A DNA stretch of 64,000 bases, taken from contig OZ038451.1 in the NCBI GenBank assembly GCA_964036195.1, positions 15,938,529 through 16,002,528 on the forward strand. Reading direction: 5' to 3'. Position numbers and translations under genes: made by a program. Source of the DNA: Sphaerolaimus hirsutus (lineage: Eukaryota > Nematoda > Chromadorea > Monhysterida > Sphaerolaimidae). A model generated the notes under the pieces. The model did not search any database. It was not told the DNA's origin and worked only from the letters and a program-made list of their open reading frames with translations. This document shows positions 1-64,000 of this stretch, one piece after another; within the stretch, counting starts at the first letter, position 1; every line of letters starts with the position of its first letter.

Positions 1-783
1 TAAACAGCAATTATTTTTTGATGGTTTTATAAAAAAATTCATATCGTGTCAAAATGGTATTAATCAAAAATATGCTAACAATAACTAACAAAAACGACTC
101 GAGTGTTCAAACATGTGATTTTTACACTATTCTTGGTAAATAAATTTGGGCATGTACTGAAATATCAGATAGCGATAGGTATGCATTTATGTGAGTACTC
201 GATTTAATCAGGTTTTATTCACATCCACATATACCTGTAGGTTTTGTAATTTAAAACTGTTTCGCATAAAATTTTTAGTCTCACTTTACAGCAAAGGTTG
301 TTCCTCTATCTTCAAAAGTGTTTTGAATAAACTGTAGTTCTTCGTTCTGGCATTATTTTTTCCTTTGCAAACTCACTTTGAATAGGTATCTTTCATTGAA
401 ATATTTTCAATTATGAGCATGATTCAGTGGGTTGAATCAAATCAAATACTTACGGATAAATATTAAAAATGAAAGGTTTGGATAGTTTTTGCACATATTC
501 CTTTTTTAGCATTTCAGAACTTCTATTTAGTGAAGCAGTTGTGTTTACTTATGCGGAGTCAAGTATTGTACTTTTTACGTACCTTTTTAATATTTATGTA
601 GTTACTAGCAGTTCACCATGACAAACCTTTGGTCTGATCCTATATATGGGTGCATCGCGTAACATATTATCTGGTGCTTTTTACATGACATGGTGCAATC
701 TGTAGGTTTTTCAAGTCAAAAAGACAAAGGGGGGTAACAGTTTGCTCAAACTAAGTGAAAAATTTCTTAAAAATCAGTATGGA
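1..783. other. No recognisable gene
   Basis: This A+T-rich stretch has no coding pattern that I can support on either strand. It is probably intronic or 5' flanking DNA of the OSBP gene, because the first OSBP exons are not in the window. Confidence 0.5.
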
Positions 784-784
784 A

Positions 785-1437
785 ATACATATACCGAGGC
801 GTCCAATTCTAAAAGTCGACAAGTCCAAAATATGAAAATTTCGAGTTAGGCCCGGAAACGTCATCTGGGGCTACTTCCGCACATTTTTCATCATATTCCA
901 TAAAATTTTTTTCCTCACATGCCCATATGGCATAGTGCCAAATTTGACATTTTTGGGGAAAAATGCAAAAAATTTGGGCAAGAAGTCGACAACTCCACTT
1001 AGTTTTGGGCTAAAAGTCGACAAGTCCATCCTGCGCATTTTTTTATGTGAAAAAAACGCAAGAAATGTGATAAGTCCACTATGGGCACCGATTTCTAAAA
1101 GCCGACAAGTACATAAATTTTCCATAAGGGAGGCGCAACGCGGGCGGGAACAAAAATGTTCTTGCCTGCAAGAAGGCGACAAGTCCATTTCCCTCCCAAA
1201 AACAGTTTTGCTCTGACCGAATGGAATTTTATGGACACCCCATATTTCACATATACGTTGAGATTAAGGGCTGAAAATTTGACACTTTATTGTCAACATA
1301 TGGAACTTAATGGAAAGCATGAGAGAGCAAAATTGGACACGCACCACGGGCCTGGAATTGGGTTTGAAACTTAAAATGCGATTTACTCAAAATCACATTT
1401 TGTGGACTTGTCGACTTTTAGAATTAGACGCCTCATA
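785..1437. mobile_element. TIR element, GAGGCGTC...GACGCCTC
   Basis: The left end reads GAGGCGTCCAATTCTAAAAG and then TCGACAAGTCC. The right end is its near-perfect reverse complement, giving roughly 35-bp terminal inverted repeats. The motif TCGACAAGTCC recurs inside the element. The open frames within are short and look like noise, so this is a non-autonomous element. The flanks share ATATA, but I cannot fix a target duplication. Confidence 0.7.
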
Positions 1438-1544
1438 TATTGGTTAAAATGGGACTCTGGATCCGGATCCCGTTTGAACCCTACATACTAAACCTCTGCC
1501 AGCGTCTAGTGGCTCTTGTACTGGGGTATTCTAGATTTAGACCC

Positions 1545-2452
1545 TCCGGGGGGTTGCATAGATAAATAGCTGAGCAGCCTCCGAGATAGATTGCTGAAAA
1601 AAGTTGGGGGGGTTGCGTGGGTTTGATATGTAGGCTTTTTCAAGGTTTTATAATGGAGAAAAGGAAGAAAAATCGCTAAAAGTGGGTAAAAAATGGCTTA
1701 AATGGGTATATTAGCATACTGTATGTCCTCGAGATACCCCCCTCGAAATACCCTCCTCAAAATGACCACTCTGAACTTATACATCTCCCGCCCTCGAAAT
1801 ACCCCCTCCACAAATTGCGTGTAAAGAGAATGTAGACACAGTTAGTGTTCTGCGTAATACAGAACACACGTTAAAACAATAATTAAGGTTAGAACAATGT
1901 TTGTACCATCTACATACTTATCTATTTATGTCTACAGACATTAATACATAACAGTTATCGTTGCATTTTTCAACCTCAGTACGTAACCAACAACAAATTA
2001 GTACTGGGAGTACAAAAAAAATCTGGCGAAATAATCCCCCCTCGAAATACCCACCCCCGTTTAACTCCCCTCAAAATTTCCACTATCAAAATAAGTTTAG
2101 GGTATTTCGAGGAAATACTGTATATAGTACTAAAAATAAAAATAGTACTAAAAATAAAAGTCCGCTAAAAATATCCAGTTCGACACGTGAACTAGTGATT
2201 TTGGAGGTGAAAACCTATGAAAAGGTATGAAAAATAGCGATTTTGATCAAAAATTGGGCTATAGTTTCTCAAAAATTGCTCCAGATAGATAGATAACTGG
2301 TCGAATTGGGGGGGGGGGGGTTAGAGGATAGTAGGCCAAAAAAATTGCTTCCTTGATAGATAGATAACTGAGCGGCCTCCGGAATAAATAGATAGTTGGG
2401 TGGTTTGGGGCGTAACCCCCTTTCCTACCCTGCTCTTGTGCATTTGAGGCCA
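1545..2452. mobile_element. Degenerate CAGGGGTCT-family element, split by an insertion
   Basis: The left half (1545-1717) and right half (about 2150-2452) match the copies at 9738-10215 and 19026-19491. They share the signature phrases GATAGATAGCTGAGC, CCTCCGGGATAGATAG and GTAGGCTTTTTCAAGG. A TATTTCGAGG element sits between the halves. Neither original end is intact. Confidence 0.6.
1718..2122. mobile_element. TATTTCGAGG inverted-repeat element, copy 1
   Basis: It begins CTGTATGTCCTCGAGATACCC and ends GGGTATTTCGAGGAAATACTG. The interior has CGAAATACCCCC runs and the conserved phrase ATTAGTACTGGGAGTAC. It is inserted inside an older CAGGGGTCT-family element. Better copies lie at 29935-30383 and 39248-39682. 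Confidence 0.65.
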
Positions 2453-2459
2453 TTTTTCC

Positions 2460-3960
2460 GAAACAGCTGCCTGGTCTATTTTCATCATGGGCACGTAGTC
2501 TATAACATAGACAGATGCATTTGGTGAAGATGTCATAATCACGCTGATGTTAAATATTATGTTTGGTACGCTCATCCTAGACTGCTTGTATGGTAACCAA
2601 TTTTTGCATACATATGCGATGCACTCAGTTTTCCTGTTTGTCTACAATACCTTTAAAAAAACTGTTTGCTTACCATGGGGTTGGAAAGGACAGTTGTTAA
2701 CGTTTAAAAAAGGCAAGTATCAAAACTGTACTTTAGGCTGCCGCAATTTTCACTTTTACTTACAGTTTTGCATTAAACAACGTAGTTTTGTATTATACTC
2801 GGCGGGTCATACGCTGTATTTTTTCTGAACGAGACACTCCATGACGTCATATAAAATCAAGATCGTCATTTATCAAATCAAAAAGAGTTCCAGGAAAGAA
2901 ACATTCTTTGGTTGTACGCGACTTCACATTTTTCTTTTTGAATTGTTTGTGATAGTGCTTACATAAGTATCCTGATCTGGCGTTCTCGACTAAGACATAA
3001 GTAATTTTGGGCACCTACTATGCGGTCCGCCGAATATATATAATTTTCGAAACACCCGGGGTTTTTATTTTGAAAAACGTTGTAAAAACACCTGCCATCC
3101 CTAGTGGGAACATTAGTTTTGGCTGCTGTGCCCATTTTTGAGCGATTAGGTTATATTTTGCAACAATTTGAACTGTGTGTTTCTGTCTATTCCGACTTCT
3201 TGTAAATTTGTCATTGGTTAAAATTGATGTTTTTTTATGACCTATAAAGATGCACGCTTGCGGTGTTTTGTCGGCCACAAGGTATGCAAATGTTCACTGC
3301 AGAAAATCTATTTTATTGCATTGGATTGCAACTAGATTTTGCTGAATGGTTGAACACTGTGGCAAAAAGTAGGTATACGTGTATTGTTTTACATTTGCCA
3401 AGTATCCATTTTTCGTGTTTGCAAAACATTGGCAAGAAACTCCTTTAGTGCCTGGTTATGTGTTTGCGTCTGGTATGCTCAGACAGAATAACTGTCACAA
3501 GTCACATATATCCAAACTCGATAGGTAATGGACAGATTGTTTTTTATTCACCTGGTCTTAAGTGCTTGATTTGTAGGAAATGTCATTTTTTCAGTTTGCT
3601 AAAGTCTGATGTGCTTCCGATTAATTATTTTTACGTGGTTTTATGTCGGAAAATATATTTTTCCAAAGATAGTGCCACTAGCATTTTTCTAGAATGTAGC
3701 TATTGATTTCATTCACTGAAATTATACTTCCCAGTTGCCATGGTATCTTAAATTCTAGGTAAATATTTATAATAAAATAACAGTTTTGCAAAGTTCTTTC
3801 ATGACTTCATTTTTCCCTTCATGCACCTAACCCACTGTTTGCTCACGTGCCCTGTAAAAAATTCACATATGCAAAAAACATGTTTATATTGATTTAAATA
3901 AAGTCTGGCGGGCCAACCCAAGCCCGCAGTATGCCATCAGAAGCCAAAATGTAAATCACG
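2460..3960. other. No recognisable gene
   Basis: Only short unconvincing open frames are present. Fragments reading CGGCGG near 2799 and 3030 resemble the termini of the CGGCGGA elements at 17.2 kb and 46.9 kb, so at least part of this is old transposon DNA. Confidence 0.5.
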
Positions 3961-3967
3961 TTTAAAT

Positions 3968-4584
3968 TAGGGTGTCAAATTTCCGTTTTCCGTTTCCGTT
4001 TTCCGCAGGCAAATTTTTTCCGTTTTCCGTGCCGTTTTCCGGCTGCTGAAATTTTTTTTCCGTTTTCCGTTCCGTTTTCCGGCAACTTCTTTTTCCGTTT
4101 CCGTTTTTCCGGCTCATTTTCCGTTTTCCGGCTAAATTTTAAGTTTTTCCGCCTTTTTTCTGTTTACTGCCTCAATTTCCAGTTTTTCCGCCTTTTTTCC
4201 ATTTTCTGCCTCAATTTTCCATTTTTCCGCCTCATTCTATTTTTTTTCTGGCTCAACTTTCTGTTTTCTGATCAGCCAAACTGGTAAAAATTCATGCAGA
4301 TTATCAATGATGTAAAAAAATTTCTGTTTCCAGCAAAATTTCAGCAAATTTTATCCGTTTTCCAGCAAAATTACAGCAAGTTTTTCCATTTCTGTGCAAA
4401 TTTGGTTTTTCTGTTTCCGTTTTTCCAGCCTCTTTTTCCGTTTTCCGGCCGTTGAAATTTTTTTCCGTTTCGGTTTCCGTTTTCCGCCAAGTGCAAATTT
4501 TTTTCCGTTTTCTGTTCCGTTTTCCGGCCGCTGAAAAAATTTTTCCGTTTCCGTTTTCTGTAAAAAATTTTTTTTGACACCCTA
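3968..4584. mobile_element. TAGGGTG hAT-like MITE with TTTCCG payload, copy 1
   Basis: The termini are TAGGGTGTCAAA and TTTGACACCCTA. They are flanked by an exact 8-bp duplication, GTTTAAAT (3960-3967 and 4585-4592). The body is almost entirely TTTCCG and TTTTCCG repeats on the plus strand, with no coding capacity. An 8-bp duplication is the signature of the hAT superfamily; the assignment rests on that and on the short inverted termini. Confidence 0.9.
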
Positions 4585-4763
4585 GTTTAAATCACGTTCA
4601 CTTAAATAATTCCCGGTAGGATGGATTTGCCCATTCATCACCACGTTTTTTATGCATTGTGTTCCTGAATTTTGATGCTTCACAGTGTGCATTGTTATCA
4701 TTTCGTGTGTGTGAGCGCATGTGTGTTTGGATGGGGGCGTGGATAGCAGAAAATTCTAATGCT

Positions 4764-4958
4764 GGTGCCACCAATTCCGGACTCTGTAAAAAGCCCTGTA
4801 AAATGTCAAATGTCATGCAAAGTGTCAAAAGTCATGGAAAATGCCCTGCAAAATGGCGACCGAGTTGCCATTTTGCAGCACATTTTCCATTACTTTTGAC
4901 ACTTAGCATGGCATTTGACATTTTACAGGGATTTTTACAGGTTCTGGGAGTGCCCCCT
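4764..4958 (+). mobile_element. Introner-family element (GGTGCCA...TGCCCCC)
   Basis: It starts GGTGCCACC, continues through GACTCTGTAAAA and AAAATGTCAAATGTC, and has the mirrored arm GACATTTTACAGGG followed by TTCTGGGAGTGCCCCC. Length and arm structure match the element that forms the OSBP intron at 25923-26129. This copy lies upstream of the recognised exons and nothing shows that it is spliced. Confidence 0.75.
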
Positions 4959-5324
4959 GAAAGATTCGAGATAGCACTTTGTCTAGTTACACGTGTGAAC
5001 ATTTATGATTGTTGGAAAACGTTATTTGACCAGAACAAGAAGTCACTTAGGCTTCTTATCGTCTGGATTCTTGAGTAAATTTTTTTTTCAATGATCTCTC
5101 TCTTAGCTCTTATCACTTGCAACTTTTCTTATCACTTGACGGTTCCTCATTGAATCCTGGGTGTAAATTTGATACGGAAAATAGCTGTCCTTTCCTTTCT
5201 CAGTCATTAACTACATCCTAGGGTTGGAACTTGGGAGTAACGTGTTTTTGTTTTGTTGTCAAAACCAACATTCTTTTACGAAAACTTTTTTTTCAAAAAA
5301 AATTCCCAGTATTCATGTGGGATT

Positions 5325-5600
5325 TAGAAGTGATTAAAATGGGGTTAGGGGCTTCAATCTACAGGCTTTTTCAAGGTGTAGAAAGCGAAAAAGCAGAGAA
5401 AAGAAAGAAAAAGCGCTAAAACAGAGGAAAAATTGCTAAAATATGTAAATAGCATATAGATACTGCCAATATAGCCGAATATAGGCAATAAGTTGAATAA
5501 CAAGTGAATATAATGTTGAAAAGGGGCAAAAAATTTAAGGATGTCAGCGATATATACCTAGCTGAGTCGCGCCTGGAATAGATAGACTGTTCCGATCGCT
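5325..5600. repeat. Fragment of CAGGGGTCT-family element
   Basis: The phrases CTACAGGCTTTTTCAAGGTG, AAAAAGCGCTAAAA and TATATACCTAGCTGAG match the interior of the copies at 9738 and 19026. Both ends are lost. Confidence 0.5.
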
Positions 5601-6298
5601 GTTTTAAATGAAGATTTGAGATTAATAACATTCGAAAAGAACTTTGAGCAACCCTACCCCACAGATATGACAGGTCCTTTTGTGTTACTGAGAATGATTG
5701 TGTGTATGAATGTTTACGTAGGCGTCTAGATGATAGGAAAGGCGGTTTTGCTTATGTTGCAAATATGGGGGTTTTCTCGAATTGTTTGCATGCTTATCAT
5801 TTGTCGGGGTTTTTTTAGTCTAGTATGGGCTTTTTTGAACACTTTTCTCAGTTTATTTGCACTCATTAAATTGGTTTTTTTTCACATGGATTTCGTTAAA
5901 GCAACGTGCAAATTGAAAAAACCCTGCCAACGTTTGTGTATGATCATGTGGTATTCATGTTTATTTTTGTACTTCAAGAGAGCCCATTTTATGTTCACTT
6001 TATATTATCTATCTGGGTCGCTTTTCTTCAACTTTGTCTACTCGCTTATCCTATAATTTTTTCCCAAAACCAGAGGTTAGAGTAGAAGCCACATTTAATT
6101 AACCGGGTAAACACAGCTGTGACAAAATATACAGCTAACTTTCAACCTCTTGACTCTACTTTAGTTTTTCATCCTTCAAATAATGTAAATTGTATTCTTT
6201 ACACTTGCCTCAAATATGTCACACTATGTTGATATAAAAATGTTCCATTTTCACAGCTTGCAAGAAACTAAAATAACTTCTACAGTGTATTTCAAAAC

Positions 6299-6565
6299 AT
6301 GCCCCATTCACCAACGGAGAAAACGTGGTACAATCGAAGTTTCAAATTCCGCCAAAATTTGCGCTCGCGCGCCTCTCAAAGTTCCATATCCGATTCACAA
6401 AATCGGCATATTGATTCTACGCGCCCATTATCTGAAACTAGCTCAATGCAGCACGATTTAATTGCTCAAAAAATAGTTGATGACACGCCATTGAAACGGG
6501 TGTACAGACGCAGCGCTACTGCTGTCGGCTGTATTAGAAGTATGGCTGTGGGTGACAGTGAACAG
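6299..6565 (+). CDS. Candidate exon, Ser/Arg-rich, unrecognised
   Basis: An open frame starts at an ATG in the context AAAACATGCC and runs 89 codons to CAG followed by GTGTTTTT, a usable donor. It contains SQSSISDSQNRH and DLIAQKIVDDTP and has coding-like codon variety, but I recognise no family. It precedes the first certain OSBP exon on the same strand. However, it cannot supply the missing first half of the PH domain. It could be an alternative first exon, a nested gene or chance. Confidence 0.3.
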
Positions 6566-6842
6566 GTGTTTTTCTAAGTTCCACTTTTATTGTGCCCACA
6601 GGGTTGCAACGATGTCGTATCCAATATGCAGCATTTTTCAGTTTCAGTGGAAAAACTATTTTACTCACCTTTCACACAGTGTAACAGGAAAAAAATTTAC
6701 TTTACTTTTCTGTACTCAGCTGTGGGTAAAAACTTCAACTGGGTTCAACTTAACTGTGAAAAAAAATTGCATTAACTTTTAACAACTCTGGTATGCTTCA
6801 TTTTTAATCACACACAAAAATTCGTCATCCCCAAAAAATCAA

Positions 6843-7071
6843 AGCCATACGAATGTGCCGCAAGTGGAAATTCATTGTCACCAAGTACCAGTCATTCAAG
6901 CAGAAAAAACACTGATTCAGGTGTAAAATTGGTCAACATTTTGGACAGTTCTGGTGCTAATGGCTCACTTGGCACTGTGCCAAATGGCGAAAATTTGCTC
7001 AATAATAATTATGTGCCTACACTTGGAGAGGCGCCAAATGGTGGGGAGTATGAGTGGAAGTTTTACCGTCC
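6843..7071 (+). CDS. Candidate exon, Ser/Asn/Gly-rich, unrecognised
   Basis: A continuous frame encodes a disordered segment with SLSPSTSHSSRKNTDSG and NGENLLNNNYVPTLGEAPNG. The boundaries are guesses, because no strong pyrimidine tract precedes it. It lies 200 bp before the PH exon but does not contain PH sequence. Like the candidate at 6299 it may be a variant N-terminal exon or noise. Confidence 0.25.
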
Positions 7072-7273
7072 TAGGAGAGTACCGATGTGTGTAAAATGGC
7101 ATTTTTGTTTCTTTTTTTGTTTCGAATCTGTATAATATCATATCATGTATAAATTGAAAATATTATTTCCAAAAGAGGAGGCGTGTCAAACAGTCCCTCA
7201 AAAGGAACGTTCTGTGTCAAATCGTTCCACACCACACCGTTCCGCGACAATCCACAAACAACCCCCCACCCAG

Positions 7274-7479
7274 TTCGCCATCCGAGGTGCGTCACAGCTG
7301 CCGCGGCAGCATCTACCTGGCCAACGCGTTCGTGCACGCCGAGCCCGGCACGCCGCACTTCGTCGTGTCCAGCGCCAAAACGCAGTACCATTTGCGCGCC
7401 GCCAGCGAGGCGGACAGACAAAAGTGGGTCAGTGCCATGCAGTTGGCTAAGCACAATGCTGTGAGGAGGCAGGAAAGTG
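7274..7479 (+). CDS. OSBP: OSBP exon a: C-terminal half of PH domain
   Basis: It encodes EVRHSCRGSIYLANA, then YHLRAASEADRQKWVSAMQLAK, the last strands and C-terminal helix of the OSBP PH domain with its invariant Trp. The acceptor CCCACCCAG at 7273 is inferred; the homologous HSCRG segment is certain. The exon ends in phase 1 at ESG, with donor GTTGGTTT. The next exon then restores ESGDEE, a known OSBP string. An earlier donor GTGAGG at 7461 would break the frame, so it is rejected. Confidence 0.93.
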
Positions 7480-10400
7480 GTTGGTTTAGGGGGGGGGGTA
7501 TTGTTGTTTTGCATGTGTAGATGTGTTTGTGCAAAGTTGTAACTGGTGTGATGGAAGTACTCAGAAGTTGTGTTCGGCGGCAGGGCTTTTCGATATATTT
7601 TTGAGATACGTTTATGTTTGTGTTTATATTTAATTTCACTTACAATATCACAATTTACATTATCACAATCTCGCAGTCACATTTTCTTAGCATCGAATTT
7701 CTGTCTATGTATTTGCTATTTACTTCGTTCTTTATATTACTAAAGGATTATATCAGTTTTTTAGAAGGGTCACACGCGTGAGTTATGGTTGGCACGTTGC
7801 CAACTTGGATACATAAATAACTGGCTGTACAGTACCAAGTTACCTGAATAACAACATGAGCCCAAACTTGCAGACGAAGAGGCAGAAGAGACCCTGATTC
7901 AAAACGAGGGCAGCTTGAAGTCTAGCGCGCGGCACGTGGAGGACATGGACACCATGTTGGCACAGGCGCAAGCGAAAATAGATGAGTTGCAGAGCGTGCA
8001 CAAGATTTTGGGTCGGTTTGACTTCTTCTGTTGTTTTTTTTTGGGGTGCGAGTGGATTTTAGGTTTTGTGTTTTGTGCTGAATCGATTGGTGTCTTTTGA
8101 CGAATTTTGTATTGTGTTTACTTATGAGACAATCGCTGTAATTTTTATTGTGTTTATTTAATTTTGGCGTGACGCTAAGACCTACAATCATTACTTGTCG
8201 AATTTCAAAACCCTGTAGAAGTGCCCGCTAAACGTAAAATGGTATTAAAGTTTGTGGAGTGTTTGTAAAATCGGCACCCGTAAAGTCTATATGCCCGGTA
8301 TGCATTTTCTTCACATTTTACATGTGTCTTATCTAGGGTTGGAAAAAAAACGTTTTTTTAAACTCGATGTTTTTTATTATAAAAAAACGATTTTTTTAAA
8401 AAAACAACGTTTTTTTTAAATAAAAAACGTTTTTTTTGTTAAAACCTCCCAGATGTGACCTTGTGTCAACATATATAGGTATATCAGACAGTGGCAATAC
8501 TCTGTGATGTTATATATGACCATATAATGTCTGTGGAGCCATGGGATAGCATTATAAGTGGTGATTTGTGTCAAAAATATCCATTTTTCGTCGACATATC
8601 GTTCGTATATCGCCTTATAGTCGAATGTTCGTGACTTCAGGTAAAGTTTGGCATGGAATAGTGATCAAACAAGGTTATAAAGGGAGGTTGTTACTTTGAG
8701 AGTGAAGTTACACACTGTGGAGGTACATGGAAGCACATTACCTCAATATTATATACTACAGCAACATATGTCAGCTTATTAACCCATGGTAGCACATAGA
8801 AATGGATACTTTGATACTAAAAATGCCACAAAACCAATGAAAACAACCACCAATGTTAATTTGTGTGTGAAATTGCGCGCTTGCGCGCAAAAATTTTGCA
8901 AAATACTTAGTGCTTAGTACTAAAAATTTCGGCCGATGTTTTTTTTAAAAAAAAAACATTTCGGACGTCATGTTTTTTTAATAAAAAAAACGTTTTTTTT
9001 TTAATAAAAAACGTTTTTAAAAAAACATCGGCCAGCCCTAGTCTTATCTACATAATAAATTTGATCGTAGTAAACATGTCGTGGCATGGCATAGTTAGAT
9101 AGCTGGGACCTTGTGGAGTTATGCCAACCCCCATTGGATACCCCCTTCTCCTACATGCACAGCCCGCCACGGCCAGGAGTTACATTCAGCGCTGGCAGAC
9201 TTGGCCGCCGCCGCGTACGGCCAGGACGGCACGGGCATGAGCGGCGCCGCCAAAAAGAAACTCAAACTAGCCAATGAACGCGCTGCTCTGTTCAAAATTA
9301 CCGCCGATGCTATGACGAATGTTTGTGGGGGGGTGACAATTCGAATTTTTGAAAATGTGGACCCTGGATTGTTTGGAGTGGGTGCCACAATTGCAAAGAC
9401 ACATTATCAAGACAAGTTCACGCGTGGTGACAGTCCCTAACGATAAATTTGCACTTGTAATTAGGTGATCTGGGAAATGCCTGGTATTAGCATGGCGAGG
9501 GCCTAAATAGCATGTAAACCGACTAACATCTGGACCCGGATAGCATGGATTTTCCCCCGATTGGCATCTAGACCCGCATGGCATCTATCCAGTGCCAGAT
9601 GCTAAGCGGGTGGTGGCGTAGATGCCGAGTGGACGGATGGGGCCAGATGCCAAGCGGGTAGGGGGGTCTAAATGCCATGCGGGCGGGCAGGCGGTGGGAA
9701 TGTTGTGAGAACTGATCTCAAACAGCAAACGCAAAGGCAGGGGTCTTCAGGATTTTGGCCCTCGCGGGGGCTGGATAGATAGCAAATCGCTCCGCCGGAG
9801 GGATAGATAGCTGGAAAATTTTTCTGGGGGGGGGCTGGCGGGGGCACAATATATAGGCTTTTTGAAGGTTAAGAAGGCAGAAAGGAGAAAAAATCGCTAA
9901 TAATCAGTTAAAAGTAGCCAAAAGTAGGTATAAAATGGCTCAAAATAGGTATATAACCATGTATATAACTGGAAAGCACGATTTTGAAGGTGAAAAACTA
10001 TAAAAAGGTGCGAAAATTTGTGATTTTGAGCGAAAATTGGGGCAAAATTTCTCAAAAACCACTCCAGATAGATAGATAGCTGAGCGATTTTGGGGGGGGG
10101 GTCTTTGGGGGTAGTAGCCAAAAATTTTGCCTCGGGATAGATAGATAGCTGAGCGGCCTCCGGGATAGATAGATAGCTGGGCAGCCCCCCCAGCCCCCCC
10201 CCTAGGAGACCCCTGCGCAACGGCCAAAGAAGAATGCAATTGCACATAACAGGATGTCCCTTTGTGCTTAGCTCCTGCGCTCAATGTTTGATGTATGACA
10301 CCCCGCCCTCCCCCGCCCACACGGGTGGCAACAGTGGCTCTCAACAGTAGCGTGGTAGCAGCGCCAGTTCAGCGGTAACAGCATCACAAATTCACGGTAG

Positions 10401-13400
10401 TAGCATCACGGCTGCAGGGGGGGGCGACCAGGGGGGGGGGGGTTCAGCTCGATTGGCATGTATACCGACATGGCATCGAGACCGCTTATTATGTGCTGGC
10501 ATGTAGCATGCTTGGCATCTAGCATTGGATAGATGCCAAGTGAGTCTAGATGCCAAGCAGGGTGAAGTACATGCTATGCGGGTCCAGATGCTATGTGGTT
10601 TAGATGCCATGAGGCACTGGCCCATTACAAAGTATTATAAATACGGTAATTAAATATCGGCACAATATCTGAAATGTGTTCACTTTGTAATTTCACAGTG
10701 AGTAATTAAATTAAACCATGTATAAAATAATTTGCCTGAATATCTGTCATTAAATTACTGTATTTGTATTATTTATTGATAAATCACTGAACAATTCATT
10801 GGCCTTTGTGTTTTCTGCGTAAGATCACAGTTCTCACAACATTCCCACCCCCTGCCCGCCCGCATGGCATTTAGACCCCCCTACCCGCTTGGCATCAACG
10901 CCACCACCCGCTTAGCATCTGTCACTGGATAGAAATTGTAGCAAACTGATACATATTTGGCTGTCATGAATTACTTACGCACCACAGAATGTCACAAAGT
11001 AAATACACAAATGTCACTCAATCATGCCTGTGCACTAAAGTTCACGTAAGTGGGCGTGTGCGCTTGGGTCTCGTATTGGGATGGTAACTGGAATATTTAC
11101 GCCTTCGAGTTATTGCGTGGACTTATTTTTCACTCGAGTTTTTCCAGGCTTCGGAGGACTTTGTCGCGATGAGCAAAAATCAAACAGCAAAATGGAAAGC
11201 CCAGGCTGAATTGTGGAAAAGAATGTTCGCCATCGAGCACGAGCAGAGGTTACAGTTGCAGGTGGGAATTTTAAATTGTATTTAAAGTAATAACATCTTT
11301 TATTAGATTTTTAAACACGTCTTTCGGAGTCGATTCGAAACAGGTGTAAGTTTAAATATGGTTGGGGCGATACAACTATCGATAATGTCGAGCTTCTATA
11401 CGTCACTAGATTAGGGTTAAAACGGGACCAGGTTTTCGGGCCGGGACCAGGACCGGGACCAGAAAATTTTCTCATAGGGACCGGGACCGGGACTGGTGCA
11501 TCGTACCGGGATCGCGACCGGGACTGGCCTTTTATTTTTATCGGGACCGGAATCGGTACCGCCTCAGTCCCAGAATTTCGCCGAACCATCTACTCGGGAC
11601 CGGGACTGAGGTATCACAAAAGAGGCGTTTTAAAAGACAATAAAGCCTCTGAAAAGACATAATTATAAATCAACGTTGTTTTTTCATTCCCAGGATATTG
11701 AAAAACAGCGTTTTTTTCATCCCTTATCGGGGCCACCAAAAAAATTCCAGGACTGGGACCGGGACTGGCATTTTTTAGACCCAGCAGCTGTAGGCAACAA
11801 ACACCGCATGGCAACAGCGCTCAGTGCGCAACTGCGTGTGCTCAGTAGGCCACAATCACTGCATGGCAACCGCGGCACACGCACAGTGACCGTAGGCGCC
11901 CGCCAAGCTGGCGCCATGGCGCCACCAACGCATGAGCGGCCGACGCGCTCGCGTCCGGCTGGCGCCATTCCTGCCGCGCGGCCGAGTCCACGCTATTTTT
12001 TTTGTAAAAGGCACGCCGCCGCGTCACACCCATCTTGGCCGCAGCCGCGCAGTCATGTCTGTGGTTCAGCCGCATAACCTGCCCCTCGCATTATCAAACG
12101 TGTAGCCGCATCTGCGCATGAGCATTTTCTTGTATGCGACTGCGCTCATTTAACGTGGGAAACCAATGAAAAATTCATGACATTCTGGTGCAGTGCAGTG
12201 ATTCCGTGATTCAGCTTATTCAGTGATTCCGTGATTCAGCCAATTTATTTTGGCATTTTTGCCCCGCAAAACACACGCGGCGCGCTGATATACTGCCCCC
12301 CCGCGCCGCAGTACGGCTGGCGTCTATTTTTCTACCGCAACTTTGGACGGCGGCGTGGCAGAATGTAGACATGCGCTGCTTCCCCATTGGCGCTGGCTGG
12401 GCGGGCCCCCGCCCATAGGGGATTTTCTGGGTAGCATTTGGGGGGGGGGTCCGCCAAAGTTCGCATGGCTATAACTCTGCAACCACTTGGCGGAATTTGA
12501 CGCAAATTTAACATAATGAGGTTTCAGATCGGGGCGGTATTGAAAATCGAAATCAACTTTCTACGACCCCCCTGACCCGAGATAGGGTGGGTCTGAAAAA
12601 AGGCACATTTTTTTATTTTTTCGCTGTCGCCCCAAACACGCAAACTTTGAATGTCAATAACTCCGTTATTTCACAGCCGATTTTGTTCATTTAACTTCTA
12701 AAATGAAGAAAAATCTTTGGAGATTCCATTTTTGGGTCATTTTGGTAATGTACAATTGCGGTCATATTGATTTGACCCAATTTCTGAATGCCAAATTCTG
12801 AGCAAATTTTTGTATTTGAACATGCTATCATATACTTTAGACCACGAGAACTCATATAAAACAATAATGAGTTCAATATCTCTTTCCAATCAAAAGTTAT
12901 AGCGCATCAAACTTTCCCTCCCATCCACATAAATAACTGCATGAAGAACAAAGCATGCAACTTCAAAACTCCATATCTCGACCATTTCTCAGCCGATTTT
13001 CACCAATGAACACTTAAAATGATCAGAATAACATGGGGATATCGTTTTTTTATCAGTTTATTTGTATAAATTTTCATTATGATAATTTCATTCAAGAGTT
13101 ATCATTGTTTTCTTGTACGGGAGATCTTATACAATACACAGATAATCTGGGAATAAAAATGATATCTCCATGTCATTCTGATCATTTTAAGTGTTCGTTG
13201 GTGAAAATCGGCTGAGAAATGGTCAAGATATGGAGTTTTGAAGTTGCATGCTTTGTTCTTCATGCAGTTATTTATATGACTGGGAGGGAAAGTTTGATGC
13301 GCTATAACTTTTGATTGGAAAGAGATATTGAACTCATTTTTGTTTTATATGAATTCTCGTCATCTAAAGTATATGATAGCGTGTTCAAATACAAAAATTT

Positions 13401-16400
13401 GCTCAAAATTTGGCATTCAGAAATTGGGTCAAATCGATATGACTGCAATTGTACATCACCAAAATGACTAAAAAAATGTAATCTCCAAAGATTTTTCTTC
13501 ATTTTAGAAGTTAAATGAACAAAATCGGCCATGAAATAACGGAGTTATTGACATTCAAAGTTCGCGTGTTTGGGGCTACACCGGAAAAAATAAAAAAATG
13601 TGCCTTTTTTCAGACCCACCCTATCTCGGGTCAGGGGGGTCGTAGAAAGTTGATTTCGATTTTCAATACCGCCCCGACCTGAAACCATATTATGTTAAAT
13701 TTTCGTCAAATTTCGCCAAGTGGTTGCAGAGTTATAGCCATGCGAACTTTGGCGGACCCCCCCCCCAAAATGCTACTCAGAAAATCCCCTATGGCCCCGC
13801 CCCCCGCGGTAGCGGCATGCATGCGCGCGTGTGGCGGTTGCCATGCGGTGATTGTGGCCCACTGAGCACACGCAGTTGCGCACTGAGCGCAGTTGCTATG
13901 CGGTGTTTGTTATCTAGCGGTTATTCGCCCTTTTTTTATCGGGACCGGGACTGGGGTGTCGGGACCGGGACAGGTACCGCCTCAGTCACGGAATTTTGCC
14001 GAACCATCTACCGTGACCGTGGTCCCGTTTGGACCCTACACTAGATGAATGGAATTGTCGATATTCTAGACACATTTGTCGATATTTGGTGCAACGCTCG
14101 GGCTTAATTTAGTCCAAGCTTAGACACGTATTTAGTTATCATACCTATGCACTCGAATAGTCCCCAAAAATGTGCCAACCCCGCGCGCAGATGCAAATGG
14201 AGCAATTGGCCAAGCAGCACAGCGTGTTAGAGGGCGCGGTTCTGGGTGGGCAGGAGCCCGGCGGCAATGGAAATAATTCTGCGCAATGTGACAAAAAAAA
14301 CACGTTGAAACAGTGCCCCATGACGCCGGGTGAGTTGTGTGTTTTTAAATTTACTTTTTCAGATATGATGGAGATATGAGCTATGAGTTTGTGTGTGTGT
14401 TTTTTAAACAAATTTTCAGTTTGTAACGTGCTTTTTCCACCTCCACTGTGTTTAATATAAAATTGTGTTGGAGAGTTGGAGAGTATTAAGATTCCGCTAG
14501 GCATTTCTTGGCTGTGTTCTGGTATAAATTATTGTGCAGCCAGGTCTGCGCAAATTCATCGGGTGGTGTGCCAGAGAAACCCTAGCCTGACGTTAGTTGA
14601 GCCAGTTGAGGGTCACGGGACAATTTATAAATTTATTTAGTGCTGTTTGATAGCGCCACCCGCTGGTGGCATTTTGAAAAACAACGACAGAGAAATTGAT
14701 ATAGGTCGCTCATGGTGCCAGCGCTAGGGTTCAAACGGGATCCGGGATCGGGATCGGGATCCCGTTTGAACCCTAGCACCAGGGCAAAGTAAAAGGCACC
14801 GGCCAAGGCTTCATGTGCTGTGCAATTTTGTCCATAGTATGTGGTTATTCATATTTCAAAAAACAGCGATATATTTACCCAACCGTGTTTGCCTATTTTG
14901 TAAACCTCCCATCAAATAAATATACCTACTGTGAAATCCATTATACCCGATACGTGATCTGATGAGTGAATCTAAAATTTTGTTGAATTTTAAATGATTT
15001 TTATAATTTATATTTATCTTACTTTTTTGTTCAAAATTTGTTGTCAGTTTATGACAGAGATAGTTCCATTCTCTGTACAGCAACGACTCCGATCAGTAGA
15101 CAATAGTGGCTATGGACATTGTAATGAATTAAATATTTTGTCTTTCATGTGTAATCATTATAATTGCTTCATAAAAGTGATTGCCACATCATTCTGATCA
15201 TTTTAAGTGCTCAACCATCAAAATCGGTTGAAAATTCATGGAAATATGCGCTTCCAAAGGTGAGACCACAGAGAAACTGCCCGATATTTACTTCAGAAAA
15301 TACAGCCCGGTGCGGTGCCTTTCGGTGCTAGCACCGGCAACCCGCCGGTGCCCTTCGGTGCCGGTGCCATTTTTTCCAAAAGGCACCGGTGCCGGTGCGG
15401 TGCGGTGCCATTTTCTGGCCGGTGCCCCAGGGTGCCAGGTGCCATTTTCATGCGTTGGCAAAGGTGCCGGTGCGGTGCGGTGCCATTTTTCCCGGTGCCT
15501 TTAACATCACTACTCAGAATGTGACTACCTATTTCTGTTGCACTGGCAAATTGCTGCAGTACCTACCTGTTTTTGTTTATTTAGAATCACTTTTCATTAA
15601 CCGACTTGCATTTTTATCCTTTTATACCACACAGTCTTCGTTGAAAACTCAAACTCTACATAAAGTTCGATTGAGTAGAAGGTAAATTTTTCAGACAAAT
15701 CATCAACTGAATTTAAAGATTTTTAGTTTTTTTTAATAGTACTTTCTACCGGCCGTCATTGGTTGTGGCGGTCAGCCGCTTTGTGGTAAGCGTATATTCC
15801 CAGTGATGGGAAAATTTATGCCGATATGTGTCTGATATTTTTCAACATTTGCATTTCCATGTGGGTATATAATTGATAGAGAATAAATATATAGATGATA
15901 TGAATGTAGCAATTTTATGTGATGATGTATACGGAGGAAACTGGGATTGAAACGGCAATGTCGAAACTGTGGCCGACGCCGAAAAGTCGCGACATTTGAC
16001 TCATGAAATGCCGTTTCAATCCCACAACTGATCCAACATTTCCCTTCCCTAAAACAGCCCTGTCCCACCATCACGCAGTCTATTCGGAATCGGACGACGA
16101 ATCGTGTATATTCCACGACGCGGCGGACGATTTGCCCACCGAGTCCAATAGGGGCACCTTGACCGAGTCGGGCGAGGCGGGCAACGAGCTGCCCGACGCC
16201 GCGCCCGACGGGCACAGGGGCAACCGCAGGACGAACAGGCAGTTGAGCAAGGGCAGCGATTTGTTGAAGGCGACCATCGTGACCCGACCCGGAACGAAAT
16301 TGATGCCTCTGGTCGGTTTTGCGGAAACGGAATTGGGATTCGGGTTTTTGTGCTGCGGGTCGGATTTACTTTTAGTCGTTATTTAGTAATTCAGGCAGAT

Positions 16401-19400
16401 TGAGTGGGGTTTTTTGAGTTGATACCTAGCGGGAAGTTTTTCGCTGGGAAGCGTGCTTGGTGTTTTGATTCCAGCTTTTGCAGCTTGAATTCAAAATTTT
16501 CAGGCTTATAAGCGAATGTCAGAATCGGTATAAGGACTAAATTAGGTTTTTACTCGCGTCGCATATATATTCTGCCTAGGAAAGGTGAATACAACGCCTT
16601 AATACAAAAATATTTGCTAATAACTCTGCCATGCCATGCGTAAATAATTATCATGTTTAGTTGGTTGATTTTCAATCGCTAATTGTCAATTATTTTGAGC
16701 ATTCTTGTATCGGAATACAAACTAAAATAAAAACGCTTCATTTCGTCTGTGATTGTTTCTGTTGCTAAGCGCTAGTTCATTTTTAGTTGATTCTATGACG
16801 TCATAGGAGCGCGTAGAATTTTTTCTGACATAAATCACGACTTATGTTTGTTAGTTTGTTAATGCAAAATCAAATAAGTCAATGTCATAACAGTCATGTG
16901 GACGGTATCTAACAAATAGGCTGTTTTTTTTTGTCTGGGTCTGACTTAGCTGCGTGAAGACCACCTAGGCTTGAATTTTTGTTTGCGATTGAGTTCTCTG
17001 TGTGCACTTTGTGATATTGCTTTGCGTATGCATGCAGAATCGTATCAGATTTACATTTGCCAGAACTTCATTGCGAGTTTCTATCAGTGTGAGAATAAAT
17101 TGTTGGAATTCTTTTTTTTACAAAAAGTTTCTGTATATATACTTATTTTGTACAAAATCGATGTAGCATACTGTTCAAAGCACCGGTCGGTCTTGCACCG
17201 CCGGCTTTGCATATAATCGGCGGACATGACACTTTGCTTGGAAACCCAAATCTGCTTTTTAATCAGCATATTTCGGTTTTATACTCGGCGGACCGCAAAG
17301 TACGTGTAGAATCCTACCATAAGTTAATGAATACAATCTTGTGATAAGTTTCGTAATTAATTATTCCAGAGTAAAAACGAAATATTCTGATAAAAAAACT
17401 GTATAATTTTTGGTTCATTATTCAGATGTGTTATGGTAGGTTTCCATACTAAGTGTGATGTCCGCCGAGTATTTTTATACTATGGAATTAAAAATTACGA
17501 AATTTACCACAAAATTTTATTCATTAAATTATTGTAGGCTTCTGTACAAAAGTATGCGCTTCATTCCTGCGCGTGCCCTCGCACTAGCTTCTTCCGTTTG
17601 AGATAAACCAACTTCCGTCGTGTTTTTATCAACTGAAAATTGTGGGTGCAGCACTAGTGAATAGTTTATCGTCTCCTGATCTGAAAAATTTATGTGTGCC
17701 TTAGTTGACTGGAATGGTCCATTTTTTGTAATTGTCAACTCTTGCCTCCTTGCTGCTTTGTCAATTTTGAAGGATTTTTTTGCATTTTTAAAATTTGTTT
17801 CCTGTAGTCTGCCAAATTTCGTGTCAAATGACAAATTCAACACAAATTTTCAAATTTCAAATAAATTTTGATTGATCATTCATAAAAAGTAAATATCAAA
17901 TGCGCCCTTTAAAATGCATTTCCAAATAGCCGCTGCTCAAATAAATAGCTCTGATGAGTGTGCGTGCATGGCACCAGACCACAACGTTAATTCATTTACA
18001 GCTGTCACATTCAGCATGCATCTACACGTGTTTGTTGCATGCAACAAGACACGAATTTGTTTACTCTTAAGCATTTCTTATGCATCGAAGACACATACTT
18101 TTGTGGCTTTTTCGTGCACCAATGATAAAAATGCTTAGGTATTTTTTTCGTGTTTTTATTGTTTTACAGAACATTCATCCATGCATGGGAAAGCGCTGTA
18201 TTTCTTGTTTAGGCATTTCCAAAATGTTCCATTGGGCCTCCACACACTGGATGTCAACTGAATTCGTGTCAACTAAATGTCAACTGAATTTAAGTGATAC
18301 TGATTTCAACTTATCTATCTGATAGAGCATAGTCAGGGACGTATCCAGGATTTTTGAGCGGGGGGGGCTGCTTGTTTACGGGGGCCGGCGAGGGGGGGGG
18401 GGCTCAGCCCCCCCCCCCTAAAATTTTAGCTACATAGTGGCGGAATGGCGCCATGGCGCTGGCGCCATTAGTAGGCGCCACGCCATGGCGCTATTGGCGT
18501 TGGCGTCAGCGCCATGGAATGCTGTATATGTATGTAAATATACATACAAAACAGCCAAAAAACACAACATTGAGTGTATTTATAATGATTTGTGGCCACA
18601 TGAAGCAAATCCGATGATAATACCTTATGTCTGGTGAAGAATTCGCGCTTGCGCGCAAAAATTTTTACGCTGACGTTGAAAAAGTCGCATTCTCCGGTCA
18701 CTTTTTGGTCTCGCCCCGGGAGGGGGGGGGGCTGCAGCCCCCCCCGCCCCCCCCTGGATACGGCCCTGAGCATAGTTAATTTTACATCATGACACTTCAT
18801 TTTCATTGTTCCTGTTAAGTGTGATGCTTTTTACAAACTTCTTGTTTTATTCAATTGACACTGAGTTGACGCGAATTTGCGATGTCAACTAGTGTGTGTG
18901 GGCCCAATGGGAAGCGATCCTTTAAGCCGGCTTTAGAGTAGGAAACGGCACGGTATCGTACATCTTCTCACTGTCGACGAATCAGGAGTTTAATCGGGGG
19001 GGGGGTGCTTGCGGTTACCTCCATATAGGGGTATCCAAGATTTTGGCCCTTGCGGAGGCTGGATAGATAGCTAATCGCTCCTCCGGAAGGATAGATAGCT
19101 GAAAAAGTTTTCTGGGGGGGGCTCGCGGGGGCAAAATATGTAGGCTTTTTCAGTGCATAGAAGGCAGAAAGACGAAAAAAATCGCTAATAATCGGTTAAA
19201 AGTGCCTAAAAGTAGGTTTAAAATTGCTAAAAACAAGCATATAATCATGCATATAGACTATATATAAAACTATATAAAGTTGCGAAAATTAGTTATTTTG
19301 AGTGAAAATTGGGGCAAAATTTCTCAAAAACCACTCCTAGCTGAGCGATTTGCGGGGGGGGGGGGTTTGGGGGTAGTAGCCAAAATTTTTGCCTCGGGAT

Positions 19401-22400
19401 AGATGGATAGCTGAGCGGTCTCCGGGATAGATAGATAGCTGGCCGATTTGGGGGGGCAGCTTCCCCCCAGCCCCCCCCCAGGAGACCCCTGCCCCCATAT
19501 TGGCCAGCTATCTATCTATCCCGGAGGCTGCTCTGGTGCGAACGCTAACGCCAATCCTACCGTGGCGCGTCGTCTACAAATGGTGTCGGCACCATGACGT
19601 CATTCTGTCTTCCCGTTTACCGGGGTCCGTATACGATTCACATGGCACAGTACGGTAAAATCTGAAACTTACAGTATGGAAAATTTGAAAAATGCTGATA
19701 AACTCGCGCGTAAAATCATTCAAATCACGGTAAACAATACAGTAGGATAAATTTTCAAAGTAATTTTCGCATCCTAGTGAGCTTCTACTGAAGCTTCGAT
19801 GCATGTTCAGAATACGATCAGAGTTTAAAATAAGAGTGATTGCACACTGTTGTTCTTGTGCAAATAGACTGAATAAATACGATAACATTTCTCGTCGAGA
19901 AAGTGCGCCTTTATTTGTTTGTCTATGATCAGATTTGTGAATGCACTCATTCACAGGCCCCCCATCCCTCCTATTTTTGAGGGCGGAGGGGGGGGGGGTC
20001 ATGTGGACAAGTCCGTACACAACCAATACAAATACACCTATTGGAATGGTCCATTGCTGATGAGTCATCTATTAAACTCATTTCTTGTCAACTTTGTCTT
20101 ATCTACAAACTGTCTAAGCTTGTAACATTGGCCGCATGCCCCGTGTTTAGCTAGATGCAGGTGGATTTGTTTGATTGAAATAAAATGTCTGAAATAGTGA
20201 CATTTGCCAATAACACCCTCTCCTTATTAGCTGAGTTGCATGCAGTGTTCAAACTGGACGGGTCCAGTTCCAATACCGTCAACTACTTGAAATACCGATT
20301 TCCGATTTCCAGTTACAATCCCGATCCCGACGTTTCAAAATCTCTGTCCCGATCCCGAAAAACCAGACATATTTGAACCCTAACCGCATACGGTGGCCCC
20401 CAGGGAGCACTTCCAGACCCTGTCAAATGTCAAATAAGTCAAGTAAATGCTCTGTAAAATGACAAACACGTTTGCCATTTTTCAGGGCATTGCATGGCTT
20501 TCGAGACTTTGCACGACATTTGACATTTTACAGGGTCTGGGACAAGGACGTATCCAGGGGGGGGGGCGGGGGGGGCTGCAGCCCCCCCCGCTCCCGGGGT
20601 GAGACCTAAAAAATCCCGGGAAAAGCAAGTTTTCCTATACATTTTTCATGGTAGGTGCAAAAAAATTCGCGCGCTGGCGCGCGACCTCCCCCCCAACACC
20701 TAATTATCAGCGGATCGGTCCCCGGTGACACAAATCCATGAAATTGTGTGCCCTCCACTGTGTATGAACGTGTATTTCATACATATACAGCGGTTTCTGG
20801 CGCTGGCGCCAGCGCCAACGGCGCCATGGCGTAACGCCTATGAATGGCGCTAGCGCCATGGCGCCATTCCGTCACTATGTAGGCGAAATTTCAAGGGGGG
20901 GGGGCTGAGCCCCCCCCGTTCGCCGGGCTCCGTAAACAAGCAGCCCCCCCCGCTCGAAAATCCTGGATACGTCCCTGGTCTGGGAGTGGCACCAGTAGTG
21001 CAGAATCCATTCCCTAATCCTTGCATGTCTGCGGTGTGCGTGCGGTGTGTCTGACTCTGGTCTGCAAGTTTGCTATGGTTCTGAATTACTGCGACGATAA
21101 GTTTAGTTAGCCAATGATGCTTGGAAATTGGCTTTTTAAATTGACATTTTCCTGTCTCGTTTTCTTTAACTTTGATATCACTTTCTTGTAAAAAATAATG
21201 AGCGTTGATTCAATTTGTCCCAATCAGGCGATTTGATAACGTTCACGTTTGAATTGGTGGCTGCAGATGTTTTTTAATCATGTGTATTGCATGCCTGCAC
21301 ACCAACCCAAAATTGGTCCTAGAATTTCTCAATCTAGCCCGCATTTATGATTGTCAAGCTAAGGATTTTTATTTTTTGATCGATGGCATCTTGCTATGTG
21401 ACGTATATGCGCATATTGCGTCATTGCGAAAACAATCCTTAGGGAATTATAACATTATAACAAAAGTCGCCTATGTTCTCGGTTTATTCCGCGGGGGATA
21501 ATTATTCACGTCGTTAGAATTTGTAAATTTCATTTCCTTAATTTTATAAACCTGTTCTTAAATGCAGTTCAGGTTTTTATTTTCAGATTTTTTAGATGTT
21601 TATAATCAGTGGCGTAGCCAGAGGGGCGGGGGGGGGGCTGCCCCCCCCCTTCCCGGGCCAGACAGAAAAGTTGCCGGAAATGGCACATTTCTGTGGCGAT
21701 TTTGTAGGTTGATCGCAAAAAATTTCGCGCATTTCGCACCTTGCAAATTCCTTTATACTTATTTGCATCTCAGTAGTATAAATACCGCTACAAATCGCTA
21801 AACGCGGTACCATTTTTCATATATTTCGGTAAAATTTTCTTATATTGTAGCCGCTGGCGCCAACGCCAACGCCATGGCGCGTCGCCTACAAACGGCGCCA
21901 GTGCCATACGTCCATTCCGCTATCATATTAGGCCAACTTTTATTGGGGGGGGGGCGCCGCCCGCCCCCCCCCCCCGTTCGCCGGCCTTCGTATACCATGC
22001 CCCCCGCTCAAAAATCTGGCTACGCCGCTGTTTATAATTCCATTTTTTATTCAGTTTCATGAGATTTACGTAAGTAGTGTTATATTTTTTGTACTTTGAT
22101 AGCCTTGCTTGTAGGGTTCAAACGATATCACTTTTCGATATCGATATTCGATATTCGATACTTTTTCAAAATTTTCGATATCGATATTCGATATTCGATA
22201 TTTTTTCAAAATTTTCGATATCGATATTCGATACGATATGGACCCTCGATATCGATATTCGATATTCGATACTAAAAAATGGTCGATATTCGATATCGAT
22301 ATTTCGATATTTTCGATATTCGATATTTAGCTTTTGGAATAGCAAGGCATATTTCAAGCAGCATATTGTATTTTCATATGGTTGCAAACATGGTTGATTA

Positions 22401-25400
22401 TCTCTTTACTGAAAAGTACAATTGATTTTAACAAGGTTTACAATGGTCAGAATGAGAAAATTGAAGAAAAAACATGACAAATTAAATTGTATCAGACAAA
22501 CAACTATTGGTAGATATTACAATTCATACTTATAACCCAATTGTTTAAGGGCATGTTGCAAAAAAGCAGCATATCAGCATTTTCTGGCTTCAAATTTGAG
22601 GTAGGTAGTTCAGTAGGTATGTGGCCAAACCAAATACAAGAAATGTGGTACTCCAACAAAGATGACATTAAATACTTTACTTTTACTCATCAACTTAGAT
22701 ACTATAAGCAAATCAAATTAATCACAAATATCTCAAAACAAAAATAATAACTTAATTAAGGACATTATACAGGTTCGATATATCGAAAATATGGTCGATA
22801 TTCGATATCGATATTCGATATTTTTTCAAAATTTTCGATATCGATATTCGATATTCGATAATTTTTCAAAATTTTCGATATCGATATTCGATATTCGATA
22901 TTAAAAAATGGTCGATATCCGATATTCGATATTCGATACGATATATCGTTTGAACCCTACTTGCTTGTTTACTTGTGTATTAGATCAAGGAGTGTTAAAA
23001 TAGTGTTGTATTTAAAGGGAATTATCCGATCCGTAGCCTTGAAGAATATTGAGGCGTTGGTGCCTCAAATTAAAATTACCTATTCGCGAAACCCACTGGA
23101 GTCAATTCGGGAACTTGTCGACCGACAAGAAAAGTTGTATTCTAGTGATATGAAAAGTTGTGCAACAGTGGGGTCTGGGGGCGGTTAAAAATCATGCCAT
23201 TATAATCTAGTAATTTGATGTCTTTTGATTCACGAAAATTGAAAAACACAATAAAATCCCCACTTTCCAGACCCGACATTCATCAGATGACGAAAATTCC
23301 ACAGTTAACAAGAATCAGCCGTGCACTACAGTTGGCGCGATGCCAACGCACGGTCAGAATCAGTTGGCACCGCGCCAACGCAGAAATTGCATCCCACCCA
23401 GACCTCAAAGTGGCGTCAGCTTGTGGTCTATTATGAGAAATTGTATTGGGAAGGAACTGAGCAAGATTCCGATGCCTGTTGGTTTGGGGCGGGGCTTTTT
23501 TTTGAGGGACTGTGTTTTTGAAAAAAAAATCCCATTTACGACAGGGTTTGAAAAAGCCTTAAGAATGAGTTTTTGCTTCCATCAACCGGTTTTAAAAGTG
23601 ACTTCGATTAACAGGAAATATATTTAGGAAGCTGGTTTAGCTTGCACCAATTACACTGTTTTTCGGGTGATAAGTAAACTGGTGGACAATACAAATGGAA
23701 AATTCACAAGATAACATTTTAAAAATCACACAAGCAAGCCATCAGGCTGTCACTTAGTGTGAGGGTGCCCCAAAGTATATACTATATATAACCAAAGTGG
23801 CACCCCCTCAGGCCACCCTTGTTGCTGAAACCATTTTTTTCCACTTTTTTTTTGGTAAATATAAATGGAAAATCCATACAAATTTTTGTTCAGGCCAGAA
23901 TTTGATTTATTTATAAAATGGGTTGGGGATGGTTTAGGCCACTGATTTTTTGGGACATATGAGATGGTAACTTCCTGCAACTATTCCACCCCCTCACAAC
24001 CAACGCAATCCCTACACCAAAATTTTGCTGAAGATCAAACCTGAAATATTTTTTTTAACAAAACATATATTGGAACTAATGTGTCTTACACAGCCCCAGG
24101 CTTATGATACAGCACATGGTGGCCAGGACTGGCTTACTAAGTGTCATGAGCAACATGTGGCTGGTCCTGCACCACATTGTTGCACGAATATTGCATTTAT
24201 GGCGATCAGTGGAAATACCACTGTTCAAAGACAGCATTTCCGTAAAAGCATGACTGGCCTCTGCAGCATCTGCATGCAAATCATTAAATGCTAGTGCCCA
24301 TTGAATTCAGGCAACAATTATCTGTTAAACATATACCAGGGGACAAGTGGAAATGGGTCCTGTATTTTGTGTAAATGGGCCAGACCGATGAAGAGGTCAT
24401 TCCCAGAAAGTGTAAATTTGTGGTTTTTGCAATCACAATCAAAATGTTTGCACTTATAAAGTTCTTAATATGTTTGAATGTCATGAAGTGGCTGATATCT
24501 GCAATTTAGGATGGATTTTTGTGAAGCAGCAGCAGTGTGGGGACAGCAGTGGGTAAAAATCACCCTGCAACCTATGTGCGGCTCTGAGCGAGCCATTAGT
24601 GATTTTTTTTCCATCAAAAACTGCCAGCACAAGCGTATCCAATGCTTGTGTTGGCAGCATGCCAAAAATGGCAGCGCGCTCTCCCGCAGCAATATTCTGT
24701 GTGGGATTCCAAAATTTTCCAATTATATTGGCCAGAAAAAAAATGGAAAAATATATACAAGGCTGTCACGGCTAACCAGGGGGGTGCTGGGGGGTGCCAT
24801 TTGGGGACAATGTAAAGAAATGTTGGCCCCACATTCACACAAAATTTTAGCTCGATTGGGCTGATCATTTGCACATGAGAATATTTCGAAAATTTATGTA
24901 GTCAATTTTCCATTTAAATTGTCCACCAGTTTACGTAATGCAAGATCGGTACTGTCATGTGAGTGACAAGTATTTTCACGGACAAAAGTTTACTTGTCGC
25001 TTCGCTTGCAATTTAACGTGTCACTTAACTTGTCATTTACGAAGTATACGTTGTTTTTATTCAATCCCGTTAATTTCTGGCAGGTCAATTTCAACGAGCC
25101 CCTATCATTCCTGCAAAGGATCACTGAAGATTTGGAATACTCTTCATTATTGGATCGTGCCGCCACTAAATTGGACAGTGCTGAACAGGTGTGCTGTTTT
25201 TTAATATTCAGTATCATGGATGCCTGATTTACCGCACTGACCGGTAGTCACCGGTAAATAAAAACGTAGACGCTTTCAAAAATTTCAAAATGCTTTTTGC
25301 CGGCATGTTCAAATTTACCATACCGGTTACATCACATTGAAAGATTTGTGGATTTACCGTTGACGGTAAACCGTACTTATCTTGAAAGCGTACTCATCGA

Positions 25401-28400
25401 ACTAGTGTAAAACCCAGCCCCTGTGAAATACCCTGAAAGATGTCAATTGTCAAAGTCAAATGGTAAACGGAAGATACAGGACTGTTGACACTTTGCATGT
25501 CATTTGACGTTTTACAGGGCGTTTCCCATGGACCATGGGACCATTAGCATTGAAAAAATCGTCAATTTTTAGAAAATATAATTTGATATAATCTCAGAAA
25601 ATCTCTCAAAAAGAACATATAATTTAATCTCTCTAGAAAATCTTGAAAAAAATATAAATATCATAAAATCTTATATTTTCTGAGATTTTTTAAATATAAG
25701 TTTCCCTGAGATTTTTTCAATGCTAACCATGGTCGACGCATCCTCATTTCCACACGCAAAACCCATGCCGCCACACTCTTAATCACCCTCACAGATGTGC
25801 TACGTGGCCGTATTTCTAGTCTCTAGCTACTCCACAACCAGTAACAATCGCACGACGAAACCATTCAACCCGCTTTTGGGTGAAACGTTCGAGTGCGACC
25901 GTTACACGGACAATTACGGCTGGTGCCAATCCCAGACCCTGTAAAATGCCATGTAAAATGTCAAATGTCATGCAAAGTGTCTTACGTGATGTAAAATGCC
26001 CTGCAAAATGGCAAACGTACGTTTGCCATTTTACAGCGCATTTTACATGACTTTTGTCACTTCACATTTCACTTCACATGACATTTCACATTTTACAGGG
26101 TATTTTACACGGTCTGGGACTGCCCCCAGGAGATCATTGGCGGAACAAGTGTCGCATCACCCACCTGTAGCGGCCCATTTCGTGCAGTCCAAAAGGGGCT
26201 GGCAATTTTATCAGGAATTTAGCATGACTAGCAAATTTCGCGGCAAATATTTGTCGGTTATACCGACTGGTGTTTGTCATTTGAAGTTTGATGGGTGAGT
26301 TTTTGGGAGCGTTTTGAATAGGTTTGTGAATGGGGGTGGAATCTCAATTGGTAGAGATGCCGCAAATTCTATGGTCTTCCTTGATGAGTCACGTGTGAGG
26401 CGTAAATTTCGTAAAACGTATTTTCAGAAATAAAGTTCGAAGTGCAACACACCGCTCACCACTCCCATTTATTTATTTAAGATGTTTACTTCTCATTTGT
26501 CAGAAATTTCAAGTCTACTCGCGGAATTGGCACCAGAGATAGTTTCCAAAATTCACACCCAAATGTCACACTGAGTGGCTGTGATCCTGAACTCCATCAA
26601 GAAAAATCAACCCCTCCCAAAAATAAAAACTTAGCCCCGCCCACTTAATTAACCATTTTGCAGTACGGGCCAGCACTACACATGGCGAAGGGTCACGAGC
26701 ACCGTGCACAATATAATCGTTGGCAAATTGTGGATTGATCACCACGGGGAAACGGCTGTGAGGAATCACGGCACTGGAGATGTGTGCCTGTTGAAATTTG
26801 CACCTTACAGTTATTTTAGCAAGGAACCGCCTAGGAGGGTCGGTCTTTTTGTGGGGGTGTTTGTCGAACGATATATCGTTAGGTTTAAGCATTTGAGTTT
26901 TCTACAATGAGGTGGCCGTTAACTACAGTTGACGGAGATCAAAAATGACGCACTGTGGAAAACTCAAACACTTTCAAAACTAGTTTATGAGTTGTCGAAA
27001 TTTCGTGTGAAAACTAGTGTGCGCAGGGCCATTGTACATTGCAAATACCGGATTTCGACATTTTCTAATTCACATACGGTTCAAATTTTGTAAAATTATA
27101 AAGTTGAATAATGGTAAGTACCTGACCAGAGTGAAGTGAAGAAGTTGCAAAAAGGCGTGGAAAAGTCACATGGTACACTCCCTAAGCATCTCCAAGCCTG
27201 TATCCCGTTTTGACCCTTTTCAGTAGACAGGGGGTTTTTCCGGGGTGGTGGCAGGGTCTCATCAGTACTGACCACCATCTACCTACTTAGCACTGAACTA
27301 CTAAAAGCATTTTGTAATTGCATATTAAAATCGAAAAATCTTCCGATTGTATCGAATATTGACATCGATATCGAGAGGCCCCGTTGTTCTCCACCACATA
27401 TTTACCTTCACCCAAAATGTGTCCACTACCTACAAATCGCTCATAATTTTTACACATTCGATTTTGCACGCACAAGAGACATTTACACACCGCATAAATA
27501 TTCACAGGTAACTGGCATCGTAACAGATCGGACAGGACGGGCAAAATTCGCCCTGCAAGGTCGCTGGGATTCGCACATGGACATGTTGCGGATATTATCT
27601 ACTAAAGGAAATCAATGCGACCCGATTTCATTGGTGGATGAGGGGATGGATGGGTCTGGGAAACCGGTGCTCGAAACTGAACCACCGGTTACTTTGTGGA
27701 AAAAGGGACCATTGTTGTGAGTTTTTGAGTTTGCGTTTTTTCTGGGGCGAATTCTGAAAGTGGATAACAGTCAAGAGTGAATGTCAAGAGGCAAGTGACT
27801 AGTTAGGGTTGGCAAGCGATTTTTTTTAAGCGATTTTTTTTAAAAAAATTTCGATTTTTTTTTTTAAAAATCGCAGCACCCGTACCGATTTTTTTTACAA
27901 AAAATCGCTGGCAAAAAATTTTGGTACTCAAGCACTAGGTAAAATGCAAAAATTTTGCGCGCGAGCGCGCACTTTCATGCAAACAATCCACAAGTTGCTT
28001 TTTTCATGGCTTTGACAACCAATTTGGGGGGTGTAGTACCCATTTATGTGTGCTTTTAAGCGTGTAAGGTAGGCTGTGAATTATTTTAGGAAGTATTCAT
28101 AGTTATGCTTTGTGTTGTCACATCAAACATTTATGCAAAATGCATCCATTTTCACTTCCAATATCATTTATATTTTGTTCTGAGCAAGAACATGCTATTT
28201 CTGCAAATAAAATTGCAAATTGTCGACGAAGTGTGATTCACGTCACAAATATAACAATTTAATTACATTTACACTTAAAAATAACTGACTTTCAAGCTTT
28301 TCCGAAGCTCTACTGTACTTTTATTAGCACAGAAAGTATAAGTGTGCACTCCCTACCAGTTTATATGGCTTTTATTACCCCCAGAGGCGATTTTAGGCAG

Positions 28401-31400
28401 AAATGGGGCTAATTTTGACCCCAGCGATTTTTATTAAAAAAAATCGATTTTTATTTAAAAAAATCGATTTTTTTTTAAAAAAATCGGGGTCGTTAAAAAA
28501 AATCGATTTTTTTCCAACCCTATGACTAGTAAATGTGTAAACTTATCACTTGTAAGTTTACTTGTCACTTGACTTATCATTTATCTTACCACTTGCCACT
28601 CATTGTCACTTGCCCACTTGTGGAATTGGCTCTTGAGTGGTTGTTTCAAATTCGGACCCAACGGTTGTAAACACCAAACATGGTGGGAACCCCCCCCCCC
28701 CCCCTACCAGACCCCTATATGTGCCATTTCGTGTGTCTTTGCCCTTCACAATTTCATTCATATGCAATTTTTTCAGAGCTTTGTCATCTTCACTCATTCA
28801 GTTTTTTTAGTTCACATCACATCATTTTAATTCAATTCTCAATTTCACCCAGCTTCACAAATCGTTGTACCGTTTGATTGTGAAAGAATGGACATTTTAT
28901 TTTGTATCCGTTCGAGCTTTTGGATATCATCCGATTTGGCTGGAACAACATTTTCAATGTGAGAACATTTTTAAAACTTTGGCTTTCTTAAGTTAATGCA
29001 AAAGAGTTTTAAACTTGTGGTCGCCTGTATCTCCGTGGGTGATTCGATCGGGATCCCGATAAGAATTACAAAAAATACACAATATTAAAGCAACTAAAAC
29101 ATTGTAAGCCTATAAAGCTCGAAAAATAAATATAAACACCGTATTACCTCGAATTAACCCCCCCCCCCACAGTCATAAATCTAACGGCACTACGGTATCC
29201 AATAGTACAGTACAGGATCTGCGTATCATCGAAATCCGGTTGCGGGTGGTTTTGGCGTCTGATCTCTTGCGGCACTTGCCGAGTGCTTTTTGTGTGCTCC
29301 GATAATTGTCGCCTTTACACCTTTGACGTAAAAACTACAATTAGGAGGTCGCAGTAGGTTATTATTGGTAATAACATAAATTAGTTTTGCACTAGCCTCA
29401 CCATTGGGCAATCTAAAAATCTGATTTGAATTTTTTTTGAATAAAGCAGATCCTATAAATTGGGTGGTGCTTTTCGTTTTGGCGTTAGCGCCAACCGCTA
29501 TGGTGCTTTTTCATCACTAATCATATATTCCTTACTAGTGATCTGAAAAGCGCCACAACTTTGGCGACAAGCGCCAGGCTATATTTTCATGGGTATAGCG
29601 CCAAGCGCCAGTGGCGCCACAGCAAAATAGCGCCAAGCGCCAAAGGCGCCATGGCGCTTTCCAACCCCTATCCTTACTACCTATATCCAAATATAAACAA
29701 TTAGGTAAGTATAAAATAAACAGGAGTGGCATCCGAAAAAAGCTCAGATAACTTTTTTGCGCGGCTTTCTTCTTTTCGGTTGTAGTCTCTTCGTCATCAT
29801 TCGGTATGGATTCAGCATCGTTCAATGTAGCCGATTTTGGCTGCGCGATTTTTAGACTTTCAGAACAAAAGTGCTATTGAAATTGAACTTTGATGCTTAA
29901 GTATAGTTTTTTCGGCGATTGAAAAAAATCGTCTTCCGTATTTCCTCGAAATACCCCCGTAGAAGTACCCCACTCTCGAAATACCCCTTCAAAATGGCCA
30001 CTATGAAATAATTACCCACCCCCTCGAAATACCCCCCCCCCCCTAATTGTATGTAAATGGAACATACATCACTAAAGCTGTGGTTTGTGATCCGGACAAT
30101 GCAACGTTAAAAACAATGAGCGTGTTACGTTAGAACAGGTTTTGCACCATCTTCACACCACACTTTAATAAGTCTATAGACTCTTATACATGGTGCTTAT
30201 TGTTTCATTTTTCTATGTCTGCGTACGTTGCAAGCAACAAATTAGTACTGGGAGTACAAAAAATTTCTGGCGAAAAAAAATAAGCCCCCCCCCTCGAAAT
30301 ACCCCCTCGTTGAACCCCCCCCCCCCTCAAAATTCTCACTCTGAAACAATCACTCCCCGGGGGGTATTTCGAGAAAATACGGTACTCAAAGTCAGCAGAC
30401 CGCATGCTTTTCAAAAAATGCTACTGCAATTTCCTAAAAAAATGCCACCGTAAATGATGATTTTACTCACCTCCTGGTTACTTTTTGCCACCGGTTCTTT
30501 TTGAACATTTGGTGCCGGTGCCGCAACTACTGGTGCAAAATAAAATTGGCCCAAAACGTGTTTTTTTCGGTAGCCCAATTCACTATTCATATTGCCATCA
30601 AAGTAAACGATACACCATTCAGTATGGTTCTGGGGCCAATCACACACCCTGTAAAGAAATGCAAAATGTCAAATATCATGTAAATAAAAAATTCGTTGGC
30701 ATTCTACTCGACATTTGACACATTTCTGTAACATCTTGCATGAGCTTTGTCAAATCCGTGTGATATTTTACATCACATCTTGCAAGATTTGTGACAGGTT
30801 TTCGATTAATATCTCGACTGCCAACAAGTGTCACATTGAGTCGGGCCTTGTAGAGTGTACAAATTTATACCTTGTTCTACCTACCTATATGAATTTTCGA
30901 TATTACTCAAAACATTCGATATTATCTGGAAAAAAAATCGCGCTATTGAGCCCGCACTAGCTAGTTGACATGGCAAATTCGTGTCAACTGAATGTCAAAT
31001 AATTTCAAGTAAATAAGACAAAAAAAATTGAAAGCATCACACTTAACAGAGACAGTGAAAATTAAGTGTCACGATATTAAAAAACCTATGCTCTATCACA
31101 TAGGTAAGTTGAAATCACATAATTATCCTAAATTTGGTTGACATGCATTCAGTTGACATCCAGCTAGTGGGGGCACATTACAATCTTATGTCGCAAATTT
31201 ATTGTCAACGTGTCATTTTTCATTATTCCAATGAATTGGGCTGGCCAAAAACGTGTCTGGTCAATTATTTTTCGTCCCTGGCGGCGCAGCCGGATTCACA
31301 GCGCTTTTCTGTTCTGAACATTTGACAGTTTTCTCTGTAGCGCCACATTTGATCATCTGCGATGGAAAGTTGTTAGCGTATAGATGGTTCAATTCGAGGG

Positions 31401-34400
31401 TTCCCGAATGAAGCAAGCGCTGAATACGCCAGGCTCATTTTTACATTTTTTGCGATTTTTTCCGTGTTTTTGCCTTCTACCCGTTGACGAAACTACACTT
31501 TCCAATACCCTGTGCGGCGGCCATGTAAACCCGCTGGCCATGTAGCGTCTAAAACTGTATATTTTTGACGTTTTTTATCACTTTTCACCGTTTAAAGTGC
31601 TGAACACATTAGAGTAAAGTCACATGATAAGAAATGTAATTATCTTTTTGACTTTATTCAGCACTTTCAAATGTGGAAAGTGACAAAAACGTCAAAAATG
31701 TCTATTTTTGGTACTTCTCAGTTTTCACGTTATTAAGTGAATATATTCCTTAAATTAAGTCAACATATGATGAGTAAAGATTTCTCATCATATACATGGG
31801 TCCACATGGCGGCCGGGTAGAATCACATGTCAGCCCGGTAAAGGTACATGGCCAGCGGGTTTACATGGTCAGGGAGCCTTGCCTTTCCAGCCCCTGCTAG
31901 CTTCGACCTGCCAAAATTTATTACTAATCAAGTTCAATTCGACTGGGTTTCGTGATCGAATTAATTCTGAAAAATCGGCATCGGGGTTGCAACTTGCAAT
32001 GAATGATATTTGTTTTCAGTGGAATATCCAACAGATTTTTTCCAAATTTAAGGCATATAGACACATTAAATAAAAAAATGTCGAACCTAACTTTGAATAG
32101 CAATGTAAATCGTGTTGACCCCAGAAACCTGATCACTGGTCACCTTATTTTTCTTTCCCTTTTCTAAGCAATCGCCAACCAGTAGTCCAATAATCATGAT
32201 ACCTAATCCCGTTCCAATGAATATGAAACACTCCATCGGGACGTTGAGATTTGAATCACCCCGCCTTCATAATTTAACGCGCGGGAAATTTGTGCAAATT
32301 TCGCTCGGAATTTTTTTTTGTGTTAGTGGGTGTGTTCTGCGTGTTTATGGCCGTATTTCGGATGGTCAAATGATTTTGTTGTGTTCGCGTTTCTGTGAAA
32401 AAAATTTCAGCAGACGCCACTAACTGTGAGATGATCGGAATGAAGCTCTCGCGCTATTATATTAACATGTATCTATGTAAAATATAAGTTTCACAAAATT
32501 TACCAAATTAACCCAAGTTTCTAAAGAACAGCTTAGTTTTTTTCAAGGAAGAATGCATCAGTATGTTCATATGTACACGTAATTTTTTGTATCGTATTTA
32601 TATCCTCTTGAAAAAGTTTATTCCAAATGATTATTTTGGATCCAATGGATTCAAAATATAAAAATAAAAAACACTCAAATAAACATCTCCCTCACTCGCC
32701 AGACCTAATGCCGACACATTCTACAATTTCACCCGACTGGCTGTGGAATTGAACGAGCCGGAACCGGGGGTTTGCCCGACAGATTCCCGATTTCGACCCG
32801 ACCAGAGACTTTTGGAACAGTGCCAAGTTGACGAAGCCAATGCGGAGAAAATGCGACTGGAGGAGAAACAGAGACAGAAGAGAAGAATGCGAGAGAATTG
32901 CGATGATCAAGGGGGTTGGTTTCTTGGAAAATGAGTATTTTTGGTATTGGATAATTTGAAGCGAAATGAAGTTGCATATTTATGGTCTGCATCCTGTAAA
33001 GTGTCATGCAAATTTGTTGCGCAACCGTGTAAAATTTTATCTTGCATTTTACCGGGAACTAGGTATACATTTTATAAATGACAATATATTTAAAATGTCA
33101 CGTTGTATTTTAGAGGGTGCGGTACTGGCGATTAGTGATGGAAAATAGGCATGGCGCTGGCGCCAGAGGGAAAAGCGCCCTGGCGCCTAGGGTTGACACT
33201 AGGGTGTCAAATTTCCGTTTTCCGTTTCCGTTTTCCGCAGGCAAATTTTTTCCGTTTTCCGTTCCGTTTTCCGGCTGCTGAAATTTTTTTTCCGTTTTCC
33301 GTTCCGTTTTCTGGCAACTTTTTTTTCCGTTTCCGTTTTTCCGGCTCATTTTCCGTTTTCCGGCTAAATTTTCAGTTTTTCCGCTTTTTTTCCGTTTTCC
33401 GCCTCAATTTTCCCTTTTTCTGGCTCAACTTTCTGTTTTCTGATTAGCCAAACTGGTAAAAATTCATGCAGATTGTCAATGATGTGAAAAATTTTCTGTT
33501 GCCAGCAAAATTACTGCAAATTTTGTCCACTTGCAGCAAAATTTCAGCAAATTTTACCCGTTTTCCAGCAAAATTTCAGCAAGTTTATCCATTTCCGTGC
33601 AAATTTGATTTTTCCGTTTCCGTTTTTCCGGCCTCTTTTTCCGTTTTCCGGCTGCTGAAAATTTTTTACCGTTTCTGTTTCCGTTTTCCGCCAAGTGCAA
33701 ATTTTTTTCCGTTTTCCGTTCCGTTTTCCGGCCGCTGAAAATTTTTTTCCGTTTCCGTTTTCCGTAAAAAAATTTTGTTGACACCCTAGTTGACACTTGA
33801 TTTTTTTAAACTGATTTTTTTTTTAAATCACGGTGGAAACTGATTGTAATTTTAAAAAATCAAAATGAAAAATTTATGGTAGACTTGCACTAGGTATTTT
33901 GCAATTTTTTGCGCGGGAGCGCGCAATTTCCAATACACATTACCATTGGTGGTGTTTTCATGGGTTTTGGGGCATTTTTAGTGTAAAATATTGCATTTAT
34001 TCATGCTACAGTGCAATAATAAGCCGTGATATGCTAGTGTAGTATAAAATATCCAGCCAATGTGCTCCCACATACTCCTACAGTGTGTAGCATCACTGGC
34101 AATGTATTAGCCTTCTCTTACAACCTTCTTTAAGCACTATTCCATGCTGAATTTCACTTGAAGTCACAAACGTTTGACAAAAGGTGATATACGTAATAAG
34201 TTGACATAAAATGGATATTTTTGATAGAAATCACAGCTTATAATGCTATCCCATGACTCCACAGTCATAATATGACCACAATAGACATAACAATGCATTG
34301 TCTGACACTTGACATACACATATTTTTTCTCTATACCCCCATTTTGGGAGATTTAAAAAAAATCTGATTTTAATTTAAAAAATCAATTTAAAAAAAATGA

Positions 34401-35195
34401 TTTTTTTTTGTTTTTTACTCAAGGTGTTTAAAAAAATGATTTTTGTGATTTTTTCAAACCCTAGGTGCCCTTGGCGCTTGGCGCTGGGGTTCGGAAAAGC
34501 GCCATACCGCTTTTGGCGCTTGTCACTTAAGTCCTGGCGCTTTTTCCATCACTACTGGCGATCACTCAATTCCTTCACACGCCAATTAGCAACGGGGATG
34601 TACCGGCCGTAAAGTAGAGGGTGCTACTTTAGGCCGGGCATCATTACGGCAGAGTTGTTGAAAGTACTGAACTTTTTTCAAAGTAAACGTAAACATAAAG
34701 TATTTTATTTTCAGTCACACCTGAGTACAGAAAACGTAAAGTAAAATTTTTCAACTTTTACGCTGTGTAAAAGGTGAGTAAACATAAATATCTGTAAATA
34801 CTCGTTTTCTGTACTCGCGTACTTTCAAAAAGTACGCGAGTAACTGAGTACCGGTATTTTTTTCGGGAGGAAACGTAAACGTATTTACGCAGCACTCGAG
34901 TATACGTATTTATCGAGTAAACGTAAATCCGTTTGTACAACTATGCATTACGGCCGGATTTACTTTACGGCCGGATTTACTTTACGGCCGAGATCGCGCC
35001 ATTAGCAACAGTGTCACATTTTCCCAACCACTTCCCCCCCCCCTTTCAGACGAAAACGTAGGAGAACCAGAACCACTGTGGTTCAATAAAGTGAGTGACG
35101 AATGTACTGGAAGTGTTATACACGTTTACAGTGGAAATTATTGGGAGTGCAAGGAGAAGCAGGATTGGCCCAAAAATTTGCCAGATATTTTTTGA
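7274..35195 (+). CDS. OSBP: Oxysterol-binding protein gene, OSBP-type (14 exons visible, 5' incomplete)
   Basis: Exons: 7274-7479, 7874-8011, 9163-9320, 11148-11261, 14191-14329, 16058-16311, 23271-23477, 25084-25188, 25795-25922, 26130-26294, 26664-26838, 27508-27716, 32703-32914 and 35050-35195. Every junction keeps phase, giving 784 residues and a stop. Order: second half of a PH domain, coiled-coil/linker, FFAT-like motif, complete ORD lipid-transfer domain with EQVSHHPP, and the family's C-terminal end (WECKEKQDWP...DIF). OSBP proteins exchange sterol for PI4P between ER and Golgi, binding VAP through the FFAT motif and PI4P/Arf1 through the PH domain. The missing part is the N-terminal region and the first PH strands (the GW..KW..Y..GY..RWF segment), not found upstream in this window. 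OSBP and OSBP2 cannot be separated here. The next gene converges from the opposite strand. Confidence 0.96.
7874..8011 (+). CDS. OSBP: OSBP exon b: acidic linker and helix
   Basis: After acceptor CTTGCAG the frame reads EEAEETLIQNEG and then HVEDMDTMLAQAQAKIDEL, a predicted helix that in OSBP follows the PH domain. Entry and exit are both phase 1. The donor is GTCGGTTT. The junction gives KILARHG, matching the family's LIAKHG. Confidence 0.9.
8334..9040. mobile_element. TAGGGTTGG hAT-like MITE with TTTAAA payload, copy 1
   Basis: The termini are TAGGGTTGG and CCAGCCCTA. The flanking 8-bp duplication GTCTTATC is exact (8326-8333 and 9041-9048). Both ends carry long TTTTTTAAAAAAAC arrays. The roughly 500-bp interior, with GCGCGCTTGCGCGC followed by AAAAATTTTGCAAAATAC, is shared with the copies at 27804, 33188 and 51862. 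It lies in an OSBP intron. Confidence 0.92.
9163..9320 (+). CDS. OSBP: OSBP exon c: helical region before the FFAT motif
   Basis: It encodes RHGQELHSALADLAAAAYG and then KLKLANERAALFKITADAMTN, matching the OSBP stretch with NERATLFRIT. Acceptor ATGCACAG, entry phase 1, exit phase 0. The donor GTTTGTGG was chosen because it joins N to ASEDF, the family's NACRDF. Confidence 0.92.
9585..10935. repeat. Foldback with GGCATCTAGACC-type arms, enclosing another element
   Basis: The left arm (about 9585-9722) ends GGGAATGTTGTGAGAACTG. The right arm (about 10835-10935) begins with its complement CAGTTCTCACAACATTCCC and continues as CCCCGCCCGCATGGCATTTAG. Motifs GGCATCTAGAC and GATGCCAAGCGGG recur in the arms. 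A CAGGGGTCT element was inserted near the left arm. Origin unknown; it resembles a foldback transposon. Confidence 0.6.
9738..10215. mobile_element. CAGGGGTCT hAT-like element, copy 2
   Basis: The termini are CAGGGGTCT and AGACCCCTG. They are flanked by CGCAAAGG and CGCAACGG, an 8-bp duplication with one mismatch. The interior repeats GATAGATAGCTGAGC and has G-runs near both ends. It has no coding capacity. It sits inside the foldback at 9585-10935. Confidence 0.8.
11148..11261 (+). CDS. OSBP: OSBP exon d: SEDFVAMSK...WK helix
   Basis: It is 38 codons, phase 0 at both ends, after acceptor TTTTTCCAG. It encodes ASEDFVAMSKNQTAKWK and IEHEQRLQLQ, matching the family's RDFLELAETHSRKWQ...YEREQRVHLEE. 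The donor is GTGGGA. The segment is a likely coiled coil. Confidence 0.93.
11412..14038. mobile_element. 2.6-kb TAGGGTT hAT-like element with GGGACC payload and internal palindrome
   Basis: Left end TAGGGTTAAAACGGGACC, right end GGTCCCGTTTGGACCCTA. The 8-bp duplication CACTAGAT is exact (11404-11411 and 14039-14046). Near each end are GGGACC arrays, then a shared 100-bp segment with CTCAGTGCGCAACTGCGTG in opposite orientations. Inside is a further 1.4-kb palindrome. No transposase frame is visible. Confidence 0.92.
12395..13800. repeat. 1.4-kb near-perfect palindrome
   Basis: The left arm runs from about 12395 (GGGGATTTTCTGGGTAGC, then GGCTATAACTCTGCAACCAC) to about 13040. The right arm repeats the same in reverse complement to about 13800, meeting around ATCAGAATAACATGGGGATATC. 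It lies within the GGGACC element. The symmetrical open frames inside it are mirror shadows. Confidence 0.85.
14191..14329 (+). CDS. OSBP: OSBP exon e: EQLAKQH linker
   Basis: After acceptor CCGCGCGCAG it encodes MQMEQLAKQHSVLEGAV, the diagnostic IEQLAKQHNSLE segment of OSBP. A Gly/Asn-rich linker ends in CPMTPG. Exit is phase 1 with a consensus donor, GTGAGT. Confidence 0.94.
14725..14775. mobile_element. 51-bp minimal hairpin of the TAGGGTTCAAACG family
   Basis: TAGGGTTCAAACGGGATCC is followed by two GGGATC units and the complement ending GTTTGAACCCTA. It has the same termini as the elements at 22112 and 45267 but almost no interior. No 8-bp duplication could be recognised. Confidence 0.7.
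15300..15505. repeat. GGTGCCGGTGCGGTGCC simple-sequence block
   Basis: Irregular tandem GGTGCC / GGTGCGGTGCC units occur on both strands, interrupted by CATTTT. The composition looks like another simple-sequence payload of the MITE type seen elsewhere, but I cannot define termini. Confidence 0.6.
16058..16311 (+). CDS. OSBP: OSBP exon f: acidic region with FFAT-like VAP-binding motif
   Basis: Acceptor CCTAAAACAG, entry phase 1 (gives ALSHHH). It encodes VYSESDDESCIFHDAADD, an acidic flank followed by a FFAT-like core in which Phe, Asp and Ala of the EFFDAxE consensus are kept. Position 1 is Ile and position 3 is His. The rest is a disordered Gly/Glu/Asn stretch. The 3' end is placed at donor GTCGGTTT (phase 0) because the same donor type is used by exons b and k. 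An earlier GTGACC is possible. Confidence 0.85.
17173..17482. repeat. CGGCGGA-type palindromic repeat
   Basis: Inverted phrases include ACTCGGCGGACCGCAAAGT with AGAATCCTAC on the left and CTAAGTGTGATGTCCGCCGAGT on the right. The same phrases flank the repeat at 46873-47485. Confidence 0.5.
18232..18910. mobile_element. TTGGGCC-CACACACTAG inverted-repeat element hosting a hAT MITE
   Basis: The left end reads ATTGGGCCTCCACACACTGG with TGTCAACTGAATT. The right end reads GATGTCAACTAGTGTGTGTG then GGCCCAAT. A CAGGGACG hAT element (18334-18768) is inserted within it. Related GTCAAC/CACTAG ends occur near 30955-31175. Confidence 0.6.
18334..18768. mobile_element. 435-bp CAGGGACGTATCCAGG hAT-like MITE, copy 1
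   Basis: The termini are CAGGGACGTATCCAGG and CCTGGATACGGCCCTG. They are flanked by an exact 8-bp duplication, AGCATAGT (18326-18333 and 18769-18776). The interior has G-run/C-run blocks and GGCGCCATGGCGC stretches, with no coding capacity. It is the same length as the copy at 20543. Confidence 0.95.
19026..19491. mobile_element. CAGGGGTCT-family hAT-like element, copy 3
   Basis: The left end is TAGGGGTATCCAAG and the right end GGAGACCCCTG. They are flanked by CCTCCATA and CCCCCATA (one mismatch). The interior is collinear with 9738-10215. Confidence 0.8.
20397..20995 (-). mobile_element. Introner-family element interrupted by a hAT MITE
   Basis: Read on the minus strand it begins GGTGCCACTCCCAGACC and ends GGTCTGGAAGTGCTCCCTG. 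The end nearest 20985 is separated from the body by the 20543-20977 insertion, which duplicated GTCTGGGA. Removing the insertion leaves an ordinary element of about 155 bp. It lies antisense in an OSBP intron. Confidence 0.8.
20543..20977. mobile_element. 435-bp CAAGGACGTATCCAGG hAT-like MITE, copy 2
   Basis: The termini are CAAGGACGTATCCAGG and CCTGGATACGTCCCTG. The exact 8-bp duplication GTCTGGGA occupies 20535-20542 and 20978-20985. The interior resembles the copy at 18334, with GCGCGCTGGCGCGC and GGCGCCAGCGCC blocks. Confidence 0.95.
21607..22030. mobile_element. CAGTGGCGTAGCCAG hAT-like MITE
   Basis: The termini are CAGTGGCGTAGCCAG and CTGGCTACGCCGCTG. The exact 8-bp duplication TTTATAAT occupies 21599-21606 and 22031-22038. 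The interior again has G-runs, C-runs and GGCGCC blocks, so it is a relative of the CAGGGACG elements. Confidence 0.95.
22112..22959. mobile_element. TAGGGTTCAAACG hAT-like MITE with TCGATATCGATATTCGA payload
   Basis: The termini are TAGGGTTCAAACGATATC and its complement ending GTTTGAACCCTA. The exact 8-bp duplication CTTGCTTG occupies 22104-22111 and 22960-22967. Both flanks carry arrays of CGATATTCGATA. The 400-bp interior is A+T-rich and non-coding. Confidence 0.95.
23271..23477 (+). CDS. OSBP: OSBP exon g: start of the ORD (LWSIMRNCIGKELSKIPMP)
   Basis: 69 codons, phase 0 at both ends. After acceptor CACTTTCCAG comes a disordered SSDDENSTVNKNQP stretch, then RRNCIPPRPQ and LWSIMRNCIGKELSKIPMP, the conserved opening of the OSBP-related lipid-binding domain. 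The donor is GTTGGTTT. It was chosen so that the join reads MPVNFNEPLS, as in the family. Confidence 0.96.
23677..24935. mobile_element. 1.26-kb TIR element GTAAACTGGTGGACAAT
   Basis: The left end is AGTAAACTGGTGGACAATAC and the right end ATTGTCCACCAGTTTACG. Subterminal ATGGAAAAT/ATTTTCCAT is also inverted. Open frames of up to 117 codons occur inside, but none resembles a transposase. It lies in the intron between OSBP exons g and h. Confidence 0.65.
25084..25188 (+). CDS. OSBP: OSBP exon h: VNFNEPLSFLQRITEDLEY
   Basis: 35 codons, phase 0, acceptor TTCTGGCAG, donor GTGTGC. It encodes VNFNEPLSFLQRITEDLEYSS and LLDRAATKLDSAEQ, part of the ORD lid and first helix, nearly identical in pattern to vertebrate OSBP. 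Confidence 0.96.
25415..25530. repeat. Decayed introner-family element
   Basis: Short inverted arms CCCCTGTGAAATACCCTG ... CATTTGACGTTTTACAGGG match the introner family body. The terminal splice-site blocks are lost. Confidence 0.5.
25531..25733. repeat. A+T-rich hairpin with CCATGG...TAGCATTGAAAAAAT arms
   Basis: The left arm GACCATTAGCATTGAAAAAA and the right arm ATTTTTTCAATGCTAACCATGGTC are inverted. Between them are AGAAAATCTC/GAGATTTTCT repeats. Probably a small MITE. Confidence 0.55.
25795..25922 (+). CDS. OSBP: OSBP exon i: VSSYSTT...KPFNPLLGETFE
   Basis: Acceptor ACCCTCACAG, entry phase 0, exit phase 2. It encodes MCYVAVFLVSSYSTT and KPFNPLLGETFECDRY, the sterol-pocket strands of the ORD. 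The exon is cut precisely at the start of the introner; the split Trp codon is completed by exon j. Confidence 0.97.
25923..26129 (+). mobile_element. Introner: 207-bp transposon acting as an OSBP intron
   Basis: The whole intron is one element. It starts with donor GTGCCAATCCCAGACCCTG and ends GGTCTGGGACTGCCCCCAG, so the terminal motifs themselves are the splice sites. The arms AAAATGTCAAATGTCATG and CATTTTACAGGG are inverted around a short centre. Splicing at exactly these bases restores NYGWRSLAEQVSHHPP, which matches the family without a gap. Reading through would interrupt the ORD. Related copies are at 4764, 20397, 42186, 46300, 56283, 57826 and 58023. Confidence 0.93.
26130..26294 (+). 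CDS. OSBP: OSBP exon j: EQVSHHPP signature
   Basis: It encodes RSLAEQVSHHPPVAAHF, the fingerprint of the OSBP-related family. The two His contact the PI4P phosphate in solved family structures. Then come SKFRGKYLSVIPTG and LKFDG. Entry and exit are both phase 2; the donor is GTGAGT. Confidence 0.98.
26664..26838 (+). CDS. OSBP: OSBP exon k: STVHNIIVGKLWID
   Basis: Acceptor CCATTTTGCAG. It encodes GQHYTWRRVTSTVHNII, VGKLWIDHHGE and PYSYFSKEPPRR, the central barrel strands of the ORD. Exit is phase 0 with donor GTCGGTCT. Confidence 0.97.
26887..27030. repeat. Inverted-repeat element with CACTAGTTTTC end, copy 1
   Basis: The segment from CATTTGAGTTTTCTACAATG to ATTTCGTGTGAAAACTAGTG is repeated in reverse orientation at 60132-60290. 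The inner GGCCGTTAACTACAGTTGACGG is itself palindromic. Confidence 0.6.
27508..27716 (+). CDS. OSBP: OSBP exon l: VTGIVTDRTGRAKFALQGRWD
   Basis: Acceptor TATTCACAG, phase 0 entry, phase 2 exit at donor GTGAGT; an in-frame TGA follows at once. It encodes VTGIVTDRTGRAKFALQG, then RWDSHMDMLRIL, a divergent acidic loop, and TLWKKGPLL. The family has LLWKKYPLP here. Confidence 0.95.
27804..28522. mobile_element. TAGGGTTGG hAT-like MITE with TTTAAA payload, copy 2
   Basis: The ends are TAGGGTTGGCAAG and TTTCCAACCCTA. The 8-bp duplication TGACTAGT is exact (27796-27803, 28523-28530). It has TTTTTTAAAAAAA and AAATCGATTTTT arrays and the shared interior with GCGCGCGAGCGCGC. Confidence 0.92.
28530..29160. 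other. No recognisable gene; ACTTGTCACTT tract
   Basis: It begins with repeated CACTTGTAAGTTTACTTGTCACTTG-type words that recur near 25000, 43000-43140, 53050, 58330 and 63170-63290. The rest is featureless intron. Confidence 0.45.
29540..29665. mobile_element. Small GGCGCC-payload MITE
   Basis: It begins AGTGATCTGAAAAGCGCC and ends GGCGCTTTCCAACCCCTA. It is flanked by TCCTTACT on both sides (8 bp). The body is AAGCGCCA / TGGCGCTT repeats. Confidence 0.65.
29935..30383. mobile_element. TATTTCGAGG inverted-repeat element, copy 2
   Basis: The left end is CCGTATTTCCTCGAAATACC and the right end GGTATTTCGAGAAAATACGG. The interior has CCCCCTCGAAATACCCC runs and ATTAGTACTGGGAGTAC. Confidence 0.8.
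30640..30800. repeat. Decayed introner-family element
   Basis: It contains GGCCAATCACACACCCTGTA and AAATGCAAAATGTCAAAT on the left, with a mirrored GATATTTTACATC...GTGACAGG on the right. The termini are eroded. It lies in the large OSBP intron between exons l and m. Confidence 0.5.
30955..31175. mobile_element. CTAG-GTTGACA inverted-repeat MITE
   Basis: The left end is CACTAGCTAGTTGACATGGC and the right end GTTGACATCCAGCTAGTGG. GTGTCAACTGAATGTCAA recurs. It is related to the outer element at 18232-18910. Confidence 0.55.
31500..31880. repeat. Foldback with GGCCATGTAAACCCGCTGGCC arms
   Basis: The left arm has GGCGGCCATGTAAACCCGC and GACGTTTTTTATCACTTTTC. The right arm has the complements, GTGACAAAAACGTC and GGCCAGCGGGTTTACATGG. 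No target duplication is clear. Confidence 0.55.
32703..32914 (+). CDS. OSBP: OSBP exon m: PTDSRFRPDQRLLE and EEKQR helix
   Basis: Acceptor CACTCGCCAG, entry phase 2. It encodes NADTFYNFTRLAVELNE, CPTDSRFRPDQRLLEQ and ANAEKMRLEEKQRQKRR. This end of the ORD is strongly conserved. Exit is phase 1 at donor GTTGGTTT; this donor was chosen because it alone keeps frame into the last exon. Confidence 0.97.
33188..34463. mobile_element. TAGGGTTGACAC hAT-like MITE with TTTAAA payload, copy 3
   Basis: The ends are TAGGGTTGACAC and TTTTTCAAACCCTA. The interior matches the copy at 51862, including TTGCACTAGGTATTTTGC and GCGCGGGAGCGCGC. It is split near its left end by the TTTCCG element. No clean duplication is visible because it landed in repetitive GGCGCC sequence. 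Confidence 0.85.
33200..33788. mobile_element. TAGGGTG hAT-like MITE with TTTCCG payload, copy 2
   Basis: The termini are TAGGGTGTCAAA and TTGACACCCTA. The exact 8-bp duplication GTTGACAC occupies 33192-33199 and 33789-33796. It is collinear with 3968-4584. It is the innermost and youngest of the three nested elements. Confidence 0.95.
34614..34985. mobile_element. GGCCGTAAAGTA inverted-repeat element, copy 1
   Basis: The termini are variants of GGCCGTAAAGTAGAGGG and TTTACTTTACGGCC. The interior has TTTCAAAAAGTACGCGAGTA and GTATTTATCGAGTAAACGTA. A longer copy lies inverted at 50858-51462. Confidence 0.7.
35050..35195 (+). CDS. OSBP: OSBP exon n: last exon, WECKEKQDWP and stop
   Basis: Acceptor CCCCCCCTTTCAG, entry phase 1. 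It encodes ENVGEPEPLWFNK, then YSGNYWECKEKQDWPKNLPDIF and a TGA. This is the standard OSBP C-terminus, so the coding end is certain. Confidence 0.98.
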
Positions 35196-35668
35196 TTTTT
35201 TTTCTTCAGTTGTGAAAATGGAGTTATTTTTGTGATGGATTTTCATCGGCGCATGGTGTCATTTTCTCTATATGTGACTGTTAGTAGAGGCTGGTTTTTA
35301 ATACCCTTTGAGTGATTTCAATTTCTTCCCTTAAATTTACCTTAAAATTCTATTTTTATGTATTCTGAAATCCAACGATAAATATGTTTTTATCCAAGTT
35401 CCCTTTTATATCCTATATCCCTTTATCCTATATCCCTTTTAATTGCTGGCTTCCCGAATTTTATAACATAGATTTCTATAAATCGTGCCGTAAAATCCTG
35501 ACGTTTAAGTGAATAATTTCATAAAAATGGTCAAGTCCCAGTAAAATGTTGACAAGCTGTTTAAAGTTTACTTTATCACTTGTTATGTGATTTGAAACTT
35601 GAAACGTCGCAGTTTTCTTCAAGTCAATTCTGCCAGTCAGTCAAGTTGCTTAAACAATTTTTGCAAGA

Positions 35669-35674
35669 AATAAA
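35669..35674 (+). promoter_or_regulatory. Possible OSBP polyadenylation signal AATAAA
   Basis: AATAAA lies about 470 bp after the stop codon, in plain A+T-rich sequence. It is plausible but unproven. Confidence 0.35.
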
Positions 35675-37245
35675 ACTTCTCTGCCCTGTCATAAAAATGA
35701 TTTTTTTCAACGAAAATATGATCCCTTTTCTGTTCAAGATCTTTATCTAGGTAGGTATATCAACTCATTGACACTTTGCCAGATATCTGGCGCATTTCAG
35801 GGTGCCCCTTCTCAAAACTTTTCCCTTGGAGACCCTTTTTTTGTGGTGCCACTACAAATTGCAAGTTTATTTATTCTTAAATCGTTATTAGTCGGTTGGT
35901 CACATGGAAATGAAGATTTGAATGTTTGAAGCTGATAAAATGCGTGTGATTATGTTTACTACTCTATCATGTGCTGTGATTACTGTTATTTAAGCGATTT
36001 TATTCATTACCTATATTTATTATTATATTTGATTTTATTGGCGCTACACACTAATTTCACGGTGTCAATTTAATTGATGGTAAAGCTCCCATTTGAATTT
36101 AGTTCCTATTTGAATTTTATTATTGAAAGTGTCAACATGTGAGTCGTATGTGAATTCATTCAAATGGATTTTTCTATTTGTTAAAAGCTGGTTTTACACA
36201 CTTTCGATTGAAAACTTACCTAAATTGACAACCCGTCAATTGGTATCTAGACACCACATGACAAATGGTTCCTTTCGTTTGAGTGTATCGAACTTATTTT
36301 AAATATTTTGCGTGTATTGACGGATGTTTTTAGAGCCCCTGGGCAGTACTTTTTTGATCAAGAAATCACTTCGCATATTTTTACCTAAATACATTGACTA
36401 CTGAATTACCGATTTTTAATGGAAAAATGAAAAATATGAAAATCCCCAGCTTAGACAAAAAAATTTTAAGTCCATGTTTCAAACACGATACCTTCGAGTT
36501 AAGGTTTTTTTAAAGAACGTTTTAAATTCAATTTTCTCATCTAGATATTGCTGAGACTTGCTATAGATAACTCAGTTCCGTTTCGAAAAACCTTTTATTG
36601 CGGATAAGTATTTTCAATTTATTATGACAATTAATTGGGCTTAAATTTGTCTGATCGTTTTCAAATCTACTCACAAAAGGTGCTTTTTTTATTAGCTTTA
36701 TATCGATTTGAAGGTATACCAATAGTTATTACAAATCCGCATATAATATTGACAATATTCTCATAATATCAATATTCCCAATTAATTTGATGGAAAATAA
36801 TCATACAAATACGAAAATCACTTTAGAGCAGAGTTGGGAAAATGTATTTACGTTTACCCGGAATACCCAGTTAAACCGGGTATTTTTTTGTACTTACCTT
36901 TACGTCTACATTTTCTAAAAATACCAGTATTTGGCAACTCTGCTTTGAAGTGCTGATTAAGCACCAATTTAGGGGTCTGGCAAGAAGTTCGAGCTCTGCA
37001 AGAATGCTACCCCATTTTGCAAAAAAAAACTCCATGAACTCTGAGTAATCTTTGCCGAATTTATATAGAAGGGGACTTGCGCTTATTCAGAATGACAAAT
37101 GTTAAGGGAAAATATTCTTTTCAAAAATACCCTGAAACCAATTTCACAATTCACGGGTACTTACTGTGCCCAGTCCCGGGCCCTTCAAAGTGTTCAATTT
37201 CGGTAATAAAATCTTTTCTTATTTGTTTTGATTGACATTGTACTT
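35675..37245. other. Intergenic, no recognisable gene
   Basis: This A+T-rich stretch lies between the convergent OSBP and K2P genes. There is a weak inverted pair around 36045-36250 with CACACTAATTTCACGG-like ends. Otherwise I see nothing. Confidence 0.5.
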
Positions 37246-39238
37246 GGTCCGGCTGAAAAGTCCCCGGGCAGTGCTCGCCATTCGCGCTTGGGGTAAGCTA
37301 CAGTCATAAAATTTGGACAGGTTAAGGTATCAGGTGTTTTGAGTTTTCACCCAAAATTTCAACCCACTGCGGAACTGTGGGGGTTACAATTTCAGTCATT
37401 TTGTACTGATGTAAACACCTTCCCGGTCACGTCCGGCACCCTATTTTAGATCTTACTTGTGACACCCTATCTCCAGTTCTAGGGCGCGCCAGAAGCTGAA
37501 ACTTGGGGGAGGTATTGGTGCAACCCCCCTCTACTTCGCATGAATTTGGGGGGTCGCGGCGACCCCTCTCAGGGTGGGTGCACATTTTTAAGTGGCTTTT
37601 TTGGTGTCCATCAGCAGGTCCGGCACCCGCTGATTTCTGAGCTGTGGGAGGGGTATAAATCTAAAATTTTGGGGATGTGTTACCAACACCACTCCCCTAC
37701 TATACACATTCAATAATGTGAAATAAATGCAAAAAAAATCTATTATTCTCTAAAAAACACCACTCCCCAATAGATGGATAACAACAAAATTCATTTTTTG
37801 GAACTTTTTTATTGGACACTTGAAGAGCTGGTTTACAATACTTTAAGGGGAACGGTTTGATGTTTAAAGTTATGTAAAGAACCATACCTCTAAAATGCAT
37901 GCATTGCAAAATTTACTTGGGGGGAAGTTCAAAGTGTAAATTTTGTAAATTTTTGTTCCTGCAATGATGTCATTATGATGTCATAAAGTTCACCCTAAGT
38001 AAATTTTGCAATGCAGCCATTTTAGAGGTATGGTTCTTTACATAACTTTAAACATCAAACCCTTCCCTTTAAAGTATTGTAAACCATCCTTTCAAGTGTA
38101 TAATAAAAAAGTTCCAAAAAGTGAATTTTTGGCATCCATCTATTGGGGAGTGGTGTTTTTTTAGAGAATGAGCAAAGTTTTGGGAAATTTTTCACATTAA
38201 TCTCACATTATTGAATAGTGTATAGTACGGGAGTGGTGTTGGTAACACAACCCCAAAATTTTAGATTTATACCCCTCCCACAGCTCAGAAATCAGCGGGT
38301 GCCGGACCTGCTGTGGGACACCAAAAAAGCCAAATAAAAGTTTACACTTAGGGCGACCCACCCTGAGAGGGGTCGCCGCGACCTCTCCAATTCATGGGAA
38401 GTAGAGGGGAGTTGTGCCAATATCTCCCCCAAGTTTCAGCCGCTGGGGCGCCCTAGAACTGGGGATAGGATGTAAGAAGTAAAATCAAAAAATGGGTGCC
38501 GGACGTGACCGGGAAGGTGTTAACAAATAGTTCTCTAGCTCAATGCTGCTTTAAGTTGTGATCATGAAACTTTGGCTAGTGTGAGCCACCAGTGTTGGCA
38601 ATGTGCCAGCACTAACCAACATTAGCTATGATATCATGAGCCTAGTCCATATTGTCATTACTGTCACTACTCTCACTACCAAATTCATCATTCTGCCTCT
38701 CCTTCTCAAAATAGCCCCCCTTGGAGTCTACTCACTGCTGTTGAACACTAGTAATGTGTCCAATACACATTAGTAATTAAACATAGGGGAATTTTATCCA
38801 CATAATTCATTTACTGCACAGTACAAAACAACATTAAAATCACTGCAATACAACATGATCTCAGATGATCACCAAAAACATCCATCACAGTTCCACGTTT
38901 ATTGCACATCACCCTGATCTGTATATTAATTTTACCTTAAGCAATCATGTGTATGAAAGTGTTGAATACTATCAGCACATTGCCAACACTGATGGCTTAC
39001 ACTAGACAAAGTTTCATGATCACAACTTAGAGCAGCATTGAGCTAGAGCACCATTTGTACATCAGTACAAAATGACGGAAATTGAAACCCCCACAGTTCC
39101 TCAGTGGGTGGAGCTAGAGAGGTGAAATTTTGGGTGAAAACTCAAAACACCTGATATCTTAACCTGTCAAAATTTTATGACCATAGCTCACCCCTAGCGC
39201 AAATGGCGAGCACTGCCCGGGGACTTTTCAGCTGGACC
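37246..39238. mobile_element. 2-kb nested palindromic element, GGTCC(G/A)GCTGAAAAGTCCCC ends
   Basis: The outer arms are 37246-37410 (GGTCCGGCTGAAAAGTCCCC, CAGTGCTCGCC) and 39055-39238 (complement). Within is a palindrome at about 37415-38530, with CACCTTCCCGGTCACGTCC ends and a turn near 37960. A second one lies at about 38533-39050, with TCTAGCTCAATGCTGC ends. No gene is present; the symmetric open frames are shadows. It sits between the two convergent gene ends. Confidence 0.85.
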
Positions 39239-39247
39239 ATGTATTTA

Positions 39248-39682
39248 CCGTATTTCCTCGAAATACCCCCCCCCCCCGGGGGTGATTGTTTCAGAGTGAG
39301 AATTTTGAGGGGGGGTTAAACGAGGGAGGGGGTATTTCGAGGGGGGCTTATTATTTCAAAGACGATTTTTTGAACTCCCAGTACTACTTAGTTTTTTGTA
39401 ACGTATACAGACGTCAAAAAATTAAACAATAAGGACCATGTATAAGAGTCTAAAGCCTTACATAAGTATGTAGATGGTATAAAACAGGTTCTAAAATAGC
39501 ACAATCATTGTTTTAACGTCTGGTTTGCATTGCCCAAATCACATACAGTAGCATTTGTCGTTTACCTCCCCTTTACACTCAATTTGGGGGGGGGGGTATT
39601 TCGAGGGGGTGGGTAATTATTTCATAGTTGCCATTTTGAGGGGGGTATTTCGAGACGGGGGGTATTTCGAGGAAATACGGTA
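39248..39682. mobile_element. TATTTCGAGG inverted-repeat element, copy 3
   Basis: The left end is CCGTATTTCCTCGAAATACC and the right end GGTATTTCGAGGAAATACGG. It abuts the 2-kb palindromic element. The interior includes GAACTCCCAGTACTACTTAG, the inverse of the conserved core of the other copies. Confidence 0.8.
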
Positions 39683-39689
39683 CTTGACA

Positions 39690-40575
39690 TCTGAGATTAC
39701 ACTTTGAAAGGGCTCAGGCCGGACGGGACTGCCCTGGTATTAGTGATATAGCAAATTTTCGAATTTGCTGCATCGCCGCGGCACTGTTAATTTTCCCATC
39801 CTTGTCCCGATAAAAAATTGTGTGTCGGGTCGGGATTATACGAACGAGATAGCGTTACCATTCGAATATCCTTTGGGCTCCTAATCAGCACTTTATGGTA
39901 AGTCGAATGTATTAAGGTGAACAGTGCACACAACACGATTTCACTTATGAAACGAGTATTTTTACAGCCTTTTGAGATTGGAATGCAAAAAATGTCACTG
40001 ATTATGACCAAAATCATGTCATCACAAAAATACGAAAAGTGTTAATAGAAAATACATAAGTAATTACATAAAATGTTGGTAGCTTTGGTTGTGCATTTAT
40101 TGTGAGATTAAAGGTGTCCCTGATTTTTTATAATTGCTCATTCTCGGAATGATAACAACAATATTATTTAGCTGTCAACTTTTAGCCGCAATTTTGCCTC
40201 GCTATCTGTAAAATGTGGGACGGGGCGGAATTTATCCTGCATAAAATTTTAAAAAAACATGCGTACAGGGATTCTCCGAATGATTTTTGAGGCCAATTTT
40301 ACCCTTGTCAAGTGATAATTAAGTAATGAATGAAACCTGAAAGAATTATAATCCTTAACAAATGGATTTTCAAGAAGCTTGAATGATAATTTTCATTTTC
40401 GCCGTTTTCTCCTGCCAATGTATAAATAATACCCATGTGAAATTGTGCATTCCTCCGACTTTGTTGGCGTCTGCATTTCCATATCGACGACAAACTATCG
40501 GAACATAAAATATCATACAGAGTATCGACAACCTTTCAAAATCGAAAATCAATGTACCTAAATATAAACCTTCAA
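39690..40575. other. Intergenic, no recognisable gene
   Basis: No coding pattern is seen. TTTATT at 40096-40101 would read AATAAA on the minus strand, a possible polyadenylation signal about 480 bp past the K2P stop. Confidence 0.4.
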
Positions 40576-40581
40576 ACAAAA

Positions 40582-40790
40582 TTACCCCCCCCCCACCCAC
40601 CTAGCAGAAACCATAGCCGCAGCGGCCTGGGCAGCGGAATGCATGGCGGCCAAGTCCTTGTCCCTGAACCTGCCGCTGCTGCCCGCGCCGGCGCCGTGCA
40701 CGTGCGGCTTGGGCTTGGTGCTCGCGTGCACGAAGTCGACCACCGAGCTGGTCGATGTGGAGATCGACTCGCGGTCGCCCGGGTAAGGGT
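40582..40790 (-). CDS. K2P exon: C-terminal tail
   Basis: Acceptor CCCCCCAG, entry phase 1 (joins as NSLYYPYPGDRES). It encodes a low-complexity cytoplasmic tail: SISTSTSSVVDFVHAS, KPKPHVHGAGAGSS and LAAMHSAAQAAAAMVSA. The frame reaches TAA at 40582-40584 through a run of ten G. A donor-like GTGGGT at 40600 could instead splice to a further exon, so the last residues are uncertain. Confidence 0.85.
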
Positions 40791-43700
40791 CTGGGGGGAT
40801 TTTTGGGTGTGTTGGTTTTTGTTTGGAGTGTGTTTGTTCTTCTTTGGCTGGGCCTGTGTTCGGCGATTGGGCGAGTAAAAATGGTAATTAGCCTTAAGTA
40901 GGGGGTATTTTTGTTGAATTTTATTGATTACATTCAACTATTCAAGCCTGTCACTCGAAAAATATGCTTATCGCTTAGTTCTTGTTGCTTCCCCGCTTGC
41001 GGAACTGACGCCTGGTGCGATGCTCATCATGTTAAGAATTATCCTAGACGGATGGTGCTATGCCGCGTCGCTTTTGGTGCAAAATCTTCATTAAAATGGC
41101 GCTAGCTGCGGAAAAATCTACCCAGTGCCATATGGCGCCGTTATAATTAAGCGCCGCTTATTATAAATTGCTCTGTTTATTCTTATGAGTAAACTGTCTA
41201 TATAAAAATCAATTGATCATTTTATTCAGCGTAAATTTGTGCCCCTTAAAAAAGAGGCACAGAAACATGCAAAAGTAACTCTTAGAACCCCCTTCAAATA
41301 CCCTACCCGACTCACAGTACAGCGAATTATAGCCCATGGGGAATAATCCACCGTAATCCCGGTCGATATACCGTATCCTTCGAATGTCCCTGGGCACAAA
41401 TGGGTCGATGTGGTGGTCCAAAACTAGTTCTAGTCTGCCGTCGGCGCGCCGCCGCTGCAGCCGACCGTATAACTCAGATACGAGCACCACCTGTAGGAGG
41501 GGGGGGGGGGTTAGTTTGAGTGGTGGCATCATTTGTGCAGTTCAGAGTGACAAGGAATTTTGCAAGTGAAAAGTATTCATTCTCATCATGTACAACTTTT
41601 CAATTACTTCACGGTTTACTTTGCTTTCAAAAAGTTTTCAAAATGCGCCGTCTTGTTACACAACAAGTTGTCGAATTGACCAAAAATTTGCAGGTTGTTA
41701 AATTTTACGCCCCCTCAAACATTTGTAGAACACGCAATGCTGACGTTAATTTTCCCAAAAACAACTCCAATTTCCCGCAATCTCATCTGCATTTCTTATT
41801 AATTATAGAAAAACGCACCTTGCCTCCAACAATAGCGAATGCAGTTTTGGCATATTGCAATTTTCTGCCGAAGTAATGAATCTTGTGTATATACTGCACT
41901 CCAACTAAATCTATACACATCGTGGTAATTGCCAAGCCCACGACGATGTATAGAAGAATTACAGCTAGGTAACCATCTCTTTTCGGAATTAAGTCTCCGA
42001 AACCCACCTGCGAGTTTTCGCGTTCTTGTGAATTTTAAGGGTGGAATGATTTTTTTTGTGAGTACGCAAGGACCCTTTTGCAAATGGCGAATGCTTGTAA
42101 TGGGTAGACTTCGGGCTAAGTAAATTGCGCGTGACTGGTGCTAACTAACGTTTTACTATAGACCTTTCACCCAAATCTACCCAGGGGGCAGTTCCGAACC
42201 CTGTAAAGTGTAAAGTCCAGTGTCAAATACGCAAATGTCATGTAAAATGTCAATCAAAACAAAAGAGAAAATATTTTTTTGTGCCTACACACTCGTTTTA
42301 GTATTACTGAAATTTTGATACTTTGCATGGCAATTATCAGATTTGCATGATACCTTGCACGACAATTGACAAATTTGCATCACATTTTACGTAACATTGA
42401 CACCTGACTTTACACTTTACAGGGCTCAGGACTGGTACGATCTCGTCTGCATCAAAAACAAGCATTTTATCAGCAAGACTTTTACCAGAAAATTGCGTGT
42501 TCACCGCAATTCAGGGACATTTTTAACCCCCCCCCCCACCCCCCTCACCGTAGTCATAGTAATAAAACTATAGTAAAACGAGGCCAAAAATGTCCACGGC
42601 TCCAAGGTGCTCATGAGCCAGCCGCCCAGCGCAGTATAACCCAGCAAAATGGCCAGGACAATCGTAGCGGGAGGGGTCACTTCAATGTCCAATAAATCGT
42701 CTGGCTCTTCTAGTTCTTGCTCGCGGCAGTGTTCGCAATCGTGCTGCGTGCAGGGACCCCCGTGCGCGGGGTTCGCTGTCTGTGGGGGGTGCGGGGGGGC
42801 GGTTAGAGGGGTTCGATTTACCTATTTTAGTTCACTTGCTGCATGTGGAAATAGACGCCCTGTATCCTGTTGCGTTGTGTATCCGTTTCCGTGTGGTTAA
42901 ATTTTTAACGGTATGTGCTCCTTGAAATGACTGACTTTTGTAATGTTTTTAGGGTGAACTCGGCAAGTGAACAAATAACGAGAAGTGGTATGTGATATTT
43001 TTGTAAGTAAAGTTGTAAGTCTATGTCAGTCTAAGTGACAAGTGTTTTCATTTGGCAATTGATTCATTTGTCACAATTTTTATTTGTCACTTGACTTCCA
43101 ACACCTCGGCTGTCCACTTACCACGTTTCTTGTCACTTATCCACTTGCGTCATTGGAATTATAAGTACTTGATTTCCTATTTACGAGTTTGTAAATTCAC
43201 ATCATATTTAAAATGAGTTTCACTTACAGTGTGGTTGCCCATGCAGTGTTCGTGTTTTCTTTTCGCGCGCTTCGCCCTCCATCTGTCCGTGCATCTGAGT
43301 GTAAAATTTACCGATTAATTTTCGTCGATCTCAAGCTGAGAACTATTTTTTTTATACCTTCAAACTGCCTGAATATAAAACCCGAAATCAAAAGCCTCTT
43401 CAAAACGGTTCATTACTGTAAGTACCGGTTGAATGATTCCCCCCCTTGAATAATTCCTCCCCTTGAGTAATTCCCCTCCATATGATGAATTTAGGTATTG
43501 TGTCCACTTGTGTCAACAATTTGAACAAAAATTTTATTTTTCTTAATGTAACAGATTTCGTGAAATGAGTTGATTAAACATGCTTGACTATTTTGACGCT
43601 ATAATAATTCCCCCTTGAATTCGTCCTTTTGAATAGACCCCTCAAAAAATCGGACGAAAAAATGCTCCCCCAGAGGAATTATTCAATCAGATACGGTATA

Positions 43701-46700
43701 CCATCAAAAACGTACCTTCGCGCCCAGCCGGAAGCTCGTCTGCGGCAGGTGAGCCAATGTTTGTACGACCAAATCAAGTGTTCCGAGAAAAACTTGCCTA
43801 TGTCCGCAATTGTTCTGCGAGTTTGAGAAAGGCACTTTTTATGAGTTGATGAAAAAATTTCCATTCTCCATTTCCGATTCTCTGATATCGGTGCTTTAAA
43901 GGATGATGCCATTCTATTCACAGAGAACTCCAAAATTTCCAAAATTTCAAAATAAATAAAAACGTCCTAAACTAACACAAGAGTGAGTGGTATGCCAAAA
44001 AGTGCAAAAGCTACACAGGCCAGCCGGCCACCGTCGGTCACTGGCACTGGAAACCCGTAACCTTCGCGCGACAAAAAATGGAAAATTTCAAAATTTTGGA
44101 AGAGTAAAAAAATTAAAAAAAATTTGTACCTATAGTAGTGACCACGGAAATGGTGAAGAAAATCGCCGTTTGAAAGTTCCACACTTCAATCGTTTCATTG
44201 ATTCTGATCTCTCTGGCAGTGAGAAAATGTTTGGTGTAATAGTCGAATAAGTCGTCGGACATGTCCAATAAGTGACCGGTTGCTTCAGATTTCCATTTTG
44301 ATATTGGCACGGAATTATTTCTGGCCAAGTGCCAAAGGTGATCGAGGAAAGCCTCTCTGCGTTTGGATTCTGTTGGTTTTGAATGTTTAGAGATTTACTT
44401 TGTTGCAATCTTTAATTTATCGTATTTTTAATTAGGTAATTTGATCTTTAATTTTTTATTCAGCTGACTTTTTAAACTTTTTTCATTAAAACGAGGAAAG
44501 ATCAACACAACATCAGTATCACCGAGTATAATTTTTAACCCAATACTCGAGTTGACCGGCGAAATGATAGCTTTCAAATGGCGCACCTGGTGTCCCAAAT
44601 ATCAGTCAACTGCTGTTGTTTAGTCTCTCTCTCGTGCGGCCCCTCGATCCACAGGAAGAAGGCGGCACCGAGCAAAGTGTACGTGCACGTCAACAGCACC
44701 AGGCCCACGTGCGGCAGGATTAACTTGGCGTACTGGCGGGGGGGGGGGTTGTTTGGGTGTGAGGAGTTGTGGGGAGTTGTTGTAAGTGCCAGAACCTTCA
44801 AAAGGTATGCTGCGTGTTTGAATTCGCTCGCTGCCAAAATGTGGGGAAAATTACACGAAAAGTAAACATATACGCCAGTCACTTTACACCCTGCACGCGT
44901 GGTTCCCGCTGGAAGCGTGCCAACAATTTTATTACGCATGTGATTTTCATAAAAAGGCAACTCTGTTATAACGCTATACGATAACTTATTCACAACATAG
45001 ATTTATTCCATCTTTTATACAAAAATCACATGCTTCATCATCATTGGCACGCTTCCAACGTGAGACATAAATGAGTGCGAGGGCAGAGCATCATGTCCGC
45101 CGAGTTTACCTACTTATCACTTCGAAAGATTTTGTGGAAAAGATCTGCCTAAATATGTCTGGAACGTCTGCCTAATGTTTGCCTTGACTCTATGGTGTGG
45201 GCTGGAAACTCACTACACGCGCAGTTTACCCCAGTGGGGGGGGGGCAAAAAAATGGAACTCGTAACAAGGGTTCAAACGGGACCGCGGTCCCGCTACATG
45301 GTTCGGCAAAAAGTCGGGACTGGGGCGGTCCCGGTCCCGACACCCCAGTCCCGGTCCCGGTCCCGACAATTACAAAATGCCAGTCCCGGTCCCGACACTC
45401 CAGTCCCGGTCCCGGTCCCGGCATTTTTCAGTGGTCCCGACAAGGGATGGAAAAAAATGACGTTTTTTCCATCCCTTCTACAATTTTTTCCGTTGCTCCT
45501 AACTATAGTTTGAGTCAATAAATATAGGCATACGAGACAAGCGGCAGTACTTTATGGTGCTATAGATAGCATCATAAGTGGTTATTTCTGCCGAAAAATC
45601 TATTTCTGACAACCAAATCCCAGTCCCGGTCCCGACAAATCTCAGTCCCGGGTCCAACACCCCAGTCCCGGTCCCGGTCCCGGTGCCGACAATTGAAAGA
45701 GGCCAGTCCCGGTCCCGACACCCCAGTCCCGGTCCCGGTCCCGGTCCTGACATTAGTAAATTTTTGGTCCTGGTCCCGGTCCGGAAAACTGGTCCCGTTT
45801 GAACCCTACACGTAACCCCCATTCAAACCTTAACCAGCCCCCTTCTCTGATCCAAGCTAATTTCATCGTCCTCACTCATAATATCCCTGGCATCGTGATG
45901 TGTGGAATCGAGTCCGGCACCCCCCGCACCCCCTGTAAATTGCTCCCCCGTGCTGAATTCCTGCGTCGTGTCCCCCGCAGTGGCACAGAGGGCGCGAGCG
46001 GATTCTGAATTGGGACTGAGTTGATTGCTGTCGTGGTTGTTGTTGTAGCCGTGGTTCGGCTCCGTGTCCGAGCTGCCCGGCGCGTCGGCGAATTGGAACT
46101 GGGGGAGTTGGGTGGGGGTTATTACATGGGGGATGCTTTGGGTATGGCCCTTTTCCTGGGTGTTACCCTTTTGGGTGTGACCCCTTTTTCTGGGTGTGGC
46201 CCCTTTTTCTGGGTGTGACCTTTTTGTGACCCTCTTTGCATGATGCCACTTTGCACCTGTACTATTCTATCGTTTTCGAATCCGGTGCCAAACGGCATGG
46301 TGCCAACCCCAGACTCTGTAAAGTGTCAAATGTCATGTAAAATGTCCTGCAAAGTATCAATTGTCATGTAAAATGTCCTGCAAAGTGTCAATTGTCATGC
46401 AAACCTTAGTAATGAAATCTCTCCTTTTTGTTTTGATTGACATTTCAAATGACATTTGACACTTTACTTTACAATTTACAAGGTCTGGGAGTGTCCCATG
46501 GGCCATGGCGCCAGGCGCCAATGGAAGCTCAAGAACTCCAGAAAATGGCGCCATAAAACAACAACAAAACAAGCACCAACCTTCGCATCACCCTGAAACG
46601 CCTGCGCGCCCACAGGTTGCTGACCCCTGTTATGCAGCAATTCATCCAATTCCCATTGTTCCGGTTGTTTTGTAGACAAGCGCCTTCTGTTGCCCGCGCC

Positions 46701-49700
46701 CGTGCTAAGGGATTCCTGATTTGCAAGGAAAATTGTGTTTGTGGGTTTTGTGTGGGATTTTTGTGTGTTTTTGGGCATTTTGGTGGAAAATATGTGGCGG
46801 GTGGATTTTTGGATGATGTAAGTATTTATGTATGACAGAATAAGTGTGTAATGATAGAGACTAAATATGTGGGTATACTCGGCGGAATCCAAAGTATGCG
46901 CAGAATCCTACAATAATTCAATGGTTTGAATTTGTTATAAATTTCATAATTAATTATTCCATCGTAAAGCAAGAATTACAGCTCAGCGGCGTTTGACGTG
47001 AAATGATGACGTCGTAAAATTGATTACATCTAAATAGACAGGTAAAGCGTTGAAATTTCAGAATTTGATAGTTCTAGTAATTGTGTGTAATGTTTAGAAA
47101 AAAATAAGAAAATAATTATTATTTAATCAGTTATTAATTTTACGTCAAAATTTACACATTCTACGTCAACCTTTCACGTCAAACATTTTACGTCACCAAA
47201 AAATTTTTACGTTAAATTAATAACTACTTAAATAATGATTATTTGATAAAAATTTTTTGGGACATTACACACAATTACTAGAACTATCTAATTCTGAAAT
47301 TCTAATGCTGTACCTTTGTCTATTTTGATGTAATCAATTTTACGACGTCATCATTTCACGTCAAACGCCGCTGAGCTGTAATTCCGGCTTAAAAGGGAAA
47401 TAGGTATTATGATGAAAAACTGTACAATTTTTGGTTCATTTTTCAGATGGGTTATGGTAGACTTCCACACTAAGTGTGATGTAAACATTAAAAGATAATA
47501 TTTGTACAAGTAAAGAATAAAGTAAAATTTCGCTTTTTTACAGTTATTAGAAGTTTTTACAAATCCTGAATTGCTTGCACAATCCCTAAATCAAAAAGGG
47601 GTGCCTAAATCAATCCACAAATTCAATCAATCAATTCAAAACGTGTGTCAGGGGGGGGGGGGTGGACTATTCACGCGCGCACAATGTCCATGGTGCACAC
47701 GGAGTGGGCGTTATTGGTGATCGCGAAGGCCGACTGCCCGCCCCTGTGGGCTGCGCGCGCGGCCGCATTTGCCGCCAGCCGCTGGCGATAGTGCGCTCGC
47801 TGAGAATGATTTTGAGGGTTGAGGTTTTGATTTGGCGTGGATAGTTGGAGGATATCTGATGGGTTGTGAAGTTGGCTTTTTCGATGGATTTTGCAATTTA
47901 CCATTACTTTCTATATTTGGGAAGTTTTTTTGCATTGTTTTCAGGAATAAATTGAAAATCTTCAGTATCTCTTTCTATTGATTTTTTGAATTTTCACTTT
48001 GACTGTCCTAGAGGAGAGAAAACCAGAAGGATTTTGACACAAACAGTCAAATGGTGATGTTAATGATTATGACTGCCTGAGGCCTTGCCAAGCGCCCACC
48101 TGGCTGACATAACTCTGACTTGGCATTAGTCCAACTTTTCTCTTTGGCGTGTCTGCGCCATCCGAGGGGGGACTGCAACTGATGCTGGCGGCTGTGTGCC
48201 TGCCTGACAGCGTGCCGGAGCTGGGCTGCAAGTGCAGACTGGACAGGTTCACTTGGAGCATTTTGATAGGCTTGGATTGGGTGTCGGAGGGTGTATGGTG
48301 AGTAGGGTCTGGCAGATTATTTAGGTTAAATGAAGTCTTTGTGCGTGTATCGTGCATACAGTAATTGTTTAAAATGTAGGGTGTTAATAAATCAAATAAA
48401 TCAAAATAAATACAAATAACTTTTATGCAAATATATGTCTGTAGAACAGCTTTACAGCTCGTCGAGTATTCATATAAAATTCAAAGCGGTATAACACCCG
48501 GATTAAACCGCCCATCCACGTTTCCGCGCAATTTGGCACCTCGCCAAGCAAAAAACCGTCCACCAATATTCGTAAAACTACAAAGTTTCTTTGAACCCAA
48601 CCCCCAGCACCAAAGGGTGCGGTGTGGAGATGCGCATCGGTGCGCGACACTTACTTCCGGCGCACACCATCAACCATGCGCATAGTTTTATATGGCCGCC
48701 CTGTGGGTGAAACGGTGTTGCGTGAAAAGTTGTGCCAAATTTTGAGTGAGTGGGTTTTTTTGGTGACGTGAATGATTGAGTTAAGCGGTGTCAAAGTGCC
48801 TTGGAGACGTTCTGACGCTTTTTAAATCATTACATTGCATAGGTGTTGGAAAAATTGCATAGGTGTTTTCATACTTACTTCATTCACACCATTTTTCACA
48901 GTCTTAACTTGCGGAGAGGGGCGGAGAGGGGGTTCCGCAATCGGCTAATACACACTGAGTTTTTCTAGCTGATGACTCATTTTTACAAGAATGCATGGTA
49001 TATGCTATGTTTTCTTCAACCCTCCACTTTTACAGCTCTTTTGAGAGGCACAATTTTTATCGCAACACCGCGCATTTATAGCTTCCTACGAGAGTGTCTT
49101 TACCTGGCTGGACCATGTCAGAAATTTTAACCATGCTATAATACACCTAGGTATATATTTTCATGTGATAAAATAACGTAATTGCAACCGTGTACAGAAT
49201 GTGAACTTTAGTAAATATAACCTTTGTTATAAATAACTGCAAGTTATGAAATGAACATGGATGAATGAAACTTTGTGGAGTGAATACCAAAAAAAACTCA
49301 CCCAGCCCGTAAAAAGGGTTCCAGTGTCGGGCACTAATGGTGCCAAAGAAAATAAATTTAAAAATTCAACAATATATAAAAACGGTGTACTTTTGTAAAC
49401 CGCACCACCACATTATAGTATTTGATTGACTTACTACAGTAAGTCAATCGACTACTACATGCTTTGCGCGGAATGTTTACATAATTTGATCAAAAATGTT
49501 ATGCGATATACTTTCTGCCAAAATTTTTTCCTATTTTGCCATTCCCACCTTTCCTTTTTACGTCACATATCAAATCTATTCAACTTCACCTTTGGTTTTT
49601 CATGGGAACTATCGTCCAAAAACCATCAAAGTTGCGGCATAAAAGTGTGTCTAGGCATTACGGGTGCTTTCAAGAAAGTTGCACACATTTCTTATGAGAA

Positions 49701-52700
49701 TTCAATATCCAAGTGTACTATACTTTTGAAACATCATGTTGCAATGCCATTGAACAGTGCAGACCTGACAACAAATGGTGCCATTATTTTAAAAGTAACT
49801 GATGTCCTTTCTGTTGATTACAAATCCGTGAAAATACAATCGAATATCTTGAACTAAAAGGATTGTGAATAATCTTTCGACATATGTGGGCTTTTACAAA
49901 CAGACATTTCTGAAAATGTCATGAAATGACATACTTTTTCAAAAACAATTTCCTTTTTCTAGCATGAATCAGTGAAAAAAACAAAAACAGAGTTAGCTTG
50001 CGCAGGCACTGACTCCGGCCTAGTGATGGAAAAGTGCCACGGTGCTGATGCCTGACGCTAGCGCTAAAGGAAAAAGCGCCATGGCGCTTTTGGAGCTTGG
50101 CGCTATTTTGCTCTGGGGTCATTGGCTCTTGGCCACACCCATAAAAGCGCTATGGGGCTTTTGGCGCTTGGCACTTTTTTGGGTGGCACCAGAAACGAAA
50201 AGCCTGGCGCTAACACCAAAGCAAAAAAGCACCTTGGCGCTTGGCGCTGGGGTTCGAAAAAGCGCCATGGCGCTTTTGGCGCAAAGCGCCAATGTCCTGG
50301 CGCTCTTTCCATCACTACTCCTGCCTCTCCTGTGGCCAAACTCAATTAGAACATAAGCACCCGATCCGTGACAAATGGGATAAAATTATGCATGATGAAA
50401 TTCTAATTGAAATTGAATGCCCTGGTAAATGCGTGCCAGAAGCGCAAAGTAGGCAGTAAAGGGGTTAAAGTAGGGTGTTAACGGTCCGTTTCCATCTTCT
50501 GCAGGTTAAATTTTTACCTTTTTGCTTTCGATTTTCCAACAGCTGAAATTTTTTTCACTGTTTTGTATTCTGTAAAAAAAATTACACCGCAGAACCTGTG
50601 CTAGTGATGGAAAAAGCGCAGTGCCAAGCGCCAATGCACCAAGCGCCAGAGGTGCCATGGCGCTTTTTGCTTTTGCGTTAGCACCAAACACCAGCGCCAG
50701 GCATTTTGTTCCAGGCGCCAGGCGTAAATAGCGCCAAGCGCCAAAAGCGCCATGGAGCGTTTTCCTCTGACGCTAGCGCCATGGCGATTCTTCCTTTGGC
50801 GCCAGCGCCATGGCGCTCTTCCATTACAAGCCCGTGCACACGGCGAGAACTCGGCCGTAAAGTAAACCCGGCCGTAAAGTAAATCCGGCCGTAAGGCATA
50901 GTTGTACAAACGTATTTACGTTTACTCGATAAATACGTATACTCGAGTGCTGCGTAAATACGTTTACGTTTCCTCCCGGAAAAATACCGGTACTCACTTA
51001 CTCGCGTACTTTTTGAAAGGTACGCGAGTACAGAATACGTGATTAAGAACAGTTTTTGAGTGCATAAAAAGCAAAAAATCACTCACACGAATATAAACGG
51101 CTGAAAAAGTAGCGTAAAATAACGGCGGAAATTATAGAATTCGTGATGGGTAGGGATAGCGATGACTCTCGCTCTCACCTATACTTATTTTTACGTTTTC
51201 CTAGGTACAAAATCGAAAAATTTCTTACTTTACGCTTTCCCTGAGTATTTACAGATATTTACATTGACTCACCTTTTACACAGCGTAAAAGTAGAAAAAT
51301 TTTACTTTACGTTTTCTGTACTCAGGTGTGACTAAAAATAAAATACTTTATGTTTACGTTTACTTTGAAAAAAGTTCAGTACTTTTAACAACTCTCCGTG
51401 ATGATGCCCGGCCTAAGGTAGCACCCTCTACTTTACGGCCGGGTTTACTTTACGGCCGGACTATCCCCCGTGCACACGTCTGTCCGCGCGCGGCACATTG
51501 CTATTTAGCAGTGATACCTGCGATGCAATTATAAAGAATCCATTAGCAATACCTCATTCATGTGCCACTGAGATTTAATATTTGCTTTCCTATCCATTTA
51601 GGTGCATATTCGTGTGCGTAAACGACATTCTTTACCCGTATTTTTTGCTGTCGGTGTATACGTTTATATGCATGGTAAAATAATATTGATAGAAAGACTT
51701 TTATCTAGGAACGGATAATAATGAAAGTATGAAAGACGAAAATTTTCAAATAGTGTTAAATGATTAAAAGATATGTGAATATTGGCTGTCAGTGCAGAAA
51801 GTGCAAACAGGTGCCAGAACCTGCCATTCTATTGGAGGTCCCCTTCTATAGGAGTCATGCCTAGGGGTGACACTTTTTTTAAACTGATATTTTGTTTAAA
51901 AAATCTGATTTTTTTATACTAAAATAACAGGGTGGAAACTGATTTTAATTTTCAAAAATCAAAATGAAAAATTTCTGGTACACTTGCACTAGGTATTTTG
52001 CAATTTTTTGCGTGCAAGCGCGCAATTTCCAATACACATTACCATTGGTGGTTTTTTCATGGGTTTCGTGGCATTTTTAGTATAAAAGATTGCATTTATT
52101 CATGCTACAGTGTAATAATAAGCAGTGATATGCTAGTGTAGTATATAATGACATATAACAGTGTGTAGCATCACTGGCAATGTATCAGCCTTCTCTTACA
52201 ACCTTATTCTGGCACTATTCCATGCTGAACTTCACTTGAAGTCACGAAAGTTCGACAAAAGGCGATATAAAGTAATGAGTCAAAGTAAAATGGATATTTT
52301 TGAAAGAAATAACTGCTTATAATGCTATCCCATGACTCCACAGTCATAATATGACCACAATAGACACAACAATACATTGTCTGACACTTAACATACACTT
52401 ATTTTTCTCTATATCCCCATTTTGGGAGATTTAAAAAATCTGACTTTAATTTAAAAAGAATCAAGGCGTTTAAAAAAATTGATTTTTTTCCAACCCTAGT
52501 CATGCCATTCCATTAGAATAAATACGGTAATGAACATAAATGCTCACCTTTGTTACAACACAATTACCCATCCTACTAATTTTTGGATTACAATGCACTT
52601 TAGCATTCTCCTCAATTTCTTCACCAATATTTTGGGAAGGTCCAGGGACGAGATTTAATTAGCTTGACATGTTTTTCAGGCCGTCCGATCCATTGCAAAT

Positions 52701-55700
52701 ATTTTATCAAGAATTATAACATATTTACCTCATTTAATGTGGTTGTGATGCGCCCACACAGACTACGTACTGGTTTTCTTCCGAATTAAAATTGTTTTGG
52801 CTAAAATAACTCACATCTGATTTGAATGCATTTGAGGGTTAAGTTATTTTTTAACTCCATCAATAGTAGTTGACAGATACATCATCCCAGTTAACTCAAA
52901 TGCGTTCAAAGCTGATTTATGAGTTTTCCAAAAGTTTTTATAAATTTCAGTTAAAAACTAGTGTGTGTAGGACCAATATAAATTTCAGGCTCTCTCAAAC
53001 AAACTGCAGTGGAGCCAATTCAGCAAGTGGGGAAGTTATGATAAAAGTGACAAGTTATCAATATCGATAAAGTTATAAGTGACAAGTCGTTCCACTAAAA
53101 TATTTGCTCGTCACTTTTTTGTGCCATTACTCATTTCACGTGTAAGTTTTGCTCTGTTGGGACCGGTGTTCTTCCGTCAACACTTAGCTAAAGTCGGCGG
53201 ACATTTCACCCTACAAAATCGGAGAGTTAGAATTCGCTCGTGAATAGAGCGAACAACGAAACTTGGGTTCCACCCGGACGCTCGGAATTGAAAAAGAAAA
53301 AAATATTAAAAGAGAAATGGACGCTTCGCGGTGTCCGTGCGTGCACGCCGCCCGTTTCAACGTTTCGTTTCAACGTTGTCCGTTGCAAGCGAAAAAATTT
53401 GACTGTTTAAATGACCCTTTTACCGTTTTTGTTAATTTTTCATTCGTTGGCTCCGTTCCAATGGAACAGTTCCCATATGAGAACTTGGCAGCCAGCCAAA
53501 ATTGCGAAATCCGCTATAAACGTGAATAAAAAAGGCTAACACTAACTATATAACCATGTATATAAACAAAAATAGCGATTATAAAGGTGGAAATTGGCAA
53601 AGTGGAGCAACTTTTAACGATTTTTAGTTAACTTTGACTTTTCACTCGCATTTGTATAATACGCAACTGGTAACTGGGATAAGGGCCAAGTTTTCATACG
53701 TGACCCGATCTATTCCAATCGTTAAAATATTGCGTCACAAATCACAATACCTAATGCCGTCATGCACTCTCCACTGGAGAGATTGACGCAAATGTTTGTA
53801 GGGCGATACGTCTGCCGACTTTACCACTATTTTCTCACTTGTCCACTTGCATAAAAAGCCCTCGGTTTTCTTGGGAGCCGTGCCCACATTCCATCCGACA
53901 ATCTATAATTCCATTCAACAAATTAGGCCGCCAGAAAAAATTTGTCGCCAATTAAATCTCGCACCGGGTCCAACATTTGTCGGTGTCGATTTCATAATTT
54001 TTGCCATCTGATTTTGGTGCACGGTTTGAGCGTTCGCACCGGCCAACAGCAGGGGCATGCGTAGGGCTACTTCCAACATTGAAGATTCCTTCCTGGCAAT
54101 TTGAAAATTTGTTGAAATACTGTTTTTTGGGGAAAATGTAAACGTAGCTGTGAGTATTTGTCATTTCATTTTTTTGATATTTAATATTCGAATAATATTT
54201 GAGTAAATATTTGAAAAAACAGCCTCCCTCCAATAGATCACTTTCAATTTACATAAATATGCAAATGCAAATAAATTTTCGGACTGGAGGCAGGGGTTTC
54301 CGGGCAATAACGAGAAAAGTGGCGAACGGTAAATAAAGTTGTGGTAGTCAGCGATAAGTTAACGTAAATAGGTACAGGTGACGGGCGACCCTACAAACGC
54401 GATTCTCAAAGCTTTCTTCAAATCAGTGATGGAATGCAAACGCCCGGCGCCATTGTTACTGGCGCACTTTGGCGCCTGGTGCCATTTTTTCAGATGGCGC
54501 CATTGCCTCTGGCGCCCTTCGGCGCCATTATTTTGCATGGCGCCATGGCGCCATTTTTCCTGGCGCTTTTCCATCACTACTTGCATTTACTTCCTTAAGC
54601 CGGAATTACAGCTCAGCGGCGTTTGACGTGAAATGATGACGGCGTAAAATTGGTTACATCAAAATAGACAAAGGTACAGCATTGAAATTTCAGAATTAGA
54701 TCGTTCTAGTAATTGTGTGTAATGTCCCAAAAGTTTTTTATCAAATAATCATTATTTAAGTAGTTATTAATAATATGTCAAAATTTTTTGGTGACGTAAA
54801 ATGTTTGACGTGAAATGTTGACGTAGAATGTGTAAATTTTGACGTAAAATTAATAACTTTTTAAATAATGATTATTTTCTTAATTTTTATATGACATTAC
54901 ACACAATTACTAGAACTATCAAATTCTGAAATTTCAACGCTGTACCTATGTCTATTTTGATGTAATCAATTTTACAACGTCATCATTTCACGTCAAATGC
55001 CGCTGAGCTGTAATTCCGGCTTTACCAGTTGCCACTTTATTGTCACGTTCACGTTCACGCGCAAAATTGGCACCTAAACTTAACTAAATATGATTAAAAT
55101 TCACCTGCCAAACCCTGTCAACTCAGTGCCATCAGAATAATTGTCCAGTTGACTGACTGTCGCGCTCCTCGATTGTGTACTGTCGCTTGAATGTTGATTT
55201 GCGTCGTGTTGCCTGATCGCCCTTAGTATACGACTGGTGTTGAACATTTTTTCGACTAATTTTTCTATTGAATTTGGTGAATTGCTGGATGTAAATCTGA
55301 TGATAATAATTGCAAGTTCAATAGATAAGTGGAAATGATAAATTATGTATGTGTGGTTAAATTTTGTGTTTTTGTGTGGTGAATTGATAAAATAATACTT
55401 AACATATGAAGAGTTGTCAGAAGTTACTTTACAAAAACTAAGTAAGCGTGGATTTATTTGAATTTGCTCACTTCCAAACTAAACAGAAAAAGTGACGTTG
55501 TTGACTCAGGAAAACATAAATATAGCTAAAAACTTTTGAATGAAAAACATCGAGAGAAACATTTTTCCAAATTTAGCTTAGGGAAATGGAAAGGCATTTT
55601 TCAAGTATTTTGTATATGCCAATGTATGTTTTAAACATTTAGTTAATTATTTGTATTTAGAAGTATGTATTCTTTCGCATACTCCAGACATTAAAGTTTG

Positions 55701-58654
55701 TTTTTCTCAAAATCAGTTTTTGTGGATCATCACTGGATCAGTATCAGGACCAGGAGCACACCATTATTAATGATAAAATATGCAAGCACCTAAATACATT
55801 TCTACACCACACCTCAAACTTGCACCTTACTTTCAGCCACCCAAACATAAACACAAGCACATAAAGATGTCATGCTCCAGCTAGGTGTGAATATTGTACA
55901 TGCTCAATAATACGTTAAATATTCATCCACCTCTATCTGTGACAAAAGCAGGTGGTCACGGTGTTAGGAGCTGGGTAGAGTATAAAATTTTCGAAGTGAC
56001 AGTCAAAAAATTTGTGAATTATAAATTTACCTTTGATTTGACTTAGCACTTAAAACTTCACTTACCGTTTCCACTTTTCTAGTCACGTTCACTTTTCTAA
56101 TTTCATTTTTCTATGTCACGGAAATTTCTAAATACAAAACAAAGTATAAGCAGTGTCTTAGGTGTTCAGCCACGCGGAAGGCTTGATTTCCACTGACTCG
56201 AGACGAGTGCTTTACTTTGAGTTCAAATCGATATTTACTCCACACAGTATGTGTGTATACCATGTTTTTCACTAGAAATTTCCAGGGGGCACTCACAGAC
56301 CCGGTAAAAGACCCTGACATTTTACAGGGTCTTTTACATGACACATCGCATTTTACAGGGTCTTTTACACTTTACAGGGTATTTTACAGGGTCTAGGAGT
56401 GGCACTAGGGGGTCAATTTTTGCAAAATATTTTTGACCGGAGCTTATTCAAGGGGGCTGGAAGTGAAGAGCTTAGGAAGCGTTATTTAGGTGTGTTTTTT
56501 AATTTTCGGTATTCACGTTGTCATATGAGTTTGAAGAACGATGTTTGGAGAAAAGTGTTAAAGTCTGAAAAAGTGTTTTTCTGGTGTATTTATTTTGGTA
56601 TGCATACTATACAATATACATGTTCTTTAAATCTTTGAATTTGTCAAATGCAGAGCTTGTGTAATGAATCATTAAATCGATATGGGTGAAATAGGTCATA
56701 ATAAATATTAGGTTTTCAACTAGGTAAGTCACATTTATTTTTTGCGATCACACATACGCAAAAAATTAAGGTTACTTAGTTGACAACCTAATATGTGAAA
56801 GTGCGTACAGGTACTTGATCAACTAGATAATGTTTTTAAAATACCTGTTCACACAGCTACTGTATATTGATATGAAATTTCGAATACTTATAATGTGTAG
56901 GTAATTGCTTGTGTTTGTTAAGGATTAAGAGACACCTGAAAAAGCACTTATTTTCCACCAAAATACCTTCTTGGTTTTTTCCAGAATATGTGGATCAGGT
57001 AAATTTTTGAATAGTGCAATTTCAACGAATATTTTTTTGTCTTATTTGCTTACTAAGTAGAATACATAACAGCATAATGATGTGTAAATACTTCTTGTCT
57101 GGGCCAAGAAGAGACAATGTAAAGTAACATGTTAAGTGACCTTCAAATTCCTGGAAAAGTATTTATAGGACATCTGTCAAGCGCATTTAAAAGCATACAA
57201 AATACCGTATATTGGGCCCACACACACTAGTTTACCAACACGAAATGCTCGACCATTTTGGTAAACTGTTTTGACAAAACAGTACGAAACACCGTACAAA
57301 TCTGTACAGTGTTTCGTACTGCTTTGTCAAAACAGTTTACTAAAGTGGTCGAGCATTTCATGTTGGTAAACTAGTGTGTGCGTTGGCATTGTGTAATTAG
57401 GAACATTATTATTTTAAGTTTTATTGCTGATTTTATGTGAATATTTACACAGAAATAGCGATGCGAATCCGAATATTCTGGAACAGACGCAACATTTCCT
57501 GATTTATCGGGCATAGTGAATTTCTCCCCAAAATCTCCCCCACTAACCCTCCATCTTTGCCTCCTTCTTCCGTTGTAAGTGTTGGCGATAACTGGCAAAT
57601 CGCCAAGTGCATCCCTCCTCTCGGCCGCCGTAGAATCACCCCAGGCTTCAAAATGAGCATAGTGATTCATATCGAACTGGGGGCCAATTACGCACGTGGA
57701 TGGGCGACGGGAAAAGTGAGCGGTGGTAAGAAAATTTGTAACTGGTAATTGAAGTCAGAAGTAACCTAGTGTGTGAGAAGTATTTATTTTGCTGACAACT
57801 TTGTTTGTCGCCTAAAAGTTTGCTTGTGACCTGGGGGAGAGTCACAGACCTTGTAAAATGTCAAGTGACATGCAAAGTGTCAAAAGTCATGTTTGCCATT
57901 TTCCAGGCTTTTATTTTTTTTACATGGCTTTTGAAACTTTAGTAGTATAGTTGAGTGAACGTTCAATCAGCTACTACACATTGCAAGATATTTGACATTT
58001 TACAGGGTCTGGGACTGCCACCTGGGAGAGTTCCAGATCCTGTAAAAAAACCTGTATAGTGAAAAGGACCTTGTAAAATGTAATGCGCCATGTAAAAGTC
58101 CCTGTAAAGTGTCATGTGTATCCAATCTTCTTGTATCGTATCCAAATCTTATGTTTTGTATCATACTAATATTTAGATACCATACAACAAGATTTGGATA
58201 CATATGACACTTTGCAGTGTCCTTTACACGTCACATGACATTATAAAGGGTATTTTACATGACACATGACATTTTACACGGTCTTTTACACTTTGCATAG
58301 TCTTTTACAGGGTCTGGGACTGGCACCTGACTTACCACTTACAACTTTACTTGTCACTTAGCACGTCACCAGTCACTCGTCCACTAGCGTGATTGGCACC
58401 TGGTGAATGGGTTGATTTGCGCTGGTGCCAGCCTCCCCCGCGCCCGCGCCATTATTAGCCGGGGCGAATTTCATCGGCACGCGTTGATAATAATACGACA
58501 TGGCGCCCGCGTTGATGTTGTTGTTGTTGTGCCGCTGCAGCGGCGTGCAGTTCGCGTCCGACGAAGTGTTCGAGCCGCGCGACAATTTCCGCCCCGTGAA
58601 CGAACGCCGCCCGATTGCCGGCGTGGCGCACAGGTCGGCAGCGGCCGCCGCCGC
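40582..58654 (-). CDS. Two-pore-domain (K2P/TWK-like) potassium channel gene, minus strand, 5' incomplete
   Basis: Exons in coding order: 58654-58400, 57676-57449, (gap), 55284-55105, 54092-53965, 48308-48100, 47799-47683, 46715-46581, 46098-45835, 44732-44587, 44356-44130, 44061-43977, 43814-43716, 43294-43228, 42779-42549, 42007-41819, 41490-41316 and 40790-40582. From 55284 onward all junctions keep phase, giving 819 residues. K2P channels are dimeric leak channels with four membrane segments and two pore loops per subunit. Both filters are visible: TTIGYGFP and TTVGFGDL. The stretches TIADIGKFFSEHL and AITTMCIDLVG resemble the nematode TWK class. The core from M1 is 475 residues, a usual K2P length. 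The N-terminal region, over 500 residues, is unusually long. It may be partly an alternative transcript or a separate gene ending at the TGA at 47671. Confidence 0.9.
41316..41490 (-). CDS. K2P exon: post-M4 cytoplasmic domain
   Basis: Acceptor CCTACAG after a C-run, phase 0 entry. It encodes VVLVSELYGRLQRRR, LVLDHHIDPFVPRDIRRIRYID and GLFPMGYNSLY. It continues the VGGK|VVLVSELY block seen in TWK channels. Exit is phase 1 at GTGAGT. Confidence 0.94.
41819..42007 (-). CDS. K2P exon: second selectivity filter and M4
   Basis: 63 codons, phase 0 both ends. It begins VGFGDLIPKRDGY, the second filter, and continues with YLAVILLYIVVGLAITTMCIDLVG (M4) and QYIHKIHYFGRKLQ. Acceptor CTCGCAG, donor GTGCGT. 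Confidence 0.97.
42186..42433 (-). mobile_element. Introner-family element inside a K2P intron
   Basis: On the minus strand it runs GTACCAGTCCTGAGCCCTGT, AAAGTG ... CACTTTACAGGGTT, CGGAACTGCCCCCTGG. It is in the sense orientation of the gene and wholly inside the intron between the M3/P2 and M4 exons. The actual splice sites lie outside it, so this copy is passive. Confidence 0.75.
42549..42779 (-). CDS. K2P exon: Cys/His-rich loop, M3 and second pore helix
   Basis: 77 codons, phase 0. It begins TANPAHGGPCTQHDCEHC, then EEPDDLLDIEVTPPATIVL, M3 (VLAILLGYTALGGWLM), and FLASFYYSFITMTT, the pore helix that runs into VGFGD. Acceptor CCCCACAG, donor GTGAGG, with a C-run just downstream of the donor. 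Confidence 0.96.
43228..43294 (-). CDS. K2P micro-exon: basic M2-M3 loop
   Basis: A 67-bp exon after acceptor TTTACACTCAG with consensus donor GTAAGT. It is the only segment that reconciles the phase-2 exit of the M2 exon with the phase-0 entry of the M3 exon. It encodes RCTDRWRAKRAKRKHEHCMG, a basic stretch with a nuclear-localisation-like RAKRAKRK that is more likely a membrane-proximal charged loop. Confidence 0.85.
43415..43702. mobile_element. ATTCCCCCTTGAAT inverted-repeat element
   Basis: The left side has GTACCGGTTGAATGATTCCC and several CCCCTTGAATAATTCC words. The right side has GGAATTATTCAATCAGATAC. It lies in the intron between the M2 and micro-exons and resembles a diverged TATTTCGAGG element. 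Confidence 0.45.
43716..43814 (-). CDS. K2P exon: end of M2, TIADIGKFFSEHL
   Basis: Acceptor AACTCGCAG, phase 2 both ends, donor GTACGT. It encodes TIADIGKFFSEHLIWSYKHW and TCRRRASGWARR. The join reads GIPLTLVTIADIGKF, a string typical of TWK-class channels. Confidence 0.95.
43977..44061 (-). CDS. K2P exon: first selectivity filter and M2
   Basis: 85 bp. The intron before it splits the first Gly codon of GYG (phase 1). It encodes YGFPVPVTDGGRLACVAFALFGIPLTL. Acceptor GCGCGAAG; donor GTTAGT, chosen so that Val is completed by exon 43814. Confidence 0.94.
44130..44356 (-). CDS. K2P exon: extracellular cap and first pore helix
   Basis: Acceptor CCAAACGCAG, phase 2 entry. It encodes EAFLDHLWHLARNNS, LLDMSDDLFDYYTKHF and INETIEVWNFQTAIFFTISVVTTIG, the cap helices and pore helix P1. 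NNS and NET are potential N-glycosylation sites on the extracellular side. Donor GTACAA, phase 1. Confidence 0.94.
44587..44732 (-). CDS. K2P exon: first membrane segment M1
   Basis: Acceptor CCCCGCCAG behind a run of eleven C on the coding strand. It encodes YAKLILPHVGLVLLTCTYTLL, GAAFFLWIEGPHERET and QQQLTDIWDTR, which is M1 plus the start of the cap. Phase 0 in, phase 2 out. Donor GTGCGC. Confidence 0.95.
45267..45808. mobile_element. (A/T)AGGGTTCAAACG hAT-like MITE with GGGACC/GGTCCC payload
   Basis: The ends are AAGGGTTCAAACGGGACC and GGTCCCGTTTGAACCCTA. The flanks CTCGTAAC and CACGTAAC match in 7 of 8. The body is GTCCCGGTCCCG arrays around a short A+T-rich core. It lies in the K2P intron before M1. 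Confidence 0.88.
45835..46098 (-). CDS. K2P-linked exon: acidic N-terminal region before M1
   Basis: 88 codons, phase 0. Acceptor ACTCCCCCAG, donor GTTAAG. It encodes FQFADAPGSSDTEPN, NNNHDSNQLSPNSES and MSEDDEISLDQRRGL, a disordered Asn/Ser/Asp-rich segment. It runs directly into YAKLILPH of M1 and is therefore part of the channel. Confidence 0.88.
46300..46510 (+). mobile_element. Introner-family element, antisense in a K2P intron
   Basis: It starts GGTGCCAACCCCAGACTCTG, with AAAGTGTCAAATGTCATG, the mirrored TTTACAAGGTCTGGGAGTG, and TCCCATGG at the end. It is oriented against the gene, so its own donor/acceptor could not act in this transcript. It lies inside the 482-bp intron between exons 46715-46581 and 46098-45835. 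Confidence 0.8.
46581..46715 (-). CDS. K2P-linked exon: N-terminal region
   Basis: 45 codons, phase 0. Acceptor TGCAAATCAG, donor GTTGGTGC. It encodes ESLSTGAGNRRRLSTKQ, WELDELLHNRGQQPVG and FQGDAK. RRRLST fits a basophilic kinase site pattern. No family is recognised outside the channel. Confidence 0.82.
46873..47485. repeat. CGGCGGA palindromic repeat hosting a PIF/Harbinger-like MITE
   Basis: The outer phrases ACTCGGCGGAATCCAAAG, AGAATCCTAC on the left and CACTAAGTGTGATG on the right match the repeat at 17173-17482. Confidence 0.5.
46978..47389. mobile_element. 412-bp palindromic MITE with TAA target duplication, copy 1
   Basis: The left end is AGCAAGAATTACAGCTCAGC and the right end GCTGTAATTCCGGCT. 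TAA flanks both sides. The arms GGCGTTTGACGTGAAATGATG are nearly perfect inverted repeats over the whole length. A 3-bp TWA duplication suggests PIF/Harbinger. Confidence 0.85.
47683..47799 (-). CDS. K2P-linked exon: Ala/Arg-rich segment, with an alternative stop just downstream
   Basis: Acceptor TCATTCTCAG. It encodes RAHYRQRLAANAAARAAHRG, then SAFAITNNAHSVCTMDI. The 39-codon version with donor GTGCGCGC keeps phase 0 into exon 46715. If unspliced, the frame reads three more codons and stops at TGA 47671-47673. This exon could therefore be the last exon of a shorter transcript or of a different gene. Confidence 0.75.
48100..48308 (-). CDS. K2P-linked exon: Ser-rich segment
   Basis: Acceptor ATCTGCCAG, phase 1 in, phase 0 out, donor GTGGGC. 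It encodes PTHHTPSDTQSKPIK, MLQVNLSSLHLQPSSG and GADTPKRKVGLMPSQSYVSQ. Disordered, with TPKRK; no family recognised. Confidence 0.82.
48660..49980. other. No recognisable gene
   Basis: A 143-codon open frame at 49426-49856 (plus strand) is within what chance allows in this composition. It has no recognisable motif. Confidence 0.4.
50021..50317. mobile_element. TAGTGATGG GGCGCC-payload hAT-like MITE
   Basis: The ends are TAGTGATGGAAAAG and TCTTTCCATCACTA. The flanks CTCCGGCC / CTCCTGCC match in 7 of 8. The body is GGCGCTTTTGG / AAAGCGCCA repeats. Confidence 0.85.
50603..50829. mobile_element. TAGTGATGG GGCGCC-payload MITE, second copy
   Basis: It begins TAGTGATGGAAAAAGCG and ends GGCGCTCTTCCATTA. 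The body is GGCGCCAGGCG / AGCGCCAAAAGCGCC repeats. The right end is slightly eroded. Confidence 0.75.
50858..51462. mobile_element. GGCCGTAAAGTA inverted-repeat element, copy 2
   Basis: The left end repeats GGCCGTAAAGTAAA twice and the right end has TTTACTTTACGGCC twice. The interior AAATACGTTTACGTTTCC and AGTACGCGAGTA match the copy at 34614 in inverted orientation, with an extra 230 bp. Confidence 0.75.
51862..52498. mobile_element. TAGGGGTGAC hAT-like MITE with TTTAAA payload, copy 4
   Basis: The ends are TAGGGGTGACAC and TTTCCAACCCTA. The exact 8-bp duplication GTCATGCC occupies 51854-51861 and 52499-52506. The interior is nearly identical to 33797-34440. Confidence 0.93.
52510..53960. 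other. No recognisable gene; MITE remnants
   Basis: Around 52800-52980 are AACTCAAATGCGTTC / AAAACTAGTGTGTGTAGGACC words like the CACTAGTTTTC elements at 26887 and 60132. The rest shows nothing. Confidence 0.4.
53965..54092 (-). CDS. K2P-linked exon with hydrophobic segment
   Basis: Acceptor AAATTGCCAG, phase 2 in, phase 1 out, donor GTGCGA. It encodes RKESSMLEVALRMPLLLAGAN, AQTVHQNQMAKIMK and STPTNVGP. It was found because it alone links the phase-2 exit of exon 55105 to the phase-1 entry of exon 48308. MLEVALRMPLLLAGANA resembles a signal peptide but lies internally in this model, so it could also be an alternative start. Confidence 0.75.
54424..54579. mobile_element. Small CAGTGATGG GGCGCC-payload MITE
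   Basis: It begins CAGTGATGGAATG and ends TTTTCCATCACTA. The body is GGCGCCATT repeats. The flanking 8-mers CTTCAAAT / CTTGCATT match only partly. Confidence 0.7.
54598..55021. mobile_element. 424-bp palindromic PIF/Harbinger-like MITE with TTA duplication, copy 2
   Basis: The ends AGCCGGAATTACAGCTC and GAGCTGTAATTCCGGCT are perfect inverted repeats with TTA on both sides. The body mirrors itself throughout and matches 46978-47389. Confidence 0.9.
55105..55284 (-). CDS. K2P-linked exon: N-terminal segment
   Basis: Acceptor TTACATCCAG, phase 2 both ends, donor GTGAAT. It encodes NSPNSIEKLVEKMFNTSRIL, RAIRQHDANQHSSDSTQS and ATVSQLDNYSDGTELTGFG. No family recognised. Its phase-2 entry does not fit the exit of 57449, so at least one short exon is missing between them. 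Confidence 0.8.
55300..56280. other. No recognisable gene
   Basis: An intron of the K2P-linked gene, A+T-rich, in which I see neither coding nor repeat structure. A missing short exon may lie here or in 56.4-57.4 kb. Confidence 0.4.
56283..56408 (-). mobile_element. Introner-family element, short copy
   Basis: On the minus strand it reads AGTGCCACTCCTAGACCCTG ... GGTCTGTGAGTGCCCCCTGG. It has four internal TTTTACAGGGTCTTTTACA units instead of the usual arms. Confidence 0.75.
57220..57385. mobile_element. 165-bp hairpin MITE, CCCACACACACTAGTTTACC
   Basis: A near-perfect hairpin from CCACACACACTAGTTTACC, then GAAATGCTCGACCA, to TGGTCGAGCATTTC and GGTAAACTAGTGTGTG. It belongs to the CACTAG-ended group. 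It lies in a K2P intron. Confidence 0.8.
57449..57676 (-). CDS. K2P-linked exon: FDMNHYAHFEAWGD segment
   Basis: Acceptor TTGGCCCCCAG, phase 0 in. It encodes FDMNHYAHFEAWGDSTAAE, RRDALGDLPVIANTYNGRRR and VPEYSDSHRYF. The 3' end is either GTAAAT (57449, phase 0) or GTGTAA two bases earlier (phase 1). No family recognised. Confidence 0.75.
57826..58022 (-). mobile_element. Introner-family element, first of a pair
   Basis: On the minus strand it reads GGTGGCAGTCCCAGACCCTG with AAAATGTCAAATATC, ending GGTCTGTGACTCTCCCCCAG. It is in the sense orientation of the K2P gene, inside the intron between exons 58400 and 57676. Confidence 0.75.
58023..58331 (-). mobile_element. Introner-family element, second of a pair
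   Basis: On the minus strand it reads GGTGCCAGTCCCAGACCCTG ... GGATCTGGAACTCTCCC. The longer centre holds the palindrome ATCCAAATCTTGTTGTATGG / TCTTGTATCGTATCCAAATC. It abuts the first element of the pair. Confidence 0.75.
58400..58654 (-). CDS. K2P-linked exon: Ala/Asn-rich segment, furthest upstream seen
   Basis: 85 codons, phase 0. Acceptor AATACCCAG. It encodes six Ala, DLCATPAIGRRSFTGRKL, SRGSNTSSDANCTPLQRHN, and FAPANNGAGAGEAGTSANQ. The donor GTGCCAATCA matches the introner start. No start codon is identified, so the gene continues upstream. Confidence 0.78.
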
Positions 58655-58809
58655 CTGGGTATTTTTGAGTACTCTGTATTTTGGGTATCGAGTATTTTTG
58701 GGTATTTGCTGTTAGGGATTCAACATGAATGCATAGAGTATTTGGGTATTGGGGAGGTTTGGAGTGCGCCTGATGAACATTTACGTATTGGGTAAAGAAG
58801 GGTATCACA

Positions 58810-60130
58810 CAACAAAATAAACAGAGTGAAGAAAGCTTTTTTCGAGTTTTCGAATTTTATTCCACACCGTTAAACACTTTTCTTCAGGGGTGTGCCATAT
58901 GTGTTAATGTGGGAGCAAATAAATAGCTGTTCGTATTTATCTTTCATTGACGCCAAAAACCTTCACCGCGGAAATTTCAATTGAGTAAATCACACTTATT
59001 GCACATCACAAAAACAAATCACACAAAAATATCAAATATTCAACACTCTACAGACCCGTCTCAGAGCTGCATCATTCTTGCCAATATCGATATCGTGCGA
59101 AAACAGCAGCATTTTTACGAATGCTCTCCGAAATTTGCCAGCCTTTATTCAAAAAAATTCTCACGCTCACTTAAAATGTAGAGCTATCTGCTAGTTAACG
59201 TTCACAGACACGGTATTTTTCTTCGTTCGATGCACAATGACCACACCGCATACTTTTTCTCTCTTTCAATATCTATATTTTCAGTAAAAAGCCATTAAGT
59301 TAAAGTAGAGCCGACGGGACTTCAGATGCATATAGGGCTGGAAAAATGGCACATTCTGGCCCATTTTTCTAAACTTATTTCTATATTCCATGGGAACATC
59401 TCACCAAATTGGTTCTAGTTTGAAGTTTTGGTGCCAGCGCCAAAAAAAAGTAGAAGCGCCCATTTTTCAATCGCACAATCATCGGTATTTATACGTATTG
59501 CGCATATGTACATAAAGTATGCGCATTTGCGCATTCATGAAGGCGTACGAACAAACTGTAGATATTGTCAAGATCGTCTGCGCTCCGCTAGCCATTTTGC
59601 GGCGGAAAATTTCGTCATAGGTCCTCACACACAAAAAATCAACTTAAAACACAAAAAATTTAACCTCATATTTTCAAATTTCCCACCAATGCGGCAAACA
59701 TTTGGAGGCTGTAAGCACTTTTAGGGAAGGGGTGCTATCCACTTGCAATGTTGCATGACCCCATGCATACCTGAAATTGTCCGTCTGCCCATGTGCAGCT
59801 AGGGGTAGGAAAAGCACTGGAGGTTTTCAGTTACTGCAGTGCTATTTTTGGTGAATACAGGCAGGATACTAAATATGGCGTTTTTTGCTTTCGCCGGCGG
59901 AATTTGTATTTTTTCATCAGCATTTTCATCAAAATCACAGACATGGCAAGGCGTGAAGAACTGTTCAACGAATGTTATCATGGTCAACAGAATGCTTTTC
60001 ACATTACCACACCGATTTTTGTCTGCTTCTACACGATGGTCAGGCGAGATTTCTTATGGCAATAAAAAACAACTCGGGGTAGCATCACTGTGTGATAGGT
60101 AATGATATTCGTCCCAATTGTCGTCAGCCC
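58810..60130. other. No recognisable gene
   Basis: Plain A+T-rich sequence. A minus-strand frame at 59799-60002 with a CxxC pair (TPCHVCDFDENAD) is open but has no recognisable partner. Confidence 0.4.
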
Positions 60131-60131
60131 A

Positions 60132-60290
60132 GAAAACGCCCTGCGCACACTAGGTTTCACACGAAATTTCAAAAACTCATAAATGAGCTTTAAACGTGTT
60201 TGAGATTTCCACAATGAGTCGTTTTTAATCACCGTCAACTTAAGTTGACGGCCACCTCATTGTAGAAAACTCAAATGCGTTCTAAGCTAA
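60132..60290. repeat. Inverted-repeat element with CACTAGGTTTC end, copy 2
   Basis: The reverse complement matches 26887-27030 over its whole length. The centre CCGTCAACTTAAGTTGACGG is a perfect palindrome. Confidence 0.65.
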
Positions 60291-60299
60291 CAGAACACA

Positions 60300-63200
60300 G
60301 TCGTTCTAACAGAACACATACAATGCAATCTACCATAAGCAATAATTGGAATCATTTATATAACATATTTATGTGGTGCTGAATTTTTTCGAGCAAAACA
60401 TATCAGTTTCTCCTCAGCTTGCAGGAGAAATTGAGAACATTACAGACTTAACTGAAATGTTAGTTTTTCTTTTCAAATTCCACAAAATTAGACCAACCGC
60501 ATTACAGTAGCCATTTGCTGTTGATGATGAAATAACAACCATTTTTGTGTAAAGCTTATGTATTTTCTACATATTCATCACTGATGGTGACTTTAAAGAT
60601 TATCAATGGTGAATAACTATAGTATTTACCTCATTGACGTCAGACGTTAGACTAAACACAATGACCTATTCACACCAGGATATTGGCAACATCCATCGCA
60701 AATTCAACACATTTGTCATTCATAGACATCAACACTCAATTCATGTGCATTCAATACAATTCAAATAGAGATGGCGCAATGAAAACAATTAATGTGAAGT
60801 AAAAGCAAACACATTCCATCCACTTAATACATCACATTTCATTCAGAGGAGTGCATATACTGGATATTTTTACGAACGATGCTAATAGAAATCTTGGGCA
60901 AAGTATAACTGATGAAAAACAGAGGGAAATTGACAGAGGGACTGTTAACGAGACCACTTTGGAAATGTGTGACTCATTTTATATGGACACATTTCATGAG
61001 AGATTTTCAAAAATTGGGGATAGTAAAATCGGTAAAGCAATTTTTCGTTAAGAAACACGGTAGTTGCCCATTATTTCAGGTGTAGGTTTGAATTTCATCT
61101 ACATTTCATGACCACAACAAAGTAACATACACATACTAGGTAACTAATTCCGATACCATGCACGAGGTCGACTTTCATTCACAGAACAATAGTAAATAAA
61201 TATCAATAGTAAACGGTTGCCACTACCATTTATGCTGTGAGGATTTCAACTCCAATGGTTTTATGAAGCGGCACCTAATTTATTTACGTTATTTAGATAC
61301 TGAAATAAAATAAAATGGCACTCTCGCGGTGATCATTTTAATTTGAAAATATTCTGCTTTATATTTGTGTTGTTGTTTTTATGTTTTTGTTGAGATTTCT
61401 GATTGCCCAATCATAAATTGAATTGATATTTTCATACCTAATTATTGTAAAATAAATATTTGTGTTGATCGGTACCTCGTTCGTACTAGTGTATTTACAT
61501 AGTTCACGGCTCTGTCAGGCTGGCATACACATTTCCTGATGACGCATACAAAATAAACTTAATCACAATCTCAGATAGGCACTCACAAGTCGCAGAAAAT
61601 CCATCAAATGAGTGTCAAATGAGCACCACTCAAACAGCGAAGCCACTCACACAGCGCAAAATGGCCCCTGCACTGGCATTACTCCTTTGGGGTCAAGCGC
61701 TAATATTATGCATTTCCTGGTGTCACACTAAGTCTGAGTATCCGCAAATGCGAGATTTCATGCCTCAGTACATCCTATCTACGTTGGCAGATTTTTCACT
61801 GAGCTGGGCAGTTGGCAAGTGCCCAATTTGGAAAATGCAAATTCAAATACAACTTTGAAAGCAGGGAAACTGTAACTGCAAATGTTGTTGTGTAAAAAAG
61901 TGACCCTTCTTTCTGAACAGAAGTGTCTATCTAATCATGTTTGTCATTTCTGCAATTTTTGATAAAGACTAGTATTACCTCATAAAGAATAGTATTTACC
62001 TCATATAGTAGATTAGATAGCATTTCCATGTTGTTTTGTGTTGAAAGGATTAGGCGGTTTTCTAATGGGGAAATCAACCAAGCATTCCTTTTACACTGTG
62101 ATACTGGTAACTTTATAGAATACCGTCACTGAATCAGCGACAAAAACTGTAACTACTGTGACATTCAATTTCATTTTAAACTTTTTTTTAAATTGTATCT
62201 GCAGAAAAATATAACAACGCATATCAATGCTAAGACAAAGAGTCATCCTACCCTATCGTCATAAACACTACAATGCGTGAAGGAGCAGTAAACTTTGAAG
62301 ACATCGCCGGGAAATTTTCCGATTTTTTGTTTTGTGTGAAATATTGTTGTTGTTTTTTTCGATTGTTGTCTACAAATGTAACTTTAAATGTGAAGGTTGG
62401 ACCTGAAGGAACATACTCCTTGTTTATCACATTGGCAAACGCACACTACTCTTTGAAGTTACAACTTCAAGGGAAACTTCCAAATTGTCTGCAACGAAAT
62501 TACCTGACATGTGAAGCTTCACCTGGCAGGGCGCTGGATTGGCTTGGCAGACAGCCAAGCACCACGAATAGGAAAATCAGCGAACTGTTGAATTGTAATA
62601 ATTGGTGTATGTTTGGCTTTTCTAGAGCAAACTAAATTATTGTTCATCGCCAATAATTGGCCCACTGCGGAGTCGACCGATCACTGAAAAAATATGTAAG
62701 AATACTGATACCAGCCGTTGGATTCAAAGGCATGAATGTAAATACCACATCGGGAAATATGAACATGTGGAGCTGCGGTTACTTGCCAAATTGGCCACAC
62801 CAAAAAACATGATCTTGAACAAAACAGCAGACTAAAGTGAGATTTAATGCATGATTTTCTCGAAATTACTAAAGCCACGATTCTTTTCAAGCTCCAAACA
62901 CTACAAAGTCTGAAATCAAATTTTACGGCGCTGCTCGGCGATCGCACGCACGTACACGGCACAGATTTGCACTGTTGCTATTGTATTCTAGGAGTGCGGG
63001 GCACTGCTTTGTTGCGCATGGGCGCACTTTACGTGTTTATCTGGTGTGTTACGAAAGTACTTGGACAGGAAGTTTTTGAGGACTTGGCGATCTTGTTTCA
63101 TCGAGTAGAAATTCATCGAGTTTTTACATTAGGGACGAGTGGAAGAGTGGTAATCAAATTGGTATTTGGTAAGTCAAGTGACAAGTAAACTTGTAAGTGA

Positions 63201-63500
63201 CGAGTCTGTTTTTGTCAGTTATAAGGCTACTTGTCAGATGAATTACCACATAAACTACTTAGTACTTACCACTTTTTTGTAGCTTGGTCACTTGAAAATT
63301 AGAGATGTTGCATCTAATGATTTTCTATTGCCGTTGAACGTTGTCTCCAAATAAATCATACATTTACCCAATTTACCTATTTGTATCGAGGAAAGCTTCA
63401 TCCCAAAATTATGCATTCATGCAGAGTTTTTGTCAAAATGAGTGCTAATTATAGGCCATGAACTAAGGCAAGCTGTAGATTTTTATTGATACTAGTAATA
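60300..63500. other. No supported gene
   Basis: Open plus-strand frames at 60851-61051 (ILDIFTNDANRNLG...), 62273-62635 and 62847-63188 have no recognisable domains. The last is followed by a good donor (GTAAGT at 63170), but the surrounding ACTTGTCACTT repeat could supply that by chance. Confidence 0.35.
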
Positions 63501-63574
63501 GTGATTACAAGCTCATTTGTCACTTGATTTACCCCCTAAACTACTGTCCTTCTTAACTCCCAACCCGCAAAACT

Positions 63575-63764
63575 AGCAGCAGCCGTCCCACAAACTTCCA
63601 AACACGCCCAGCACCGCACATTGTTGAATTCGGTGCTAGGAACGCCGCGCACTAGTATACAGCTCGGATCCAAACTGCATGACCGAGACAATCCCGTGAG
63701 AACGGCAACAAATACCCCCGCGCAGCGAATCTTGGCCAGTGGCCACGGCGCCGGGGAATTGTAG
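63575..63764 (+). CDS. Candidate last exon of an unrecognised plus-strand gene
   Basis: A GC-rich frame encodes AAAVPQTSKHAQHRTLLNSV, LGTPRTSIQLGSKLHDRDN and TPAQRILASGHGAGEL, then TAG. A pyrimidine-rich stretch precedes it; the exact acceptor among three AGs near 63574 is uncertain. Composition and codon use resemble the real exons of the window. An antisense frame is also open, so the strand is not certain. No family recognised. Confidence 0.45.
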
Positions 63765-64000
63765 CTTTTGAAAATTTGCGTGGATTTTTTGGGGATATGC
63801 TTTTGGCACAGTTTATACTTGGGGTGTGGAATTCGGGGTGTTGTCACCCTCTCATGACGATGATTTCATTTTGCATTCAGTAATTGACAACGTTGGCTCC
63901 ATAGAGAAAAAAAAATAAAAATTGTGCAATTGTCAAAAATGACGATTTACAAATTCCCAAATCAAAACATTCTAGCACTATAAATGATTGCTGTATGTGC

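What the first reader, a model, noticed from the sequence alone, without database searches (positions are those of the whole stretch)
25923..26129. A transposon that is exactly one intron: a putative animal introner in OSBP
The 207-bp intron in the lipid-binding domain is coextensive with a dispersed element. The donor lies in its first bases (GTGCCAAT) and the acceptor is its last bases (TGCCCCCAG). Removing it restores GWRSLAEQVSHHPP with no gap, so it is spliced out precisely. Introners are known in some algae, fungi, tunicates and other animals. This family, with GGTGCCA / TGCCCCCAG ends and TTTTACAGGGT arms, is not one I recognise.
Basis: partly seen in the sequence, partly recalled or inferred. 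Interest (0 to 1): 0.93.

Follow-up and report, generated by a model that had tools for sequence, protein, structure and literature searches.

The report
Transposon that becomes introns in a worm
A short, hairpin-shaped jumping DNA element has landed in the oxysterol-binding-protein gene of a roundworm-like animal and appears to be cut out as a ready-made intron; thousands of sister copies lie in the same genome, and of the sixteen we could place in known protein domains seven lack the usual AG at the intron's end.

Summary
Window 25923-26129 is exactly one intron of OSBP: a 204-bp member of a high-copy hairpin transposon family plus one 3-bp copy of its target. It is an introner by anatomy; splicing itself is inferred, no RNA was available.

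Genome-wide, 26-mers of the two ends (up to 2 mismatches) match 6,179 and 7,258 times, controls 0. The consensus of 74 copies is a perfect 190-bp palindrome except for positions 2, 4 and 7 from each end: one end is GTGCCA (donor), the other TGCCCC. Insertion duplicates 3 bp, mostly CAG or CTG, and the copy supplies the intron's last bases. This fits a NuwaI-type (PIF/Harbinger superfamily) MITE.

Exact removal leaves Pfam domains above cut-off in 16 sense copies, OSBP included (match crosses the junction in 14), and 1 antisense copy. Seven of the 16 end in CTG, so exact excision means GT..TG introns; nine end in AG. In OSBP the exonic target copy is CTG, the intronic one CAG.

The host is nematode-like, unidentified. 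Related transposases exist; the partner was not found.

The parts
25923..26129 (+). OSBP intron = introner (204-bp element + 3-bp right target copy)
   Evidence: exact removal restores the OSBP lipid-binding domain
25923..26126 (+). hairpin MITE, donor end GTGCCA, acceptor-side end TGCCCC
   Evidence: RNA fold -101.1 kcal/mol, z -14.2
25920..25922 (+). left target copy, CTG (exonic; TG belongs to the split Trp codon TG|G)
   Evidence: family target rule CWG
26127..26129 (+). right target copy, CAG; supplies the acceptor AG (differs from left copy by one base)
25795..25922 (+). OSBP exon upstream (MCYVAVF...DNYG W)
   Evidence: start inferred from CACAG acceptor
26130..26294 (+). OSBP exon downstream (RSLAEQVSHHPP...KFDG), followed by GTGAGT donor
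   Evidence: end inferred from donor
4765..4956 (+). related copy, flanks CTG/CTG; not shown to lie in coding sequence
46300..46497 (+). related copy with 3-bp flanks ATG/ATG
56286..56405 (-). related shorter copy

Best explanation
It is an introner: a non-autonomous hairpin DNA transposon (MITE) of NuwaI type (PIF/Harbinger superfamily) that inserted at a CTG in an OSBP exon, duplicated those 3 bp, and was usable as an intron. The left end brings the 5' splice site (GT of GTGCCA). The right end brings a C-rich tract (TGCCCC). The duplicated target supplies the last 3 bases: with CAG the intron is GT..AG, with CTG it is GT..TG. In OSBP the intronic target copy reads CAG opposite an exonic CTG, most simply a later T-to-A change that gave a canonical acceptor. 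Pairing of the two arms should bring the splice sites together, which may help recognition of the weak donor and of CTG acceptors. Shown here: sequence anatomy, copy number, target duplication, restoration of domains, strand bias. Inferred: transposition by a NuwaI-like transposase, splicing itself, use of TG acceptors, the order of changes in OSBP, the role of the hairpin.
For: Exact coextension apart from 3 bp. Left-end 26-mer 3149+3030, right-end 26-mer 3610+3648, controls 0. 103 distinct copies with flanks: CAG/CAG 38, CTG/CTG 15, CTG/CAG 13, CAG/CTG 2, other 35; target consensus C-CWG-G; these tallies lean to CAG, because 30 loci were chosen by a right-hand CAG and 30 by BLAST with a query ending in CAG, and they include segmental duplicates (L002, L003, L006). 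Unselected exact counts: left 527 CAG, 506 CTG. In 29 copies of loci chosen by the right end, 97% keep T at element position 2. Consensus of 74 copies: perfect palindrome except positions 2, 4, 7. Junction peptides by one rule on both strands: sense 10 copies above Pfam cut-offs among 99 of 103; antisense 0 among 99 of 103, one sub-threshold hit. Five more sense copies among 15 hand-picked sense peptides. From 10 further copies, 16 of 27 junction peptides were given (7 sense, 9 antisense): one sense (BUD23) and one antisense (LDLa) above cut-off. No gap at the junction against solved structures: OSBP (92), trypsin family (90), ABCD1 (91), BUD23 (104). The OSBP intron just upstream has GT..AG and the next one starts GTGAGT.
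Against: No RNA data. The donor GTGCCA is weak. One antisense copy sits in an LDLa exon (L096), where exact removal would be GG..AG, so another donor (GTCCCA 6 nt in, adding 2 residues) is used or that gene is broken. Seven of 16 domain-supported copies would need a TG acceptor. Alternative in-frame GT..AG introns exist for some CTG copies. No transposase with these ends was found in 3 of at least 163 DDE_Tnp_4 places. The genome-wide excess of CAG over CTG at the right end relative to the left is slight (odds ratio 1.15, z 1.8).
Confidence: 0.93

Rival explanations
1. A MITE inserted inside an older, pre-existing OSBP intron and now fills it.
For: Secondary insertion into introns is common for MITEs in general (recalled).
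Against: No intron sequence is left on either side; the element edges meet the splice sites and a 3-bp target copy explains the rest. The same exact coincidence recurs in unrelated genes. P0001 seems to lack the intron.
Confidence: 0.04
2. The element is removed from DNA (somatic precise excision or programmed elimination), not from RNA.
For: CTG/CTG copies have no AG at the restored junction, yet exact removal with one target copy restores proteins. One antisense copy in an LDLa exon.
Against: Strand bias: 10 sense against 0 antisense under one selection rule, 11 against 1; DNA excision needs no strand. The ends depart from symmetry where a donor and a pyrimidine tract sit.
Confidence: 0.04
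3. Rival only to the GT..TG part: CTG-flanked copies use other GT..AG pairs and add a few residues, or sit in dead or segregating null alleles.
For: In-frame alternatives exist for several copies, e.g. L026 with donor at 0 and an AG 9 nt before the end, adding 3 residues.
Against: The alternatives differ from copy to copy and would insert residues into conserved cores (trypsin SYP^WQV, BUD23 DMG^LGLPF, GPCR C^WSPFF). CTG targets are not depleted in domain-supported copies: left copy CTG in 11 of 16, or 9 of 13 without the three loci chosen by their right end, against 506 CTG to 527 CAG genome-wide.
Confidence: 0.4

Closest known systems
Introners of Gozashti et al. 2022 (PMC9860276; parts 1-3 of 7 and passages read), in particular the Chrysochromulina type that carries its 5' splice site and co-opts the 3' splice site, with 4-bp target duplications
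   Same: Repeated intron-sized elements with target duplications, donor in the element, acceptor from outside it, frame restored; animals among the hosts (copepods named).
   Different: Here the target is 3-bp CWG, the element is a near-perfect palindrome with more than 6,000 end matches, the host is nematode-like, and 7 of 16 domain-supported copies end in TG.
NuwaI group of the PHIS (PIF/Harbinger) superfamily, Han et al. 2015 (PMC4482050; passages read)
   Same: 5'-CWG-3' target duplication, animals, TIR start GGG at the right end (GGGGCA).
   Different: Left end starts GTG instead of GGG, which is what makes the donor; whole element palindromic; no transposase of its own.
Tunicates with non-canonical introns (PMC13326754; listing and passages seen)
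   Same: Animals in which introner transposons with weak splice sites and non-GT/AG introns are discussed together.
   Different: The passages seen concern 5' splice sites, U2AF and U6; here the donor is GT and the acceptor varies AG/TG with the target.
Rare GT-TG introns of human genes (GNAS, TSPYL2; PMC4176328, passages read)
   Same: GT donor with TG acceptor.
   Different: Single cases there; here a whole family would have it by construction.

Membership tests
Introner | Introns in unrelated genes share sequence up to both splice sites | tested here: met
   same ends at exon junctions in 16 Pfam-supported sense copies (match crosses the junction in 14, flanks it in 2)
Introner | Removal restores the coding frame of the host gene | tested here: met
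   no gap at the junction; (cuticlin L021) has a 10-residue gap next to one of its two junctions
Introner | Spliced from RNA | not testable with these tools
   no RNA data held
Introner | Transposon signatures (target duplication, inverted repeats) | tested here: met
NuwaI (PHIS superfamily) | CWG target duplication | tested here: met
   CAG or CTG on both sides in 68 of 103 copies, identical on both sides in 53
NuwaI (PHIS superfamily) | TIRs usually start GGG | tested here: inconclusive
   right end GGGGCA yes, left end GTGCCA no
NuwaI (PHIS superfamily) | TIR length 12-61 bp | tested here: not met
   arms of 95 bp, the whole element; the published range is for families found by transposase homology
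NuwaI (PHIS superfamily) | DDE transposase of the Nuwa cluster with Myb/SANT partner | tested here: inconclusive
   at least 163 DDE_Tnp_4 matches in the genome; 3 loci opened, none with these ends around the transposase
PIF/Harbinger in the strict sense | TWA target duplication | tested here: not met
   target CWG
MITE | short, non-coding, high-copy, inverted repeats, target duplication | tested here: met

The most novel reading that the evidence does not exclude
A nematode-like animal has been seeded with hundreds to more than a thousand coding introns by one NuwaI-type MITE whose only departure from perfect symmetry is a splice polarity. Because the transposon uses CAG and CTG targets about equally, about half of these introns are born with a TG 3' splice site and are still removed exactly. 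The spliceosome there would accept GT..TG on a genomic scale, perhaps because the hairpin holds the two ends together; CTG-born introns can then drift to CAG, as in OSBP.
Probability: 0.5. Interest if true: 0.9.

Novelty: new variant of a known kind. Interest (0 to 1): 0.77.

Why it matters
Introners explain bursts of intron gain; Gozashti et al. found them in only two animal groups (PMC9860276), and how their splice sites arose is hard to see. Here near-perfect symmetry makes it visible: three positions separate a plain palindromic MITE from an intron with polarity. The CAG/CTG target choice is a natural experiment in many copies on whether a metazoan spliceosome needs an AG at the 3' splice site; RNA-seq of this one species would answer it.

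Tried and rejected
Older-intron insertion and DNA-level excision were considered and placed low (see rivals). Canonical alternatives for CTG copies were enumerated for seven copies; none is common to all. A selected shift from CTG to CAG at the right end looked strong in the first sample (CTG/CAG 9 against CAG/CTG 2), but the BLAST part of that sample favours CAG ends, and genome-wide counts give only odds ratio 1.15, z 1.8; one copy (L099, CAG/CTG, sub-threshold MSP domain) goes the other way. A plain ORF-length test was uninformative because the flanks are G+C-rich. SL1 RNA search to test for a nematode: no hit, but the control rang nowhere. COX1 search for the species did not complete. Autonomous partner: not found in three opened 4-5 kb loci; L102 has a weak pair of end-like matches (4 mismatches) on one side only, about 190 bp apart, perhaps a diverged small copy.

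Dropped before counts: copies with flanks under 150 bases or duplicate flanks (126 to 103). On each strand 99 of 103 peptides went to Pfam. One search used 15 hand-picked sense peptides, 14 of them from 82 alternates, with no antisense counterpart. One search used 16 of the 27 peptides; the 10 copies are plus-strand entries taken in order from the 100 places listed. Weak matches below cut-off not counted: VGCC_beta4Aa_N, SBP_bac_3, AMP-binding, two cadherin families, AA_permease; LIM, DUF7066, LRR_4; TMEM71 antisense; Motile_Sperm and others. Three of the 16 loci were chosen by their right end (L070, L076 by CAG; L100 by CTG); without them the acceptor tally is 7 AG to 6 TG.

Print: (introner) found 67 papers, 40 listed; (introner + Harbinger) found 1, fungal, not opened; (introner + nematode) found 16, 15 listed, passages of two read. 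No title or abstract opening in these listings names an introner in a nematode or from this superfamily. The library is open-licence only.

Full report
What is there. The window lies in a 348-Mb assembly at G000:C2:15938529-16002528. At 25923-26129 an OSBP exon is interrupted by 207 bp with GT..AG ends; without it the frame reads ...FECDRYTDNYGWRSLAEQVSHHPP.... The joined peptide matches Pfam Oxysterol_BP with 96.1 bits and human OSBP without a gap at the junction. The OSBP intron just upstream has GT..AG ends and the next one downstream starts GTGAGT.

The element. Searching the genome with the intron gave 84 matches, many being both strands of one palindromic place, although only 40 of 1770 candidates were scored. 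The first 26 bases, with up to 2 mismatches, occur 6,179 times (3149 forward, 3030 reverse; reversed control 0), and the corresponding 26 bases of the other end 7,258 times (control 0). Among 103 distinct copies with flanks from 90 loci and the window, the 3-bp flanks are CAG/CAG in 38, CTG/CTG in 15, CTG/CAG in 13, CAG/CTG in 2 and other in 35, with a weaker C before and G after. This sample leans to CAG by the way it was drawn and holds a few segmental duplicates. A window copy has ATG/ATG, so the triplet belongs to the target, not to the element. Exact counts show that both targets are used about equally: left end 527 CAG and 506 CTG, right end 1218 and 1020.

Symmetry and polarity. The consensus of 74 copies is 190 bp long and equals its own reverse complement except at positions 2, 4 and 7 from each end: GTGCCAA on the left, GGGGCAG on the right. 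Position 2 is the T of the donor GT. On the right the same positions give TGCCCC, a short pyrimidine tract, followed by the target copy. So polarity as an intron is all that distinguishes the two ends of the consensus. NuwaI elements, the CWG-target group of the PIF/Harbinger superfamily, usually start GGG (PMC4482050, passages); the right end keeps this, the left end does not. That the donor arose from such a symmetric end is inference. As RNA the OSBP copy folds into one long hairpin, -101.1 kcal/mol against a shuffled mean of -41.8.

Other copies are introns too. I removed each copy plus one target triplet, took the best junction-spanning peptide of at most 38 residues on each side, by the same rule on both strands, and ran Pfam. 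Sense: 10 copies above family cut-offs among 99 of 103 given (OSBP, ABC_membrane_2, Glyco_transf_92, Lig_chan-Glu_bd, CUT_N, CUT_C, CHGN, Trypsin, calpain domains, TRP_2); in 8 the match crosses the junction, in Lig_chan and calpain it flanks it (positions worked out). Antisense: none above cut-off among 99 of 103. Fifteen hand-picked sense peptides added PhoLip_ATPase_C, 7tm_1, LRR_6, Ly-6_related and STAG, all five crossing the junction, LRR_6 only just. Ten more copies were taken because their right flank is CTG; 16 of their 27 junction peptides were searched and gave one sense match (methyltransferase, BUD23) and one antisense match (LDLa) above cut-off. In all, 16 sense copies, 14 with the match across the junction, and 1 antisense copy.

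The TG acceptors. Of the 16, nine end in AG (eight CAG, one AAG) and seven in CTG; without the three loci chosen by their right end, 7 and 6. The CTG copies lie in ABC transporter D, cuticlin, chondroitin N-acetylgalactosaminyltransferase, trypsin, P4-ATPase, a GPCR and BUD23. Exact removal leaves no gap at the junction in ABCD1, trypsin and BUD23. With a 3-bp duplication only one placement gives a GT donor, and it then ends in TG. In-frame GT..AG alternatives exist for some copies but are not shared and would insert residues into conserved cores. CTG targets are not depleted in these copies (left flank CTG in 11 of 16). I therefore think GT..TG splicing more likely than not, at about 0.55, but this needs RNA. 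GT-TG introns are known as rarities in human genes (PMC4176328, passages).

Scale. Of 30 loci taken in contig order by an exact left 26-mer (L031-L060), 5 contain a Pfam-supported sense copy (LRR, CHGN, calpain, trypsin, TRP; the LRR one hand-picked). Scaled to 6,179 ends this is of the order of a thousand coding copies, a rough figure from a small sample. Twenty-one of the 90 loci hold two or three copies; same-orientation pairs 19, opposite 6.

Host. A spliced cuticlin from L021 with two introners has 19 homologues; the 14 with an organism name are nematode proteins, best 54% identity to Toxocara. Cuticlins are themselves a largely nematode family (recalled), so this is suggestive. A C. elegans-type Ly-6 domain agrees. 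The SL1 search was uninformative. The species is not identified.

Relatives. P0001, a 97-residue JGI protein record 76% identical to the two OSBP exons, runs across the junction and ends where the next intron begins here. This points to an uninterrupted exon in a relative; its DNA was not seen.

Transposase. At least 163 DDE_Tnp_4 matches at E up to 0.001 exist in the genome, 150 of 306 candidates scored. One opened locus encodes a PIF/Harbinger-type transposase in several exons. None of three opened loci has the introner ends around the transposase. The autonomous partner is unknown.

Verdict. It is a new variant of a known kind: an introner from a CWG-target, almost perfectly palindromic MITE, in a nematode-like animal, with 7 of 16 domain-supported copies lacking the acceptor AG. 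Results that do not fit neatly are the antisense LDLa copy, the slight genome-wide CAG excess and the missing partner.

Noticed in passing
L096 (G000:C1:6924300-6925000): Copy inserted antisense in an LDL-receptor class A exon; exact removal would be GG..AG on the coding strand, a donor GTCCCA 6 nt in would add 2 residues.
   Followed up: partly
L038, downstream of the introner copy: Another hairpin element with the same outer bases (GTGCCAGTTCCGC...GCGGAACTGGCCCC), seen by eye, so sibling MITE families may share these termini.
   Followed up: no
L056-L058 (C1 about 31.37 Mb): Array of related elements close together.
   Followed up: no
L004 copy at 1499-1690: Copy that begins GCGCCA, a possible GC-AG intron, flanks CAG/CAG.
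   Followed up: no
window 3955-4600 and 33190-33790; 1500-2400, 9700-10200, 19000-19400: Two other dispersed repeat families (TTTTCCGTTTTCCG type and GATAGATAGCTGAGCGGCCTCCG type).
   Followed up: no
G000, e.g. C1:20514088-20514720: Many PIF/Harbinger-type transposase places with nearly equal scores, perhaps a recent expansion.
   Followed up: partly
window 42501-42821 and 44574-45002, minus strand: Open frames that by eye resemble a two-pore potassium channel.
   Followed up: no
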